NCBI RefSeq assembly: GCF_019613795.1
Contig: NZ_CP080429.1
Coordinates: forward strand, 2,096,501-2,160,500
Origin: Flavobacterium litorale
Lineage (GTDB): Bacteria; Bacteroidota; Bacteroidia; Flavobacteriales; Flavobacteriaceae
Direction of reading: 5' to 3'
DNA length: 64,000 nt
The translations under genes and the position numbers were made by a program. The notes under the pieces are model-generated. The model saw only the letters and a list, made by a program, of their open reading frames with translations. It ran no database searches and was not told where the DNA came from. Of the stretch, positions 1-64,000 are shown one piece after another; the first letter of the stretch is position 1, and each line of letters starts with the position of its first letter.

Positions 1-1737
1 TGGTATTTCGCCTTTATTTACAAAAGTAACTATTGTATGGTCGGGGTTACGCTGTACGGCTTCAATACCAATATTTATGTTACCCGTACCCGTAAACCAA
101 CCTCTCCAAAACCAGTTTAGGTTTTCGCCAGCTACATTTTCCATACAATTATAAAAATCAGAAGGTTGCGGGTGTTTGTATGCCCAAGCATTAATGTAGG
201 CTTTAAAGGCATTATCAAAACGTTCGTGCCCCAATATGTATTCGCGTAACATAATTAAACCTGTGGCAGGTTTATAGTAGGCAGTAAAACCAAGGTTCAT
301 ACTCTTGGCAACGTCGGGGTACGTATCAATACCTTCGCGCCTGCGCCATTTAAACCATTGTACACGGTTAAGGCTTTTTGCAATGTCCGATGTGTACTCA
401 CCATTATTAAAGGCAACGGTACTGTAGTAGTTAATAAAGGTATTAAAGCCCTCATCCATCCAAGCATACTTACGCTCGTTAGAGCCAACTATCATAGGGA
501 ACCAGTTGTGTCCAAATTCATGGTCGGTAACATCCCAAAGGTCAGCTCCCGAACTGTTTGCCCCACAAAAAGATAAGCCAGGGTACTCCATACCACCAAC
601 GTTAGAGGCTACATTAACGGCACCCGTATAAGGGTATGAAAACCATTTGTTAGAGTAATGCTCTACAGAGGCTTTAGTGTATTCTGTAGAACGTCCCCAT
701 GCATCATTACCGCCTACCTCTTTAGGGTATGCCGATTGTGCCAATGCTTTTTTGCCATTAGGCAGGTTAATACGTGCGGCATCCCATATAAAAGCGGCTG
801 AACTTGCAAAAGCCACATCGCGTGTGTTTTCCATTTTGTAATGCCACGTTACTTTTCCGCTCTGCGTAGGTCGGGTAAGTTTTGTGTTTCCTACTTCGTT
901 AGGTTGTACTAAGTAAACTGTCTTATCGCTATTTTTGGCTTTATCCCAGCGTTTTTGTAGCTCCTTAGAGAGTACGTTTTTAACGTTTACCAATTCTCCC
1001 GAGGCTACTACAATATGGTTATACGGTACGGTTATTTTATAATCAAAATCGCCATACTCCAAATAAAATTCTCCAGCACCAAGGTAAGGCTCCGTATTCC
1101 AGCCTACAACGTCATCAAATACGGCAACACGCGGATACCATTGTGCAATAGAATATATGGTACCATTGGCTGTTTTTAGTTGCCCCATTCTGTCCATACC
1201 CTCTTCGGGTATTTTAAACTCAAAATTCATCGATACTGTAGCTTTACCGCCTTTGGCTTTAAGTGGTTCGTTAAAGAAAACCTGTAGGCGGGTATCGGAT
1301 ACTAAGTGTTTTGACGATGCTTTACCACTTGTTTTAGCTAATAGGTTGGAAATGGTTATACCGCCGTCAACATCGCCCTCGTAGCGGTCGGGTCCTGCGG
1401 GACTGGTGAGGGTACCGCGCGAATTGGCCGTAAAACGGTTTTGTTCCAAATACATCCAAATGTAGTTGAGGTTTTCAGGGCTATTATTGTAGTACGTCAT
1501 GGTTAACGTACCTTTTAGCCTATCGTTTTTATCGTCCAGTTCTACCTCAATTTCATAATCGGCACTATTTTGCCAGTATTGCGGTCCAGGTACACCCGAT
1601 GCCGAGCGGTATACATTACCGCGCCTGTAGCCAATATCGTCAAATTTAGATTGATTGTTGGGCACAACTTCTTGTGCAAAACCTGCATAGCCTAACAGGC
1701 TAACAAGGAGTACTGTTTTTAGTTTTTGTAATTTCAT
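1..1737 (-). CDS. M1 family metallopeptidase (3' end cut by window edge)
   Basis: A secreted zinc aminopeptidase-type protein. I translated the reverse strand from ATG at 1737, and the frame stays open to base 1 (579 codons), so the C-terminus lies outside the window. The N-terminus is a signal peptide ending near GYAGFAQE. The exopeptidase motif appears as GGMEYPG. The zinc site is HEFGHNW, followed by the third ligand in the context WMDEGFN, which is the M1 pattern HExxH-x18-E. The family removes N-terminal residues from peptides; a periplasmic or surface location follows from the signal peptide. The stop of the next gene upstream (1748) is 10 nt before this ATG, so the two are probably co-transcribed. 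Confidence in the family is high; the substrate is unknown. Confidence 0.9.
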
Positions 1738-1747
1738 TATGTTGTAA

Positions 1748-2344
1748 TTATTTGTCCGATAAGCAGGTAACTATCGTTTTAACCCGATATGCCTCGCCTA
1801 TACTAAAAATAGTTTTTACAGTATTGGTTACAGTAGCCTCGCTATTATTAATGGCATACGATATAGCAATGCTCTGTATCATTTTTTTGGTTAATTTTTT
1901 TAGCTCTTTCTTGTTATCCATTACTTCACTTAAAAAACAAGAAAAGTTGCCTTCGCAATTCTCTTCGCCCATATTTTGTAAGGTTATTGTTTTACCATCG
2001 GTAAAAACAATATTGGCTTTGGTATCTTTATTTACACACCATATATCATCATCTAGTATGGTAATATTCATTACTATAGATTGCGATGTTTTAAGCAACA
2101 TTATTTCCAGTCCTGTTTTTCCCTTTTCGCCTGTTACTTTTATGGCTTTGTTGGCATATATAACTTCCTTACCATTGGTATACGTCTTAGTATTGGTAAA
2201 AAAGTTACAAAGGCTATCGGTATAAATCCATGTGCCATTGTTATTTAGTATTACTTCTCTACCATTTTTTGTTTTTGCTTCTATCTGAGCGTTTGCAATT
2301 ACAGTAGCAAACAAGCATACTATTACATAGGTAAAACCTTTCAT
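1748..2344 (-). CDS. secreted protein of unknown function
   Basis: I do not recognise a named family. The open frame extends to 2365, but ATG 2344 is preferred because it gives a clean signal peptide ([20 protein letters not shown]). The following stretch, [17 protein letters not shown], resembles the short 'NGK.V.L..DGTW' segment seen at the start of many small secreted Bacteroidota proteins. The rest is a mixed alpha/beta protein of about 198 residues with three cysteines in the mature part and a lysine-rich helix near the middle ([12 protein letters not shown]). It lies 10 nt upstream of the M1 peptidase gene on the same strand, so the two probably form a unit. A periplasmic role is inferred only from the signal peptide. 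Confidence 0.75.
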
Positions 2345-2597
2345 TTCCTGAAAATTAAAAGCCAAATATATAGTACATTATCGGGATATTTACGGAAAAA
2401 GTATAGTTATACTGCTTTTACAGCATTTTTTTAAGCATTATTTTGGTAGATGTTCTGCTTAAAAGTCACGACTGAGATAAAAACCCTAGTAGCGAGCATT
2501 ATTTTAGCGTAAAACGTATCGAGAAAATAAGTATACTTTAACACCTGTTAGTGTTATTTTTACCCTTGCACATAGCGCATGAAAATTAACTTTTGAG

Positions 2598-2605
2598 TAT
2601 TTTTG
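2598..2605 (+). promoter_or_regulatory. candidate -7 element upstream of ccsBA
   Basis: TATTTTTG matches the Bacteroidota -7 consensus TAnnTTTG exactly, 28 nt before the ATG of the cytochrome c biogenesis gene. No TTG lies at the usual 18-20 nt spacing, so the call rests on the -7 element alone. The rest of the 2366-2633 gap shows no gene. Confidence 0.35.
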
Positions 2606-2633
2606 CAAGAATTTAATCTTCGCACTGATTCTC

Positions 2634-5600
2634 ATGAATAAAATTATATCATTCCTTGCTTCCACACGTTTAACAGCCACCCTTTTTATTGTTTTTGCTT
2701 TAGCCATGGGTATAGGTACGTTTGTAGAAGATGCTTACAATACTGATACTGCTCGTATATTTATATACAATGCTTGGTGGTTTGAGGCAATAATGCTCGT
2801 TTTTGTTATAAACTTTATGTACAACATTAAGCGTTATCAGCTGCATAAAAAGGAAAAATGGGCTACGCTTTTACTACACCTTTCGTTTATACTTATTATA
2901 GCTGGTGCGTTTATAACCCGTTACATCAGTTTTGAGGGTATGATGCCCATTAGAGAAGGAGCAACCGAGCATGTTTTTTATTCGGATAAAACCTATATTA
3001 CTGCTTTAGTGGATGGTAATTATAAAGGCGAAATGCGACGCAAAACCTTTGAAAAACCTTTATTATTATCGCCCGTTGCAAATAATAATTTTACTATTGC
3101 GGATGAATTTGGCGGCATTCCGTTCGAGATAACCTACGATAATTTTGTGATGGGTGCCAAAGAGGAAATAAAAGAAAACCCTGAAGGACAGTTTTTTATA
3201 AAATTGGTAGAAGCTGGCGATGGTGGCAGGCACGAACATTATTTACGAGAAGGCGAGGTACAAAACATTCATAACCTGCTGTATGCCTTTAACAAGCCTA
3301 CTGATGGGGCTATAAATATTACTACCGATGGTGATACCTATACTATAAGCTCACCTTTTGAGGGCGATTTTATGCGTATGGCAGACAAACTAACGGGGAA
3401 AGTAGTAAAGGATTCTGTACAGCCGTTAATGATGCGTTCGCTGTACAACTTAGGAGGTTCACGTTTTGTATTTCCTGAGCCTGCTATTAAGGGAGAAATT
3501 ACATACAAATCGAATGGAGATTATAAAACCAGAGAGGACGGTGCTTTAACGGTTATTGTAACATCGGGCAACGAGCAAAAACGAGTAACGCTTTTAGGCG
3601 GAAAAGGTAAAATGGGCATTCCGCAGTCGTTTAAAATGGGCGATTTAGAGTATACCCTTATTTATGGTAGCAAAGTACACGAATTACCTTTTGATATAAA
3701 ATTAAATGATTTTATTGCAGATAAATATCCTGGTACCGAGTCAAGCTATGCCTCGTTTGAGAGCCAAGTAACGGTTATTGATAATGCCGATAATAATACA
3801 TTTGATACCCGAATTTACATGAATAATGTTTTGGACTATAAAGGGTACCGATTTTTTCAGTCCTCTTTTGACCCTGACGAGCTGGGTACCGTATTATCGG
3901 TAAATCACGATTTTTGGGGTACTTGGATTACCTATATTGGCTATTTCCTATTGTATTTTGGCTTAATGGCGATATTGTTTGATAAGAATACCCGTTTTGC
4001 CGATTTGAAACGAAAGCTAGACAAGGTGAAAGCCAAAAAAGCAGCTTTAATAGCCTTACTACTATTTTTTACTTTTAATGGCTATTCGCAACAACACCTG
4101 CACCAAAAAACATCCGAAAAGCAGCTCGATTCTCTATTACAACGTTATAAAGTCAGTGAAGAGCACGCCTCCAAATTTGGTCGTTTAATAATTCAGGATG
4201 CAGGGGGGAGGATGAAGCCTGTAAATACCTTCTCATCAGAGTTATTGCGTAAAGTAAGTAAAAGCGATACGTATAAAGGTATGAATGCTGACCAAGTGTT
4301 TTTATCTATGGCAATGTTCGACCAAGCTTGGTATAATGTACCCGTTATTTATCTTAAACGTGGTAACGATAGTTTACGTGCTGTTGCAGGTATCGATAAA
4401 AAAGTAAAGTATGCCTCGTTAGCTGATTTTTTTGATGAAAAAGGAGCGTACAAATTATCGGACATTTTAGAAGAGGCCTACAGAGAGCCTGTGCCCAATC
4501 AGTTCCAGAAAGATTTTATGGATATCGATAGGCGTATTAATCTGTTCTATTCAGCATTAACAGGGCAAATACTTAAAGTATTTCCGATACCAGATGATAA
4601 AAACGATAAGTGGGTATCGTATCTTGAAATAAACGAAACAACAGGCACATCGTTAGATACCATTAAAAATGTATTACCTTTTTATTTACAATCACTCTCC
4701 AAGGCATCGCAAGATGGCGATTACGAACTCTCTGAAAGTTTATTAAAGGGACTTACAAAGTATCAGCACAAATACGGAGCAGAAGTAATGCCTAGTGATG
4801 ATAAGGTAGAAGCAGAAATATTATATAATAAATACGATATTTTTAAGAAATTATTTTCATGGTACATGTACGCAGGACTGTTAATGTTCTTATTTGTTAT
4901 CATAAAAATATTCAACACCAAAAAATGGGTACATATAAGCGTTACAACATTTCATGTAATAATAGGGCTACTGTTTGTATTGCATACCGCAGGGCTTATT
5001 GCGCGTTGGTACATTTCGGGGCATGCGCCTTGGAGTAACGCTTACGAGTCGGTTATTTACGTAGCATGGGCAACCATGTTTTTCGGGCTTGCTTTTGGTC
5101 GAAAATCGCAACTTACAGTAGCAGCAACAGCCTTTGTAGCCGCTATGGTACTTATGGTGGCGCACTGGAACTGGACAGACCCTGAAATTGGTAACCTTGT
5201 ACCTGTATTAAACTCGTATTGGTTAATGATACACGTAGCTGTAATTGTGGGGAGTTATGGTCCGTTTACGCTTGCCATGATACTCGGTTTGGTAGCCATG
5301 ATACTCATGATTTTTACCAACAAGAATAACAAGCAAAAAATGGACTTAAACATTAAAGAGCTTACTTATATTAACGAGTTGGCTTTAACCGTTGGGCTTG
5401 TAATGCTTACTATAGGTAACTTTTTAGGTGGGCAATGGGCTAACGAGAGTTGGGGGCGTTACTGGGGCTGGGACCCGAAAGAAACATGGGCGTTAGTTAG
5501 TATAATGGTATATGCTTTTGTAATACACATGCGTTTTGTACCCTCTTTACGTGGCACATGGATATACAATTTTTTCAGCGTACTAGCCTTTGCCGCAATA

Positions 5601-5759
5601 TTAATGACCTACTTTGGGGTAAACTTCTACCTTACAGGGTTACACTCCTATGCTAGCGGAGAGGTACGCACACCAATGTATTTCTTCTGGATGGCATTAG
5701 GCGTGTTCATCTTAGGTATATTCTCATTTATCCAATACAAAAAGCATTTAAAAAAGTAA
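2634..5759 (+). CDS. ccsA: ResB-CcsA fusion, cytochrome c biogenesis (System II haem lyase)
   Basis: A 1041-residue fusion of the two System II proteins that move haem across the membrane and attach it to apocytochrome c CXXCH motifs. The N-terminal half is ResB-like: membrane segments near residues 10-30, 47-65 and 80-95, a long periplasmic domain, and a further segment around 425-445. A second hydrophobic segment near 465-480 precedes a soluble domain. The C-terminal third is the CcsA/CcmC-type membrane domain with the tryptophan-rich haem-handling signature WGRYWGWDPKETW and nearby histidines. Fused CcsBA proteins are known in Bacteroidota and Epsilonproteobacteria. No other cytochrome genes are adjacent. 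The product should serve respiratory c-type cytochromes in the cytoplasmic membrane. Confidence 0.93.
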   Translation: MNKIISFLASTRLTATLFIVFALAMGIGTFVEDAYNTDTARIFIYNAWWFEAIMLVFVINFMYNIKRYQLHKKEKWATLLLHLSFILIIAGAFITRYISFEGMMPIREGATEHVFYSDKTYITALVDGNYKGEMRRKTFEKPLLLSPVANNNFTIADEFGGIPFEITYDNFVMGAKEEIKENPEGQFFIKLVEAGDGGRHEHYLREGEVQNIHNLLYAFNKPTDGAINITTDGDTYTISSPFEGDFMRMADKLTGKVVKDSVQPLMMRSLYNLGGSRFVFPEPAIKGEITYKSNGDYKTREDGALTVIVTSGNEQKRVTLLGGKGKMGIPQSFKMGDLEYTLIYGSKVHELPFDIKLNDFIADKYPGTESSYASFESQVTVIDNADNNTFDTRIYMNNVLDYKGYRFFQSSFDPDELGTVLSVNHDFWGTWITYIGYFLLYFGLMAILFDKNTRFADLKRKLDKVKAKKAALIALLLFFTFNGYSQQHLHQKTSEKQLDSLLQRYKVSEEHASKFGRLIIQDAGGRMKPVNTFSSELLRKVSKSDTYKGMNADQVFLSMAMFDQAWYNVPVIYLKRGNDSLRAVAGIDKKVKYASLADFFDEKGAYKLSDILEEAYREPVPNQFQKDFMDIDRRINLFYSALTGQILKVFPIPDDKNDKWVSYLEINETTGTSLDTIKNVLPFYLQSLSKASQDGDYELSESLLKGLTKYQHKYGAEVMPSDDKVEAEILYNKYDIFKKLFSWYMYAGLLMFLFVIIKIFNTKKWVHISVTTFHVIIGLLFVLHTAGLIARWYISGHAPWSNAYESVIYVAWATMFFGLAFGRKSQLTVAATAFVAAMVLMVAHWNWTDPEIGNLVPVLNSYWLMIHVAVIVGSYGPFTLAMILGLVAMILMIFTNKNNKQKMDLNIKELTYINELALTVGLVMLTIGNFLGGQWANESWGRYWGWDPKETWALVSIMVYAFVIHMRFVPSLRGTWIYNFFSVLAFAAILMTYFGVNFYLTGLHSYASGEVRTPMYFFWMALGVFILGIFSFIQYKKHLKK

Positions 5760-5807
5760 TAAAGTACTTCTTATTATAAACAAAGTAGCTTTATTTATAA
5801 AATAGGG

Positions 5808-6125
5808 CTACTTTTTTCTCTTTTTATACTCTCTTGCTTCATTGTAGTGGTTTTGCAAGGTATTTATAAAGGTAAGTATTACGCCAATTCCCATAATAAT
5901 GTATAAAACCGTAAAAAGTTTACCTTCGTCGGTTTGTGGCGCAAAATCGCCAAAGCCAATGGTTGTAAGTGTAACTACCGAGAAATAAAGCGAATCTACG
6001 TAACTCCAACCCTCTATAAAATGATAGGCTATAGTACCTATAAATAATACAATACCAGTAGTGTAAAGTAAGTCCCGATACTCTTTATTATTTATAAAAG
6101 TCAGAATAGTATTAAAAAACATCAT
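5808..6125 (-). CDS. small two-TM potassium channel (Ion_trans_2 type)
   Basis: A 105-residue pore protein. It has a first membrane helix (about residues 19-36), a re-entrant pore loop with the filter TIGFGD at 55-60, and a second helix (about 70-90), followed by a short basic tail. This is the minimal KcsA-like layout, and tetramers of such subunits form K+-selective pores. There is no RCK/TrkA-N regulatory domain and no voltage sensor. Two ATGs occur in tandem at the start; either is possible. It faces ccsBA tail to tail and diverges from the glutathione peroxidase gene. The channel fold is well supported; ion selectivity is inferred from the filter, where F replaces the usual Y of GYGD. 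Confidence 0.85.
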   Translation of the reverse strand: MMFFNTILTFINNKEYRDLLYTTGIVLFIGTIAYHFIEGWSYVDSLYFSVVTLTTIGFGDFAPQTDEGKLFTVLYIIMGIGVILTFINTLQNHYNEAREYKKRKK

Positions 6126-6217
6126 AATGGTGTAAGGGTAGGATTAACAATGGTTAAATATAAACTAAATGCGAGGGAGATTGGAAATAATACGTAAATT
6201 TATGACAAAATAACAAC

Positions 6218-6817
6218 ATGAAAAAAATAGTATTTTTTATATCAGGATTATTACTTTTTGCGAGTTGTAAAGATACTGCAAAAAGCGAAGTAGCAACTAA
6301 CACAACTGCGATAGCAGAAAAGACCGAAACTATGGCGAAAGCAACCATATACCAGTTTAAAGTAAAAGACCTTTATGGTAAAGATTTTGACTTTGCTACC
6401 TTAAAGGGCAAAAAGTTAATGATAGTAAACACGGCTTCAAAATGTGGGCTTACACCACAATACAAAGACCTTGAAGCCTTATATAAAGAATATAAAGACG
6501 ACAATTTTGTAATTGTAGGTTTTCCAGCCAATAACTTTGCAGGGCAAGAGCCTGGTACTAACGAGGAAATTGCTGCGTTTTGCGAAAAAAACTACGGCGT
6601 AACGTTTCCTATGATGGATAAAATATCAGTAAAAGGTAATGATATGGCACCTATATTCAAGTTTTTAACGCAGAAGAACATAAACGGTGTTGAAGATAGC
6701 GAGGTACAATGGAATTTCCAGAAATACCTGATTAACGAAAATGGAGAATTAGCAAAAGTAATAAGCCCACGTACTTTACCTACAGATCCTGAGATTGTAA
6801 ACTGGATTAAAGAATAA
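6218..6817 (+). CDS. glutathione peroxidase family lipoprotein
   Basis: A thiol peroxidase of the GPx fold, 199 residues. The first 17 residues form a lipoprotein signal (lipobox LFASC, lipidated Cys17), and a 25-residue linker leads to the catalytic domain. The peroxidatic cysteine is Cys76 in NTASKCGLTPQY. The GPx tryptophan/asparagine motif appears as VQWNFQKYL, and FPANNFAGQEPG is conserved. A further cysteine in AAFCEKNYG is the likely resolving residue, which suggests a thioredoxin-dependent rather than glutathione-dependent enzyme. The signal predicts attachment to the inner or outer membrane, facing the periplasm. It reduces hydroperoxides. The menD start lies 39 nt downstream, so read-through into the men genes is possible. 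Confidence 0.9.
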   Translation: MKKIVFFISGLLLFASCKDTAKSEVATNTTAIAEKTETMAKATIYQFKVKDLYGKDFDFATLKGKKLMIVNTASKCGLTPQYKDLEALYKEYKDDNFVIVGFPANNFAGQEPGTNEEIAAFCEKNYGVTFPMMDKISVKGNDMAPIFKFLTQKNINGVEDSEVQWNFQKYLINENGELAKVISPRTLPTDPEIVNWIKE

Positions 6818-6856
6818 AAATACCAACCCTGTGTACAGGGCAGGTAACCATATAAT

Positions 6857-8515
6857 ATGATTTACCCTAAAATACCTTTGGCGCAAAGCATACTACAAAT
6901 TTGCCTTGACCAAAGGCTTACTCATATCGTAATATCGCCAGGTTCGCGTAACGCACCCCTAACCATTGGTTTTGCCAATAACCCAGATTTTACCTGTTAC
7001 AGTATAGCCGACGAGCGATGTGCTGCTTTTTTTGCTATGGGTATAGCACAACAAACTAAAAAGCCTGTTGCCCTTTTGTGTACATCAGGTTCGGCGTTAC
7101 TCAATTACTATCCAGCAGTAGCCGAAGCATTTTACAGCCAGATACCGTTAGTAGTTATTTCTGCAGATAGACCTCAAGATAAAATAGATATTGGCGATGG
7201 GCAAACCATACGGCAGCAAAACGTTTATGCCAACCACATACTCTACAATGCCAACCTTACCGAAGAGGCATCTGTAGAAAATGACACCAAAATAAGCCAA
7301 GCAATTACAACTGCTATACGTCGTAAAGGACCTGTACACATAAACGCTCCGTTTGAAGAACCGTTATACAATACCGTATCAGAGCTTTCGGTACAGCTAA
7401 AACCAACGATACAACCACTTCCTAAAAGAAAGTTTTTTGAGAATATTGAAGAAGCCGTATTTTTATGGAACTGGGCAAAAAAGAAATTGGTTTTAGTAGG
7501 CGTTAACGAACCCAATGTTATAGAGCAGTCCGTTATAAATCAACTCGCTGCCGATCCATCGGTAGTGGTAATGACCGAAACGACATCAAATTTACATCAC
7601 GATAGTTTTATTAATAGTATTGATACTTTTATAACCCCTTTTACAGAAGAAGAGTTTGAAACCTACCGTCCTACCATACTAATTACGTTTGGGGGTATGG
7701 TAGTTTCAAAACGGGTAAAAGCATGGTTGCGAAACCACAAACCACAAGAACATTGGCATATTGATACCCTGAGGGCTTACGATACTTTTGGTGCCTTAAC
7801 GCGGCACTTTAAAGCAGAACCCAACGAGCTGTTGCAACGCTTGCTCAACGGTAGTATAACTGTAGAGAGTAATTATAATGCTACGGCACAAGCGCTAAAG
7901 GCGTTGCGTGAAAAAAAGCACAAAGAATACCTTGCTAAAATACCGTTTTCAGATTTTAAGGTGTTCGAAATGATATTGCCCGCGTTACCCAGTAACTCAC
8001 AACTGCAAATTAGCAATAGCTCTGCCATACGCTATGCACAGCTCTTTACACTTAACCCAACCATAGAAGTATTCTGTAACAGAGGCACAAGTGGTATCGA
8101 TGGGAGTACCTCAACAGCTATAGGAGCAGCACTAGCCAGTAAAAAACAAACAACACTTATAACAGGCGATATTAGTTTCCTTTACGATAGCAATGCGTTA
8201 TGGAACGCGTACATTCCTAAAAACTTCAAAATAATACTACTCAATAACGGCGGTGGCGGTATTTTCAGGATATTACCAGGGCATAGCGAAACACCTGTAT
8301 TTAATACTTATTTTGAGACTTCGCACTGCTTTACAGCAGAACATTTGGCAAAAATGTATGGTTTTGATTATTATACTGCAAGCGATGAAGCTACGTTAAC
8401 AGCTACTTTATTAAAGTTTATACAAGCCAATGGTAAACCACAATTACTGGAAGTATTTACGCCCACGCTGGATAACGATAAGATATTATTACAATATTTT
8501 AAGGAGTTGGTGTAA
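6857..8515 (+). CDS. menD: SEPHCHC synthase MenD
   Basis: 2-succinyl-5-enolpyruvyl-6-hydroxy-3-cyclohexene-1-carboxylate synthase, a thiamine-diphosphate and Mg2+ enzyme that joins isochorismate and 2-oxoglutarate in menaquinone synthesis. The N-terminal domain carries SPGSRNAPLTIGF and the family segment CTSGSALLNYYPAVAEA. The C-terminal ThDP-binding motif is seen as GDISFLYDSNALWN ending in LLNNGGGGIF, i.e. GD-x(n)-NN. The length of 552 residues is normal for MenD. It is the first menaquinone gene in the window. The isochorismate synthase gene (menF) that often precedes it in flavobacteria is not here. Confidence 0.95.
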   Translation: MIYPKIPLAQSILQICLDQRLTHIVISPGSRNAPLTIGFANNPDFTCYSIADERCAAFFAMGIAQQTKKPVALLCTSGSALLNYYPAVAEAFYSQIPLVVISADRPQDKIDIGDGQTIRQQNVYANHILYNANLTEEASVENDTKISQAITTAIRRKGPVHINAPFEEPLYNTVSELSVQLKPTIQPLPKRKFFENIEEAVFLWNWAKKKLVLVGVNEPNVIEQSVINQLAADPSVVVMTETTSNLHHDSFINSIDTFITPFTEEEFETYRPTILITFGGMVVSKRVKAWLRNHKPQEHWHIDTLRAYDTFGALTRHFKAEPNELLQRLLNGSITVESNYNATAQALKALREKKHKEYLAKIPFSDFKVFEMILPALPSNSQLQISNSSAIRYAQLFTLNPTIEVFCNRGTSGIDGSTSTAIGAALASKKQTTLITGDISFLYDSNALWNAYIPKNFKIILLNNGGGGIFRILPGHSETPVFNTYFETSHCFTAEHLAKMYGFDYYTASDEATLTATLLKFIQANGKPQLLEVFTPTLDNDKILLQYFKELV

Positions 8516-8565
8516 TACCCATTATCCTATCATTCTTTGTACCTTTACCGCCATAAAATACAGCC

Positions 8566-9396
8566 ATGATTGAACTAGGAAAATACAATACCTTAAAAAT
8601 AGCGCGCGATACCCAAGTAGGGCTTTACCTTACCGATGGTAATGAAGATATACTACTACCTAATAAATACGTACCAAGAGAATTTGAAATAGGAGAGGAG
8701 CTCATTGTTTTTGTATACCTCGATCATGAGGAACGCCTTGTAGCCACTACACTAGAGCCCTATATTTATTTAAATGAATTTGCATTACTACGTGTAAGTT
8801 ACATTAACAAATTTGGTGCATTTATGAACTGGGGTTTGGAAAAAGACTTGTTTGTACCTTTTAGAGAGCAAGCACGCCCTATGGAAGAAGGAAAGCGCTA
8901 CTTGGTGTACATGTATCTTGATGATAAGACCAACAGGCTAGTAGGCACAAGTAAAATAAATAAATTTCTGGATAACGAAGCATTAACCGTTGAAGAAGGC
9001 GAGGAGGTTGATCTTATTATTTCGCACATTACCGATATGGGTATTAATGTAATTATTAATGAACAGCATAAAGGGTTAATGTACAGGGATGAGGTGTATG
9101 AAGATTTGCGTACTGGCGACAGAATGAAAGGCTACATTAAACAAATTCGTACTGATAATAAAATAGACGTGAGTTTGCAAAAACAAGGCTACGAAAATGT
9201 AGAGCCTAATGCCGAAAAAATATTGGATGAGTTAAGAGCAAGTAGAGGTTTTTTGCGTTTAAACGATAAAAGCCATCCAGAAGATATTAAAACGGTGCTA
9301 AAAATGAGCAAGAAAACATTTAAAAAAGCCATTGGCAGCCTTTACAAACAAAAACAAATCGAAATTAAAGAAGACGGTATTTATCTTGTAAAGTAG
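8566..9396 (+). CDS. CvfB-like S1 RNA-binding protein
   Basis: A 276-residue protein of the CvfB/YitL family, built from S1-like OB folds and a C-terminal winged helix. The first S1-like domain spans roughly residues 1-65. A second contains VSYINKFGAFMNWGLEKDLFVPF (about 75-100). A third contains the segment ITDMGINVIINEQHKGLMY. The winged helix is DIKTVLKMSKKTFKKAIGSL near 235-260. Family members bind RNA and influence virulence-factor or stress gene expression in Firmicutes; a precise target is not known. It sits between menD and menB, a position I recall for this family in other flavobacteria. The next small gene begins directly after its stop codon. Confidence 0.85.
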   Translation: MIELGKYNTLKIARDTQVGLYLTDGNEDILLPNKYVPREFEIGEELIVFVYLDHEERLVATTLEPYIYLNEFALLRVSYINKFGAFMNWGLEKDLFVPFREQARPMEEGKRYLVYMYLDDKTNRLVGTSKINKFLDNEALTVEEGEEVDLIISHITDMGINVIINEQHKGLMYRDEVYEDLRTGDRMKGYIKQIRTDNKIDVSLQKQGYENVEPNAEKILDELRASRGFLRLNDKSHPEDIKTVLKMSKKTFKKAIGSLYKQKQIEIKEDGIYLVK

Positions 9397-9627
9397 ATGA
9401 GTAATAAAGAGTTTCTTAAAGTATTAGTTATTAGGATAGTGTTACCTGTATTTTTAGTATATATAGTAAACTATCTAACTGAAAAGTATAATATTAAGCT
9501 ACTTCCGAAGCTAGAAAGGAAAGACGTTTATGCTATTTTAGTGCTAGTTGTTCTCTTCTATTCAGTTAAGGGTATTATTCAGATGGTAAAAGCAGAAATA
9601 GAACGTAAAAAAGCTGATAACCAGTAA
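9397..9627 (+). CDS. small membrane protein of unknown function
   Basis: A 76-residue protein whose ATG directly follows the stop codon of the CvfB-like gene, so translation is probably coupled. It has two hydrophobic segments, about residues 8-26 (VLVIRIVLPVFLVYIVNYL) and 44-62 (AILVLVVLFYSVKGII), joined by a basic loop, and a charged C-terminus. No family is recognised. Its stop lies 7 nt from the stop of the convergent beta-lactamase-type gene. Confidence 0.65.
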   Translation: MSNKEFLKVLVIRIVLPVFLVYIVNYLTEKYNIKLLPKLERKDVYAILVLVVLFYSVKGIIQMVKAEIERKKADNQ

Positions 9628-9634
9628 ATACTAA

Positions 9635-10816
9635 TTATCTCCATTTTTTAATGGGATACGAGCCAAACTCGGGAGCTAACTTGTAAACACCATACGGTTT
9701 TTTAGAAAACTTGTTGGATAAAGCTATAATAGCAACAGTATCCTTTTTTAAGGTTATGTAGGACGAAGTATTACCATGCCACCAACCATTATGGTAAGCC
9801 ATTTTTTCTCCACTCTTCCATTCGTTTAGTCGAATGCCCAAACCATAGTTTTTAATACCGCGTCTTTCGTAACTATACCCTTTATAAATCTGTTCTGTTA
9901 ATTCGGGGCTTAAAAAATCGTCAGAATACGTAGCAAGATCAAATTTTAATAAATCGCGCGGTGTAGAATAAATGTTCTTATCGCCGTATATATTATCTAA
10001 AAAATCAAAATCGTAAAGTACATTATTCCCTTTGTATGACATACTAGCAGACTCTTTATGCTTATCATAATCAAAAACATAGGTATCGTTCATGCCCAAC
10101 GGCTTAAACAAAATCTCCTGCATAGCATCCCTGTAATTCATTCCTGTAAGTTTCTCAATAACAAGTGCTAGCATAGCATAATTGGTGTTACAATAGCCAA
10201 ATTTTCTGTCAGGACGGAAATACAAATCTATTTTGTGCGTTGCCATCAAATCCAAAATATCTTTGTTGGTAAGCATGCTACCATCCCATATTTTTTCGTC
10301 GTAGGTAAAATATTCATACTTAGGTAAACCGCTACGGTGTGTAAGTAGCATTTTAACCGTTATGTTATCATACGGAAATGTTTTTAATACTGTATTTACT
10401 TTTTGGTCGAGTTGCAGTTTGCCCTCATCAATAAGTTTCAATACAACAGTAGCTGTAAGCACTTTACTAACCGATGCCACGTGCAATGCCGTCCGCGAAT
10501 CTATTTTTTGTTTTGTATTTTTATTGGCAAGTCCGCCGTAGCTTTCGTATAAAATTTCTCCATTTTTGGCAACCAAAAAACCACCGCTCAGGTCATTCCT
10601 GCGCCATGTTTTTTTAACAAAACGTTCAATTTTACTTATTTTCAGGTTTTTATAGGCAGTACTTACTTTGTTAAGTTTTGTTCTTAGCGGCGACAATCGA
10701 GGCATTGTATCTACAACCTTTGCCGCAGGTATATGCTCGGCAAACATTGGTTTTTCCTCCTTACAAGAGAATAAAAGTACTATAAATATGTAGGGTAATA
10801 TTTTCGTAAACTTCAT
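9635..10816 (-). CDS. serine beta-lactamase / DD-peptidase family lipoprotein
   Basis: A class C beta-lactamase-like hydrolase of 393 residues. The N-terminus is a lipoprotein signal with lipobox LLFSC (Cys18). The nucleophile motif SxxK is S115-V-S-K118 in HVASVSKVLTAT. The tyrosine motif is YCNTNY, and the third element is the HNGWWHG segment, in place of the KTG box. Members of this family range from true beta-lactamases to D-amino-acid amidases and esterases, so antibiotic resistance should not be assumed. It faces the periplasm. It is convergent with the upstream small gene and divergent from menB. Confidence 0.88.
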   Translation of the reverse strand: MKFTKILPYIFIVLLFSCKEEKPMFAEHIPAAKVVDTMPRLSPLRTKLNKVSTAYKNLKISKIERFVKKTWRRNDLSGGFLVAKNGEILYESYGGLANKNTKQKIDSRTALHVASVSKVLTATVVLKLIDEGKLQLDQKVNTVLKTFPYDNITVKMLLTHRSGLPKYEYFTYDEKIWDGSMLTNKDILDLMATHKIDLYFRPDRKFGYCNTNYAMLALVIEKLTGMNYRDAMQEILFKPLGMNDTYVFDYDKHKESASMSYKGNNVLYDFDFLDNIYGDKNIYSTPRDLLKFDLATYSDDFLSPELTEQIYKGYSYERRGIKNYGLGIRLNEWKSGEKMAYHNGWWHGNTSSYITLKKDTVAIIALSNKFSKKPYGVYKLAPEFGSYPIKKWR

Positions 10817-10838
10817 TATATAATAATATACAAAGTCG

Positions 10839-10846
10839 CAAATATA
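10839..10846 (-). promoter_or_regulatory. candidate -7 element for the beta-lactamase-type gene
   Basis: On the minus strand the sequence reads TATATTTG, an exact TAnnTTTG match 22 nt upstream of the ATG at 10816. The -33 element was not convincing. Confidence 0.4.
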
Positions 10847-11029
10847 ACTAACTCAGTCTTTTCTGACGGACTTTTTTTCAAGGTTTAACAATTTAAAGCG
10901 TAAATAACGAACTTACTTTGTAGTAATCTTTTGAATAAAAGAGCATTATACCATCTAAAATTTCATTGTGCTTATTTTTATTGAGGTATCCGAAAAATGG
11001 CTTATTTTTACAATAAATTAGCAATAACC

Positions 11030-11872
11030 ATGAGTACAATTAATTGGAAAACCGTAAAAGAATTTGAAGATATAACCTATAAAAAATCCAATGGTGTAGC
11101 CCGTATTGCATTTAACCGCCCCGATGTACGTAATGCATTCCGCCCAAAAACAACAAGCGAACTTTTTGAGGCTTTTTTAGATGCCCGCGAAGATACTTCT
11201 ATTGGTGTAGTATTGCTTTCTGCCGAAGGACCATCCTCTAAAGATGGCGTATATTCCTTTTGTAGTGGTGGCGACCAAAAAGCACGAGGCGACCAAGGTT
11301 ATGTAGGAGATGACGGTATGCACCGCCTTAATATATTAGAGGTACAACGCCTTATTAGGTTTATGCCCAAAGTAGTTATTGCTGTAGTGCCAGGTTGGGC
11401 AGTAGGTGGGGGGCATAGCCTCCATGTAGTGTGCGACCTTACATTAGCCAGTAAGGAACATGCTATATTTAAACAAACCGATGCTGATGTTACCAGTTTT
11501 GATGGTGGATATGGCTCGGCATACCTTGCTAAAATGGTAGGACAAAAGCGGGCTAGAGAGATTTTCTTTTTAGGAAGAAATTATTCGGCACAAGATGCCT
11601 ACGAGATGGGTATGGTTAATGCTGTTATACCACATGCACAATTAGAAGAAACTGCTTACCAATGGGCACAGGAAATACTAGAGAAATCGCCTACCTCGAT
11701 AAAAATGCTAAAATTTGCCTTTAACGCTACTGACGATGGTATGGTAGGGCAACAAGTATTTGCAGGCGAAGCTACCCGACTTACTTATATGACTGAGGAG
11801 GCGAAAGAGGGGCGTGATGCCTTTTTAGAAAAAAGAAAGCCCAATTTTAAAAATATTAAATGGATACCGTAA
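11030..11872 (+). CDS. menB: 1,4-dihydroxy-2-naphthoyl-CoA synthase MenB
   Basis: A crotonase-fold enzyme that closes the second ring of the naphthoquinone from o-succinylbenzoyl-CoA. The start is taken at ATG 11030 (MSTINWKTVKEF), because the 11-residue extension from 10997 does not look like family sequence. It has the CoA-binding and oxyanion-hole segments FCSGGDQKARG and WAVGGGHSLHVVCDL. The segment FKQTDADVTSFDGGYGSAY carries Asp where bicarbonate-dependent type I enzymes have Gly, so this is a type II, bicarbonate-independent MenB like the mycobacterial one. The last 13 nt overlap the start of the next gene, which indicates an operon continuing through menA. Confidence 0.95.
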   Translation: MSTINWKTVKEFEDITYKKSNGVARIAFNRPDVRNAFRPKTTSELFEAFLDAREDTSIGVVLLSAEGPSSKDGVYSFCSGGDQKARGDQGYVGDDGMHRLNILEVQRLIRFMPKVVIAVVPGWAVGGGHSLHVVCDLTLASKEHAIFKQTDADVTSFDGGYGSAYLAKMVGQKRAREIFFLGRNYSAQDAYEMGMVNAVIPHAQLEETAYQWAQEILEKSPTSIKMLKFAFNATDDGMVGQQVFAGEATRLTYMTEEAKEGRDAFLEKRKPNFKNIKWIP

Positions 11873-12420
11873 CGAATAACAGTAACGATACGAGAGAGGG
11901 ATATGTAAATAGTTCTATAGATACGCTTACGCTACCTAAGTTCGAAACGGTGGAATTCTCCCCATTACAGTCAGCTTATTATAAAATAATGCTGTTTAAT
12001 GTTGGTATTGTTCATTTGCTATTGGCTATAGGGTTGGGTTGTGCACTGTATTTTATAAAAAATGTACAACCATATTGGTATGTACTAGTTGCTTTTATAG
12101 TAGTTACGCTAGCAGTATCGTTAATAATTTCTAGAATTAGTTTTAAAAAGCGTGGTTTCGCGTTTAGAACGCACGACGTTATATACCGCAGAGGCGTATT
12201 GGCTGTTAGCACCATAATAATTCCGTATAACAGAATACAACACGTTGCATTGCACGAGGGCTTGCTATCGCGTAAGCTAGGGCTTGCCACGATAGAGGTA
12301 TTTACAGCAGGTGGCAATAGCAGCGATGTAGAAATACCTGGTATAGCAAAAGAACATGCCGAAAAAATAAAGCAGCTTTTAGTAGGCAAAATAGTAAAGG
12401 AGCAAGCTAATGAAGCCTAG
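11860..12420 (+). CDS. PH domain-containing membrane protein (YdbS-like)
   Basis: A 186-residue protein with two membrane helices (about residues 48-68 and 75-93) followed by one bacterial PH domain (bPH2, DUF304). The domain shows the pattern GFAFRTHDVIYRRGVLA then IIPYNRIQHVALHEG and LATIEVFTAGG. Proteins of this type form pairs with the larger YdbT-like protein; their biochemical role is not settled. The gene overlaps menB by 13 nt upstream and the next PH gene by 11 nt downstream, so it is translationally coupled inside the menaquinone operon. Confidence 0.85.
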   Translation: MDTVTNNSNDTREGYVNSSIDTLTLPKFETVEFSPLQSAYYKIMLFNVGIVHLLLAIGLGCALYFIKNVQPYWYVLVAFIVVTLAVSLIISRISFKKRGFAFRTHDVIYRRGVLAVSTIIIPYNRIQHVALHEGLLSRKLGLATIEVFTAGGNSSDVEIPGIAKEHAEKIKQLLVGKIVKEQANEA

Positions 12421-13897
12421 TTTTAATACACCCCAAAGGCAATCGTTAGTTGGTGTAGTGGTAATGTTTACCGATACGCTGCAAAAATCGGTACGGGCAC
12501 TTTGGCCTGTATTACTACTATGGGCATTTCGTTTTAACGAAATAAACAAACTACACCTTACATTAGGCATTACCATAATAGTATTGGTGTTGGGTGTAAT
12601 AGCCTATTTAAAATACCACCATTTTACTTTTTTTTTAGATGAAGATAACGACGAGTTTGTAATTAAAGAAGGTATTTTTAATAAAACGCGTACAGCCATT
12701 CCTTTAGATAAAATTCAGCAAGTAAACATAAATCAATCCCTTATACAAAGGCTTATAGGTGTACACGCCTTAGAAGTAGATACTGCGGGGAGTAGCAAAA
12801 AGGAAGTTGCCATAAAAGCAATTTCGCACAATTTAGCCCTTGCCTTAAAAGAGCGCTTGTTACAATCGGATAAAACTAAAATAAGTACTGATATTGCTGA
12901 AAGTACTGTAAATGATGAGAAAGAGCCTTTTATAGCAATAAGCTTTGTGAGCCTCCTAAAAACAGGTATAACATCTAATTACGCCCGAAGTTTTGCACTA
13001 CTCTTGGCTTTTACAATAACAGTTTTTCAGAATGTAGAAGAATATCTTGATGAGTATACGGTTAGTGAATACATTACAACCGAAGTACTACTTCGGTTTA
13101 CAACATTTATAGTAATAGGTATAATTGTACTTATTTTACTCATTAACCTCGTACGAACCATATTTAAATTTTTCGATTACAAAATTGCGCAACAACAAAA
13201 TGCCTTATTACTTTCGTATGGATTGCTAAACACGCGCAATACCATTATACGCCCAGAGCGGGTACAAATGGTTATGGTAAGGCGAAATTATTTTCAGAAA
13301 AAGATTGATATACAGGATATAAAAATCAAGCAAACCTCAAATTCCGATGCTGCGAGTAAAGAACAGCAAAAATCGGCTATTGAAATTCCAGGGTGTAGTA
13401 CATCCGAAAAAGATATATTGCTGCAATTTTTATTAGATAAAGTACCCGAACGTGGTGTGGCGTTAAAACCCAATATCAGAAAAATAATAGTACAAGTAGC
13501 ATTCTTTTTAGGGATACCATTATCTATTTTCTTCTTCCTAGCCTACTTCGAGAATAATATGCTCTATAATTATAGTAGTTACGTATTGGCATACGTACTT
13601 TTTGTTATTGCCTTGATTTATTTCTCGTTTAAAAATACTAGGTTATTTGTAAACAACGATTTCATTATAAAACAAAGCGGTGCTTGGGATGTAGATAACG
13701 AGTTTTTAGCACCCCACAAAATACAGGCAATAAAACTAAAGCAATATTTTTGGCATAAAAAAGCCAATATAGGTACCGTAACACTATATACCGCAGGCGG
13801 TGCACTTGCTTTTGAGTTGGCAGATTATACTCGGCTTAAACAATTAGTTAATTACTGGACGTATCAGGTAGAAACCACAAATAAAAACTGGATGTAA
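12410..13897 (+). CDS. PH domain-containing membrane protein (YdbT-like)
   Basis: A 495-residue partner of the preceding protein, with three bPH2/DUF304 repeats. Each has a hydrophobic helical hairpin followed by a beta-domain with the motif 'I.P..KIQ/ERVQ'. The first shows IPLDKIQQVNINQSL, the second IRPERVQMVMV and the third LAPHKIQAIKLKQYF, with VDTAGSS and LYTAGGA as the echoed strand motif. It is an integral membrane protein with about six helices. Its stop codon shares one base with the menA start (TAATG). The tight overlap with menA suggests a link to membrane lipid or quinone metabolism, but this is inference. Confidence 0.85.
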   Translation: MKPSFNTPQRQSLVGVVVMFTDTLQKSVRALWPVLLLWAFRFNEINKLHLTLGITIIVLVLGVIAYLKYHHFTFFLDEDNDEFVIKEGIFNKTRTAIPLDKIQQVNINQSLIQRLIGVHALEVDTAGSSKKEVAIKAISHNLALALKERLLQSDKTKISTDIAESTVNDEKEPFIAISFVSLLKTGITSNYARSFALLLAFTITVFQNVEEYLDEYTVSEYITTEVLLRFTTFIVIGIIVLILLINLVRTIFKFFDYKIAQQQNALLLSYGLLNTRNTIIRPERVQMVMVRRNYFQKKIDIQDIKIKQTSNSDAASKEQQKSAIEIPGCSTSEKDILLQFLLDKVPERGVALKPNIRKIIVQVAFFLGIPLSIFFFLAYFENNMLYNYSSYVLAYVLFVIALIYFSFKNTRLFVNNDFIIKQSGAWDVDNEFLAPHKIQAIKLKQYFWHKKANIGTVTLYTAGGALAFELADYTRLKQLVNYWTYQVETTNKNWM

Positions 13898-14799
13898 TGG
13901 CAACAATAAAAGCGTGGTTAAGTGCAGCACGGCTCCGAACCTTACCACTTTCGGTATCAGGAATATTAGTGGGGAGCTTTTATGCTTTTTCGCAAGGTAT
14001 GGTAAATTGGTGGATACTATCGTTTGCATTACTTACTACCTTAGGGCTACAAGTGCTATCTAACTTTGCTAACGATTATGGCGATGGTGTAAAGGGAACC
14101 GATAACGAAAACCGAATTGGTCCGCAACGCGCCATACAAAGTGGTGCCATAACCGTTGCAGCCATGAAAAAAGGGATTATACTAACAGCCATACTCACAC
14201 TATTTACTGCCATAACACTAATTTACCTCTCTTTTAGTAAAGAAAATTTTGGGTACTCATTGCTGTTTTTCTTCTTAGGCTTGGCAGCTATAATCGCAGC
14301 CATAAAATACACAGTAGGTAATTCAGCCTACGGTTACAGGGGGTTGGGCGATTTATTTGTGTTTCTATTCTTTGGCTTAGTAAGTGTATTGGGTTGCTAT
14401 TTTTTATTTTCGAAAACATTAGATTACTTTATTGTGCTACCCGCCATAGCTATAGGTTTACTTAGTGTAGCAGTGCTCAATCTAAACAATATGCGCGACC
14501 AAGTATCCGACGCTATATCGGGTAAAAATACTTTAGTAGTAAAACTAGGAGCCGAAAAAGCAAAAGTTTACCATTACCTGTTATTAATAATTGCTTTGTT
14601 TTTGGTATTGGTTTTTGCCGTACTCAAAAAATTTCAGGTACAACAGTACTTATTTTTAATAGCTTACATACCTTTACTGTTACACTTAAAAACAGTAGTA
14701 AATAACAAAATACCTAAAGCATTAGACCCTGAGTTGAAAAAAGTGGCATTAAGTACCTTTTTGCTCTCGGTACTTTTGTGTATTGCATTACAATTATAG
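13897..14799 (+). CDS. menA: 1,4-dihydroxy-2-naphthoate polyprenyltransferase MenA
   Basis: A UbiA-superfamily integral membrane enzyme that prenylates and decarboxylates 1,4-dihydroxy-2-naphthoate to give demethylmenaquinone. It has 300 residues and about eight or nine membrane helices. The first Asp-rich prenyl-diphosphate site is NDYGDGVKGTDNENRIGP. The second is NNMRDQVSDAISGKNTL. MenA-specific features include the start LSAARLRTLPLSVSGILVG. The ATG overlaps the stop of the PH-domain gene by one base, so it belongs to the menB-PH-PH-menA transcript. Confidence 0.94.
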   Translation: MATIKAWLSAARLRTLPLSVSGILVGSFYAFSQGMVNWWILSFALLTTLGLQVLSNFANDYGDGVKGTDNENRIGPQRAIQSGAITVAAMKKGIILTAILTLFTAITLIYLSFSKENFGYSLLFFFLGLAAIIAAIKYTVGNSAYGYRGLGDLFVFLFFGLVSVLGCYFLFSKTLDYFIVLPAIAIGLLSVAVLNLNNMRDQVSDAISGKNTLVVKLGAEKAKVYHYLLLIIALFLVLVFAVLKKFQVQQYLFLIAYIPLLLHLKTVVNNKIPKALDPELKKVALSTFLLSVLLCIALQL

Positions 14800-14828
14800 T
14801 ATAGATAGTTAACCAAAAATAGAACGAT

Positions 14829-15506
14829 ATGAAAATTACATTTTACGGACACGCCAGTCTTGGTATAACAATAGGCGATACTAACATAATAGTAGATCCT
14901 TACATTACGGCTAACGAAAAAGCAAAACATATTGATATTAATCAGCTTAAAGCAGACTATATACTAATTACCCATGCACATGCTGATCATGTTTTGGATG
15001 TAGAAGCTATTGCCAAAAATACAGGTGCAACCATAGTATCTAACTACGAAATAGCAAATTATTACGAAAATAAAGGTTTTAACACGCACCCTATGAACCA
15101 TGGTGGTAGTTGGGATTTTGATTTTGGTATTGTAAAATACGTTACCGCTATACACTCTAGTGTTTTTCCAGACGGTACCTATGGCGGTAACCCTGGTGGT
15201 TTTGTTATAGAAGGTGAACGTAAAAACATATACATAGCGGGCGATACAGCTTTAACATATGATATGAAGTTAATACCGTTACGCACAAAACTCGACCTTG
15301 CAATACTGCCTATTGGAAGTAACTTTACCATGGATGTAGAGGACGCAGTTGTAGCTTCTGATTTTATAGAATGCGATAAAATACTAGGATGCCATTATGA
15401 TACATTTGGTTATATAGAAATAGACCACGAAGCTGCCAAAAAGAAGTTTTACGATAATAATAAAGATTTGATGCTGTTGGATATTGGAGGCTCAATAGAG
15501 CTATAA
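14829..15506 (+). CDS. UPF0173-type metal-dependent hydrolase
   Basis: A 225-residue metallo-beta-lactamase-fold protein. The metal site begins with HAHADHVLD (HxHxDH) near residue 48. Further ligands are likely in YIAGDTAL (Asp) and at the late His in DKILGCHYDTFG. The family start, MKITFYGHASLGI, is characteristic. The reaction is unknown. It lies 29 nt after menA and 38 nt before menC, so co-transcription with both is likely, and a role in quinone metabolism is possible but unproven. Confidence 0.88.
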   Translation: MKITFYGHASLGITIGDTNIIVDPYITANEKAKHIDINQLKADYILITHAHADHVLDVEAIAKNTGATIVSNYEIANYYENKGFNTHPMNHGGSWDFDFGIVKYVTAIHSSVFPDGTYGGNPGGFVIEGERKNIYIAGDTALTYDMKLIPLRTKLDLAILPIGSNFTMDVEDAVVASDFIECDKILGCHYDTFGYIEIDHEAAKKKFYDNNKDLMLLDIGGSIEL

Positions 15507-15544
15507 TATGCATTACTGTTTTTGGTACTCTTAACCTAAATTTT

Positions 15545-16582
15545 ATGTTAACGGCAAATTATAAAAAATACGTACTCAATTTTAAGCGTCCCAGCGGAAC
15601 ATCTCGCGGTGTTTTAACCGAAAAAGAAACATGGTTTATTATACTCGAACACGATGGTAAACGTGGGATAGGGGAGTGTGGTATATTACGTACTTTGAGT
15701 ATTGACGACCGACCTGATTATAAAGAAAAATTACGTTGGGTTTGTCAAAACATACACCTAGGCGAAGAACAATTATGGAACGAATTAACTGAATTTCCAT
15801 CCATACAATTTGGTGTAGAAATGGCTTTTAGGTCACTAAATAGCCAGTCACCTTTTCTGTTATTCCCCTCCGATTTTACATCAGGCACTAAAAATATTCC
15901 AATAAATGGTTTGGTCTGGATGGGCGATGAGCCCTTTATGAAGCAACAAATTAAGGAGAAACTAGCACAAGGTTTTAACTGCATAAAATTAAAAATTGGA
16001 GCTATAGATTTTCAGAAAGAACTCGATTTGTTGGCTTTTATGAGAGCTAATTTTGATGCTAAAACTATAGAAATTCGTGTAGATGCTAACGGTGCTTTCA
16101 TTGCAAATGAAGCTTTAATTAAGTTGAATCAATTATCTGAATTTGAAATACATAGTATTGAGCAGCCTATTCAAAAAAATCAGACTGACAGTATGACAGA
16201 ACTATGTTTGAACACTCCAATTCCTATTGCTTTGGATGAAGAACTCATTGGTGTGTTTGGAACTGAAAATAAAAGAATATTACTAGAAAAAATAAAACCA
16301 CATTACGTTATTTTAAAGCCTAGTTTAGTAGGTGGTTTTCGTGGCACACAAGAGTGGATAACCGCTGCCGAAGCATTAGGCATTGGTTGGTGGGTAACAT
16401 CGGCGTTGGAGAGTAACGTAGGTTTAAACGCTATTGCACAATGGACATTTATGCAGCATAACCCAATGCCACAGGGTTTGGGTACAGGAGGATTATACAC
16501 CAATAATTTTGATGCTCCGCTCGAGGTTATAAATGGTACATTGCATTACAACAAAAACATGGCTTGGCATGTTGATTTGTAA
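15545..16582 (+). CDS. menC: o-succinylbenzoate synthase MenC
   Basis: An enolase-superfamily enzyme that dehydrates SHCHC to o-succinylbenzoate in menaquinone synthesis. It has 345 residues with a capping domain and a TIM barrel. Catalytic residues can be placed: the KxK pair in CIKLKIGAID, metal ligands Asp in RVDANGAF, Glu in HSIEQPI and Asp in ALDEELIG, and the second-side Lys in YVILKPSLVGG. It is the last menaquinone gene in the run. The o-succinylbenzoate-CoA ligase gene menE, expected close by, does not follow it. Confidence 0.93.
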   Translation: MLTANYKKYVLNFKRPSGTSRGVLTEKETWFIILEHDGKRGIGECGILRTLSIDDRPDYKEKLRWVCQNIHLGEEQLWNELTEFPSIQFGVEMAFRSLNSQSPFLLFPSDFTSGTKNIPINGLVWMGDEPFMKQQIKEKLAQGFNCIKLKIGAIDFQKELDLLAFMRANFDAKTIEIRVDANGAFIANEALIKLNQLSEFEIHSIEQPIQKNQTDSMTELCLNTPIPIALDEELIGVFGTENKRILLEKIKPHYVILKPSLVGGFRGTQEWITAAEALGIGWWVTSALESNVGLNAIAQWTFMQHNPMPQGLGTGGLYTNNFDAPLEVINGTLHYNKNMAWHVDL

Positions 16583-16739
16583 GTGTTAAATTATTAGTTT
16601 GTAAATACTAATTGTCGTAAATTTATACTGAGCTAAATTGTCAATTATTTAATATTCTATTATAGAATAATTAGCATATTAAACCATTTAGAGTTTGTAA
16701 TTTTAACCTGAGCTAAACAACAAACTAAATACAATTATT
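16583..16739. other. intergenic stretch after menC with a short repeated motif
   Basis: AT-rich and without an open gene. The motif CTGAGCTAAA occurs twice, at 16628-16637 and 16708-16717, each preceded by AGTTTGTAA at a variable distance. The second copy lies just before the small open frame at 16740. The motif could be a duplicated promoter or regulator site. No matching pair was noticed elsewhere in the window. Confidence 0.35.
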
Positions 16740-16937
16740 ATGGAAAGTATAATCTACTACGAAAGAGGTGTAAATGCGAGTGACGCGGTATCCTTTGAAC
16801 AAGCCGCTATCGAGTTTGATAAAGAAACTAAAAAGAATGAGGAGCTTTCTTGTAATCAATTACTTAAAAATATATTGAAAACAAATTTAAGCTTACTAAA
16901 GCTCAATCATATTAGTAACGTATTATCTTTTTACTAA
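16740..16937 (+). CDS. hypothetical small protein (65 aa)
   Basis: A small open frame starting MESIIYYERGVNASDAVSFEQ, acidic in the first half and ending in a hydrophobic tail. No family is recognised. It is likely to be real because it begins with a plausible amphipathic N-terminus, fills the gap between menC and a strong terminator, and ends 20 nt before that terminator. Its own short repeat-bearing leader (16583-16739) suggests separate expression from the men genes. Confidence 0.45.
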   Translation: MESIIYYERGVNASDAVSFEQAAIEFDKETKKNEELSCNQLLKNILKTNLSLLKLNHISNVLSFY

Positions 16938-16957
16938 ACACCACGCATACAATTACC

Positions 16958-17002
16958 AAAAAAGGTTCAAAGTGAGCGATTACCTCATTTTGAACCTTTT
17001 TT
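16958..17002. terminator. bidirectional intrinsic terminator
   Basis: Two 19-nt arms (16958-16976 and 16984-17002) pair with a single G-T wobble around a 7-nt loop, with A-runs on one side and T-runs on the other. It works in either direction: for the small plus-strand gene at 16740-16937 and for the minus-strand catabolic operon whose last gene ends at 17026. Confidence 0.85.
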
Positions 17003-17025
17003 CAATTTATAATAAAACTACAATA

Positions 17026-17778
17026 CTAGTACTTACCGCTAAGCAAAGCACCGCCCATAGGTATTTTAGTATGTAAGTTTAGCTTTTTTAACATCTCATA
17101 TGTAGTACAAACCGCAGCAGAGGTTACTGGTATGCCAATTTCTTTTTCTATGGCATCTATAGCTTCTAACGATGGCATTTGTACACAGGCAGAAGCTACC
17201 AGTACATCTACGCCTTCCAAATTTAATCTTTTATAGATATCAAGCAAATTCATCGGGTTTTGCGCTGCTACTTCCAAATTATCAGGTATTTCCAATGCTA
17301 TGGAGTCAACCACTTCAAAACCCTGATGTTCTATATAATCAACCACCAATTGCGTAAGCGGTTTCATGTAGGGTGTAATAACCGCTACTTTTTTAGCGCC
17401 TAAAACATCCAGTCCGTTAATTAAGGCACCTGCACTGGTTACAATAGGGGCAGGGGCATCGTTTTTAACGGTTTGTTCGTACAAATTGGTTTCTGACACA
17501 CAGTGGTAACCGCGCCCCATGCTCATAATAGCTACTAGGCAGGCATAGCCCATCACATCTACCTGTGCGTCAGATAATTCTAAAGCACACTTTAGGCTTT
17601 CGGCATCCATAGCTTCCAATTCTTCTTTAGTTACCTTTTTCATGCGCATTCGGCTCGAATGGAACGTAAACCTCTCAGGCGCTATGGTTTCGCGCGAGCG
17701 GAACAATGCGGGTATCTCCGTTTCCATCGTAATATTGGAGCTGGGTACTATTTGCCCTATTCTGTATTTCTTAGACAT
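17026..17778 (-). CDS. maleate cis-trans isomerase family protein
   Basis: An Asp/Glu-racemase-fold enzyme of 250 residues matching the maleate isomerase (MaiA/NicE) pattern along its whole length. It opens with GQIVPSSNITMETEIPAL and PERFTFHSSRMRMK. The two catalytic cysteines are Cys80 in VMGYACLVAIM and Cys198 in VASACVQMPSLEAI, the spacing found in characterised maleate isomerases. Known enzymes convert maleate to fumarate through a covalent succinyl-cysteine intermediate, without a thiol cofactor. It is the last gene of the catabolic operon, 75 nt downstream of the FAH-family gene. Here it would turn the C4 ring-cleavage product into fumarate. A less likely option is that it isomerises maleylpyruvate directly. 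Confidence 0.9.
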   Translation of the reverse strand: MSKKYRIGQIVPSSNITMETEIPALFRSRETIAPERFTFHSSRMRMKKVTKEELEAMDAESLKCALELSDAQVDVMGYACLVAIMSMGRGYHCVSETNLYEQTVKNDAPAPIVTSAGALINGLDVLGAKKVAVITPYMKPLTQLVVDYIEHQGFEVVDSIALEIPDNLEVAAQNPMNLLDIYKRLNLEGVDVLVASACVQMPSLEAIDAIEKEIGIPVTSAAVCTTYEMLKKLNLHTKIPMGGALLSGKY

Positions 17779-17853
17779 TATAATGCTTATTTGATAATTT
17801 GTTTATTTAATCTATATGTAACCGTGATAACTGCGACTAACTGCAAACCAATA

Positions 17854-18771
17854 CTAAATTTCTTTAGCATCTACTACGGTATTTACAAGCGTACCAATAC
17901 CCTCTACAGTAGCCTCAACTACATCGCCCGGCCACATAAACGCCTGTGGCGTTCTTCCTGCGCCTACACCTGCTGGTGTACCTGTAGCAATAATATCGCC
18001 CGACTCGATAGTAAATACGGTACTTATATCGTTAATTAAATCATTAATGTTGAATAACATAAATTTAGTGTTGGAGTTTTGTCGTTCCTCACCATTCAAT
18101 TTTAGTGAAAGATTCAAATTGTGCGGATCTTCAATTTCGTCCTTGGTAACCAATACAGGTCCCATAGGGGCAAAAGTATCTTGCCCTTTAGATACAATCC
18201 ATTGCCCGGAACGACGACAATCTCTGGCACTTACATCGTTGATAACAGTATAACCGTAAACATAGTCCATAGCTTTATCTTTGGGTACATTTTTACCGTA
18301 TTTACTAATAATTACAGCAAGTTCTACCTCGTAATCTAATTGTTTCGTAAGGTCTTGATTGTGCACAATATTTCCGCCAAGCCCTGTAACGGCTGTAGGT
18401 GGTTTTGAGAAGATAACAGGCTGTTGTGGTAAGTCTTTAGAAGTATCTAACGACCTTGCCGATTCTGCCACGTGCTCGGTGTAGTTTAACCCGATACCGA
18501 TAATGTTTTTGCGTGGTCGGGGTATGGGCGCCATAAGTTTAGCATCAGCTAATAATAGAGAGCATTGCCTTAATTCTTCTGCTGAAGCATCGTTTATTAG
18601 CTTTGTAGCTTTTTCGATGCCTTCATCGCCCATATCGATAAAATCGAGCATGTTATTTGGTAAAGCACTATTTTTTAGTTTACCCAATTGCTCAGCGTTA
18701 ATAACCCTGTCCTCTTTTATAAAACCCAGTTGCGAATCGGTTTCGTTTATTTTATAAGTAACTAATCTCAT
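17854..18771 (-). CDS. fumarylacetoacetate hydrolase family protein (acylpyruvate hydrolase)
   Basis: A C-C bond hydrolase of 305 residues with an N-terminal cap of about 80 residues and the FAH fold after it. Metal ligands are Glu148 and Glu150 in DYEVELAV and Asp179 in INDVSARD. The dyad histidine lies in GLNYTEHVAE. The loop IATGTPAGVGAGR and the segment FSKPPTAV are typical of the family. With the gentisate-type dioxygenase 34 nt upstream, the expected reaction is hydrolysis of maleyl- (or fumaryl-, or maleamyl-) pyruvate to pyruvate and a C4 acid. The maleate isomerase after it favours a cis product. The family is certain; the exact substrate is inferred from the operon. Confidence 0.9.
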   Translation of the reverse strand: MRLVTYKINETDSQLGFIKEDRVINAEQLGKLKNSALPNNMLDFIDMGDEGIEKATKLINDASAEELRQCSLLLADAKLMAPIPRPRKNIIGIGLNYTEHVAESARSLDTSKDLPQQPVIFSKPPTAVTGLGGNIVHNQDLTKQLDYEVELAVIISKYGKNVPKDKAMDYVYGYTVINDVSARDCRRSGQWIVSKGQDTFAPMGPVLVTKDEIEDPHNLNLSLKLNGEERQNSNTKFMLFNINDLINDISTVFTIESGDIIATGTPAGVGAGRTPQAFMWPGDVVEATVEGIGTLVNTVVDAKEI

Positions 18772-18805
18772 TACGTTGTTATATAGTTTTTGTTATTCGT
18801 TGTTT

Positions 18806-19909
18806 TTATTCAATGGTTTGGTGTCCGTCGGGGTGTGCTTTTTCTTGGTATAAGCCTAATGAGGTTATAACGGGTAAATCGTTAAACGAGAACAAGCAGG
18901 CATCTTCAGTATCTGAAAGATTTACGTGTTCGTGATACACCCATGAGGGTACACAGAAAATATCGCGCTCTTTCCAATCGAAACGCTTACCGCCTATAAT
19001 GGAATATCCTTTACCTTTTGCACACTGATATACGAACGACCCTGTATGTTTGTGTGCTTTGGTATGTTCGCCGGCACGCAGTAGTTGCATAGAGGCACCC
19101 ATAGTTTGCATTACATGACCTCCGGTAGCAGGATTGGTGTACTGCATTAAAATACCATCGTAAGGTGAACCTTTGTGTACTTTAGCAGCTTCTAGTAAGG
19201 CAGGATATACTTTTTTCCAAGAATATTTAAACAGGGGAGAGTAAGGCTTATTCCATTCTTGGTCGGCAGGCACAATTCCTACACCACCATAGGCTAATGG
19301 CGAAAAATTTTCTGGTGCAGTAAGTTCTTGGTTACCGTCTAACACAGCATAATCGTTTGCCTCTAAAGCATTAACTAATGGAATATCAAGCCCATCCTGC
19401 CAAATACAGGTTTTGCCATCTTCTGCAACACCATGCTCGTGCCAAGTACTGTTTGGGGTAATTACAAAATCGTTTACCTCAAGCGTTATTCTGTTACCAT
19501 CTACAACGGTATAACCGCCTTCGCCTTCCATAATAAAACGGAGCGCGGCAGCTTTGTGCTTATGTGCTGGTGTACTTTCGCCTGGTTGTGTTACTTGTAT
19601 GCCCGTATATAGCCACCCTACGGCAGCACTTACATCTTTACGCTTATCGTTAACAAGATACACTACGCGCCTGCCTGCTTCTCCCGGTGTTACCAGTTCG
19701 GCTGATTTTAGCACTAAACTTCGTAAATCGTCATATTTCCATAACATGGGTATCGATGACGGACGTGGTTCCCAAGGTTCAATATCGTTGGCAACCTTCC
19801 ATAATGCTCCTGCACCTAAACTGTCCAGTTTTTTATAATAAGCTTCTAGTTCTGGGGTGTCCTGCACTCTGGCGCGACCGTATGCGGTATCGTCGTGTTT
19901 TGTTTCCAT
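18806..19909 (-). CDS. gentisate 1,2-dioxygenase-like bicupin ring-cleavage dioxygenase
   Basis: A 367-residue bicupin. The N-terminal cupin has Fe(II) ligands His116 and His118 (TPAHKHKAAALRF) and His157 (STWHEHG). The C-terminal cupin keeps a similar set: His286 and His288 in KAHKHTGSF and His326 in WVYHEHVN. The family opens extradiol-type rings between C1 (carboxylate) and C2 of gentisate and related 2-substituted 5-hydroxybenzoates, giving maleylpyruvate from gentisate. Salicylate and 1-hydroxy-2-naphthoate dioxygenases share the fold, so the substrate is not fixed by sequence alone. It lies between the nitrilase and FAH-family genes with gaps of 31 and 34 nt. Confidence 0.9.
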   Translation of the reverse strand: METKHDDTAYGRARVQDTPELEAYYKKLDSLGAGALWKVANDIEPWEPRPSSIPMLWKYDDLRSLVLKSAELVTPGEAGRRVVYLVNDKRKDVSAAVGWLYTGIQVTQPGESTPAHKHKAAALRFIMEGEGGYTVVDGNRITLEVNDFVITPNSTWHEHGVAEDGKTCIWQDGLDIPLVNALEANDYAVLDGNQELTAPENFSPLAYGGVGIVPADQEWNKPYSPLFKYSWKKVYPALLEAAKVHKGSPYDGILMQYTNPATGGHVMQTMGASMQLLRAGEHTKAHKHTGSFVYQCAKGKGYSIIGGKRFDWKERDIFCVPSWVYHEHVNLSDTEDACLFSFNDLPVITSLGLYQEKAHPDGHQTIE

Positions 19910-19940
19910 ACTAGTTCGTTTTTGGTAGTTAGTACTATTT

Positions 19941-20921
19941 TTATATTTCTTCAGATGCGTTGTTATCTGTAAAAGTAATGTTTTTCTTGGGAGCCGTATT
20001 TACCCTTAAATCGAAAATATCAAAGCGGTTGTAATGCCCTAATATATCGTGCATTTGCTTTGGTTGTATACACTTTGATAAATCGATATCGGCATATACA
20101 ATACCTTCTTCGTCAATAAGTGGCTCGCCTATGGTAGCCCCGTTAGGACCCAAAAAACCAGTAAAGGCACTATTTTTACGAGTAAGCAATTCTTCTGCAT
20201 TCGGTACATCCTCTTTCATTACATCTATAATCTCTTTGGTAATTGTAGAACATGATACTATAGTAAATAATTTTCCCTCAAACGAGTGTGCTGCCGCCCG
20301 TATTTTTATTGCCTCTGCCATGTTGTAATCGGGTGGGGCAACGGGTAACGATATATAATTGGCTATATGGATTAGCTCGCCCTGTGTAAGCAAGGTATAA
20401 CGGGCTAATGTATTGGTGTTTTCGCCACAGGCTAATGTGCCTATCGGACCAATTTCGGTATTATACACTTTAAGTGATGAACCATCGCCACCCGTCCAAG
20501 TTAACTTTTCTGCCCAAGTAGGTACTAATTTTCGGTGTTTACCAATTAAGTTTCCTTTGTTATCTATAATTAAATTGGTATTGTAGAGTTCGCCCATACT
20601 TTGTCCGCGCTCGTTTACACCAATTACCACATGGCAATTATGTTCTTTAGCAGCTTCGCAAAGTCTGTCCGTTTCAGGACCAGGTACCGTAATTGAGTTT
20701 ATATATAACTTTTCGTACCATTTGCTACCTTGTACGGGCGTCATAATCCAGTTCCAGTAAGGATAGCCTGCTACAAACACCTCAGGGAAGGCAACTAACG
20801 AAGCACCGTTATTAGCTGCTTCGGCTATTATAGCACACGATTTTTCTACTGTGGCATCTACGTCCAGAAAAACTGAGGAAGCCTGTACAGCAGCCGCTTT
20901 AAATTTTGGTAAATCTAACAT
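19941..20921 (-). CDS. nitrilase family carbon-nitrogen hydrolase
   Basis: A 326-residue enzyme with the nitrilase-superfamily catalytic set: Glu47 in AFPEVFVAGYPYW, Lys131 in GKHRKLVPTWAEK and Cys165 in GTLACGENTN. The CGENTN form of the cysteine motif belongs to the true nitrilase branch, whose members convert nitriles to acids and ammonia and sometimes release amides. Its place between thioesterase and ring-cleavage genes is unusual. Two roles fit the operon: producing the aromatic acid from a nitrile, or hydrolysing an amide such as maleamate after cleavage of an amino-substituted ring. Neither can be decided from sequence. The 95-nt gap before it contains a perfect palindrome (20948-20964). 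Confidence 0.88.
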   Translation of the reverse strand: MLDLPKFKAAAVQASSVFLDVDATVEKSCAIIAEAANNGASLVAFPEVFVAGYPYWNWIMTPVQGSKWYEKLYINSITVPGPETDRLCEAAKEHNCHVVIGVNERGQSMGELYNTNLIIDNKGNLIGKHRKLVPTWAEKLTWTGGDGSSLKVYNTEIGPIGTLACGENTNTLARYTLLTQGELIHIANYISLPVAPPDYNMAEAIKIRAAAHSFEGKLFTIVSCSTITKEIIDVMKEDVPNAEELLTRKNSAFTGFLGPNGATIGEPLIDEEGIVYADIDLSKCIQPKQMHDILGHYNRFDIFDLRVNTAPKKNITFTDNNASEEI

Positions 20922-20947
20922 TATAGTGTAGTTATAAATTTTGAACT

Positions 20948-20964
20948 AAGAATTTTAAATTCTT
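20948..20964. repeat. perfect palindrome inside the catabolic operon
   Basis: Two 8-nt arms (20948-20955 and 20957-20964) around a single T, all A/T apart from one G-C pair, in the 95-nt gap between the thioesterase and nitrilase genes. It could be a regulator site for an internal promoter or an RNA hairpin. There is no T-run typical of a terminator. Confidence 0.35.
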
Positions 20965-21016
20965 GAGCTTATGATTAATATTCTTACTTGGTATGCAAAC
21001 TGCAATGGAATACTGT

Positions 21017-21445
21017 TTACTCGTTTACTATATATTTTTTAAGTATTGTTCGCATAGCATCAGGAAAACTACTTGCTTTTATACCTTTTCTATCGTCCAG
21101 AAATTCCACTCGAACTAAGGTTACTTCGCCCTCAAGGCAAACAGAGCCATCTTCGTGCTCAAATTTAAATCCGCAATGCATAGAGGAGCCTCCAAGGTTT
21201 TTAATCCAAAGGTATTTCGTTAATTCATCGCCCAACCGTGCTGCTTTTTTAAACTGCACTTTTAAATCTACTGTTGGAATGCCACCTGTTTCGTGCAGGT
21301 TTTTAAAGGGCATATCTAAAGCTTCGGCATAAAAATCCTCTACCAAATTGTTCAGCATTTCTAAAAAGCGGGGATAAAAAACAATCCCTGCATAATCTAC
21401 GTGCTGAAAGCGTACACTTTCTTTTTTTATAAATGCGTTTTCCAT
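21017..21445 (-). CDS. acyl-CoA thioesterase (4-hydroxybenzoyl-CoA thioesterase family)
   Basis: A hotdog-fold thioesterase of 142 residues. The active-site pattern is VRFQHVDYAGIVFYPRFLEM, with Asp17 as the catalytic acid of the 4HBT group. Its start codon shares a base with the stop of the CoA ligase (TAATG), so the two are translated together. In this operon it would release the hydroxylated aromatic acid (gentisate, or 5-hydroxyanthranilate) from its CoA thioester before ring cleavage. A housekeeping YbgC role is unlikely given its position. Confidence 0.88.
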   Translation of the reverse strand: MENAFIKKESVRFQHVDYAGIVFYPRFLEMLNNLVEDFYAEALDMPFKNLHETGGIPTVDLKVQFKKAARLGDELTKYLWIKNLGGSSMHCGFKFEHEDGSVCLEGEVTLVRVEFLDDRKGIKASSFPDAMRTILKKYIVNE

Positions 21446-23061
21446 TACGCTTGTGCTGTATTTTTAAGTTTAAATCGTTGTATTTTTCCTGTTTCTGTTT
21501 TTGGTAGTGCATCTAAATAGCACACTTTACGCGGATATTTGTACGGTGCTGCCGATGCCTTAAACCAGTCTTGTATCTCTTTAGTAAAACTATCGCTAGC
21601 TTTACTCTTGTCTTTCAGTACAATGTGCGCGCATACTAGCATTCCTCTGTCTTCGTCGGGTATGCCTGTTACAGCACACTCTTCAACAGCATCGTGCATC
21701 AGTAATACATTTTCTACCTCAATGGCTGAGATGTTATAGCCTGACGAAATAATCATATCATCGCCACGTGCTACAAACCAGTAATATCCATCTTCATCTT
21801 TACGAAAAACATCACCCGTAATATTCCAGCCGTTTTCTACATATTTTTGTTGTCGTTCTTCGTTTGCCAAGTATTTACAGCCTGTAATACCGCGTACGGC
21901 TAAACGTCCTTCTTCTCCAACGGGGGCGTTGTTACCTTGCGCATCTACAATCTTGGCTTCGTAACCTCGAATGGGTAGCCCTGTAGCACCTTTGCGCATG
22001 GTATCCTCGTTAGACGAAATAAAGATATGCAATAGTTCTGTAGCACCAATGCCGTCGATGATTTTTAACCCTGTGGCATTATACCAATCATCCCAAACTT
22101 TTTCGGGCAACGTTTCGCCAGCCGATACGCATTTACGAAGCGATGCTATGTTGTAGTCGGCTACTTTAGTGGTTAATATGCGCCACGCTGTAGGGGCTGT
22201 AAAACAAATTGTGATTTTATAGTCTTGTATGGCTTTAAGCATATCGTCGGCAGACGGTTTTTCCATTAAAAAACTCGATGCTCCGTAATAAAACGGAAAT
22301 AATACTAATCCGCCTAAACCGAAAGTGAAACCCAATGGTGGGCTGCCAATAAACACATCTTTGGCGTTTGGTTGCAAGGAATATTTAGGGAAAGCCTCGC
22401 ATATGGCTAACATATCTTTATGATAATGCGCCGTCATTTTTGGTTTGCCTGTAGTACCTGATGTAAAGCCAATAATTGCAACCGAATCGGATTTTGCAGG
22501 ATAATTTTTAAAAGTAGTTGGTTTGTTTACTATTAATGTTTCTAATTTTTTAGGATTTTTCTCTGTACCATCAAACGAAACAATGTGTTTTAAGTACGAT
22601 GATTTTACAGCTAAGAGTTCATCCTCCAGCCTGTAATCACAAAACGCATGCGATATTTTAGCATTGTCTGCTATTACGGTAAGTTCTTTTTCACGGAGCA
22701 AGGGCATAGTAGCTACCGCAATGCCACCCGCTTTTAAGATACCAAACCAACACGCCACATACATAAGGTTATTTGCCGAACGAATTAATACACGGTTGCC
22801 CGAAACAAAACTTAAATCATCCACAAGTACATTTGCTATTTGGTTGGCTTTTTCGTATAAATCGTTATATGTCCAAGTACTATCAAATGTTTGCATGGCT
22901 ATTGCATTGCCATTACCTTCCTTAATGTGTCTGTCAAGCAGATATTCAACACAATTTAAGTTTTCTGCAAACTCAAAATCACTGTTCCCAGTTATATAAT
23001 TAGGCTGTAAATCCAATGGCGGGAGGTTATCGTGTGCAAAGTTATCGTCGTAATGTTTCAT
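21445..23061 (-). CDS. benzoate/2-aminobenzoate-CoA ligase family enzyme
   Basis: An ANL-superfamily aryl-CoA synthetase of 538 residues. The ATP-binding P-loop is IIGFTSGTTGKPKM (about residues 196-209). The A5-type segment is DGIGATELLHIFIS, the hinge segment RGDDMIISSGYNISAIEVE, and the catalytic lysine is Lys526 in PKTETGKIQRF. The segment IGSPPLGFTFGLGGLVLFPF is typical of benzoate- and 2-aminobenzoate-CoA ligases rather than MenE or fatty-acid ligases. It would activate the starting aromatic acid as its CoA thioester. The gene follows the TPR gene after a 15-nt gap. Salicylate and anthranilate are both plausible substrates. Confidence 0.88.
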   Translation of the reverse strand: MKHYDDNFAHDNLPPLDLQPNYITGNSDFEFAENLNCVEYLLDRHIKEGNGNAIAMQTFDSTWTYNDLYEKANQIANVLVDDLSFVSGNRVLIRSANNLMYVACWFGILKAGGIAVATMPLLREKELTVIADNAKISHAFCDYRLEDELLAVKSSYLKHIVSFDGTEKNPKKLETLIVNKPTTFKNYPAKSDSVAIIGFTSGTTGKPKMTAHYHKDMLAICEAFPKYSLQPNAKDVFIGSPPLGFTFGLGGLVLFPFYYGASSFLMEKPSADDMLKAIQDYKITICFTAPTAWRILTTKVADYNIASLRKCVSAGETLPEKVWDDWYNATGLKIIDGIGATELLHIFISSNEDTMRKGATGLPIRGYEAKIVDAQGNNAPVGEEGRLAVRGITGCKYLANEERQQKYVENGWNITGDVFRKDEDGYYWFVARGDDMIISSGYNISAIEVENVLLMHDAVEECAVTGIPDEDRGMLVCAHIVLKDKSKASDSFTKEIQDWFKASAAPYKYPRKVCYLDALPKTETGKIQRFKLKNTAQA

Positions 23062-23076
23062 AGTTCTACGATATTT

Positions 23077-24027
23077 TTATTTGAGTAATTGGCTGATGAG
23101 TGAGTTTTCTAATACTTTAACCATTTTATCCATTTCTTCGTCTAGGTCATGTGAGTACGCATTTGGTGGCATTGCAACTTCTATCTCTCTGCCCAAAAAT
23201 GTTATTACATACGGAGGGAAACCTTTTTTACTTTTGCATCTTAAAGTTTTTTTAGCTGTCGCAAACATTTCTTTCGCATTCTCGCTACCATATTCTTTTT
23301 CAATAGTATTGGCTGTTAATTTTACGAGTTTTTCATTGTCCGCGAATCCAGATGGGAAAACATGAGGTAGAAGATAATCTAATGCTTTTTTGTTATTGCC
23401 TAATGCTATATAGTTTTTGGCATATAGTTGTGCCATATATATATCGTTTTCTGCATAAGCGTTGCCGCAAAAATGATAGTATGGATATTTTTCAGTTAGT
23501 TTTAAATATTTTATCGCTTCATTGTAATTTTCAGATTCGTGTGCTATATAGGCTAATCTTAGGCAAGCCCTGTTTTTGTAATTTGCATAAGCTTCTCCCG
23601 TAAGACCATCTTCGTTGTATGGTCCATTATCGCTGGCATCACTTTTTAATATCTCAATAAAAGTATCTTTTGCAGCATCATATTCTAGCTCGTATTCAAT
23701 TTCAGCTTTATTATTTAATGCCATAAAATAAAGCTTGGACTCAGGGTAATTCTCAATAAGTTCGTCAAAATATTCAAGTGCTTGCTCTAGTATTTTTTCT
23801 TTGAGTTTTGCCGATGACTCCAGTATAAATTTGCGACTTATCTTTAAACTATCAACTTCTTTATTTTTGCTGTGTATTTTGAGTTTGTGGTGATAAGCTT
23901 CGTAAGACGCTTCATAAAAACCAATACCCTTGTAAAATAGTGCGGTATCTTCATTACCATTTGGCTCATCTTGTGCATTACAGGTGAGCGATATAATTAA
24001 TCCAAATAGTAAATATACTTTTTTCAT
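23077..24027 (-). CDS. secreted TPR-repeat protein of unknown function
   Basis: A 316-residue protein with an export signal (MKKVYLLFGLIISLTCNAQ) that could also be read as a lipoprotein signal at Cys16. Helical TPR-like repeats follow, seen as ALEYFDELIENYPESKLYF, NYNEAIKYLKLTEKYP and GNNKKALDYLL. The C-terminal region contains YVITFLGREIEVAMPPN and has no recognised domain. It lies between the hydroxylase (7 nt upstream) and the CoA ligase (15 nt downstream), so it is part of the operon by spacing, yet it is exported while its neighbours are cytoplasmic enzymes. A link to substrate uptake or an unrelated insertion are both possible. Confidence 0.8.
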   Translation of the reverse strand: MKKVYLLFGLIISLTCNAQDEPNGNEDTALFYKGIGFYEASYEAYHHKLKIHSKNKEVDSLKISRKFILESSAKLKEKILEQALEYFDELIENYPESKLYFMALNNKAEIEYELEYDAAKDTFIEILKSDASDNGPYNEDGLTGEAYANYKNRACLRLAYIAHESENYNEAIKYLKLTEKYPYYHFCGNAYAENDIYMAQLYAKNYIALGNNKKALDYLLPHVFPSGFADNEKLVKLTANTIEKEYGSENAKEMFATAKKTLRCKSKKGFPPYVITFLGREIEVAMPPNAYSHDLDEEMDKMVKVLENSLISQLLK

Positions 24028-24034
24028 AGCATTG

Positions 24035-26347
24035 CTACTTTTTATGCGTTAATGGCTTTAATGCTTTTTTCATATTTTCCATAGTACGGCGTTGCCCTGC
24101 TATATAAGGGTAAAAGTGTGGTACTGCCGACATATACGGTTTGGGTATGCCGAGTTCTTCAATATTATTCGCCTTATATTTTTCGTAGGCTTGTGCATTG
24201 CGTACAAAATAGGGGTCGAGCAATAAAGTTTTGCCCAGAGCTACTAAATCAGCACGCCCATTTAGTAATATGGTGTTAATTTGGTCGATATCCTGAATAT
24301 ACCCTGCCGTAATGGTAGGTACATTCGCTTCATTACGAACCATATCCGAGAATGGTGTTTGCCACATCCTGCCAATAGCGGGTTTTTCGTGTGCTACGGT
24401 TAACCCTGTAGAAACGTTTATAATATCGGCACCTGCCTCTTTAAATGCGGTTGCAATAGCCAGTACATCGTCTTCGGTAATGCCATTTTCTGCCCAGTCG
24501 GATGCCGAAATACGTACCGACATTGGTTTTTCTTGCGGGAATGCCTCACGCATAGCCTTAAATACGCGTAATGGGAATTTTAAACGGTTTTGGATGCTTC
24601 CGCCGAATTCATCTGTACGAATATTGGTAAGTGGCGATAGGAAAGAGGCTAATAAAAATCCGTGATGTGCCTGTAGCTCAATCATATCAAAACCTGCTTT
24701 GTTGGCATTTTTTGTAGCATTAACAAACTCGGTGGTTATGGTATCCATATCGGCTATCGTCATCTCCTTAGGCGTACCCATTTTTTCGCTAAACGGAATT
24801 GGTGAAGCCGAAATTAATTCCCACGGATTATTAATAGCTTCGTTTTTATAATCCCAATAATATTGCATAGCTCCTTTACGCCCCGAATGCCCTATCTGAA
24901 TACCTATTTTAGCGGTACTGTTTTGATGCACAAAATTAACAACACGTTTCCATGCAAGAGTTTGTTTTTTAGACCATATACCCGCACAACCTAAAGTAAT
25001 TCTACCAGTAAGCGATATGGCTGCAGCTTCGGTTAAAATTAATCCTAAACCACCTGTAGCACGCGACCCGTAGTGCATTAAGTGCCAATCGTTCACCACG
25101 CCTTCCTCAGCCGAGTATTGCTCCATCGGGCTCATCACAATACGGTTATCAAGCTCCATTTGTCGCAACTTGTAAGGGGTAAATGCAGCAGGTGTATGTA
25201 AGTTGTTATTCCCTTCTTTTTTATTAAAAGCTTCCAGTACTTTTTGCGTGAATGAAGCATCGCGTAAGCCTAAATTTTCAAACGTTACTTTTTTAGCACG
25301 CGTCATGGTGCTAAAGGCAAATTTCATAAAATCGTGTTGCATGTGCCTGTCCATATGCTCAAACCAATCGAGCGATACGTTGGCAGCGTGCTGTATCATT
25401 TCTACACGGTTACGGCGCAGTTTTTCGTAATTCTCAAAAACAGCGGGTATATTGTTGGTGTGTTTTATAACCGAATCGGCAAGTGCAATGGCACATTCCA
25501 TAGCCAGCTTAGTACCCGACCCGATAGAGTAGTGGGCTGTTGCTTTGGCATCGCCCAGTAATACAATGTTGTCTTTATGCCATTTTTTATTGGTAATGGC
25601 AGGGAATTGCCTCCAATGCGAACGGTTAGATATTAAACCATGCCCGTCCAACTCTTCTTTAAATAGTTCGGATAGTTTGGCAATGGTAGCCGCTTCATCA
25701 GTAACATCAAAACCTGCTTTTTGCCAAGTTGCATCGGTAGTTTCAAATATCCAGGTACTCATGCCTTCCTCATATTGGTACGTATGGGCTACAAAGGTAC
25801 CGTAAGGCGTACTTCTAAAAAAGTAGGTAAAGGCATCCAGCGGTCGGGTAGAACCCATCCACACAAATCGGTTGCTCTTCATTTCGACTTCTGTACCAAA
25901 GTCTTCAGTAAACTGCTCGCGTATACCGCTGTTAATACCATCGGCAGCCACTATAATATCAGCATCGGAGAATTGTGAAAGGTCGGTAACATTGGCTTCA
26001 AAATGCAGGGTAACGCCTACATCGCGGCAGCGTTGTTGTAATAACTGTAGTAGTGTTTTACGCGAACAACCACAAAAACCGTTACCTGTTATACGCACTT
26101 TTTCGCCATCGCGTGCTACATCAAGCTCGTCCCAATAGGCAAATTCACTCCTAATAAGGTCGTATGAATCAGGGTCGCGGGTAAGGAATTCACTTAAGGT
26201 TTCATCAGAGAATACAACGCCAAAACCAAAGGAGTCGTCGGCTTTGTTACGTTCGTACACGCTTATATCATACTCTGGCTTTGCCTTTTTTAAAAGTATC
26301 GAAAAATATAAACCTCCAGGACCTCCGCCTATTACTCTTATTTTCAT
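24035..26347 (-). CDS. bifunctional salicylyl-CoA 5-hydroxylase / 2-aminobenzoyl-CoA monooxygenase-reductase type
   Basis: A 770-residue two-domain flavoenzyme. Residues 1-370 are a group A FAD monooxygenase: GGGPGGLYF (7-15), the DG motif in AADGINSGIR (134-143) and the second FAD motif LLGDAKATAHYSIGSG (264-278). Residues from about 389 on are an Old Yellow Enzyme-like FMN domain with IQIGHSGRKG (483-492) and AHHGFLLASFLSPLTN with FGGSIQNR. This is the architecture of 2-aminobenzoyl-CoA monooxygenase/reductase, and many proteins annotated as salicylyl-CoA 5-hydroxylase share it. The expected job is 5-hydroxylation of the CoA thioester made by the ligase. Whether the OYE domain also reduces the ring here is unclear, since a ring-cleavage dioxygenase follows. 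Confidence 0.87.
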   Translation of the reverse strand: MKIRVIGGGPGGLYFSILLKKAKPEYDISVYERNKADDSFGFGVVFSDETLSEFLTRDPDSYDLIRSEFAYWDELDVARDGEKVRITGNGFCGCSRKTLLQLLQQRCRDVGVTLHFEANVTDLSQFSDADIIVAADGINSGIREQFTEDFGTEVEMKSNRFVWMGSTRPLDAFTYFFRSTPYGTFVAHTYQYEEGMSTWIFETTDATWQKAGFDVTDEAATIAKLSELFKEELDGHGLISNRSHWRQFPAITNKKWHKDNIVLLGDAKATAHYSIGSGTKLAMECAIALADSVIKHTNNIPAVFENYEKLRRNRVEMIQHAANVSLDWFEHMDRHMQHDFMKFAFSTMTRAKKVTFENLGLRDASFTQKVLEAFNKKEGNNNLHTPAAFTPYKLRQMELDNRIVMSPMEQYSAEEGVVNDWHLMHYGSRATGGLGLILTEAAAISLTGRITLGCAGIWSKKQTLAWKRVVNFVHQNSTAKIGIQIGHSGRKGAMQYYWDYKNEAINNPWELISASPIPFSEKMGTPKEMTIADMDTITTEFVNATKNANKAGFDMIELQAHHGFLLASFLSPLTNIRTDEFGGSIQNRLKFPLRVFKAMREAFPQEKPMSVRISASDWAENGITEDDVLAIATAFKEAGADIINVSTGLTVAHEKPAIGRMWQTPFSDMVRNEANVPTITAGYIQDIDQINTILLNGRADLVALGKTLLLDPYFVRNAQAYEKYKANNIEELGIPKPYMSAVPHFYPYIAGQRRTMENMKKALKPLTHKK

Positions 26348-26351
26348 TGTG

Positions 26352-26960
26352 TTATATTGGTCTTTTTATTGAAAAAATTTCGCCTAACCCTGCGTAGTTA
26401 GAGCCTGCTAGGCGTGCCACAGGCTTGTAAACGTCTAAATTTATTCTAAGATTATCCGAAAGTATTGCATCATCTATATGAAACATGACAATGCGCCCTA
26501 TCATTACCGTTGCACCACCATTTTTATGATCTTCTAAGCTATAATGGTGTACGAGTTCGCACTCAAAACTTACGGGGCTTTCTTTTACGCGTGGTGGTTG
26601 TACTAAAACCGATGGCTCGGGTGTAAGCCCTGCATAGTCAAATTCGCTCTCGTTAGGAGGTAAATTTGCTGATGTATTGTTCATCGCTTTTACCAACTCC
26701 ATGGTAGCAAGATTAACCACAAACTGCTTGGTAGCTAATATGTTGTTGAGTGTATCTTTATTTTTATTGCCAGTACGTACCGTAGAGAACATAATATGTG
26801 GCGGATCTTCGCCTACCGCATTAAAAAATGAGAAGGGTGCAAGGTTGGTTGTACCGTCTTTGCTAATGCTCGAAACCCAACCTATAGGACGTGGAATTAT
26901 GGTGCCTGTAAGTAATTTGTAAACGTCTTTCTGACTGGCTTTGGATGGGTCGAGTTGCAT
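26352..26960 (-). CDS. flavin reductase-like FMN-binding split-barrel protein
   Basis: A 202-residue protein of the flavin reductase (DIM6/NTAB) family, first gene of the catabolic operon. It starts with DVYKLLTGTIIPRPIGWVSSI, followed by TNLAPFSFFNAVGEDPPHIMFS and LATKQFVVNLATMELVKAMN, the usual FMN-binding pattern. It ends 4 nt before the hydroxylase start. Such proteins reduce FMN with NAD(P)H or act as FMN oxidoreductases. Its position suggests it serves the hydroxylase, but group A monooxygenases normally reduce their own FAD, so the OYE domain or another reaction may be the client. Confidence 0.85.
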   Translation of the reverse strand: MQLDPSKASQKDVYKLLTGTIIPRPIGWVSSISKDGTTNLAPFSFFNAVGEDPPHIMFSTVRTGNKNKDTLNNILATKQFVVNLATMELVKAMNNTSANLPPNESEFDYAGLTPEPSVLVQPPRVKESPVSFECELVHHYSLEDHKNGGATVMIGRIVMFHIDDAILSDNLRINLDVYKPVARLAGSNYAGLGEIFSIKRPI

Positions 26961-27070
26961 GGGTAATGTTGTTTATTACAAATAAAAGAAATTTTATCAG
27001 GTATAATTTAATTTATCGACAACTAAATTACATTTTTTTAAATTTTATGTAAATAAAGTTACAAATACTG

Positions 27071-27295
27071 TAGAACGCGGATAACACAGGTTAGGCGGAT
27101 GAACGCAAATTTTTGTTTTGAACTGTCATTGCGAGTGCAGCGTAGCGAAACGTGGCAATCTATTTTATTAATTTTTTATTATAATAATTACAAATGGAAC
27201 ACGAATAACATGAATTGGGCAGATGAGCTCAGGTTTTTGCTTTGGACTGTCATTGCGAGTGGAGGGTAGTGGAATGCAGCAATTTATTTTTTAAT
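27071..27295. repeat. two diverged tandem copies of a TGTCATTGCGAG intergenic repeat
   Basis: Two copies about 124 nt apart share the same order of blocks: a 'GGATAACA/CGAATAACA' block, a 'GGCGGATGA/GGGCAGATGA' block, 'TTTTTG(T/C)TTTG', then TGTCATTGCGAGTG. The cores carry short terminal inverted repeats ATTGC...GCAAT (27128-27159 and 27252-27283). The core resembles the widely dispersed GTCATTGCGAG...GCAATC repeats of bacterial intergenic DNA. They fill most of the 448-nt gap between the catabolic operon and uvrB. No gene is seen in that gap apart from the small frame at 27354. Confidence 0.7.
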
Positions 27296-27353
27296 TAATC
27301 TCTTTTTTTTAGGGTTAGATTTTTCTGATTAACTAATAGGCGAAACAAAATTT

Positions 27354-27434
27354 ATGAAAAAAATAATGCTCAAAAGTATTCTCACGGTATGTATATATTT
27401 TCCATTTATTATATTTTACCTTGCAATTCCTTAA
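27354..27434 (+). CDS. possible 26-aa hydrophobic peptide or gene remnant
   Basis: An ATG frame encoding a basic start followed by a hydrophobic run (MKKIMLKSILTVCIYF, ending in IIFYLAIP). It looks like a signal peptide or single membrane helix with nothing after it. Its last 26 nt overlap the 3' end of uvrB in antisense. It may be a remnant of a gene lost next to the repeats, or chance. Confidence 0.2.
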   Translation: MKKIMLKSILTVCIYFPFIIFYLAIP

Positions 27435-29394
27435 TATCATCCCTCAACTTAGCGGCTTGTAAAAAATCTAAATCTTTGGCTGCTTTTTCCATTGCTTTAC
27501 GTTTTTCACGTATTAATTTCTCAATGTCGCCTTTTGCCATATAGGTCGTATCGGGTTCGGCAGCGTGTTTTGGAGCTTCTTCGGTAGCATACGTAATACT
27601 GTTTTTACCTAACGAGTTCTCTATTTTTTTGTTTAGTGCTGTGGGGGTTATGTTATTGGCTGTATTATAATTGTGTTGTTTTTCGCGCCTGTAAGTAGTT
27701 TCGTCTATGGTGCGCTGCATGCTATCGGTAATTTTATCGGCGTACATTATGGCTTTACCGTTTACATTACGGGCGGCACGCCCTACGGTTTGGGTTAACG
27801 AGCGCGTACTACGCAAAAAACCTTCCTTATCAGCATCCAATATGGCTACTAACGATACTTCGGGTAAATCCAACCCCTCGCGTAATAGGTTAACGCCAAT
27901 AAGTACATCAAACAGCCCTTTGCGTAAATCTTGCATTATTTCTACGCGCTCAATCGTATCTATATCACTATGGATGTAACGGCAGCGTATGGCTACTTTG
28001 GTTAGGTATTTGGCAAGCTCTTCTGCCATACGTTTGGTTAGTGTGGTTACTAACACACGTTCGTCTAGTTCTACACGCTGCTGTATTTCTTCAATAAGGT
28101 CGTCTATCTGGTTTAGGCTTGGGCGTACTTCAATTACGGGGTCGAGTAAGCCTGTAGGGCGTATTACTTGCTCTACATATACGCCATCGCTTTTTTGCAA
28201 CTCATAATCGGCGGGGGTAGCACTTACAAATACTACCTGATTTTGCATGGCTTCGAATTCCTCAAACTTTAAAGGGCGGTTATCCATAGCAGCAGGCAGG
28301 CGGAAGCCATATTCTACTAAATTCTCTTTACGCGAGCGGTCGCCACCATACATGGCGTGTACTTGGCTAATGGTTACGTGGCTTTCGTCGATAACCATTA
28401 AATAATCGTCAGGGAAATAATCGAGTAAACAGAACGGTCGTGTACCAGGTTGCCTTCTGTCCAGATAGCGCGAGTAATTCTCGATACCCGAGCAGTAGCC
28501 TAGCTCGCGTATCATTTCGAGGTCGAAATTGGTACGCTCTTCCAGTCGTTTTGCTTCGAGGTGTTTGCCTATTTCTTTAAAATAATCTACCTGCTTCACT
28601 AAGTCTTGTTGTATTTCCCATATCGCTCCCTGTAGTACATCGGGGCTGGTTACAAACATATTGGCAGGGTAAATATTCAATTTTTCATATTTCTCTATTA
28701 CCTGCGCTGTTTTGGCATTAAATGCTTCTATTTCTTCAATTTCATCACCAAAAAAGTGAATTCGGAACGGATCATCGGCATAACTTGGGAATACCTCAAC
28801 GGTATCGCCCTTGATGCGGAATGTACCTGGTAGAAATTCGGCTTCGGTACGCGAATATAAACTTTGTACTAAACGGTGCAGTAGTTTGGTACGACTAATT
28901 ACTTGGTTGCGTTCTATAGAAACTACGTTTTTCTGAAATTCTACGGGGTTACCAATACCGTACAAACAGGATACTGAGGCTACTACTAGTACATCCCGAC
29001 GCCCTGAGAGTAGAGAAGAGGTGGTACTAAGGCGCATTTTCTCTAGTTCATCATTTATAGAGAGGTCTTTTTCTATGTACAATCCGCTTACGGGTATATA
29101 GGCTTCGGGTTGGTAATAATCGTAGTAGGATACAAAGTATTCTACGGCATTATCAGGAAAAAATTGCTTGAATTCGCTGTATAATTGTGCTGCTAGTGTT
29201 TTGTTATGTGCTAGTACTAGGGTTGGTTTTTCTACTTTTTCTATAACATTTGCCATAGTAAAGGTTTTACCCGAACCTGTAACGCCTAAAAGGGTTTGGA
29301 ATTTTTCGTTAGCGTTAATGCCATCACTAAGTTGTTTAATAGCAGCAGGCTGGTCGCCCGTTGGTTTATAATCAGATACTACTTTGAATTTCAT
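27409..29394 (-). CDS. uvrB: excinuclease ABC subunit UvrB
   Basis: The damage-verification helicase of nucleotide excision repair, 661 residues. Walker A is LLGVTGSGKTFTM near residue 36. The beta-hairpin region lies around FVSYYDYYQPEAYIP, followed by SSLLSGRRDVLVVASVSCLYG. Motif VI-type sequence is TQTVGRAARNVNGKA. The C-terminal UVR domain that contacts UvrC is EKAAKDLDFLQAAKLRDD. The length is normal. It works with UvrA and UvrC, neither of which is in the window. It stands alone, with repeats on its downstream side. Confidence 0.97.
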   Translation of the reverse strand: MKFKVVSDYKPTGDQPAAIKQLSDGINANEKFQTLLGVTGSGKTFTMANVIEKVEKPTLVLAHNKTLAAQLYSEFKQFFPDNAVEYFVSYYDYYQPEAYIPVSGLYIEKDLSINDELEKMRLSTTSSLLSGRRDVLVVASVSCLYGIGNPVEFQKNVVSIERNQVISRTKLLHRLVQSLYSRTEAEFLPGTFRIKGDTVEVFPSYADDPFRIHFFGDEIEEIEAFNAKTAQVIEKYEKLNIYPANMFVTSPDVLQGAIWEIQQDLVKQVDYFKEIGKHLEAKRLEERTNFDLEMIRELGYCSGIENYSRYLDRRQPGTRPFCLLDYFPDDYLMVIDESHVTISQVHAMYGGDRSRKENLVEYGFRLPAAMDNRPLKFEEFEAMQNQVVFVSATPADYELQKSDGVYVEQVIRPTGLLDPVIEVRPSLNQIDDLIEEIQQRVELDERVLVTTLTKRMAEELAKYLTKVAIRCRYIHSDIDTIERVEIMQDLRKGLFDVLIGVNLLREGLDLPEVSLVAILDADKEGFLRSTRSLTQTVGRAARNVNGKAIMYADKITDSMQRTIDETTYRREKQHNYNTANNITPTALNKKIENSLGKNSITYATEEAPKHAAEPDTTYMAKGDIEKLIREKRKAMEKAAKDLDFLQAAKLRDDIKELQGKI

Positions 29395-29415
29395 GTTGCA
29401 GTTTGTGCTTTTCTA

Positions 29416-29423
29416 CAAATATA
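29416..29423 (-). promoter_or_regulatory. candidate -7 element for uvrB
   Basis: Minus-strand TATATTTG, an exact TAnnTTTG match ending 21 nt upstream of the uvrB ATG (29394). The -33 region has no clear TTG at normal spacing. Confidence 0.4.
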
Positions 29424-29491
29424 ACGAATAGTTTAGCGCGTAGTAATAGCTGTAGTATAACAGTTTGCGAATACTTTATTGTAAAAGAAAA

Positions 29492-30154
29492 TTAATCGAA
29501 ACATTCCATAAGTAACAAATCTCCTTCACGATGCTCTATGGTTACAATACCATCGTTTAACGCCTCATTGCTACTACCTGTACGGTACCCTAAGGTTAAC
29601 GCCTCGTTAGTGAGCGGGTATTTGAGGTTTCGGGTTGTAATACCTTTTGCTGTACCTACTGGTATTAACGAAAGTGGAGTAGTAGCGGTATACCATTTGT
29701 TGAACTTTTGCGGGAGTTGGAAAATTTTGCTATGGTCGTCCAACAACACAATTTTTAATTTTTCACGATATCCTACAATGGTAGTTATATTGGTTATAGT
29801 ATGGTCGGCACGCTTGCCTGTAGCCCAAATAACATTTACTGCAGGAAATCCGCGATTTATAAGGTAATCAAATGCTTTTTCGAGGTCTGTTTTATTTTGG
29901 TCGGGCGTATGTACTATTTCTAGCGGATATTGTAATTCGCGGTAGGCTTCAGGGTCGAAATTACGGTCGAAATCACCCAGTAGTACATCTACTTTAATGC
30001 CTAAATCGACTACGCGTTGTATGGCACTGTCTAAAACAATAACCAATGGTGACCATTCTAATAACTGATCCATGAGGTTTTTACTGCACGCTGCACCGTT
30101 GGCTATTATTAATGCAGGCTCTTGGTCGTCGCGTACTATATGGTGGGATGACAT
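29492..30154 (-). CDS. thiamine pyrophosphokinase
   Basis: A 220-residue thiamin diphosphokinase that transfers pyrophosphate from ATP to thiamine to make the cofactor used, for example, by MenD. Diagnostic segments are VLLGDFDRNFDPEAY, HTPDQNKTDLEKAFDYL and WATGKRADHTITNI. The N-terminal domain begins PALIIANGAAC. The C-terminal beta-domain contains SLIPVGTAKGITTRNLKYPL. The length agrees with the family. It stands alone between uvrB and a DUF4249 gene, separated from the latter by a hairpin. Confidence 0.93.
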   Translation of the reverse strand: MSSHHIVRDDQEPALIIANGAACSKNLMDQLLEWSPLVIVLDSAIQRVVDLGIKVDVLLGDFDRNFDPEAYRELQYPLEIVHTPDQNKTDLEKAFDYLINRGFPAVNVIWATGKRADHTITNITTIVGYREKLKIVLLDDHSKIFQLPQKFNKWYTATTPLSLIPVGTAKGITTRNLKYPLTNEALTLGYRTGSSNEALNDGIVTIEHREGDLLLMECFD

Positions 30155-30205
30155 AATTATATAGTTTATGTAAAAATAATATAAATAAAAATTTATATAC
30201 TATAA

Positions 30206-30235
30206 CGGCTATTACCAATTTATTGATAATAGCCG
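30206..30235 (-). terminator. hairpin, probable terminator of the DUF4249/TonB-receptor operon
   Basis: Arms of 9 nt (30206-30214 and 30227-30235) pair perfectly, and CAAT/ATTG extends the stem inside after one mismatch. It lies 35 nt past the DUF4249 stop. A T-rich run follows only after a few bases on the minus strand, so termination is likely but not certain. Confidence 0.45.
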
Positions 30236-30269
30236 CATATTGCTAAAAAGGTATTTGAAATAGTTCTCT

Positions 30270-31100
30270 TTATTGAATAATATATTCTACATAATCTACT
30301 TCTGAAAGCTGAAAATAGCCAAAAGGATTGTTGTTTTCATTAGTCTCATTTATAAGGTTTCCACGAATGGGGGCGGGTGTTGTTTGAAATGGTCCGCTAC
30401 CTGCTCCTCCTTCTATCATAGTAATAACGAGTTCCATATAGTTATAATATCTTCTAGATATTCCTGATAGTTTAATGTTTAAATCATCTCCGCTCTTTAT
30501 GTTATCGTCTATATATAGTACAGACATTAAATTACCATTACTAAACTCATCATCTAATGCTGTATATTCGGGATAAGGAATTGCATTGGTACTGAACTTT
30601 GATAAGTAATAATTTTCTGCTGTTGGGTCATCTTGAAAAAAGGCTTCAATTTCTATAGCATCTCCAGAAAAGCCACTGTCATCTTTTTGAGTTATATTCT
30701 CAATACTAGACACAGGGTACATTTTTTCGGTAGCTGTATATGTTTCATTATTATAAATAATAGTAAGCTCAAAATTATTACCTATAATTGGCTCAAAATT
30801 AGTACATATATATTCTCCTGTACCTGGTACTGTTTCAATAAAGTCAAATACAGATCCGTTATCAGTGTTAGTAATAAAAGCCGTAGCACCTGAAACGGTT
30901 GGTACTGTTTCTTCGTAATATCCTGTAGAAGTTGTAAGTTTTATAACTTGTTCGTTACCAGGTGTACCTTTAACCCAATCTATAGAGGCATCTATTACAA
31001 GCTTGGGATCTTCGGTATCTAAATCAAGATTTACTACTTCTTCACACGAAATGAAGAGTATAGTAGTCGCAAATAATAAGATAAATTTAATATTTTTCAT
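30270..31100 (-). CDS. DUF4249 family lipoprotein
   Basis: A 276-residue surface-type lipoprotein with lipobox ILFISC (Cys19), then EEVVNLDLDTEDPKLVIDASI, the typical DUF4249 opening. The body is beta-rich with extracellular-lipoprotein character. DUF4249 proteins usually lie directly downstream of a TonB-dependent receptor with a carboxypeptidase-like N-terminal domain, as here (68 nt gap). They are probably the receptor's outer-membrane partner in taking up an unknown ligand. Confidence 0.88.
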   Translation of the reverse strand: MKNIKFILLFATTILFISCEEVVNLDLDTEDPKLVIDASIDWVKGTPGNEQVIKLTTSTGYYEETVPTVSGATAFITNTDNGSVFDFIETVPGTGEYICTNFEPIIGNNFELTIIYNNETYTATEKMYPVSSIENITQKDDSGFSGDAIEIEAFFQDDPTAENYYLSKFSTNAIPYPEYTALDDEFSNGNLMSVLYIDDNIKSGDDLNIKLSGISRRYYNYMELVITMIEGGAGSGPFQTTPAPIRGNLINETNENNNPFGYFQLSEVDYVEYIIQ

Positions 31101-31168
31101 AATTATATATTTAAAATCCTTTTTGTTCGATTTTTTATAATATTCAATCGAATAAGACGGGATATTAT

Positions 31169-33547
31169 TTAGAATTTAAAATTATAAGTTACACTAGGTA
31201 CTATTCCAAAAATAGAAGTTTTTACAGACTCATTTGCCCCTGTATTCTCATTTTGTCTAAATGTCATAGAAGCAGCATTTTGTCGGTTGTATAAATTGTA
31301 TATACTAAATACCCATTCTCCTTGCCACCCTGTTTTCTTTTCAGGTTTAGGAATATATGTTGCAGAAATATCTAGATGGTGATAAGCTGGAAGTTGATCT
31401 CCATTTCTATCTCCGTAAATAGGGATGTTTACATCCCCATATGTATATTGCCCTTTAGGATATGTAGTGGCTCGCCCTGACTGCAACGAAAATATAGTAC
31501 CAAACGACCATTTATTGTTTAATTCATAAGAAGCTGTAACCGAGAGGTCGTGTGTTTTATCATATCCTGTTCTATACCAGTTTCCATTGTTTATACCTAC
31601 TTCTTCAGCAGTGCGCCCTGGTGTTTTTTGTTCTGAACGCGATAATGTATAAGCAATAAATCCTGTTAGCTTACCTTCATTTTTACGTAACAATAGTTCA
31701 AGCCCGTAAGCCCTAGCTTTACCATTAAGTACTACCTGCTCTATAGCTTCATTAGCAATTAAGTCTGCTCCGTCAATATAATCTATTCTATTTTTAGATT
31801 TTTTATAAAACGTTTCTACTTCAAAGGTATATTTATCATCATTAAAATTTCTGAAATAGCCTAACGCCACTTGGTCAAGTATTTGAGGCTCTATAAATAA
31901 ACCACTAGGAGTCCAGATATCAAGAGGAGTAGGAGATGAGGTGTTTGATAATAAATTAAGGTATTGAACCATTCGGTTATAACTTGCTTTTATTGACTGG
32001 TTGTTGTTTAACTCATAAGCAAATGTTGCACGTGGTTCTAAATTATTAAAATCGGCAATAGTTTGTCCGCCACTATATCTTTTAGTACCTATTGGGTCTG
32101 CTTTTTCGTATATTTTTAAATCGGAGTTATAATTAACAGCCTGATTATTTTCGTATAAGTTCATGGTTTGAGCACCTAGTCTATAAAACATACTATAACG
32201 AATACCATAGCTCATTGTTATTTTATCGTTCAGCCTGTGCTCTGCATCAATATATATAGCAGGCTCAAAGGCATATTTCTTTTCTAATTGTCTTTCGTTT
32301 ATAGAAGACAGGCCACCTGTAGGTGTTATCTTTCCAGGATTAAAGTCATAATAAATAGCATTAATACCATATTTCAGTTTAAAATTGTTAGATATGTAAT
32401 GCTTTAGGTCGTACTTAAAATTATAATTTTTAATTCCAGAATCCCATTTAAAATCTAAAATATCAAGTTCGAGTCCGTAATAATAATCACTATATATAGT
32501 AGAGAGGTTAGAGAATAATTTATCACTAAATAAATGATTCCAACGTAAGTTAACTATCGTGTTACCGTATGTGTTAGAAAATAAATCATCAATTTCAAAA
32601 AGGTCTCTACCAAAATACCCTGATAGGTATAAGTTATTATTTTCATTAAGTTTATAACTTAACTTAGTGTTAAGGTCATAAAAATAGGCTGAATTTTCTT
32701 GATTTGCGAGTTTTAAAAATAGATGGGCATACGAGGCTCTTCCAGCAATAAGAAATGACCCTCTATCTTTAGAAATAGGACCTTCTGCCATAACTCTGCT
32801 GGATATTAGACCTATACCGCCATTCATGTGAAACTCTTTACTATTCCCTTCTTTTTGATATATTTCTAGAACAGAAGATACTCTTCCCCCAAAACGTGCT
32901 GGGATACCACCTTTATAAAGTTTGATGTTTTTAATAGCATCAGAATTAAATACAGAGAAAAAGCCAAATAGGTGGGACGAGTTAAAAATAGTAGCTTCGT
33001 CCAATAGTATTAAATTTTGGTCGGCACCACCACCACGTACATTAAAGCCCGATGCTCCTTCGCCTGCATTGGTAACACCGGGTAGCTGTAATAACGATTT
33101 TATTACGTCGACCTCTCCCAGTACTACAGGCATTTTTTTAATTTCTTCTACCGATAATCGGTTAACACTCATCTCAGGCTTCCTGATGTTTGCCCTTTTA
33201 CGATTATCGCTAATTACAACTTCTTCTAGCTCTTTAGTATCTAGGCTCAGTTGAAAATTCTGCCTAACATCTTTGTCCAGAACTACATTTTCGCGAATCG
33301 TACCAAAACTAACATAGCTAATTTCTACGGTATAGCTCCCTTCTGGTAACGATATGGAGTAAAATCCATACTCGTTAGTAGCAATAACTTTTTCCAGCTC
33401 TAAAATATAAACATTTGCACCAATAAGGGTTTCGTTACTTTTAGAATCTGAAATGGTACCGCTTAACGTAAACTCTTCCTGTGCAAATGCTACAGAAAAA
33501 ATTAACATACAGAGTACACTTAAGCACTCTTTTTTAAATAATTCCAT
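31169..33547 (-). CDS. TonB-dependent receptor with carboxypeptidase-regulatory-like domain
   Basis: An outer-membrane transporter of 792 residues. After a signal peptide ending near FSVAFAQE there is a CarboxypepD_reg-like domain (about residues 27-110, with FTLSGTISDSKSNETLIGANV). A plug domain follows (about 120-230, GASGFNVRGGGADQNLILLDEATIFN), then a beta-barrel ending in aromatic FKF. The C-terminal segment VFSIYNLYNRQNAASM is typical of this receptor class. It pairs with the DUF4249 gene downstream. It has no SusD partner, so it is not a classical polysaccharide-utilisation receptor. The ligand is unknown. Confidence 0.92.
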   Translation of the reverse strand: MELFKKECLSVLCMLIFSVAFAQEEFTLSGTISDSKSNETLIGANVYILELEKVIATNEYGFYSISLPEGSYTVEISYVSFGTIRENVVLDKDVRQNFQLSLDTKELEEVVISDNRKRANIRKPEMSVNRLSVEEIKKMPVVLGEVDVIKSLLQLPGVTNAGEGASGFNVRGGGADQNLILLDEATIFNSSHLFGFFSVFNSDAIKNIKLYKGGIPARFGGRVSSVLEIYQKEGNSKEFHMNGGIGLISSRVMAEGPISKDRGSFLIAGRASYAHLFLKLANQENSAYFYDLNTKLSYKLNENNNLYLSGYFGRDLFEIDDLFSNTYGNTIVNLRWNHLFSDKLFSNLSTIYSDYYYGLELDILDFKWDSGIKNYNFKYDLKHYISNNFKLKYGINAIYYDFNPGKITPTGGLSSINERQLEKKYAFEPAIYIDAEHRLNDKITMSYGIRYSMFYRLGAQTMNLYENNQAVNYNSDLKIYEKADPIGTKRYSGGQTIADFNNLEPRATFAYELNNNQSIKASYNRMVQYLNLLSNTSSPTPLDIWTPSGLFIEPQILDQVALGYFRNFNDDKYTFEVETFYKKSKNRIDYIDGADLIANEAIEQVVLNGKARAYGLELLLRKNEGKLTGFIAYTLSRSEQKTPGRTAEEVGINNGNWYRTGYDKTHDLSVTASYELNNKWSFGTIFSLQSGRATTYPKGQYTYGDVNIPIYGDRNGDQLPAYHHLDISATYIPKPEKKTGWQGEWVFSIYNLYNRQNAASMTFRQNENTGANESVKTSIFGIVPSVTYNFKF

Positions 33548-33887
33548 AATAGTTTTAATGTTTGTTTTTTGATTAAGATTTGATGATTACTGATTGTTTT
33601 ATAAAGTTACTATGTTGTTAACGATGTAGTTTGTAATTTATTATTTAACAATATTAAACTTATGTTTTTATTATTTTGATAAATGGCAATTAATGGTGCA
33701 AAAGTATTTATTATTACTTTTGAAAAGTGCTATAATAGCGGGTATTTGTACCAATTATTTAATTTAGATGGACGAACTGTATAATAATCTGGATAGACTG
33801 TAAATAGTTTCTACCAACTATAATTGTAATGCATACTGTTAACGTAGCAAAAGTAGAATAATTGGAAAAAATGAAAATTAAACTAGT
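33548..33887. promoter_or_regulatory. leader region of the TonB-receptor gene with two -7-like elements
   Basis: A 340-nt AT-rich gap without a gene. On the minus strand it holds two exact TACTTTTG elements, at 33699-33706 and 33848-33855, both followed by C and both preceded by TTTTCA rather than the usual TTTG. The nearer one would give a leader of about 145 nt. Which one is used cannot be told from sequence. Confidence 0.4.
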
Positions 33888-34475
33888 TTAATTTTCACAC
33901 TTAATTTTTAAGTTATTTCGTATAATACTTAAACGCTGTGGCGAAATACCTAAGTATGACGCAACGTATTTTAATGGTATTTTATTTATTGCTTCGGGTT
34001 GCCTGCTATGGAGTACGTTATAAATATGCTCGGCAGTACACGCCTTAAACTCAAGGTGCCTTTTTACCAGTATTTCCGTATAATGTACCAGTAAATTTAA
34101 TAAAAAAGTATTTATTTCAGGGTATTTATCTGCTAGCTCATCAAACGTACTTCGGTACACTTTAATAACCTCACTTTTAGTAATGGCCTCTATTGTTTCG
34201 GTACTATGTTGTTTTTTTATAAAGGCATAAGGTGCCGTATCAATATCTCCCGGAAATGAGAATCCAACAATAATTTCTTGGTCGTTAACATAACGGTATG
34301 CCCTAAACGTTCCCGAAACTACTATAAAGAAAAAATCGCATAATTGTCCTTCCTTAACTATTGTCTCTCCAGCATTTATAGTTACCTCGTTCCCCGAACC
34401 TTTTAGTAGCTCAATTATTTTTACCGTTGCACTATCTTCGGTACAATTAAATTGATTGTTCGGATTAATATACAT
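33888..34475 (-). CDS. Crp/Fnr family transcriptional regulator
   Basis: A 195-residue regulator with an N-terminal cyclic-nucleotide-binding-fold domain (about residues 20-115, with GETIVKEGQLCDFFFIVVSG and FSFPGDIDTAPY). A short C-terminal helix-turn-helix follows (IPLKYVASYLGISPQRLSIIR). Many Bacteroidota carry several such short Crp-like proteins with unknown effectors. The canonical cAMP-contact residues are not evident. It lies upstream of the TonB-receptor gene on the same strand, but with a 340-nt gap, and downstream of icd behind a terminator. Confidence 0.87.
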   Translation of the reverse strand: MYINPNNQFNCTEDSATVKIIELLKGSGNEVTINAGETIVKEGQLCDFFFIVVSGTFRAYRYVNDQEIIVGFSFPGDIDTAPYAFIKKQHSTETIEAITKSEVIKVYRSTFDELADKYPEINTFLLNLLVHYTEILVKRHLEFKACTAEHIYNVLHSRQPEAINKIPLKYVASYLGISPQRLSIIRNNLKIKCEN

Positions 34476-34523
34476 GGGTTATTGGATACTAGCAGTCTTG
34501 AGTTGATTCATATTTGAAATCGC

Positions 34524-34556
34524 AAAAAAGCAGTCAATACTATTGACTGCTTTTTT
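34524..34556. terminator. intrinsic terminator after icd
   Basis: Two 16-nt arms (34524-34539 and 34541-34556) are perfectly complementary, with A-run and T-run ends. It lies 20 nt past the icd stop and before the Crp-type gene. Confidence 0.85.
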
Positions 34557-34575
34557 AAACGAGATAAATAATAAA

Positions 34576-37062
<2,487 letters not shown>

Positions 37063-37099
37063 ACAAAAAAATCCCCCTGCATTGCAGAGGGATTTTTGT
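37063..37099 (-). terminator. intrinsic terminator after rplS
   Basis: A G/C-containing hairpin (37063-37080 paired with 37084-37099) with A-rich and T-rich flanks, about 21 nt past the rplS stop. Confidence 0.75.
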
Positions 37100-37119
37100 A
37101 TAGCATTGTGAATGAAAAA

Positions 37120-37470
37120 TTATCTTCTTCTTTCTTTAATTTTTGCTTTTTTACCTGTAAGGTTTCTAAAGTAGAAGATACGTGCTCTACGTACTTTACC
37201 TTTTTGGTTCACTTCAATTTTTTGTAAAGCTGGCATATTCATAGGAAAAATACGCTCTACACCTACAGAACCTGACATTTTACGGATGGTAAAAGTCTCT
37301 GTACTACCAGTACCTCTTTTTTGGATAACTACTCCTTTAAAAAACTGTGTTCTGGTTTTTTCACCCTCTTTAATTTCGTAGTACACAGTAATTGTGTCTC
37401 CCGAATTGAACTCAGGGAAATCTTTTTTTGTTACAAATTCGTCTTCTACAAATTTTACTAAATCAGACAT
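37120..37470 (-). CDS. rplS: 50S ribosomal protein L19
   Basis: A 116-residue ribosomal protein located at the 30S-50S interface. It begins MSDLVKFVEDEF and contains FNSGDTITVYYEIKEG, RTQFFKGVVIQKRGTGSTETFT, VGVERIFPMN and KVRRARIFYFRNLTGKKAKI, the L19 signature. It has a terminator after it and its own promoter candidate. trmD lies upstream on the same strand, as in the usual rpsP-rimM-trmD-rplS order, but 288 nt away. Confidence 0.97.
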   Translation of the reverse strand: MSDLVKFVEDEFVTKKDFPEFNSGDTITVYYEIKEGEKTRTQFFKGVVIQKRGTGSTETFTIRKMSGSVGVERIFPMNMPALQKIEVNQKGKVRRARIFYFRNLTGKKAKIKERRR

Positions 37471-37542
37471 GATTTCTAATTATTTAAGTTTGAATCAGAA
37501 TAACATTCACGAGTTTCGCCAGAGGTTAATCCGAAGTGGGTG

Positions 37543-37550
37543 CAAATATA
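37543..37550 (-). promoter_or_regulatory. candidate -7 element for rplS
   Basis: Minus-strand TATATTTG, an exact match, followed by GC. It would give a leader of about 65 nt for rplS. The rest of the 37471-37758 gap is AT-rich and shows no gene. Confidence 0.45.
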
Positions 37551-37758
37551 AAGAAAAATTTGAAGCTATAAATTAGTAACAATCAATTTTTTAATTAATT
37601 TTTTCAACTGTTTTGGGCTTTCGCTAAAAATATATTGTATTGTTTTTGAGTACGTTAGTGTTAATTAATATTTCGCTAAACTCGTGTACAGCTTATAAAT
37701 TGGTAGTACAAGTGTTTATATTAGTATTAAAACTACTTTTGTATTGGTGCAATTTAGC

Positions 37759-38436
37759 CTAATCTTCCAGTAAATCAGGGCGCCTGTTTTTAGTATGTTC
37801 CAAAGCTTTATCCTCACGCCATTGGTCTATTTTACCAAAGTTACCACTTAGTAGTACATCGGGCACTTTCCAACCTTTATATTCCGATGGTCGGGTATAA
37901 ATAGGAGGAGAGAGTAAGTTATCCTGAAAACTATCGGTAAGTGCCGATGTTTCGTTGCTTAATACACCAGGTATTAAGCGTATAATGGCATCAGATAGTA
38001 CGGCTGCTGCTAATTCGCCACCAGATAACACAAAATCGCCAATAGATATTTCGCGTGTTATAAAATGGTCGCGTACACGTTGGTCTACCCCTTTATAATG
38101 CCCACAAAGTATAATAATGTTTTTTAGTAGTGACATTTGGTTGGCTATACCCTGATTGAGTGTTTCGCCGTCGGGAGTCATGTAAATTACCTCGTCGTAC
38201 TCACGCTCACTTTTAAGTTTGGATATGCAAGCATCAATAGGCTCAACCATCATTACCATACCAGCACCACCGCCAAATTGGTAGTCGTCTACATTTTTAT
38301 GCTTGTTGGTGCTGTAATCTCTAAGGTTATGTAGGTGAACTTCTACTAAGCCCTTATCAATAGCTCGCTTCAGTATCGAAGCCTCAAAGGGGCTTCGTAA
38401 AAGCTCAGGTAAAACGGTAATTATATCAATGCGCAT
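37759..38436 (-). CDS. trmD: tRNA (guanine-N1)-methyltransferase TrmD
   Basis: A SPOUT-class enzyme of 225 residues that makes m1G37 in tRNAs reading CNN codons and prevents +1 frameshifting. The S-adenosylmethionine knot is [19 protein letters not shown], preceded by [13 protein letters not shown]. The C-terminal part contains NRRPDLL. It starts [13 protein letters not shown]. The usual neighbours rpsP and rimM are not upstream; a DUF1569 gene is. rplS lies downstream. Confidence 0.97.
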
Positions 38437-38463
38437 CAGTTAATTTTTCAATTTGCTAGTGTG

Positions 38464-38492
38464 CAAATGTAACAATTCTGTTACTACATCAA
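38464..38492 (-). promoter_or_regulatory. candidate promoter for trmD
   Basis: On the minus strand a TTG (38490-38492) is followed after 18 nt by TACATTTG (38464-38471), an exact TAnnTTTG. The spacing is close to the Bacteroidota norm, and the ATG is 27 nt further on. Confidence 0.5.
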
Positions 38493-38505
38493 GAAATTGA
38501 TTAAT

Positions 38506-38955
38506 TTAAACCCCAAATTGTTTTAAGTGATGGTCTAGGTGTTTCCATTGTAATACATCCCATTCTTTCATTGTCATATTGCCAAAAAATGGATGTTTCG
38601 TGTTTTTTATAGCATCGTGCCCTTCTGTAGCAAAAATACTAACCAGTTCAATCAATTCTTTTTTAGTGTTTTCAAAATCAGGTTCGTTTTCTATTTTAAA
38701 CTGCTTTACAGTAGGTAAATCGCGTGCAAAAGGTTTTGGATCCATGAGTTTTTTCTTTATCATTTTCCCAAAAAGAAAACTCATTAGGGTGGGTTTTAAT
38801 AGGAGTGTACCACGTGCCACTTTTATAGGTTGTTGGCAGTGCTCCATCATTTGGCTAACCGTCATTTTCCCCCATTGTGATAGGGTAATAGGAGTTAGTT
38901 TCTCAATGCGTGCTATTAAATTTTTATTTCCCTCAGGGTCAAAAACGCTTTCCAT
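38506..38955 (-). CDS. DUF1569 family protein (DinB-like fold)
   Basis: A 149-residue helical protein. WGKMTVSQMMEHCQQPIKVARG near residue 32 and HPFFGNMTMKEWDVLQWKHLDHHLKQ at the end match the DUF1569/DinB_2 pattern, in which histidines of a four-helix bundle can bind a metal. The function is unknown; related proteins are linked to bacillithiol- or mycothiol-dependent chemistry. It lies between the methyltransferase (36 nt) and trmD. Confidence 0.82.
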   Translation of the reverse strand: MESVFDPEGNKNLIARIEKLTPITLSQWGKMTVSQMMEHCQQPIKVARGTLLLKPTLMSFLFGKMIKKKLMDPKPFARDLPTVKQFKIENEPDFENTKKELIELVSIFATEGHDAIKNTKHPFFGNMTMKEWDVLQWKHLDHHLKQFGV

Positions 38956-38991
38956 GCTATTTAAAAATTGATTTTCCCAAATATAAGTAAA

Positions 38992-39798
38992 TTATTCGTA
39001 GGTTTTTTCTGCACGTAGTGCATATACCATGGGTATTTTATTGCCCATTTTTTTAATTCGGAACTTTCCTGTTTCAAACTCCTCCATACCCTCCAAACAG
39101 TCATAAGGGCTATAATCATATTCCTTAAACTCTTTTAATTGTAACCCTTTTTTAAGCAGGTTACTAAGTACATCAGCAATGCTATGATTCCACGAAATAA
39201 TATCAGTACTAATATCGGCATCATTATCGGTGTACGAGCCTGCAATGGTTTCAAAAATAGTTTGTTTGTTAAAGTAGCTGTACGCAATATCCGTAAAGGC
39301 ATCATCAAACATCCATACTACGGGATGAAAATCGGCAAAAATAAACTGTCCTTTGGGTTTTAAATACCTACTAACAATACTTGCCCATTTTTCCATATCA
39401 GGTAACCAGCCTATAGTGCCGTAGCTTGTAAAAACAATATCAAATTCCTCATCAAGATGTTCGGGCAAACTATATACATCACAACAAATAAAACGCCCCG
39501 CAATGTTTAATGTTTCCGATAATTCTTGCGCTTTCTCAATAGCCTTGTCCGATAAATCTACTCCCGTAACTATAGCACCCATTCGTGCTAACGATAAGGT
39601 ATCTTGCCCAAAGTGGCATTGTAAGTGTAGTATTTTTTTACCCTTAACATCGCCTAGCAATTCAAGCTCAATACTATTTAAGCTCGATTTTCCTTTTAGG
39701 AAAGAGGGCATATCGTAAAAATCAGAGTTAATATGAACGGCTGTTTTACTGTTCCAAGCTGCCTTGTTAACCAATAGGTAATTGTTTTCGTTTTCCAT
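38992..39798 (-). CDS. class I SAM-dependent methyltransferase
   Basis: A 268-residue methyltransferase. The frame is open to 39930, but ATG 39798 (MENENNYLLVNKAAWNSKT) is chosen because the extension reads into the leader of the divergent gene and passes a promoter-like element. SAM-binding motif I is VKGKKILHLQCHFGQDTLSL, with VTGVDLSDKAIEKA after it and the later segment FDIVFTSYGTIGWLPD. The substrate is unknown. Confidence 0.87.
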   Translation of the reverse strand: MENENNYLLVNKAAWNSKTAVHINSDFYDMPSFLKGKSSLNSIELELLGDVKGKKILHLQCHFGQDTLSLARMGAIVTGVDLSDKAIEKAQELSETLNIAGRFICCDVYSLPEHLDEEFDIVFTSYGTIGWLPDMEKWASIVSRYLKPKGQFIFADFHPVVWMFDDAFTDIAYSYFNKQTIFETIAGSYTDNDADISTDIISWNHSIADVLSNLLKKGLQLKEFKEYDYSPYDCLEGMEEFETGKFRIKKMGNKIPMVYALRAEKTYE

Positions 39799-39819
39799 AC
39801 TATTATAAGTTAGTAACTC

Positions 39820-39881
39820 CAAATTTACATTTTTGTTATGATGTGCTAAAGGTATAAGTAGGAATATTATTTGTAAATTTG
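39820..39881. promoter_or_regulatory. divergent promoter pair
   Basis: Minus-strand TAAATTTG at 39820-39827 has a near-consensus TTTA about 19 nt upstream and serves the methyltransferase. Plus-strand TAAATTTG at 39874-39881 lies 27 nt before the immunophilin ATG. Both match TAnnTTTG exactly. Confidence 0.5.
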
Positions 39882-39908
39882 CGTTTTTAAAATTATAAAA
39901 ATACGATA

Positions 39909-40841
39909 ATGGAAAACGGAATTTACGCAAAGTTCAATACCACAAAAGGTGCTATAATAGTAAAGCTTACACACGATAAAACACCAGGTACGGTAGGAAA
40001 TTTTGTAGGGCTTGCCGAAGGCAATCTTGAAAATAACGAAAAGCCACAAGGAACTCCCTATTACGATGGTTTAAAATTTCACCGTGTTATACCTGATTTT
40101 ATGATACAGGGTGGTTGCCCACAGGGCAGCGGTACTGGCGGACCTGGTTACAACTTTGACGATGAATTCCATCCAGAATTAAAACATGATAAGCCAGGAG
40201 TACTCTCTATGGCAAATGCAGGACCAGGCACTAACGGGTCACAGTTTTTTATTACGCACGTAGAAACGTCTTGGTTGGATGGTAAACATACTGTTTTTGG
40301 TCATGTGGTAGAAGGGCAGGATGTTGTAGATAGTATTGCGCAAGGCGATGCTATAGAAACGCTTGAGATTGTTAGAGAAGGAGAAGAAGCTAAAAACTGG
40401 AATGCTATTGAGGCTTTTAGAACATTTGAGGGCTCGCGCGAAAAGCGTTTGGCAGAGGAGAAAGCGAGAGCTGAAGCTGAAATGGAAAAATTAGCCGCTG
40501 GTTTTAATAAAACCGATAGCGGATTGCGTTACCAAATAATCCAGCAGGGTACAGGTGCAAAAGCCGAAAAAGGTAAAAAAGTATCGGTACACTATAAGGG
40601 TGCTTTGGACGATGGGCAGGTTTTTGACTCGTCGTACCAAAGAAAAAAACCTATTGAATTTCAATTGGGTGTTGGGCAGGTAATACCTGGATGGGACGAA
40701 GGTGTGTCATTACTAAAAGTGGGCGATAAAGCTCGTTTTGTAATTCCTTCGCACCTAGCCTATGGTGCTAACGGTGCTGGTGGGGTTATACCACCAAATG
40801 CTACACTTGTTTTTGATGTAGAGTTAATGGACGTTAAATAA
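39909..40841 (+). CDS. cyclophilin-FKBP fusion peptidyl-prolyl isomerase
   Basis: A 310-residue dual immunophilin. The N-terminal cyclophilin domain (about residues 1-160) shows [19 protein letters not shown], the catalytic region [18 protein letters not shown] and [15 protein letters not shown] charged coiled-coil-like linker (about 170-195, [16 protein letters not shown]) leads to an FKBP domain (about 200-310) with [35 protein letters not shown] and [13 protein letters not shown]. It has no signal peptide, so it is cytoplasmic. It accelerates proline isomerisation in folding proteins. Such fusions are known in Flavobacterium and a few other lineages. Confidence 0.95.
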
Positions 40842-40865
40842 ACCTCTAAACGAACAATATTATTT

Positions 40866-40893
40866 AAAAGCCGCCACTCGGCGGCTTTTTTTA
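40866..40893 (+). terminator. intrinsic terminator
   Basis: Ten-nt arms AAAAGCCGCC / GGCGGCTTTT around the loop ACTC, followed by a T-run, 24 nt past the immunophilin stop. Confidence 0.9.
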
Positions 40894-40955
40894 TTGGAAT
40901 ACTTTTTGAAAGTAACTGTTTAGAATCTTATTTTTACCAATAATATTATTAAACC

Positions 40956-41498
40956 ATGCGATATTTTACTTTATTTTTTATACTCTTTGTTTTCTCTGCC
41001 AATGCACAAGTAATGCATTGCGGTTACGATTTTACATCGTATGTTGTTTTGGATGTACATGAGGCTGGGAAAACAGAAAATATTAAAAACTTAAAAATAA
41101 CAATAGTAGACAGTAAAGGTATTGATGTTATTAATGTAAATAACGTGTATAGTTTTAAAAATGGGAATAGCCCCCTACAGTTTACATCGAACTATAAAAT
41201 AGGAGATGATAATAAAAGATTGGCCGAGGGCGAAAAAGCAATAAAGGAACGTTGGTTTTTTCCGTTTGCGAAAGATAACTACCTGCTTTCGGTAGCCAAT
41301 ACGTTTCCTGCGGATAGGTTTAGCATAAAAGTTGAAGATATTGATGGCGATGAAAACGGTGGTGCATTTAAAACGGTTATAGTACCTTTATACAATTACA
41401 ATATGTACGTTTTATGCTCTAACGATAGCCAGCAAGCTGCTGTAAAATTTGGACGTAAAATGAATAGACCTATTGATATAGTGCTTGAAAAAGAATAG
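40956..41498 (+). CDS. secreted protein of unknown function
   Basis: A 180-residue protein with a clear signal peptide (MRYFTLFFILFVFSANAQ). The mature part has VMHCGYDFTSYVVLDVHEAG near the start, a central KERWFFPFAKDNYLLSV segment and two cysteines. It looks like a beta-sandwich, and the opening resembles a carboxypeptidase-regulatory-like or lipocalin-type strand pattern, but no family is assigned. It sits alone after a terminator and before csaA. Confidence 0.75.
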   Translation: MRYFTLFFILFVFSANAQVMHCGYDFTSYVVLDVHEAGKTENIKNLKITIVDSKGIDVINVNNVYSFKNGNSPLQFTSNYKIGDDNKRLAEGEKAIKERWFFPFAKDNYLLSVANTFPADRFSIKVEDIDGDENGGAFKTVIVPLYNYNMYVLCSNDSQQAAVKFGRKMNRPIDIVLEKE

Positions 41499-41561
41499 TT
41501 CTTAGTATCTGGCTAAAGTTTTTATTGGTGTATTTTAAAATTCAATAATTATTACATTTTT

Positions 41562-41894
41562 ATGCTTACTTGGGAAGAGTTTACAAAAACGGAAATGCGC
41601 GTAGGAACTATTATTGCAGTTAATGATTTTCCTGAGGCAAGAAAACCCGCTTACCAACTTATCATAGATTTTGGAGATGATATTGGTATCCGAAAATCAT
41701 CAGCACAAATAACCAAACGTTATACTAAAGATGCGCTTTTAAACAGGCAAATTGTAGCCGTTGTAAATTTTCCTAAAAAGCAGATAGGTAAATTTATGAG
41801 TGAGTGCCTTGTTTTAGGCGCAGTGGGAGCAGAAGGTGATGTTGTATTGTTGGCTCCAGATAGTAGTGTGACTAACGGATTACGAATTGCATAG
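41562..41894 (+). CDS. csaA: CsaA-like tRNA-binding chaperone
   Basis: A 110-residue single OB-fold protein related to the tRNA-binding domain of methionyl-tRNA synthetase (EMAP II type). The motif MRVGTIIAVNDFPEARKPAYQL, then IGIRKSSAQIT and VVNFPKKQIGKFMSECLVLG, match CsaA closely. CsaA dimers have been described as an export-related chaperone and bind tRNA. It lies 64 nt after the secreted protein gene and ends at a bidirectional terminator. Confidence 0.92.
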   Translation: MLTWEEFTKTEMRVGTIIAVNDFPEARKPAYQLIIDFGDDIGIRKSSAQITKRYTKDALLNRQIVAVVNFPKKQIGKFMSECLVLGAVGAEGDVVLLAPDSSVTNGLRIA

Positions 41895-41899
41895 GTATA

Positions 41900-41925
41900 A
41901 AAAAACTGCCCTAAGGCAGTTTTTT
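41900..41925. terminator. bidirectional intrinsic terminator
   Basis: A-run plus ACTGCC pairs with GGCAGT plus T-run around a 4-nt loop. It lies between the convergent csaA and DUF3276 genes and can serve both. Confidence 0.85.
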
Positions 41926-41927
41926 AT

Positions 41928-42299
41928 TTATATATCTTCAAAATTTACGTCAGTAAAATTCTCCGTTGTAACAGTTTCCTCATCTTTATCTGTAAAGAGT
42001 TTTCTAAAATCTTTTTGATGTCTTTCAGATATCACCTCTTCACCTTTTTGGTCAAGTACATAAGTAGTCATTTCCTCAAGAATCTCTCTAAACGCCGTAA
42101 AATCTTCCTTATAAAGGTATATTTTGTGCTTTTTAAAGTGAAAAGATCCATCTTCTTCAGTAAACTTTTTACTTTCTGTAATTGTAATGTAGTAATCATT
42201 GGCTTTGGTAGCCCTTACATCAAAAAAGTAAGTTCTTCTTCCTGCTCTCAGCACTTTAGAAAAGATTTCTTCCTTTTCCAACATATCATTATCTCTCAT
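41928..42299 (-). CDS. DUF3276 (PUR-alpha-like) protein
   Basis: A 123-residue protein with the PUR-repeat character typical of Bacteroidota: EEIFSKVLRAGRRTYFFDVRATK, YYITITESKKF and KIYLYKEDFTAFREILEEM. Bacterial PUR-domain proteins bind single-stranded nucleic acid, so a DNA- or RNA-binding role is expected. The C-terminal tail is acidic. A start at the second Met (MLEKEE, five residues in) is also possible. It follows the ABC transporter gene after a 75-nt gap. Confidence 0.85.
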   Translation of the reverse strand: MRDNDMLEKEEIFSKVLRAGRRTYFFDVRATKANDYYITITESKKFTEEDGSFHFKKHKIYLYKEDFTAFREILEEMTTYVLDQKGEEVISERHQKDFRKLFTDKDEETVTTENFTDVNFEDI

Positions 42300-42374
42300 A
42301 ATCCTTGGTTTGGTTTATATGATTTACGTAGCAATCAAAAATCTAAAAAAAATCTAAATAATGCAACAAACTTA

Positions 42375-44132
42375 TTAAATTTCTTTTTCAGATAGTTGTT
42401 TTAAATACAACTCTTTATAGTACCCATCTGTATTTACCAACTCATTATGAGTGCCTTGTTGCATTACTTTGCCGTCCTCCAGTATAATTATCTTATCGGC
42501 ATTTTTTGCAGACGATACCCTGTGGCTTACTATAATGGTTGTTTTGTTCTTACAAAACTCCAATAGGTTGTTTAGTATTGCTTCTTCCGTTTCGGTATCT
42601 ACTGCCGAGAGTGAGTCGTCTAGTAACAATATTGGTGCATCTTTAATCATGGCGCGTGCTATAGATACCCTTTGTTTTTGCCCGCCCGATAGTGTTATAC
42701 CGCGTTCGCCCAAAACGGTTTCGTATTGTTTATTAAAAGCTGCAATATTATCGTGTACTACTGCTTTTTTAGCTACAGCAACAATTTCTTCATAAGTGGC
42801 ATCTTCGTCACCAAATTTAATGTTATTCCCAATACTATCAGAAAATAAAAAGGCATCTTGTGGTACAAAGCCTATACTATTGCGTAAGTCGTTAAGGTTA
42901 AGTTGCTTTACATTAGTGCCATCAACAGTTATTTCGCCTTTTTCTACATCGTAAAGCCTACTAATTAGTGATAATACAGTTGATTTACCTGAGCCTGTTT
43001 TACCCAATATTGCTAAGGTTTCGCCTTTATTTACAGTAAACGAAATATTAGTAAGTGCTGTAATATTGGTATCCTCATAGGTAAACGAAACATTTTTAAA
43101 AGCAATAGCTCCGTTAACGGGTGTAGGCGCTGTTTGTGTATTTTTAATATCGGGTTCCGTATGCAGGAACTCATTAATCCTTTTTTGTGATGCCTCTGCC
43201 TCCTGCACCATAGAGGATATCCAACCCAACGATGCTACTGGCCATGTAAGCATATTAATGTAAAGTATAAACTGTGCAATAATACCTATATTGGGTATAC
43301 TGCCATTTATGTACATAACACCACCAACGTATATTACAACCAAGTTGCTTAATCCTATTAATAATATCATTAAAGGTCCAAACTGAGCATTCATTTTTAC
43401 AAGGCTCATGTTTTTCTTTTTACTATCGCGGGATAGCTTTGTAAAATCTTCCTGTTTTTGCCCCTCCAGCCCATAGGCTTTTATAACCCGTATTCCCGAA
43501 AACATTTCTTGCGTAAATGTAGAGAGTCGCGATAAGTTTTGCTGGTATAATGTACTACGCCTATTAATTTCCTTACTTATTTTAAAAATACTGTACGATA
43601 GTATTGGAAGGGGAAGTAGGGTATATAAAGTTAGTTTAGGCGATATTAAATACATTTGTGTTATTACTACAGTAAAACGTATTATAGTATTCATGGTATA
43701 CATTACCGCAGGGCCCACATACATGCGCACTTTATTTACATCCTCACTAATTCGGTTCATCAAGTCGCCCGTACGGTTACGTTTATAAAAACTTTGCGAT
43801 AGGTTTTCGTAGTGCCTAAAAATCTCATTTTTAAGGTCAAACTCCACGTGGCGCGACATTACTATTAATGTTTGGCGCATTAAAAAAGTTAATATGCCTG
43901 CAATAAGTGTCGTTGCAATTATAAGTAATATGTTATTAAGCAGTTCGCTTTTTATTGCTTCGGCAGAGATGGTATTTTGGGTACTAAATTCTTCTATTGA
44001 CTTTATTGAATCTCCAATAAGACTAGGTGTAAATAGTGCAAATATTTGCGCTACTATAGTTATACCTATCCCTACGAGAAAGCGAAATTTATATTTTACA
44101 AAATATTTGTTTAAATACTGAAGTTCTTTCAT
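42375..44132 (-). CDS. ABC transporter, fused permease and ATPase (MsbA-like exporter)
   Basis: A half-transporter of 585 residues that works as a dimer in the cytoplasmic membrane. Six helices occupy residues 15-310. The nucleotide-binding domain has Walker A ILGKTGSGKSTVLS, Q-loop IGFVPQDAFLF, signature LSGGQKQRVSIARAM, Walker B PILLLDDSLSAVDTETE and the H-loop TIIVSHRVSS. The exporter class includes lipid flippases and drug exporters; the substrate is not visible. It stands between DUF3276 and the amino-acid dehydrogenase, divergent from the latter. Confidence 0.93.
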   Translation of the reverse strand: MKELQYLNKYFVKYKFRFLVGIGITIVAQIFALFTPSLIGDSIKSIEEFSTQNTISAEAIKSELLNNILLIIATTLIAGILTFLMRQTLIVMSRHVEFDLKNEIFRHYENLSQSFYKRNRTGDLMNRISEDVNKVRMYVGPAVMYTMNTIIRFTVVITQMYLISPKLTLYTLLPLPILSYSIFKISKEINRRSTLYQQNLSRLSTFTQEMFSGIRVIKAYGLEGQKQEDFTKLSRDSKKKNMSLVKMNAQFGPLMILLIGLSNLVVIYVGGVMYINGSIPNIGIIAQFILYINMLTWPVASLGWISSMVQEAEASQKRINEFLHTEPDIKNTQTAPTPVNGAIAFKNVSFTYEDTNITALTNISFTVNKGETLAILGKTGSGKSTVLSLISRLYDVEKGEITVDGTNVKQLNLNDLRNSIGFVPQDAFLFSDSIGNNIKFGDEDATYEEIVAVAKKAVVHDNIAAFNKQYETVLGERGITLSGGQKQRVSIARAMIKDAPILLLDDSLSAVDTETEEAILNNLLEFCKNKTTIIVSHRVSSAKNADKIIILEDGKVMQQGTHNELVNTDGYYKELYLKQLSEKEI

Positions 44133-44255
44133 TATTATGTTAATAAATGAATATGTTATTGTGTTTTAATGTTAAACAGCTCAACATTTTTATGCTTTTA
44201 GCCATTGAGCAAACAACTCCTAAAATTGACGAATACACAAAAAAAGGCGTTTATA

Positions 44256-44299
44256 TTGTAACATTTTAATTATATGTGTATTTTTGTACCCTATTTTTG
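44256..44299 (+). promoter_or_regulatory. promoter of the amino-acid dehydrogenase gene
   Basis: TTG at 44256-44258, a 20-nt spacer and TATTTTTG at 44279-44286 form the best Bacteroidota sigma-A-type promoter seen in the window. A second exact TATTTTTG follows at 44292-44299, so two neighbouring start sites are possible. The ATG is at 44328. Confidence 0.6.
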
Positions 44300-44327
44300 A
44301 ATAAATTTCAATTTAAAATTATTTATC

Positions 44328-45431
44328 ATGATTGCAGAAGTTGTAAAAGCTAACGATCTTATAAAATCTGACCCTGTTTTTGGACAGCCTTCTTTTAATG
44401 ACCACGAGCAAATCGTTTTTTGTCATGACAAAGATACTGGTTTAAAAGCAATAATCGGTATTCATAATACCGTTTTAGGACCTGCTCTTGGAGGTACCAG
44501 AATGTGGAGCTACGCTAACGAATGGGAAGCTTTAAATGATGTTTTAAGGCTATCGAGGGGAATGACCTATAAATCTGCAATTTCAGGATTAAATTTAGGC
44601 GGTGGTAAAGCCGTTATCATTGGCGATTCAAAAAAGGATAAAACACCAGCCATGATGGCTAAATTTGGCGAGTTTATCCACTCGTTAAGTGGTAAATATA
44701 TTACTGCTGAGGATGTAGGTACTACTACACCCGATATGGATATTATTCGTGATATTACTCCTCACGTTACAGGAATTTCAGAATCTAAAGGAGGTTCAGG
44801 TAACCCATCGCCAGTAACAGCCTACGGTGTTTACATGGGAATGAAAGCTGCTGCAATGCACCGTTTTGGTACCGATAAACTAGATGGTAAAAAAGTACTA
44901 GTGCAGGGTACAGGGCATGTTGGCGAAACATTAATAAGCTACCTTGCTAAAGAGGGCGCACATATAGAAATTACCGATATTAACGAAGCTAAAATGCAAG
45001 AAGTAGCCGCTAAATATGGTGCACATATTTATACAGGTAAAGATATTTACAGTGCCGATGTAGATATTTATGCTCCGTGTGCATTGGGTGCTACTGTTAA
45101 TGATGATACCATACAAAGGCTAAAAGCTAAAGTAATAGCAGGTGCTGCTAACAACCAGTTGGCTAACGATGAAGTACATGGTAAAATATTACAGGAAAAA
45201 GGTATATCATACGCGCCAGACTTCCTTATAAACGCAGGAGGTATAATTAATGTATATGCTGAGATTGTAGGTTACGACAAAGCAGAGTCGATGCGCAGAA
45301 CAGAAAATATTTATAACACTACATTAGAGATATTTACGCACGCTGAAGCTAATGGTATAACAACCCAAAAAGCAGCTATGACATTAGCACAGCAAAGAAT
45401 TGACGACAGAAAAAAAGAAAGCGCTAAATAA
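44328..45431 (+). CDS. Glu/Leu/Phe/Val dehydrogenase
   Basis: A 367-residue amino-acid dehydrogenase of the leucine-dehydrogenase type, which converts a branched-chain or aromatic amino acid to its 2-oxo acid with NAD(+). The catalytic lysine region is GLNLGGGKAVIIGD. TAEDVGTTTPDM is conserved, and the Rossmann motif is VLVQGTGHVGETL (GxGxxG). The C-terminal part contains DFLINAGGIINVYAE. The length and ISGLNLGGGKAV favour leucine dehydrogenase over hexameric glutamate dehydrogenase. Monocistronic: promoter before, terminator after. Confidence 0.92.
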   Translation: MIAEVVKANDLIKSDPVFGQPSFNDHEQIVFCHDKDTGLKAIIGIHNTVLGPALGGTRMWSYANEWEALNDVLRLSRGMTYKSAISGLNLGGGKAVIIGDSKKDKTPAMMAKFGEFIHSLSGKYITAEDVGTTTPDMDIIRDITPHVTGISESKGGSGNPSPVTAYGVYMGMKAAAMHRFGTDKLDGKKVLVQGTGHVGETLISYLAKEGAHIEITDINEAKMQEVAAKYGAHIYTGKDIYSADVDIYAPCALGATVNDDTIQRLKAKVIAGAANNQLANDEVHGKILQEKGISYAPDFLINAGGIINVYAEIVGYDKAESMRRTENIYNTTLEIFTHAEANGITTQKAAMTLAQQRIDDRKKESAK

Positions 45432-45464
45432 GTAGCGATAAAAAGATATTATTTTTAATTTTGC

Positions 45465-45491
45465 GAAGCGAAAGAATTGCTCTTTCGCTTC
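45465..45491 (+). terminator. intrinsic terminator
   Basis: Perfect 11-nt arms (GAAGCGAAAGA and its complement) around ATTGC, followed by a T-rich run, 34 nt past the dehydrogenase stop. Confidence 0.85.
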
Positions 45492-45523
45492 TTTAATTTT
45501 TAAAGTTCTTATAAACGAAACGA

Positions 45524-46465
45524 ATGTTAAACAGAAGACATATTCGGGTTAAAGTGATGCAGTCTGTATACGCCATGCATCAAAATGATTCAGACAATAT
45601 GGAAAAAGAAGAAAAATTTCTTTTCCACAGCATAGAGAGCATTCGTGACCTATATTTAACAATAGTTGCTGCTTTAGTAGAGCTAAGACGCAGTGAAGAG
45701 GATTATGTTGAGAAATTATCCAAAAAGCATTTAGCTACCGCAGAAGAGCGAAATCCGAATAAAAAGTTTGTTGCTAATAGGGTATTGCAGTTACTAGAGG
45801 ATAACGAATCTTTAAATAATGCAATAGACGACCGAAAAATAAACAACTGGAAGCAAAATGATGATTATATACTATTATTGCTTGAAGATATAAGAGAAAG
45901 CGAAGTATATAAAAATTATATGGCTAGTAAAGAGGATAGTTTTGAAGTTGATAAAAATTTTATTACAGCACTTTTTACAGAAGTTATTGCACCTAATGAG
46001 AAGTTATACGACTACCTTGAAGATTATAAATTAACTTGGGTTGACGATATTCCGTTAGTAAATACAATGATAGCAAAACAGTTACGCCAAATAAAGGAGG
46101 ATAATGATGCCTTTAATGTGCCGAAATTGTATAAGGATATTGATGATAAGGATTTTGTAAGAAACTTGTTTAGAAAAACAGTACTAAATGAAACAGAGCT
46201 TGCAAAGGAATTTATAGATAAAACGCCAAATTGGGATACGGAACGTATAGCCGAAATAGATGCCATAATGCTAAAAATGGCAATATGCGAAATTTTAAAA
46301 TTCCCATCTATTCCCGTAAAAGTTACTATAAACGAATATCTTGAGATAGCAAAAGAATATTCGACACCAAAAAGTAGTATTTTTATCAACGGAATTTTAG
46401 ATAATTTAATTAAAGACTATAAAACCAACAATAAACTAGTAAAAACCGGAAGAGGTTTAATGTAA
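45524..46465 (+). CDS. nusB: transcription antitermination factor NusB (long form)
   Basis: A 313-residue NusB. It starts with the family segment MLNRRHIRVKVMQSVYAM, and the NusB core continues in the C-terminal half with ERIAEIDAIMLKMAICEIL, IPVKVTINEYLEIAKEYSTPKSSIFINGILD. Ordinary NusB has about 140 residues; the extra part here is a helical stretch of about 150 residues inserted after the first helix. This long form is common in Bacteroidota. NusB binds boxA RNA with NusE (S10) in rRNA antitermination. DUF1573 and yajC follow closely. Confidence 0.92.
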   Translation: MLNRRHIRVKVMQSVYAMHQNDSDNMEKEEKFLFHSIESIRDLYLTIVAALVELRRSEEDYVEKLSKKHLATAEERNPNKKFVANRVLQLLEDNESLNNAIDDRKINNWKQNDDYILLLLEDIRESEVYKNYMASKEDSFEVDKNFITALFTEVIAPNEKLYDYLEDYKLTWVDDIPLVNTMIAKQLRQIKEDNDAFNVPKLYKDIDDKDFVRNLFRKTVLNETELAKEFIDKTPNWDTERIAEIDAIMLKMAICEILKFPSIPVKVTINEYLEIAKEYSTPKSSIFINGILDNLIKDYKTNNKLVKTGRGLM

Positions 46466-46484
46466 ACAATTTAAAATTACAGTT

Positions 46485-46964
46485 ATGATAAAAAGAACAG
46501 TAGCTATGTTCGCCATAGCATCTTTAGTACTTACAACATCGTGTAAAGAAAATGCAGCACTACGTATTGACGAAGAAACGGCGAAAGAAGCTGAGATAGC
46601 ACACGCAGATGCAGGTAAAATTGCAGTAATGAAGTTTGATGAAGTAGAGCACGACTTTGGTACGATAGACCAAGGAGAAGTTGTATCGCACACGTTTACG
46701 TTTAAAAACGAAGGTACTTCAGATTTAGTGGTAAGCCAAGCAAAAGCGAGTTGCGGATGTACTGTACCAAGTTATACTAAAACACCAGTAAAACCAGGCG
46801 AAACAGGCGAAGTAAATGTAGAGTTTAACTCTAAAGGAAAAAAAGGAAACCAAAACAAAACAGTAACAGTATCGGCAAACACAGAGGAGGGGAGCCAAGT
46901 ACTTAAATTTAAGGCTGTTGTTACGCCAAAAGAAGGCGAGGTTGCTACTAAAAAAGCAAAATAA
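46485..46964 (+). CDS. DUF1573 family lipoprotein
   Basis: A 159-residue protein with lipobox LTTSC (Cys20) and one DUF1573 (Ig-like) domain: VEHDFGTIDQGEVVSHTFTF, then VVSQAKASCGCTVPSY and GKKGNQNKTVTVSAN. The CGC pair is a conserved feature. The function is unknown; the domain is abundant in Bacteroidota cell envelopes. It lies 19 nt after nusB and 9 nt before yajC, so all three are probably one transcript. Confidence 0.9.
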   Translation: MIKRTVAMFAIASLVLTTSCKENAALRIDEETAKEAEIAHADAGKIAVMKFDEVEHDFGTIDQGEVVSHTFTFKNEGTSDLVVSQAKASCGCTVPSYTKTPVKPGETGEVNVEFNSKGKKGNQNKTVTVSANTEEGSQVLKFKAVVTPKEGEVATKKAK

Positions 46965-46973
46965 AAACTATAT

Positions 46974-47255
46974 ATGGAACAGTTACAAACATTTATGCCT
47001 TTTATATTAATGTTCGTTGTCGTTTATTTTTTAATGATACGACCACAACAGAAAAGGGCAAAATTGGAAAAACAATTTGAAAAAGATCTTAAAGTAGGCG
47101 ATAAAATTATTACTAAAAGTGGTATTCACGGTAAGGTTGTTGACCTTGCTGATGACACTACAGTAATAGAAACAATGGCAGGAAAATTAAAGTTAGAGCG
47201 TTCGGCAATATCGTTAGAGTTAAGCCAAAAGCTAAATAAAGCTAATGCTAAGTAA
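46974..47255 (+). CDS. yajC: preprotein translocase subunit YajC
   Basis: A 93-residue Sec accessory protein with one N-terminal membrane helix (MPFILMFVVVYFLMIRPQQ) and a small cytoplasmic domain with KVGDKIITKSGIHGKVVDL. The RPQQKR motif after the helix is diagnostic. YajC associates with SecDF-SecYEG. It is last in the nusB-DUF1573-yajC unit and is followed by a strong terminator. Confidence 0.96.
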   Translation: MEQLQTFMPFILMFVVVYFLMIRPQQKRAKLEKQFEKDLKVGDKIITKSGIHGKVVDLADDTTVIETMAGKLKLERSAISLELSQKLNKANAK

Positions 47256-47280
47256 TAGTTTATTTAAACTACAGTAAAAT

Positions 47281-47313
47281 AAAAAAGCCTCATTGTTACA
47301 ATGAGGCTTTTTT
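47281..47313 (+). terminator. intrinsic terminator
   Basis: Sixteen-nt perfect arms (47281-47296 and 47298-47313) with A-run and T-run ends, 25 nt past yajC. Nothing is recognised in the remaining gap to 47466. Confidence 0.9.
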
Positions 47314-47466
47314 ATTTTTTGAACTAGTTATAAAAACCATTTCCAATATTTATCATTCAGTCCTACACCATTTAATATCATGGGCAACCCTGTTTCCTTG
47401 TTTTATTAATTATGGGTTTTTAAAACATCAAGCTCCTCAGTCCACAAGTGCAAACTTTCCTAGCTT

Positions 47467-48714
47467 TTACCCATTGTATATTTTAGCCGTAAGTTCAGCA
47501 ATTTTTACAATAACTTCGGTGGCTTTTTGCATACTCTCTACAGGCACATATTCATATTTACCATGAAAATTATGCCCGCCAGCAAATATATTTGGGCATG
47601 GTAACCCCATGTACGATAGCTGGCAGCCATCGGTACCACCACGAATAGGCTTAATAAGCGGTTTAATATCCAGTTCCTTCATTGCTCTTTCAGCAATATC
47701 AATAATATGAAACACAGGTACTACTTTTTCTTTCATATTGTAGTACTGGTCTTTAATATCGGCAATAACAATAGGTTCACCAAATTGTTCCATATATTCA
47801 TCATTAATAGCATCTGCAATTTGCGCTACTTTTTCTTTACGAGCCTCAAACTTCTCCCTATCATGGTCGCGTATTATAAGTTGTACCATTGTTTTCTCAA
47901 TACTACCATCAATATTTGTTACATGATAAAATCCTTCGTAGCCACTGGTACGCTCAGGGACTTCATTTTCAGGTAATGCGGCTACAAATTTACTAGCTAG
48001 CAGCATAGAGTTAATCATTTTGCCTTTGGCATAACCAGGGTGTACGCTTTTACCTTTAAAAGTAATTTTTGCACCAGCAGCATTAAAATTTTCATATTCT
48101 AATTCACCAATTTGGCTACCATCCATAGTATAACCCCAGTCCGCGCCAAACTTAGCCACATCAAACTTATGCGCACCTCTACCTATTTCCTCATCGGGTG
48201 TAAATCCTACACGAATTTTTCCATGTTTAATTTGAGGGTTATTAATAAGGTATTCCATAGCACTAACAATTTCGGTAATACCCGCTTTATCGTCAGCACC
48301 TAAAAGCGTAGTACCATCGGTAGTAATAAGTGTTTGCCCTTTGTATTGTAGCATATCCTTAAAGTATGTAGGCGATAGTACAATATTTTGCTCCTCATTC
48401 AATACAATATCACCACCATCATAATTTTTTATAATCTTAGGTTTTACATTCGCTCCAGTAAAATCGGGTGTTGTATCAAAGTGCGAAACAAAACCAACAA
48501 CAGGTACATCATGGTCTACATTAGACGGTAACGTAGCCATTATATAAGCGTTTTCATCTATAGTAACATCTTCCATACCAATTGCCTTAAGTTCTTCAAC
48601 CAATTGGTTGGCAAGATTCCATTGTTTCTCAGTACTAGGCGTTGTATCAGAGTTTGGATCAGATTCGGTATCAACAGTAACATAGCTGATAAATCGGTCT
48701 ATTATGTGTTGCAT
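47467..48714 (-). CDS. pepT: peptidase T (tripeptide aminopeptidase)
   Basis: An M20-family zinc peptidase of 415 residues that removes the N-terminal residue of tripeptides in the cytoplasm. The start is set at ATG 48714 ([18 protein letters not shown]); the longer frame begins inside the predicted -7 element. Metal and catalytic residues are in [38 protein letters not shown] and GYTMDGSQ, and the late histidine is in [12 protein letters not shown]. The length is normal. Confidence 0.95.
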
Positions 48715-48740
48715 TTTTACGTTTTTATTAATAATGAACA

Positions 48741-48823
48741 CAAATTTACAATTTATTTGAGAGTATCATATTTATAGTAGCACTAAAACTTTTCTGTGGA
48801 AACAGAATTTAATAGTAAATTTG
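48741..48823. promoter_or_regulatory. divergent promoter pair for pepT and pyrD
   Basis: Minus-strand TAAATTTG at 48741-48748 precedes pepT, and plus-strand TAAATTTG at 48816-48823 precedes pyrD. Both match TAnnTTTG exactly. Each one excludes the longer reading frame of its gene, whose first ATG would lie at or before the transcription start. Confidence 0.5.
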
Positions 48824-48846
48824 CACAACCTATCAACACAACCACT

Positions 48847-49887
48847 ATGTACAAATCAGTTATACGCCCTTTACTTTTTCGTTTCGACCCCGAAAAAGTA
48901 CACCATTTTACGTTCGATTCAATCCGATTCATTAATAAAATACCAGGTGCTTCCCATTTTTTAAAAGCAAAATACGAAGTTAACGACCCTCGTTTGGAAC
49001 GGGAAGTATTCGGACTAAAATTTAAAAATCCAGTAGGGCTGGCAGCAGGACTCGATAAAGATGCTGTACTGTATAAAGAACTTGCTAATTGTGGGTTTGG
49101 TTTTATAGAAATAGGTACACTAACACCAAAACCGCAAGAAGGCAACCCCAAACAACGATTATTTCGCTTACGCGAAGATAGCGCGCTAATTAACCGAATG
49201 GGTTTTAATAATGGTGGAGTAGAGGCAGCAGTAGAAAGATTAAAAGCAAACCCCAAAGGAAAAGATCATGTGCTTATAGGGGGGAATATTGGTAAAAATA
49301 AAGTTACGCCTAACGAAGATGCTGTTGAGGATTACAAAATTTGTTTTGATGCCTTATACGATTATGTAGACTATTTTGTGGTTAATGTAAGTTCGCCCAA
49401 TACACCCAATTTAAGGGAGCTACAGGACAAAGAGCCATTAACCAAGCTACTGCAAACCTTGCAAGCCAAAAATGCCGAAAAACCAAAACAAAAACCAATT
49501 TTATTAAAAATAGCCCCCGACCTTACCAATGAGCAATTGTTAGATATTATAGACATTGCAAAAACTACAGCTATAGCAGGTGTAATAGCCACCAATACCA
49601 CTATATCGCGTGAAGGGTTACAATCTGAAAATAAAAAAGAAATGGGAGGGCTTAGTGGTAAACCATTGCGAAAGCGTGCTACAGAAGTAATACGTTTTTT
49701 ATCAGAAAATAGTAATAAGGCATTTCCTATAATAGGCGTAGGAGGTATACACACCCCCGAAGACGCCCTAGAGAAGTTAGAAGCAGGAGCAAGCCTTATT
49801 CAACTCTATACAGGTTTTGTTTACGAAGGTCCAGCACTGGTAAAGGCTATTAACGAAAAACTATTGGCTCGTAATAAAAATAACTAA
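48847..49887 (+). CDS. pyrD: dihydroorotate dehydrogenase (quinone), class 2
   Basis: A membrane-associated FMN enzyme of 346 residues that oxidises dihydroorotate to orotate in pyrimidine synthesis and passes electrons to the quinone pool, here menaquinone. The start is taken at 48847 ([21 protein letters not shown]), which gives the class 2 N-terminal helical quinone tunnel. Core motifs are [40 protein letters not shown] (catalytic Ser of class 2), ATNTTISR and [15 protein letters not shown]. Confidence 0.95.
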
Positions 49888-49953
49888 TAAAATCAGCGTT
49901 TTATCTACTATTCAAGTACATAAAGAAAACGTTTTCGTAAAGCCTAAATTTTA

Positions 49954-49961
49954 TATCTTTG
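49954..49961 (+). promoter_or_regulatory. -7-like element directly before the HMG-CoA lyase start
   Basis: TATCTTTG matches TAnnTTTG exactly and ends one base before ATG 49962. With initiation a few bases downstream, transcription would begin at or near ATG 49968, so a leaderless message is possible. Confidence 0.35.
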
Positions 49962-50831
49962 ATGGCTATGAAACAGGTAAAAATTATTGAATGCCCACGT
50001 GATGCCATGCAGGGTATAAAACCGTTTATCCCAACCGAAAAAAAAGTAGCTTACATCCAATCGTTACTACGTATTGGTTTCGATACTATTGATTTTGGTA
50101 GTTTTGTTTCGCCTAAGGCTATTCCGCAAATGCAAGATACTGCCGAAGTACTAGCACAGCTCGATTTAACTGAAACACGCAGTAAATTACTAGCCATAAT
50201 AGCCAATACCAGAGGTGCAGAGGCTGCTGCACAGCATCCCGAAATACAATACTTAGGCTATCCGTTTTCTATTTCAGAAAACTTCCAGATGCGTAACACG
50301 CACAAAACCATAGCACAATCGTTAGTTACCTTGCAAGAAATACTAAACATAGCAGCTAAATCCAATAAAGAAGTGGTTGCTTATCTATCTATGGGCTTTG
50401 GTAACCCATATGGCGACCCTTGGAATGTAGAAATTGTAGGAGAATGGACAGAAAAGTTAGCTGATATGGGGGTAACCATACTCTCGTTATCCGATACGGT
50501 AGGAAGTTCTACCCCCGATGTTATCGATTACCTGTTTTCTAACCTTATACCTAAATACCCAACTATAGAATTTGGAGCACACCTGCATACTACACCCGAT
50601 AAATGGCACGAAAAAATAGATGCTGCCTATAAAGCAGGATGTACCCGTTTTGATGGTGCTATACAAGGGTTTGGTGGTTGCCCCATGGCAAAAGATGACC
50701 TTACTGGAAATATGCCTACCGAAAAAATGCTGTCGTATTTTACAGCAGCTAAAGCAACAACCCATTTAAACGCGTTGAGCTTTGAAAGCTCATATAATGA
50801 GGCTACAAAATTGTTCGGGGAGTATCATTAA
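49962..50831 (+). CDS. hydroxymethylglutaryl-CoA lyase
   Basis: A TIM-barrel enzyme of the HMGL-like family, 289 residues, that splits HMG-CoA into acetoacetate and acetyl-CoA in leucine degradation. The start is MAMKQVKIIECPRDAMQGI (the common 'ECPRD' opening), FDTIDFGSFVSPKAIPQM follows, and the metal-binding region is EFGAHLHTTPDKW. The C-terminal loop contains IQGFGGCPMAKDDLTGN with the catalytic Cys. Start choice: ATG 49962 or 49968; the in-frame TTG at 49959 is rejected because it is part of the -7 element. A branched-chain amino-acid catabolic role would match the leucine-type dehydrogenase at 44.3 kb. Confidence 0.9.
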   Translation: MAMKQVKIIECPRDAMQGIKPFIPTEKKVAYIQSLLRIGFDTIDFGSFVSPKAIPQMQDTAEVLAQLDLTETRSKLLAIIANTRGAEAAAQHPEIQYLGYPFSISENFQMRNTHKTIAQSLVTLQEILNIAAKSNKEVVAYLSMGFGNPYGDPWNVEIVGEWTEKLADMGVTILSLSDTVGSSTPDVIDYLFSNLIPKYPTIEFGAHLHTTPDKWHEKIDAAYKAGCTRFDGAIQGFGGCPMAKDDLTGNMPTEKMLSYFTAAKATTHLNALSFESSYNEATKLFGEYH

Positions 50832-50851
50832 TTTTAACAGATTGTAAACTG

Positions 50852-50882
50852 TTTTAAATCTCACTTAAAAATACTATATTTG
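50852..50882 (+). promoter_or_regulatory. promoter of guaB
   Basis: TTTT at 50852-50855, in the place of TTTG, a 19-nt spacer and TATATTTG at 50875-50882 (exact). Transcription would start near 50889, so ATG 50908 is used and ATG 50884 is not. Confidence 0.55.
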
Positions 50883-50907
50883 CATGCAATTTAACTACAA
50901 ATTGCAT

Positions 50908-52380
50908 ATGAAAGCACACACAACTAAAATCATCGGCGAAGGACTTACCTACGATGATGTACTGCTAGTTCCTAATTACTCCGAAGTTTTACCACGCGAA
51001 GTAAGCATACAATCCAAATTTTCACGAAATATAACGCTTAACGTTCCTATAGTATCTGCTGCAATGGATACCGTTACCGAAAGTGCTATGGCTATTGCTA
51101 TGGCTCGTGAGGGTGGTATTGGCGTGCTGCACAAAAACATGACCATTAAGCAGCAAGCCAATGAAGTACGTAAAGTAAAACGAGCAGAATCGGGTATGAT
51201 AATCGATCCTGTTACATTGCCATTAACAGCTAATGTTGGCGATGCTAAAAACGCTATGCGTGAGTATAGTATAGGTGGTATTCCTATAGTGGATGAAAAC
51301 GGTACGCTAAAAGGCATTGTAACCAATCGGGATTTGCGTTTTGAAAAAGTTGATGAACGCTCGATATTGGAAGTGATGACTTCTGAAAAGCTAGTTACAG
51401 CAGCCGAAGGCACTACACTTGCGGCTGCCGAAAGCATACTACAAGAACACAAAATTGAAAAACTACCTGTTGTAAACAACGATTATAAATTAGTTGGACT
51501 TATAACTTTTAGAGATATTACCAAACTAACCCAAAAACCTATTGCCAATAAAGATAAATTTGGCAGACTACGTGTGGCTGCTGCCTTAGGTGTTACTGCC
51601 GATGCAGTAACCAGAGCAGAAGCCCTTGTAAATGCGGGTGTTGATGCTGTAATTATAGATACTGCACACGGGCATACGCAAGGTGTGGTAAAAGTACTTA
51701 AAGAAGTAAAAGCAAAATTCCCAGAGTTGGATGTAGTTGTAGGTAATATTGCTACGCCCGAAGCTGCTCAATACCTTGCCGATAATGGTGCCGATGCCGT
51801 AAAAGTAGGTATAGGTCCAGGCTCAATATGTACAACACGTGTTGTGGCAGGCGTAGGGTTTCCGCAATTCTCTGCGGTACTCGAAGTTGCTGCTGCGCTA
51901 CGTGGTACAGGTGTTCCTGTAATTGCCGATGGCGGTATTCGTTATACAGGCGATATACCTAAGGCATTAGCAGCGGGAGCCGACTGTGTAATGTTAGGTT
52001 CGTTACTAGCAGGTACCAAAGAATCGCCAGGAGAAACTATAATTTTTGAGGGTAGGAAGTTTAAATCGTATAGAGGCATGGGGTCTGTAGAGGCTATGAA
52101 AGAAGGCTCTAAAGACCGTTATTTCCAAGATGTAGAGGATGATGTTAAAAAACTTGTTCCTGAAGGTATTGTAGGACGTGTACCTTATAAAGGTGAATTA
52201 TTTGAAAGTATGCTACAGTTTATTGGCGGATTGCGTGCTGGTATGGGATACTGTGGTGCTAAAGACATCCCTACCTTGCAAGAATCAGGTCGTTTTGTAC
52301 GCATTACATCTAGTGGTATATCCGAAAGTCATCCACACGATGTTACTATTACTAACGAGTCACCCAATTACTCAAGATAA
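50908..52380 (+). CDS. guaB: IMP dehydrogenase
   Basis: A 490-residue enzyme that oxidises IMP to XMP with NAD+, the committed step of GMP synthesis. From ATG 50908 the N-terminus is [22 protein letters not shown], the normal start. Two CBS domains interrupt the barrel at about residues 100-210. The catalytic loop is [16 protein letters not shown] (Cys in SICTT), and the flap contains [12 protein letters not shown]. The C-terminus is typical, with [14 protein letters not shown] and [17 protein letters not shown]. It has its own promoter and terminator. Confidence 0.97.
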
Positions 52381-52397
52381 TAGTATATAATACAGAT

Positions 52398-52429
52398 AAA
52401 AAAAGCAGCCATTAAATGGCTGCTTTTTT
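52398..52429. terminator. bidirectional intrinsic terminator
   Basis: AAAAAGCAGCCAT pairs with ATGGCTGCTTTTT with a very short loop, between the convergent guaB and purB genes. Confidence 0.85.
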
Positions 52430-52447
52430 ATGCTATTTATTCGCTTA

Positions 52448-53800
52448 TTACGCGTTTATTCCCAAATAATTACTTGGTGTTATTTGTAAAAGTTCGTTTT
52501 TAACATCGTCAGAAACTTTTAATGTATTAATAAAATTATGTATTGCTTCTTTATTAATTACTTGGTTGGTACGCGTTAAATCTTTTAATGCTTCGTAAGG
52601 GTTGGGGTAGCTCTCACGGCGTAGTATAGTTTGTATTGCTTCGGCAACAACAGCCCAGTTTTTCTCTAAATCTTCAGCAAATTTACCCTCGTTTAGTAAT
52701 AATTTATTTAACCCTTTTATTGTGGCTTCAAAAGCTATAATAGTATGCCCCATGGGTACACCAATGTTACGCAGTACGGTACTATCGGTAAGGTCGCGCT
52801 GTAACCTCGATATGGGTAGTTTAGCCGATAGGTGCTCGAATATAGCATTAGCAATACCTAAGTTGCCCTCAGAGTTTTCAAAATCAATAGGGTTAACCTT
52901 GTGTGGCATAGCCGATGAACCTATCTCGCCCGCTTTAATTTTTTGTTTAAAGTAATCCATCGATACATACGTCCAAATATCCCTATCAAGGTCAATTAGT
53001 ATTGTATTAATACGCTTTAAAGCATCAAAAAACGCTGCAAAATGGTCGTAATGCTCTATTTGCGTAGTAGGGAAAGAGTGTTTTAAGCCCAATCTACCTT
53101 CTACAAAATCATTTCCAAATTTTCTCCAATCGTTATTTGGGTATGCAATAGCGTGCGCATTAAAATTTCCTGTAGCACCACCAAATTTGGCGGCAAACGG
53201 TACATTAAATAACAAGCGTAATTGTTCTTCCAAGCGTTCTACAAATACGCCTATTTCTTTGCCTAAACGGGTAGGCGATGCAGGTTGCCCGTGCGTACGT
53301 GCCAACATGGGTACATCTGCCCACTCTACACTCAATTCTTTTAGTTTTGCAATTAATTTGATGAGCGATGGCATGTAAACATCCTCAAACGCTTCTTTGG
53401 TAGAAAGCGGTATTGCCGTGTTGTTTATATCTTGTGAGGTTAACCCAAAGTGGATAAACTCTTTATAATCATCCAATCCGAGTTTATCGAATGCTTTTTT
53501 AATGAAATATTCAACCGCCTTAACGTCGTGATTGGTTGTTTTCTCTATTTCTTTTATCTGTTGTGCATCTTCCGATGTAAAATTTTTATAAATATCGCGT
53601 AACGCATCAAAAAGGCTGTTATCAACATTTTTAAGTTGTGGTAAGGGTAACTCGCATAACATAATGAAATATTCAATTTCTACGAGTACACGATAGCGTA
53701 TTAATGCTTCTTCCGAAAAATAAGGGGATAATGCTATGGTTTTGTTTCTGTAACGTCCGTCTATAGGCGATATAGCGTTTAGTTCCGATAAAATTTGCAT
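52448..53800 (-). CDS. purB: adenylosuccinate lyase
   Basis: A fumarase/aspartase-superfamily enzyme of 450 residues acting twice in purine synthesis, on SAICAR and on adenylosuccinate, releasing fumarate each time. The start is ATG 53800 (MQILSELNAISPIDGRYRNKT), since the longer frame begins inside the -7 element. The family signature is GSSAMPHKVNPIDFENSEGN. Other conserved blocks are TNHDVKAVEYFIK, FGLTSQDINNTA and ARTHGQPASPTRLGKE. Confidence 0.96.
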   Translation of the reverse strand: MQILSELNAISPIDGRYRNKTIALSPYFSEEALIRYRVLVEIEYFIMLCELPLPQLKNVDNSLFDALRDIYKNFTSEDAQQIKEIEKTTNHDVKAVEYFIKKAFDKLGLDDYKEFIHFGLTSQDINNTAIPLSTKEAFEDVYMPSLIKLIAKLKELSVEWADVPMLARTHGQPASPTRLGKEIGVFVERLEEQLRLLFNVPFAAKFGGATGNFNAHAIAYPNNDWRKFGNDFVEGRLGLKHSFPTTQIEHYDHFAAFFDALKRINTILIDLDRDIWTYVSMDYFKQKIKAGEIGSSAMPHKVNPIDFENSEGNLGIANAIFEHLSAKLPISRLQRDLTDSTVLRNIGVPMGHTIIAFEATIKGLNKLLLNEGKFAEDLEKNWAVVAEAIQTILRRESYPNPYEALKDLTRTNQVINKEAIHNFINTLKVSDDVKNELLQITPSNYLGINA

Positions 53801-53827
53801 GTGTTGTGTGTTGTAAATGAGTAAGCG

Positions 53828-53835
53828 CAAATATA
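53828..53835 (-). promoter_or_regulatory. candidate -7 element for purB
   Basis: Minus-strand TATATTTG, an exact match, 27 nt upstream of ATG 53800 and overlapping the longer frame's start at 53830. No clear -33 element. Confidence 0.45.
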
Positions 53836-53879
53836 CGTTTTTGTTGTGAGTTTTTTAGAAATTTACGTACTCAGACGGC

Positions 53880-54581
53880 TTACAATTCGTTGATTTTTAT
53901 TAAATTTTCTACTACAATTTTCATCCCTTCACTACCTTTTAACGGAAACACCTCTACGGGGTTACTTAAATGGGGTAATTGTGCAGGGTTTGGGTCTATG
54001 TAATAAATAGGTGCGTTTGGTTTGGCGTAATCTATTAGCCCCGCTGCGGGGTATACCTGCATACTTGTTCCTATTACAATTATATAATCGGCTTGTTTTA
54101 CTATTTGCATAGCTTTTGTTATGGCAGGTACTGCCTCGCCAAACCAAACTATGTGTGGGCGTAGTTGTTGTTGCGTAGTAGGGTGGAGTGTACCCAAAGT
54201 AATATCAGCTGTCCAGCGTATTATGGTATTTTCATTTTGTGTGCAACGGGCTTTTAGGAGTTCGCCGTGTAAATGTATTACGTTATTGCTGCCAGCACGT
54301 TCGTGCAAATCATCTACATTTTGGGTAATTACAGTAACATCAAATACATCTTCCAGTTGTGCTATAAGCGTATGTGCTTTATTGGGGTGTACTTCGTGCA
54401 GTTGTTTTCGTCTTTTATTATAAAAGTCCAAAACAAGTGCAGGGTTTTTACGGAAACCTTCGGACGATGCGACTTCCATTACATCATGCCCTTCCCACAA
54501 ACCACCTGCATCTCTAAACGTATTTATGCCACTTTCGGCACTAACGCCTGCTCCGCTAAGTACTACAAGTTTCTTTTTCAT
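53880..54581 (-). CDS. SIR2 family NAD-dependent protein deacylase
   Basis: A 233-residue class III (CobB/SIRT5-like) sirtuin. The NAD site is SGAGVSAESGINTFRDAGGLW. TQNVDDLHERAG and the catalytic His105 (HLHGELLKARC) are present. Tyr54 and Arg57 in LDFYNKRRKQL are the pair that recognises acidic acyl groups, so desuccinylation or demalonylation as well as deacetylation is expected. The protein has only one cysteine (Cys113), so the four-cysteine zinc site of most sirtuins is missing. It follows the anti-sigma gene after 3 nt, hence is probably in the sigma-factor operon. Confidence 0.92.
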   Translation of the reverse strand: MKKKLVVLSGAGVSAESGINTFRDAGGLWEGHDVMEVASSEGFRKNPALVLDFYNKRRKQLHEVHPNKAHTLIAQLEDVFDVTVITQNVDDLHERAGSNNVIHLHGELLKARCTQNENTIIRWTADITLGTLHPTTQQQLRPHIVWFGEAVPAITKAMQIVKQADYIIVIGTSMQVYPAAGLIDYAKPNAPIYYIDPNPAQLPHLSNPVEVFPLKGSEGMKIVVENLIKINEL

Positions 54582-54584
54582 GTA

Positions 54585-55376
54585 TTACACTTTTCCTAGT
54601 GTGTGTAGTTGTCCCAATGTTGGATTTTCGCTACCGCCCCCAGGCTCTAACGTTATACCAAATGCTTCTGCACCTTCAAAGCTATCTACTTTATAAACAC
54701 CTTTATTGGCATCTGCTATAGCACTATCCAATACGCCAATGCTAATAGGGGTAAGCGGGTTAAGTTTAAGTGCCCAAACTTGGTATACTTTACCTTCTGG
54801 TGGGGCGGGTAAGCCCGTTATGTCAACATGCGTTTTATTACTTTTTTTGTTTAAGTAAACTTTTGCAAATGATTCTGGCGCAATTTGTTGCCCTTCAAGA
54901 TGAATTTCTGTATTGTCAGTATCACGAACAATTGCCAACGCTCTTTCGGTTAGTGTATGCTGCTTTTTTATACTAACTACCATTTGCTCAAATTTATTGC
55001 GTTGGATGCTGGTTTCCTGTACCTCCTTGCTAACCTGGTTGTATTTGTGGTACTGAATGCCAATACCAAACATAAGTATAATAGCTGCTGCCCAACCAAT
55101 ATATTGGGTTGTTTTACTACGTTTGTTTATAGGTACTACGCTATCTTGATTTTCTTTAATTAGTTTAGCGTATAGCTTGTTGTAGTTTTGTGCCGATAGC
55201 TTTGGCGATATACCATACGATAGGTTTATTATTGATTTTTCGATAGCAAGAATTTCTGCTTGTACTTCGGTATCACGTTCTGCTACTTTTTGTATTTCGC
55301 TATTTTCATTTTCAGATAATAATCCAAAAACAAAAAGTTCTAGCGTTCCCGATTCTATTAATTCCTTGCTATCCAT
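54585..55376 (-). CDS. anti-sigma factor, RskA family
   Basis: A 263-residue membrane regulator. The cytoplasmic N-terminus (LIESGTLELFVFGLLSENEN) is the anti-sigma domain, without a zinc HxxxCxxC motif. One membrane helix follows at about residues 92-108 (YIGWAAAIILMFGIGIQY), then a coiled region (about 110-145) and the periplasmic RskA domain (HVDITGLPAPPEGKVYQVWAL and FGITLEPGGGSENPT). It should hold the ECF sigma factor encoded by the overlapping upstream gene inactive until a periplasmic signal triggers proteolysis. The signal is unknown. Confidence 0.9.
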   Translation of the reverse strand: MDSKELIESGTLELFVFGLLSENENSEIQKVAERDTEVQAEILAIEKSIINLSYGISPKLSAQNYNKLYAKLIKENQDSVVPINKRSKTTQYIGWAAAIILMFGIGIQYHKYNQVSKEVQETSIQRNKFEQMVVSIKKQHTLTERALAIVRDTDNTEIHLEGQQIAPESFAKVYLNKKSNKTHVDITGLPAPPEGKVYQVWALKLNPLTPISIGVLDSAIADANKGVYKVDSFEGAEAFGITLEPGGGSENPTLGQLHTLGKV

Positions 55377-55906
55377 TATACCTCTAGTATTGTTCTTAGT
55401 TCCTTAATACAATTCCTATTTTGTGTTTTAACTGTTCCTAAAGGTATTTGAAGCTCTTCCGAAGCTTCTTGTTGTGTATAGCCTTTAAAGAATAATAGAT
55501 CCATGATGCGGATACACCTTGGCTTTAGTTTTTTGATGAATTCTCTTATCCCGATGGCATCAATTTTATAGGTTATTGCTGTATTGTTATCAAGAATATC
55601 TACGAAATTATCTGAAGATAGGTTTTTCTTGCTGTTATTGCGGCTTTTAGAGCGAAGCCTGTCTATAGCCGTATTCCGTGCAATGTTTAATATCCACGTA
55701 AAAAACCTACCTCTACTAGTAGTATAGCTATCAATATTCTTCCATATTTTTACAAATACTTCCTGTAATATATCTTCACTCTCTTCTTTATCATTAATTA
55801 GGTTAAAGATAATACCGTAAAGACTTTTAGCATACATATCGTAAAGTAGGGTAAATGCTTTGTCGTCTTTTTTGTAAATTTGTTCGAGTAATTCTTCCTG
55901 TGTCAT
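55376..55906 (-). CDS. ECF RNA polymerase sigma factor (SigK type)
   Basis: A 176-residue sigma-70 factor with region 2 (FTLLYDMYAKSLYGIIF, DILQEVFVKIWKNIDSY, and the promoter-melting part GRFFTWILNIARNTAIDRLR) and region 4 (LLFFKGYTQQEASEELQIPLGTVKTQNR). The stop and the start of the anti-sigma gene share a base (TAATG), the usual coupled arrangement. It directs transcription of a small regulon, probably including its own operon and thus the sirtuin. Confidence 0.93.
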   Translation of the reverse strand: MTQEELLEQIYKKDDKAFTLLYDMYAKSLYGIIFNLINDKEESEDILQEVFVKIWKNIDSYTTSRGRFFTWILNIARNTAIDRLRSKSRNNSKKNLSSDNFVDILDNNTAITYKIDAIGIREFIKKLKPRCIRIMDLLFFKGYTQQEASEELQIPLGTVKTQNRNCIKELRTILEV

Positions 55907-55961
55907 ACTTAAATTTTAGCACCTCTAAATTAGCAAAACATTTTAAACATCAGTACTCATA

Positions 55962-56624
55962 ATGAAAAATACATCAGACTTGGATTATCTTACTTATATT
56001 GAGAATTTTATTACTGCTGATAGAAAAAATAGGTTTTTAGAGATACTCCAAAACAGAACAAAGCATTTTACGGTGGCTATAGAGGATGTTTTTCAGTTGC
56101 ATAACACAAGTGCTGTAATGCGAACATGTGAAGTTTTTGGTATACAGGAGCTTAATGTGGTAGAGGAGCGGTACGGTAAAGATATTGATAAGGAAATTGC
56201 TATGGGGGCGCAAAAGTGGGTAGATGTTAATAGGTTTGATACGACTAATACTTGTATAACGAGTTTAAAAGAACATGGTTACAAAATAATAGCTACTTCG
56301 CCGCATCAAAATTCGAGCCCTTTAGATGTATTTGATATTACCGAACCTGCAGCACTGTTTTTTGGTACTGAAAAAGATGGATTATCTGAAACAGTATTAC
56401 AACAAGCGGATGGGTTTGTACATATCCCTATGGCTGGATTTACCGAGAGTTTGAATATATCCAATTCGGCAGCTATAATTATACAAGATATTACCAATCG
56501 TTTACGAAAATCGGGTATTGCATGGCAGTTATCTGATAAGGAAATATTGGAAAAACGTATTGATTGGACACGGAAATCAATAAAAGATATTGATTTTGTT
56601 ACGGAAAAGTATTTGGCAGGATAA
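55962..56624 (+). CDS. trmH: TrmH/SpoU family tRNA 2'-O-methyltransferase
   Basis: A 220-residue SPOUT enzyme. Motif 1 is HNTSAVMRTCEVFGIQELNVV, motif 2 AALFFGTEKDGLSE and motif 3 HIPMAGFTESLNISNSAAI, forming the SAM-binding knot. The N- and C-terminal helical extensions resemble TrmH, which methylates G18 of tRNA, more than RlmB. It diverges from the sigma-factor gene across a 55-nt gap and converges with the next gene, the stops being 1 nt apart. Confidence 0.9.
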   Translation: MKNTSDLDYLTYIENFITADRKNRFLEILQNRTKHFTVAIEDVFQLHNTSAVMRTCEVFGIQELNVVEERYGKDIDKEIAMGAQKWVDVNRFDTTNTCITSLKEHGYKIIATSPHQNSSPLDVFDITEPAALFFGTEKDGLSETVLQQADGFVHIPMAGFTESLNISNSAAIIIQDITNRLRKSGIAWQLSDKEILEKRIDWTRKSIKDIDFVTEKYLAG

Positions 56625-56625
56625 A

Positions 56626-57393
56626 CTAATCGCCTCTGTTTAATACTTTATATTCTTCGTAACAACCACTTATGGCGTCCATAATTTGTAAGTCGTTAGC
56701 CGTAGTTATAAATACTTCCGAGTAGTTACAACGCTCCAGTATATCAGCAATTTCTTCTTTGGTAACACCCAATAATGCGGCTAACGTTTCACGATCGAAT
56801 TTAGATGCCAAAGCATTACGTACCGTATCATCTTTTTTCATTTCGCGTAATCGGCGCATTTCGGCAGGTTTTTTACCAAATATGTTGTGCAATAAGTCGG
56901 CAGGATTAAATACTGAACTTACAATACGTTTAAAGGCACTTGGTGAGTTTTCGCCACCCTCATAACCTTGTGGTAGCCCCGATATAGCATAACGGTAGTT
57001 AGGCTCTTTAATAGGAGCCAGTTTAGAGTCTATTTGCAAATAACCTGTAAGGTTGTATTTATTAATAACAACTTCCTCTAGCGTATAAGCCCTTTCGGTT
57101 AATGGTATTTTGGTAGTAGTGGTGTTATTAACCCAGTCGTTTGTTACCCGTACTTTTATGGACTGATACCCGATTAGAGATACATGCAATGTATCGTTAG
57201 GGCTAGCCTCTATGGTAAATTTACCCTTAGCATCGGTAAGTGTACCTTTAACCGTGTTAATGTTGATTATATTTACATTTGCCGCAGGTCTTAATGTACC
57301 ATCGTTAATGATAATACCCGAAACTGTTTTTGGCTGTTGTGCAAAACTAAATAGCGAAAAACTTAAAAATAAAAAAACTACAAAATACCTCAT
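56626..57393 (-). CDS. secreted carboxypeptidase-regulatory-like domain protein
   Basis: A 255-residue protein. The start is ATG 57393, which gives a signal peptide (MRYFVVFLFLSFSLFSFAQ); the longer frame adds an unlikely 20-residue front. Residues 22-110 form a CarboxypepD_reg-like domain (TVSGIIINDGTLRPAANVNI, KGTLTDAKGKFTIEAS and HVSLIGYQSIKV). The rest is a helical region with IVSSVFNPADLLHNIFGKKP. There is no barrel, so it is not a TonB receptor. The function is unknown. Confidence 0.85.
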   Translation of the reverse strand: MRYFVVFLFLSFSLFSFAQQPKTVSGIIINDGTLRPAANVNIININTVKGTLTDAKGKFTIEASPNDTLHVSLIGYQSIKVRVTNDWVNNTTTTKIPLTERAYTLEEVVINKYNLTGYLQIDSKLAPIKEPNYRYAISGLPQGYEGGENSPSAFKRIVSSVFNPADLLHNIFGKKPAEMRRLREMKKDDTVRNALASKFDRETLAALLGVTKEEIADILERCNYSEVFITTANDLQIMDAISGCYEEYKVLNRGD

Positions 57394-57472
57394 TGACTGT
57401 TTATGTAATGTAAAAGTAATAAACAAACGCGATATTTTGTAGTTAGTATGCAATTATGCTGAAATATTTACA

Positions 57473-59248
57473 TTAACTTCTTCTAGGCTTTCTATCTCTA
57501 GAGCCTGGTCTGCCTTCTCCACGTCGTGCTGGACGTTCGAAAGAATTGTCTCTTCGGTTGCTTCTACCGCCTCCAAATGAGTCACTTCTGCTTCCACGAC
57601 CACCGCTGTTTCTACCATTGTGGTCTCTACGTCGGCTACTGCCACCATCATTTTTAGATATCTCAACATTTATCTTACGCCCTTCAAGATGCATGCTATT
57701 AAAGGTATCTAAAACACTCTGCATGTGTTCTGCATCGGTATTAAAGAAAGAGAAACCTTCTTTTACATCAACTTTAAACACATCATCACGCCCTAAGCCC
57801 AACGTATCACGAAGGAAATCTTTTAGGCTCATCCAATCAAAATTATCTCTTGACCCGATGTTGATAAAGTAGCGTACTGCACCGCTGTTACTTCCTGGAC
57901 GAGAACTATCGCGTCTGTCGCCAGCAGGTTGTGCCGAGAGGTCTTTATTGTTTTTATAATATTCAATAAATCGGTTAAACTCTACCGATACCATTTTTTT
58001 GATAAGTTCTTCCTTAGTAAGGTCTTTCATTACCTCATATATTGCAGGTAGGTACGAGTCTATTTCGTGGTCAATTTCTACATCCTTGATTTTATTAGCA
58101 AGGTGGAAAAGCTGTATTTCGCAAATTTCAATACCCGATGGTATTGTTTTTTCCTCAAACTTTTGTTTGATGATGCGCTCTATGGTTGTAATTTTTCTCA
58201 GTTCACTCTTCGTAATTATTACTATAGAGGTACCTAGTTTACCTGCACGCCCTGTACGACCACTACGGTGGTTATAGGTTTCTATCTCATCAGGTAACTG
58301 GTAGTTAATTACGTGTGTAATATTATCTACGTCAATACCCCTTGCAGCAACATCGGTAGCTACAAGCATTTGTATCTGTCGGTTTCTAAACGATTTCATT
58401 ACCGAGTCACGCTGTGCCTGCGATAAATCGCCGTGTAGAGCAGCAGCATTGTAACCGTCTTCAATCAGTTTTTCGGCAACCGCTTGCGTATCACGTTTTG
58501 TACGGCAAAATATAACCGAGAATATATCGGGGTTAGCATCTGCAAGGCGTTTTAATGCCTCATAACGGTTACGACCGTTTACTAAGTAAAATTCGTGCGA
58601 TACAGTAGATGAGCCTGAATTTTTATGACCAACAGTTATTTCTAACGGTTTTCTCATAAATTCTTTTGCTATACGAGCAACCTCCTGTGGCATTGTTGCC
58701 GAGAATAACCAAGTGCTTTTTTCATCGGGTGATGTAGATAGTATCGAAACAATATCATCATAAAAGCCCATGTTTAGCATCTCATCCGCCTCATCCAATA
58801 TGCAATAATCAATTTTAGAGATGTTTACCAACCCTCTGTTAATCATATCTTGCATACGCCCAGGTGTAGCTACAATAATTTGCGCTCCTCTTTTTACCTC
58901 TCTGGCTTGTTCTGTAATGCTAGCACCCCCGTATACGGCAACAGTATGTACGTTTACATACTTTGAGTATAGTTTAATTTCGTTTGTAATTTGCAGGCAA
59001 AGTTCACGCGTTGGTGATAGTATAAGTGCCTGTGTGTTCCTGTTGTTAGGATCTATTTTTTGGATAAGCGGAAAACCAAAAGCCGCTGTTTTCCCTGTCC
59101 CCGTTTGCGCTAACGCTACAATATCTGTATCTTTTTCCAATAATAGGGGAATCGCCTTTTCCTGTACCTCTGACGGATTTTCAAATCCTAGATCGTTTAT
59201 CGCCTTCAGAAGCGATTCATTCAATCCTAATTGTTCAAATTTATTCAT
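57473..59248 (-). CDS. DEAD-box RNA helicase
   Basis: A 591-residue helicase of the DeaD/CsdA-DbpA group. Helicase motifs are ALAQTGTGKTAAFGFP (I), PTRELCLQI (Ia), ATPGRM, LDEADEMLNMGF (II), FSATMP (III), VATDVAARGIDVDN (V) and YNHRSGRTGRAGK (VI). A DbpA-like RNA-binding domain lies at about residues 450-525 (YFINIGSRDNFDWMSLKDFL). The tail of about 65 residues is rich in Gly, Arg and Ser and probably binds RNA non-specifically. The role is unwinding structured RNA in ribosome assembly or cold adaptation. Confidence 0.94.
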   Translation of the reverse strand: MNKFEQLGLNESLLKAINDLGFENPSEVQEKAIPLLLEKDTDIVALAQTGTGKTAAFGFPLIQKIDPNNRNTQALILSPTRELCLQITNEIKLYSKYVNVHTVAVYGGASITEQAREVKRGAQIIVATPGRMQDMINRGLVNISKIDYCILDEADEMLNMGFYDDIVSILSTSPDEKSTWLFSATMPQEVARIAKEFMRKPLEITVGHKNSGSSTVSHEFYLVNGRNRYEALKRLADANPDIFSVIFCRTKRDTQAVAEKLIEDGYNAAALHGDLSQAQRDSVMKSFRNRQIQMLVATDVAARGIDVDNITHVINYQLPDEIETYNHRSGRTGRAGKLGTSIVIITKSELRKITTIERIIKQKFEEKTIPSGIEICEIQLFHLANKIKDVEIDHEIDSYLPAIYEVMKDLTKEELIKKMVSVEFNRFIEYYKNNKDLSAQPAGDRRDSSRPGSNSGAVRYFINIGSRDNFDWMSLKDFLRDTLGLGRDDVFKVDVKEGFSFFNTDAEHMQSVLDTFNSMHLEGRKINVEISKNDGGSSRRRDHNGRNSGGRGSRSDSFGGGRSNRRDNSFERPARRGEGRPGSRDRKPRRS

Positions 59249-59268
59249 ATATGTTTTTAAAATAGGGG

Positions 59269-59276
59269 CAAAGGTA
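59269..59276 (-). promoter_or_regulatory. candidate -7 element for the DEAD-box helicase
   Basis: Minus-strand TACCTTTG, an exact TAnnTTTG match 20 nt upstream of the ATG at 59248. No -33 element recognised. Confidence 0.4.
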
Positions 59277-59347
59277 CTGTTTGTTAGTGAGATATACTAA
59301 TAACAGTGCTAGTTTTATTTTGAGTAAATAAATTGAAAATCAGCTAG

Positions 59348-59920
59348 TTATTTTTCTAAAAAAGCAATAAGCTGTGCTACCGCTTTACCACGATGGCTAA
59401 GTTGTGCTTTTTCGTCCAAAGAAATTTCTGCAAAAGTACGGTTTTTACCTTCGGGCTTAAAAATAGGGTCGTACCCAAACCCCTCAGTACCTGCTTTTTC
59501 GGTAGTTATCTTACCTTTTGCAATACCTGTAAATAAATGCTGTTTGTTATTATAATTAAGTGCAATAACAGTTTTAAAATTGGCATCTCGGTTGGCTGTA
59601 TTGCTGAGTTCGCTAAGTAGCTTATTCATGTTGTCGTTGGCATCTTTTTGCATGCCTGCATAGCGTGCAGAGTATACGCCAGGAGCTCCGTTTAAGGCAG
59701 CTACCTCTAAACCTGTATCGTCAGCAAAACAATCGTAGCCGTATTTTTCGGTTACATAATTGGCTTTTAAAATCGCGTTACCCTCAATAGTATCAGCAGT
59801 TTCAGGAATATCTTCAACACAGCCAATATCCTCTAAACTCAATAGTTCAATGCCTTTAGGGAGTTGGTGCTTTATTTCTTGTATCTTATTTTTATTGTTT
59901 GAGGCAAAAACGAGTTTCAT
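59348..59920 (-). CDS. rdgB: XTP/dITP diphosphatase (RdgB/HAM1)
   Basis: A 190-residue house-cleaning enzyme that hydrolyses non-canonical purine nucleoside triphosphates to monophosphates. It starts with [19 protein letters not shown]. The catalytic and metal-binding segment is [26 protein letters not shown], and it ends with [19 protein letters not shown] and LSHRGKAV. It is last in a unit of four minus-strand genes; the upstream membrane gene ends 2 nt away. Confidence 0.95.
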
Positions 59921-59922
59921 GA

Positions 59923-60399
59923 TTAGTATAAGGGATAGGGAGATTTATTCTTTTTGCTGCAAAGTTTATCGGTAAGTGGGGCAATAATTATCCAGCGTAC
60001 ATTTTCGCCCTTGTTAACTCTGGATGCTGTATTTATAACAGCTACAAATTCTATTATGTTTAGTAATATAACGGCAAATAAATAAATACCATAGTAAAGG
60101 GTAGGTTCGGTTTTATTTAGCATTACAGATAACGTCCAGCCCCAAGCAATACTGTTAAAAGGAATAATAATAGTTTGTGCCAGTATGGCTTGTATGCAGT
60201 GCCAACGTACAAAATAAGATGCTTTTAGGTTGCCCAAATAATACACGCCCGATGCTATTAAGTTTATAATGGGTAAGGGCATACCTGCAATTACAGCTAC
60301 TATAGCCATAAGGTAGCTATTACCTGCTTTTTCGTAATCGTTAGGGTGTACATGTATTACAGTTTCTTTATCCTTTACAACCCCTTCTGTATATTCCAT
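59923..60399 (-). CDS. DUF4870-like membrane protein
   Basis: A 158-residue protein with about four hydrophobic segments. It matches the DUF4870/Tic20-like pattern ([35 protein letters not shown]: helix, charged turn, 'FHAxQAI'-type segment). The ATG at 60399 is used; the open frame from 60405 would begin with TTG. The first 25 nt overlap the end of the DUF2752 gene. The function is unknown. Confidence 0.75.
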
Positions 60400-60785
60400 A
60401 TCCAATTAATAATTACTAACACAACAAGTACTATGGCCAAATGTTTTGTTTTAATTGTTTTTTCAAACTTTAAATAGTTTTTATAGAGTGTGTCTTTCTT
60501 CAAACTCACATCATACAATAACCATAACGGAAATATAAGCATTATACTCGCAACAATTATACCTAGCGGATTTATAAGTAAGGCTTCTGAGATGTTACCT
60601 TCTGTAAGCGCAATTATGGAACGTGTGTTGCCGCAAGAGGGGCATGGTACTCCAGTAGTATTTTTAAATAAACAAGCTGGCGTATGGTTATGCTCCGAGT
60701 GACCTTGCAACATAATATACGCCAGCCAACTATAACCAGCTATTAATCCTAAAGCAATAATAAGGTATAGCTTGTTTCTAGTCAT
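60375..60785 (-). CDS. DUF2752 membrane protein
   Basis: A 136-residue protein with two or three membrane helices and the hallmark TGVPCPSCGNTRSIIAL followed by NPLGIIVASIMLIF. The CPxCG motif may bind a metal or form a disulphide. The function is unknown. It overlaps the following gene by 25 nt and lies 5 nt after the TM2 gene, so the three small membrane proteins are co-translated. Confidence 0.85.
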   Translation of the reverse strand: MTRNKLYLIIALGLIAGYSWLAYIMLQGHSEHNHTPACLFKNTTGVPCPSCGNTRSIIALTEGNISEALLINPLGIIVASIMLIFPLWLLYDVSLKKDTLYKNYLKFEKTIKTKHLAIVLVVLVIINWIWNIQKGL

Positions 60786-60790
60786 TTAAT

Positions 60791-61129
60791 TTATCCTAAA
60801 AATTGCTGAATTTTTTCTATGTTTTTATCACGAGTAGCATCCATAATCAAAAACCAGTCAACAATAGTCCAAATACCAGCACCACCACATGTTAGCAGTT
60901 TACCTACTCCCATACCAGTATCTCCAATAAGAAAACGGTCGATACCTAAACCTCCAGCTAATATAGAAACGATAATGATAGTAGTAGGGTCTTTAAGTTC
61001 TATGCTTTGTAGCATAGTCCACTTCGATTCATCTAAGTTTAATAGCCTTTCGCGGATATAATTTAATTGTTGACTTCTGAAATACTTAGCATTTGACATT
61101 AAATACATGTCTACTTTTTGTGCCTCCAT
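60791..61129 (-). CDS. TM2 domain-containing protein
   Basis: A 112-residue protein. The C-terminal half is a TM2 domain: ILAGGLGIDRFLIGDTGMGVGKLLTCGGAGIWTIVDWFLI, two membrane helices joined by the conserved 'G.DRF..G....G..K' turn. The N-terminal 50 residues are helical and soluble. The function is not established in bacteria. It is first in the unit TM2-DUF2752-DUF4870-rdgB. Confidence 0.88.
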   Translation of the reverse strand: MEAQKVDMYLMSNAKYFRSQQLNYIRERLLNLDESKWTMLQSIELKDPTTIIIVSILAGGLGIDRFLIGDTGMGVGKLLTCGGAGIWTIVDWFLIMDATRDKNIEKIQQFLG

Positions 61130-61305
61130 TTTATTTGTTTTTGGTTGATTATTATGTTGTAAAACTAAAAAAATAATTTAACACATTGTTAATTAATTGT
61201 GTTTTTAGTTACCCTGCTAAGGCAAAGCGTATTTTTTTGTTTAAATTTAGATGACGCTTTTTTATAAAATGCGCATAGCGATATAGTATTGTGTTAAAAA
61301 ATTAT

Positions 61306-61336
61306 TATGACAGAAGTAATATATTGACTACTTTTG
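61306..61336 (+). promoter_or_regulatory. candidate promoter for the SPT-type gene
   Basis: TATG at 61306-61309, a 19-nt spacer and TACTTTTG at 61329-61336 (exact -7). The ATG is 33 nt downstream. The 61130-61368 gap shows no gene. Confidence 0.45.
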
Positions 61337-61368
61337 ATGCGTTTTTATGACACTGAAAATTTTGATAT

Positions 61369-62634
61369 ATGGTAAACGATTTATTTGAAAGGATACAAAA
61401 GAATAAAGGACCTTTAGGCAAGTGGGCTTCGCAAGCAGAGGGTTACTATGTTTTTCCTAAACTTGAAGGCGATTTGGCTAACCGAATGAAATTTCATGGT
61501 AAGGAGGTTATTAACTGGAGCATAAACGATTACCTTGGTTTAGCAAACCACCCCGAAATACGAAAAGTAGATGCTGAAGCAGCGGCTGAATATGGTGCTG
61601 CATACCCGATGGGAGCAAGAATGATGAGCGGGCACACATCTTTACACGAGCAATTGGAGCAAGAACTTGCTGCTTTTGTTAAAAAAGAATCAGTGTATTT
61701 ATTAAACTTTGGTTACCAAGGAATGGTATCTATAATAGATGCTTTAGTTTCCAAAAACGATATTATAGTATATGATGTAGATTCGCACGCTTGTATTATA
61801 GATGGTGTTCGACTACACATGGGTAAACGCTTTACCTACAAGCATAACGATATAGATAGCCTTGAGAAAAACCTAGAGCGTGCTACTAATATGGCAGAGC
61901 AAACAGGCGGTGGTATATTGGTTATTACCGAAGGGGTTTTTGGTATGCGAGGACAACAAGGTAAACTTAAGGAGATTGTAGCGCTTAAAGAGAAATTTAA
62001 TTTTAGATTATTTGCAGACGATGCACATGGTTTTGGTACACTTGGCGAAACAGGTGCTGGAGCAGGAGAGGAGCAAGGTTGCCAAGATGGTATTGATGTT
62101 TACTTCTCTACTTTTGCAAAATCTATGGCAAGCATAGGTGCATTTGTTGCAGCAGATAAAGACGTTATTGACTTTTTAAAGTATAATATGCGTTCGCAAA
62201 TGTTTGCTAAGTCATTACCAATGCTGCTAGTAAAAGGAGCGCTTAAGCGTCTTGATATGCTTAGAACACGCCCTGAGTTAAAAGCTAAACTTTGGGAAAA
62301 TGTAAATGCGTTACAAAACGGACTTAAAAGCAGAGGTTTTAATATTGGCGATACTAATACATGTGTAACACCTGTATATTTAGAGGGTAGTATACCAGAG
62401 GCTATGGCTATGGTTAACGATTTGAGAGAGAATTATGCTATATTCTTATCTATAGTAGTGTATCCTGTAATACCTAAAGGTATTATATTACTTAGAATGA
62501 TACCTACGGCTACGCATACTATGGAAGATATTGAAATTACACTTAAGGCTTACGAAGCTATACGTGAAAAACTAGAAAATGGTACATATAAAAAAGTAGC
62601 CGCAGCTACTACGGTAGATGTTTCTGCCGAATAA
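61369..62634 (+). CDS. serine palmitoyltransferase-type alpha-oxoamine synthase
   Basis: A PLP enzyme of the KBL/SPT/AONS family, 421 residues, which condenses an acyl-CoA with an amino acid. PLP residues are His140 (VDSHACIIDG), Asp218 and His220 (FADDAHGFG) and Lys251 (STFAKSMASIG). In Bacteroidota, proteins of this length starting with a helical segment and WSINDYLGLANHPE are serine palmitoyltransferases for sphingolipids, or the cysteate-using relatives that make sulfonolipids. The long C-terminus and a GNAT-like neighbour point to lipid synthesis over glycine acetyltransferase (kbl) or BioF. Amino-acid preference cannot be read from sequence. Confidence 0.85.
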   Translation: MVNDLFERIQKNKGPLGKWASQAEGYYVFPKLEGDLANRMKFHGKEVINWSINDYLGLANHPEIRKVDAEAAAEYGAAYPMGARMMSGHTSLHEQLEQELAAFVKKESVYLLNFGYQGMVSIIDALVSKNDIIVYDVDSHACIIDGVRLHMGKRFTYKHNDIDSLEKNLERATNMAEQTGGGILVITEGVFGMRGQQGKLKEIVALKEKFNFRLFADDAHGFGTLGETGAGAGEEQGCQDGIDVYFSTFAKSMASIGAFVAADKDVIDFLKYNMRSQMFAKSLPMLLVKGALKRLDMLRTRPELKAKLWENVNALQNGLKSRGFNIGDTNTCVTPVYLEGSIPEAMAMVNDLRENYAIFLSIVVYPVIPKGIILLRMIPTATHTMEDIEITLKAYEAIREKLENGTYKKVAAATTVDVSAE

Positions 62635-62661
62635 GTTTTAGTAAGTATATATTATACAAAT

Positions 62662-62696
62662 AAAAAATCCCGAGTAAAATTTGCTCGGGATTTTTT
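62662..62696. terminator. bidirectional intrinsic terminator
   Basis: AAAAAATCCCGAG pairs perfectly with CTCGGGATTTTTT around a 9-nt loop, between the convergent SPT-type and GNAT-like genes. Confidence 0.9.
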
Positions 62697-62697
62697 A

Positions 62698-63816
62698 TTA
62701 AAGGTCTTTACGGTACGTACGCCTGCGTTTGTGTACCTCTGGGCTAAAATTCTTCCAAAGGTTTTGCATAGCATAATTATCCTCAAGCTCAGGTGTTCTA
62801 ATACAGTTTCTAATTTTGTTTTTCAAGAATATTTTATGGTATTCTTCAAAAATTATTGCAGTAACCCCCTTATTCTGGTACTCAGGGTCAATGCCTATTA
62901 GGTAAAATACAACGTCTTTACTGTTTTTCTTAGCTTTAAGCAGGTGCAGAAAGCCGAATGGGAATAATTTACCGTTGGCTTTTTTAAGCGCCTCTGCAAA
63001 AGAGGGCATTACAATACTAAAGGCTACTAGTTTTTTATTTTTGTCCTGAACAAACTTTATGTACTCTGGGTTAATAAGACCTACATATTTTTTTTTGAAA
63101 TATTCTTTTTGCACTTCAGATACTGCCACGAAAGAAGAAAGTTTATCGTAACTCGCATTAAAAAGATCAAACATTTTATCTACGTAAGGCATTACCTCAT
63201 TAGTGCTTTTAAAGTTTAGGGGTGTAAGCTCATATCGTTTTTTAATGAGTCTGGCGGCTTTTTTAAAACTCTCTACATTAACATTATCAAATGAAAATAT
63301 GCTTTCTAGGTATTCTTTCTCTTTTACAAAACCCAGTTTTTCAAGATGTTCAGAGTAATAGGAGTAATTGTACCACGTTATGGCTGTGCCCATTTTATCG
63401 AAACCATCGGTAAGTACACCTACTTTATCAAGATTGGAAAAACCGATGGGTCCCTCAACGTATTCCATATTGTTTGCTTTTCCAAACTCATACACTTTTT
63501 CCAGTAGGGCTTTGGTAACTTCTATATCGTCTATAACATCAAACCAACCAAAACGCACCTTTTTTTTCTGCTGCATTTCTACCTCCTGCCAATTAATTAT
63601 TACAGCAGTTTTACCTACAATTTTATTGTTGCGGTAGGCTAAGTAAAATTTAGCATCGGCATGTGCAAAGGCAGGGTTTTTTGTAGCGTCAAAATTTTCC
63701 ATTTCGTCGCTTATAATCGGAGGTATCCAATACGGGCAATCTTTATAAAGTTCAAAAGAAAATTTTATAAACTGTTTTATCTCTTTTTTGGTTTTTGCTT
63801 CTTTAACTGTTATCAT
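62698..63816 (-). CDS. GNAT-like acyltransferase family protein
   Basis: A 372-residue protein with two acetyltransferase-like halves. The N-terminal part (FELYKDCPYWIPPIISDEM) and the acyl-CoA-binding-type segment DVVFYLIGIDPEYQNKGVTAIIFEEY near residue 300 are clear. NMEYVEGPIGFSNLDKVGVLTDGFD is conserved in this family, whose members are often found next to sphingolipid genes. It may be an N-acyltransferase or a related enzyme in amino-lipid synthesis; this is inferred from context. It lies 7 nt downstream of the gene cut by the window edge. Confidence 0.75.
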   Translation of the reverse strand: MITVKEAKTKKEIKQFIKFSFELYKDCPYWIPPIISDEMENFDATKNPAFAHADAKFYLAYRNNKIVGKTAVIINWQEVEMQQKKKVRFGWFDVIDDIEVTKALLEKVYEFGKANNMEYVEGPIGFSNLDKVGVLTDGFDKMGTAITWYNYSYYSEHLEKLGFVKEKEYLESIFSFDNVNVESFKKAARLIKKRYELTPLNFKSTNEVMPYVDKMFDLFNASYDKLSSFVAVSEVQKEYFKKKYVGLINPEYIKFVQDKNKKLVAFSIVMPSFAEALKKANGKLFPFGFLHLLKAKKNSKDVVFYLIGIDPEYQNKGVTAIIFEEYHKIFLKNKIRNCIRTPELEDNYAMQNLWKNFSPEVHKRRRTYRKDL

Positions 63817-63823
63817 TTAGGTA

Positions 63824-64000
63824 TTAATTTCCTTCCGTTTCTACTTCATCAAGGCGTTTATTTCTTTTCTTTTTTCGTTCTTCGCGCTCTTTATCACGCT
63901 TCTCTTTAAGTTTTTTCTGCTCTTCGTTATACTCATCTTCACGCTCTCCTTTACCCGCTAAAAGAACATCGGAATAATTGGCATCAAAACGCCAAGAAAA
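63824..64000 (-). CDS. C-terminus of a protein continuing beyond the window
   Basis: The last 58 codons of a minus-strand gene whose start lies outside the window. The visible part reads FSWRFDANYSDVLLAGKGER and then a strongly charged Lys/Glu/Arg-rich helix ending DEVETEGN. It overlaps no other gene and stops 7 nt before the GNAT-like gene, so the two are probably in one operon. The family cannot be named from this fragment. Confidence 0.7.
   Translation of the reverse strand, partial: FSWRFDANYSDVLLAGKGEREDEYNEEQKKLKEKRDKEREERKKKRNKRLDEVETEGN

Follow-up and report, generated by a model that had tools for sequence, protein, structure and literature searches.

The 64,000-nucleotide stretch of Flavobacterium litorale DNA that was analysed, hereafter the window, carries a co-directional operon on the minus strand that runs from 26960 to 17026 (Table 1). 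It is composed of a gene for a TPR-like protein and of the eight genes of a conserved unit which, read 5' to 3', code for a flavin reductase, a hydroxylase/OYE fusion, a CoA ligase, a thioesterase, a nitrilase-family enzyme, a gentisate-type dioxygenase, a FAH hydrolase and a maleate isomerase. Families were assigned from Pfam and NCBIfam profile matches, which confirmed the position and family of every gene named in a preliminary description of the locus. The range given there (17026 to 26347) leaves out the flavin reductase gene, a member of the conserved unit, and takes in the gene for the TPR-like protein. For the latter, tblastn at 1e-10 gave no match in 80 relatives (the best 80 of 285). 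According to the Pfam assignments of its proteins, the conserved unit has neither beta-oxidation genes nor a maiA-type isomerase.

Table 1. Genes of the F. litorale operon in 5' to 3' order, with their proposed products
Product	Coordinates	Strand	Evidence and remarks
Flavin reductase family protein	26352..26960	-	PF01613, 89 bits; first gene of the unit
Hydroxylase/OYE fusion, proposed 2-aminobenzoyl-CoA 5-monooxygenase	24035..26347	-	FAD monooxygenase (CoA-thioester 5-hydroxylase) and OYE-type reductase domain; NF006101
TPR-like protein, inserted in the operon	23077..24027	-	Weak TPR_14 match; outside the conserved unit
AMP-forming aryl-CoA ligase, proposed anthranilate-CoA ligase	21445..23061	-	Homology to 4wv3 and to the pAL1 ligase
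4HBT (hotdog) thioesterase, proposed 5-hydroxyanthraniloyl-CoA thioesterase	21017..21445	-	PF13279, 47 bits
Nitrilase-family enzyme (CN_hydrolase, CGENTN), proposed maleamate amidase	19941..20921	-	PF00795, 140 bits; linkage
Bicupin gentisate-type dioxygenase, proposed 5-hydroxyanthranilate 1,2-dioxygenase	18806..19909	-	TIGR02272, 297.5 bits; 3bu7, 537 bits
FAH-family acylpyruvate hydrolase, proposed maleamyl-/maleylpyruvate hydrolase	17854..18771	-	PF01557, 237 bits
Maleate cis-trans isomerase	17026..17778	-	4fq7, 342 bits; ndpH-annotated plasmid gene, 66.9%

The relatives of the locus, mostly from Flavobacterium, are the best 80 of 285 found with the nitrilase as the only query. All eight genes are present in 66 of these best-80 loci, while in the other 14 each missing gene lies on the side where the contig ends less than 5 kb from the nitrilase gene. 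The thioesterase was found in all 80 (best 80 of 285). The flavin reductase, which leads the conserved order, was found in 72, the remainder being cut by contig ends. The eight-gene arrangement is not due to chance because a single order and strand is shared by 66/66 complete loci among relatives found by the nitrilase alone. Orthologous genes occur in 87 of the 199 Flavobacterium genomes searched, and were seen in three bacterial phyla. The type strain of Flavobacterium aquatile is among those that carry the operon. When the phylum was scanned with the dioxygenase, 6 of 395 genomes had a match, every one of the same genus; a nitrilase scan of the family at 1e-60 found matches in 13 of 249, with close ones only in the own genome and in genome G135 (65%). 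The presence of kynureninase was dropped as evidence within the genus, since with 190/199 genomes and 86/87 module-positive ones it is nearly uninformative; the same applies to 3-HAO (172/199 genomes) and, in the family, to tryptophan dioxygenase (200/249 genomes).

The best solved relative of the ligase is the anthranilate-CoA ligase 4wv3 (307 bits, with 238 bits for benzoate-CoA ligase). The protein is also 46% identical (481 bits) to the ligase whose gene neighbours that of the hydroxylase on pAL1 of Arthrobacter Rue61a, so that its likeness to 2-aminobenzoate ligases, pointed out previously, is substantiated. It is proposed to be an anthranilate-CoA ligase; benzoate may also be accepted by ligases of this kind, according to a passage of PMC3534580. 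The FAH protein has its best solved match in an unspecific FAH protein (233 bits), with 99 bits for the maleylpyruvate hydrolase 6jvv. The isomerase matches the maleate cis-trans isomerase 4fq7 with 342 bits (206 bits for the next protein) and aligns with it over both conserved Cys regions (YACLVAIMS and SACVQMPS), as expected of a maleate isomerase. It is 66.9% identical to the product of a plasmid gene annotated as ndpH maleate isomerase.

Residues 1-743 of the hydroxylase/OYE fusion score 989.5 bits with NF006101 (bifunctional salicylyl-CoA 5-hydroxylase/oxidoreductase), narrowly below the cut-off of 1078, and the protein is 64% identical to the G135 copy, whose gene adjoins that of an isatin hydrolase. 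The His of the OYE motif ELHxAHGY is replaced by Gln in the window protein and in all module-type copies (79/79). It is kept in four other loci, three beside β-oxidation genes and one on pAL1. Among 120 homologs whose context is unknown, 119 also have it and one shows no motif. The combination of this His with beta-oxidation neighbours, which was taken from the four loci as the mark of the dearomatising 2-aminobenzoyl-CoA monooxygenase/reductase, is not found in the window. The fusion probably does not reduce the ring, because it has Gln where its ring-reducing relatives have His. The pAL1 hydroxylase keeps the His despite small cupin, FAH and thioesterase genes alongside, and the presence or absence of ring cleavage is therefore not enough to explain the His/Gln rule.

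The dioxygenase remains below the cut-offs of TIGR02272 (gentisate 1,2-dioxygenase; 297.5 bits for a cut-off of 442.1) and of NF049978 (5-aminosalicylate dioxygenase MabB; 269.2 bits for 650). It matches PDB 3bu7 with 537 bits. This protein, from the orthologous cluster of Ruegeria, was deposited as a gentisate 1,2-dioxygenase and is reported to act on gentisate. Residues R80, Q105, H116, H118, R124, H157, H159 and D172 are conserved in 11 module enzymes, five sister enzymes and nine ordinary ones. In the gentisate-type cupin site, as outlined in part of PMC10306065, three His hold the iron, Arg and Gln bind the carboxylate and Asp binds the 5-hydroxyl; all of these are kept in the window enzyme, which has the features of a gentisate-type cupin dioxygenase. 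Conservation supports an active site for a 5-hydroxy-2-X-benzoate. The known contact residues were discarded as a test between gentisate and 5-hydroxyanthranilate, since module and ordinary enzymes do not differ in them; at one position either group has Tyr or Phe. The two groups share about 37% identity on average, and 17 positions invariant in the 11 module enzymes are absent from the nine ordinary ones, including E158, which lies between iron ligands, and Q171, adjacent to the Asp.

Enzymes of the nitrilase superfamily have a Glu-Lys-Glu-Cys catalytic set. The window enzyme belongs to this superfamily by its PF00795 match and by E47, K131, E138 and C165, which are invariant in 16 aligned homologs. 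It is far nearer to nitrilases (229 bits) than to amidases (49 bits), which bears out the weak point conceded in the preliminary description, that the CGENTN motif is of the nitrilase branch; its score with TIGR04048 (Nit6803 family nitrilase) is 244.8 bits, under the cut-off of 502.6. CGENTN is found in 93/93 non-redundant sequences of at least 60% identity. Two homologs that are not in such clusters, from Polaromonas and Salinigranum, also have it, which rules it out as a marker of maleamate activity. The linked nitrilase is best explained by the predicted hydrolysis of an amide, maleamate, as linkage and chemistry suggest for it.

The nitrilase, dioxygenase, FAH and isomerase genes adjoin in 9/9 further loci from Alpha- and Betaproteobacteria, an actinomycete and another flavobacterial genus (Ruegeria, Caballeronia, Sagittula, two of Shinella, Sulfitobacter, Leisingera, Embleya and G135). 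The proteobacterial and actinobacterial context comes from plasmid records only, among them one of the two Leisingera records. Seven loci have the order nitrilase-dioxygenase-FAH-isomerase and two dioxygenase-FAH-nitrilase-isomerase. The co-occurrence of nitrilase and maleate isomerase, earlier put forward as a check, thus extends to all nine, and in the best-80 relatives both are linked to the dioxygenase wherever the contig reaches. Seven of the nine loci gave no match to the ligase and the other two only 25%-identical ones. Both subunits of a 2-oxoacid:ferredoxin oxidoreductase are coded in 6/9, and an isatin-hydrolase-type gene is present in 4/9. The G135 protein of this type matches the solved isatin hydrolase 5nmp with 368 bits, and the same locus has a StyA/StyB-like pair with scores under the equivalog cut-offs. 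Embleya is the one locus with tryptophan dioxygenase and kynureninase genes, on the same strand upstream of the block; the former product scores 368.5 bits with TIGR03036, under the cut-off of 390.7, and the latter 248.1 bits with TIGR01814, above that of 246.4. Leisingera and one Shinella locus show no anthranilate marker. The Ruegeria block has aminotransferase and aldehyde dehydrogenase genes nearby. No hydroxylase was found in the fetched stretch of 7/9 loci (in Embleya none within 49 kb), so the 5-hydroxyl group must come from elsewhere there.

Ordinary gentisate-dioxygenase loci gave matches to the nitrilase, isomerase, oxidoreductase, isatin hydrolase, kynureninase or tryptophan dioxygenase in 0/9 cases. 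No CN hydrolase or Asp/Glu racemase appears in the annotation tables of such loci (0/10), and maiA appears in 5/10. Near the same dioxygenase clade a second nitrilase-family type occurs in 3/5 other loci; the isomerase is missing from all five loci of the sister dioxygenase group, and a CN hydrolase from two of them. Isatin hydrolase and 2-oxoacid:ferredoxin oxidoreductase genes are absent from the window, and searches of its own genome for them, which are weak evidence, were also empty. Because of the linkage, the anthranilate-source neighbours, the controls and the OYE Gln, 5-hydroxyanthranilate is the likely ring-cleavage substrate.

It is probable, judging from sequence and gene context, that the operon serves aerobic anthranilate catabolism via 5-hydroxyanthranilate to fumarate, the nitrogen being kept through ring opening. 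By analogy to its relatives the ligase would convert anthranilate and CoA to 2-aminobenzoyl-CoA, the FAD half of the fusion would hydroxylate C5 and the thioesterase would release 5-hydroxyanthranilate. The bicupin dioxygenase would then cut between C1 and C2, turning the amino-bearing C2 into a carboxamide, and the product, maleamylpyruvate, would be split by the FAH enzyme to pyruvate and maleamate. Linkage and chemistry suggest that the nitrilase-family enzyme hydrolyses the amide with release of NH3, and conversion of maleate to fumarate by the isomerase is well supported by homology. The core of the earlier reading, a substrate that still has the nitrogen of anthranilate and a step for every enzyme, is supported at this level: nitrilase and isomerase are linked to the dioxygenase, isatin-hydrolase/oxidoreductase or tryptophan-dioxygenase/kynureninase genes are present where there is no close ligase, and ordinary gentisate loci are without these genes.

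A variant nested in this pathway, in which the nitrilase-family enzyme acts one step earlier and deamidates maleamylpyruvate before the FAH cut, is unlikely, though maleylpyruvate hydrolase is among the FAH relatives and the two arrangements outside the main group (7/9 and 2/9) make gene order indecisive. It is also unlikely that deamination precedes ring opening, by conversion of 5-hydroxyanthranilate to gentisate, with the nitrilase doing something else. The dioxygenase residues are compatible with gentisate, but the linked nitrilase would be left without a step, and no protein of the unit belongs, by its Pfam families, to a recognised aryl-amine deaminase family. Very unlikely is a salicylate route via salicylyl-CoA, gentisyl-CoA, gentisate, maleylpyruvate and maleate to fumarate, of the Streptomyces sdg kind, with a nitrile, for example 2-hydroxybenzonitrile, converted to the aromatic acid by the nitrilase: the NCBIfam name of the hydroxylase family, the gentisate dioxygenase name of the Ruegeria enzyme and the true-nitrilase sequence agree with it, but the isatin hydrolase, oxidoreductase, kynureninase and tryptophan dioxygenase of orthologous clusters would be useless for salicylate, the nitrilase gene remains beside the ring-cleavage genes in loci from which the ligase has disappeared, and the ordinary gentisate loci examined have no CN hydrolase.

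Loss of nitrogen before ring opening is in line with older reports of gentisate as an intermediate. Passages in PMC4539516 and PMC6221969 relate that Cain (1968) proposed for Nocardia opaca a route from anthranilate by way of 5-hydroxyanthranilate to gentisate and that gentisate was an intermediate also in the anthranilate route of Alcaligenes In3 (Claus and Kutzner 1983). The latter source, a 2018 review, states in the part concerned that the enzyme leading from anthranilate to gentisate was unreported and its gene unrevealed. The anthranilate route advocated here had been called undescribed. This holds for the opening of a ring that still bears its nitrogen and for maleamate in anthranilate breakdown, for which no published account was found in a search with most subscription journals outside its reach, but not for 5-hydroxyanthranilate on the way to gentisate, proposed in 1968.

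The 2-aminobenzoyl-CoA monooxygenase/reductase pathway of Azoarcus evansii and Arthrobacter Rue61a has a CoA ligase and a FAD/OYE fusion of the same families as the conserved unit. It reduces the ring and leads to beta-oxidation, whereas the unit has a thioesterase, a ring-cleaving dioxygenase and the OYE Gln. For this pathway 5-hydroxyanthraniloyl-CoA is reported under NADH limitation, in a passage of PMC3534580. The gentisate pathway, from 3-hydroxybenzoate or salicylate, shares the cupin dioxygenase and the FAH hydrolase with the conserved unit, which has in addition the nitrilase-family enzyme and the maleate isomerase and is without a maiA-type isomerase. The lower pathway of nicotinate and nicotine resembles the proposed route by its maleate isomerase (67% to the ndpH-annotated one) and by maleamate, which NicF and NicE convert to maleate and fumarate. 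Known maleamate amidohydrolases are isochorismatase-like, in contrast to the nitrilase-family enzyme proposed for this step in the window. Genes of the iad and isatin routes, from indole-3-acetate to anthranilate, have counterparts in the oxidoreductase and isatin-hydrolase-type genes that adjoin the orthologous block, but not in the window itself; the iad routes end at anthranilate, as described in sections of PMC9613470 and PMC12633357.

A wider role of the four-gene block can be put forward only tentatively, and is rather doubtful: it might be a mobile sink of general use, into which 5-hydroxyanthranilate flows, with two novel enzyme activities, the amide-forming ring cleavage of an ortho-amino phenolic acid and a nitrilase-fold maleamate amidase. 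It might be fed by 5-hydroxylated compounds, and might be the missing genetic basis of the old reports of "gentisate" from anthranilate. In the hydroxylase-less loci of Ruegeria and Embleya the feedstock could be serotonin, 5-hydroxyindoleacetate or 5-hydroxytryptophan.

The step from anthranilate to "gentisate" was reported in 1968 and 1983, and the operon offers orthologous, testable genes for this long-standing question. If the proposed pathway is true, it would add a ring cleavage that forms an amide, give the nitrilase branch a new function and change the natural substrate assigned to a dioxygenase of solved structure (3bu7). Anthranilate is a breakdown product of tryptophan and indole, and the degradation of indole, auxin and tryptophan would be tied to ammonia release by one movable gene block.

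The operon consists of nine co-directional genes in a genome of 2.73 Mb assembled as one contig. Pfam and NCBIfam place their products among the flavin reductases, FAD-monooxygenase/OYE fusions (here of 770 aa), TPR-like proteins, AMP ligases, 4HBT thioesterases, nitrilase-superfamily enzymes, bicupin gentisate-type dioxygenases, FAH hydrolases and isomerases of the arylmalonate-decarboxylase/Asp-Glu-racemase type; no maiA-type isomerase is found among the nine. The hydroxylase (989.5 bits, cut-off 1078), the dioxygenase (297.5, cut-off 442.1) and the nitrilase (244.8, cut-off 502.6) all score below the nearest specific NCBIfam models, which points to divergent or separate branches.

Relatives were collected from named genomes using the nitrilase only (best 80 of 285, mostly labelled Flavobacterium or Flavobacteriaceae) and their partner genes were sought by tblastn. 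The eight-gene set, TPR-like protein excluded, is complete in 66 of the 80 loci with identical order and strand in all 66, while in the other 14 the contig stops within 5 kb on the side of the absent genes. This single arrangement, with gaps at contig ends, ties the nitrilase to the pathway. A genus scan found a close nitrilase ortholog in 87 of 199 genomes. The recurrent ORF of some relatives resembles by eye a zinc-ribbon/helix-turn-helix InsA-like protein, possibly a regulator or an insertion-sequence remnant.

Coordinates of the operon and of associated features
Feature	Location	Strand	Observation
Nine-gene operon	window 26960 to 17026	-	window annotation
TPR-like gene	window 23077-24027	-	between ligase and hydroxylase; matched in 0/80 relatives at 1e-10
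Recurrent ORF (~139 aa)	L069 (a relative), 4299-4718	-	in 26/80 relatives; near operon start there
pAL1 hydroxylase locus (L130)	Arthrobacter Rue61a pAL1, 22656-32950		FAH-family and single-cupin (~160 aa) genes next to anthranilate ligase and hydroxylase
Second hydroxylase cluster (L132)	Ruegeria pomeroyi, 442520-464709		beta-oxidation type; tryptophan 2,3-dioxygenase, enoyl-CoA hydratase, acyl-CoA dehydrogenase, AMP ligase, RidA, small cupin
Genes leading into the nitrilase block (L083/L133)	Ruegeria pomeroyi megaplasmid, 115948-118856		aldehyde dehydrogenase and aminotransferase genes; hydroxylase not beside the block

Among 72,556 plasmid records the nitrilase matched 9 at 60% identity or more, and the dioxygenase gave 12 matches at that level plus five at 57-60%. 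Eight of the nine nitrilase records (a second Leisingera record was left out) and genome G135, from another genus of the same family as Flavobacterium, supplied nine outside loci: Ruegeria pomeroyi, Caballeronia, Sagittula, two Shinella plasmids, Sulfitobacter, Leisingera, the actinomycete Embleya and G135. All nine have the genes for nitrilase, dioxygenase, FAH hydrolase and isomerase side by side, and pairwise distances of the four proteins correlate across 11 members (Spearman 0.70-0.86), as expected if the block moves as one.

Five further loci carry a dioxygenase of the same clade (58-65%) without the close nitrilase, which counts against a simple rule. Novosphingobium, Aminobacter and Tistrella have a different nitrilase-family enzyme followed by a flavin reductase; the Aminobacter and Tistrella enzymes are each 72% identical to that of Novosphingobium, and the Tistrella gene lies ~5 kb downstream, beyond transporter genes. 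This second type features a CWEN motif (loci L086, L087 and L088). No nitrilase-family enzyme was found in the stretches from Cupriavidus, where insertion sequences follow, and Sulfitobacter alexandrii. The oxidoreductase beta subunit has a weaker match (217 bits) in the Aminobacter locus. The preliminary description had asked whether nitrilase and maleate isomerase always co-occur: they do in the 66 complete and nine outside loci, but none of these five sister loci has the isomerase. Controls were ten plasmid loci whose ordinary gentisate dioxygenases share 36-42% identity with the window enzyme. Their annotation tables, which are incomplete, list no C-N hydrolase or Asp/Glu racemase in any of the ten and maiA in five, and tblastn of nine gave no match to the nitrilase, isomerase, oxidoreductase, isatin hydrolase, kynureninase or tryptophan dioxygenase.

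A salicylate-gentisate route would leave the nitrilase without a step, as initially remarked, yet the enzyme is linked to the pathway in every complete locus. Its residues E47, K131, E138 and C165, which we take to be catalytic, are invariant across 16 aligned homologs. Its sequence places it among the true nitrilases (NitA 229 bits, against 49 bits for the best amidase-type match), bearing out the weak point conceded in the preliminary description. From linkage and chemistry we infer that it acts as an amidase, because ring cleavage beside the amino group would yield a carboxamide and the C-N hydrolase alone lacks another step. Mammalian Nit2 is a precedent in the superfamily for small omega-amides. 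Similarity of the isomerase to solved maleate isomerases (342 and 206 bits) and to plasmid genes annotated ndpH maleate isomerase (66.9%) makes maleate a well-supported predicted product.

The dioxygenase of the Ruegeria cluster is the protein of PDB 3bu7 (374/374 residues aligned, no difference in the printed alignment). Four histidines are found in the second cupin of 16/16 clade members versus 2/9 ordinary gentisate dioxygenases. Residues binding iron, carboxylate and 5-OH in related enzymes, as assigned in PMC10306065, are conserved in the window enzyme, so its substrate should be a 5-hydroxylated 2-X-benzoate; judged from sequence, they do not discriminate between X = OH and NH2. The same paper reports that a 5-nitrosalicylate dioxygenase of the wider class is inactive on 5-hydroxyanthranilate.

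The proposed resemblance of the ligase to 2-aminobenzoate enzymes holds: its best solved relative is anthranilate-CoA ligase (307 bits; benzoate-CoA ligase 238), and it shares 46% identity with the AMP ligase adjoining the hydroxylase on pAL1. The latter is taken, because of its adjacency to the monooxygenase, as the enzyme with measured anthranilate-CoA ligase activity (PMC3534580). In the Azoarcus-type enzyme, according to the same source, hydroxylation is followed by reduction of the ring, with 5-hydroxyanthraniloyl-CoA reported under limiting NADH.

The histidine of the OYE motif ELHxAHGY is replaced by glutamine in 79/79 module-type hydroxylases showing the motif, and the following tyrosine by phenylalanine in 75. 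These are from the window, 73 of the 80 loci (including L055, whose contig stops before the dioxygenase), locus L127, G135, Caballeronia and the sister-group Cupriavidus and Novosphingobium; the truncated L022 lacks the motif and was not counted. This histidine corresponds to H164 of YqjM. It is kept in four other hydroxylases. Genes for enoyl-CoA hydratase and acyl-CoA dehydrogenase lie near three of them (Ruegeria second cluster, Paracoccus and genome G766); the fourth, of Arthrobacter pAL1, neighbours ligase, thioesterase, small cupin and FAH genes. Of the 120 homologs nearest to the second Ruegeria copy, irrespective of genomic context, 119 have histidine and one shows no motif. The simplest reading would be that the OYE half is silenced or retuned, keeping the ring aromatic for cleavage. 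The pAL1 case, possibly another ring-cleavage variant, may make the His/Gln rule less simple.

On the origin of the substrate, the most informative contrast is the gene content around the block in loci where a close ligase is missing. A hydroxylase lies within the fetched stretch in just two outside loci (Caballeronia and G135), seven have no ligase match, and the acyl-CoA ligases of Shinella plasmid 2 and Sulfitobacter are just 25% identical. Six of the nine have genes for the two subunits of a ferredoxin oxidoreductase acting on 2-oxoacids (indolepyruvate type), and four have a cyclase-family gene, the G135 copy scoring 368, 324 and 274 bits against solved isatin hydrolases. In G135 an SDR and a StyA/StyB-like pair (under equivalog cut-offs) are followed by a hydroxylase sharing 64% identity with that of the window, then by the isatin hydrolase, the two oxidoreductase subunits and a thioesterase. 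Such genes could convert indole via isatin and isatinate (2-aminophenylglyoxylate) to 2-aminobenzoyl-CoA, the thioester that an anthranilate-CoA ligase would also yield. Upstream of the Embleya block, on the same strand, lie genes for tryptophan 2,3-dioxygenase and kynureninase, which would supply anthranilate or, given a 5-hydroxylated precursor, 5-hydroxyanthranilate; the 49-kb Embleya stretch has no match to hydroxylase or ligase. The genes preceding the Ruegeria pomeroyi block, with no adjacent hydroxylase, suggest an amine feedstock such as tryptamine or serotonin. No anthranilate-source marker was seen in the Leisingera and Shinella plasmid 1 loci. The window's own genome has kynureninase; isatin hydrolase and oxidoreductase gave no match there in a weak search lacking a positive control.

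Described anthranilate routes pass via catechol, 3-hydroxyanthranilate, 2-aminobenzoyl-CoA and 5-hydroxyanthranilate/gentisate (PMC4539516). The route is therefore not undescribed as far as 5-hydroxyanthranilate; its continuation through maleamate may be: the literature searched, largely outside subscription journals, contained no description of 5-hydroxyanthranilate with maleamate, of gentisate with maleate isomerase and nitrilase, or of nitrilase or maleamate with anthranilate. We rate the operon as known enzyme families in a new assembly, including two putative activities.
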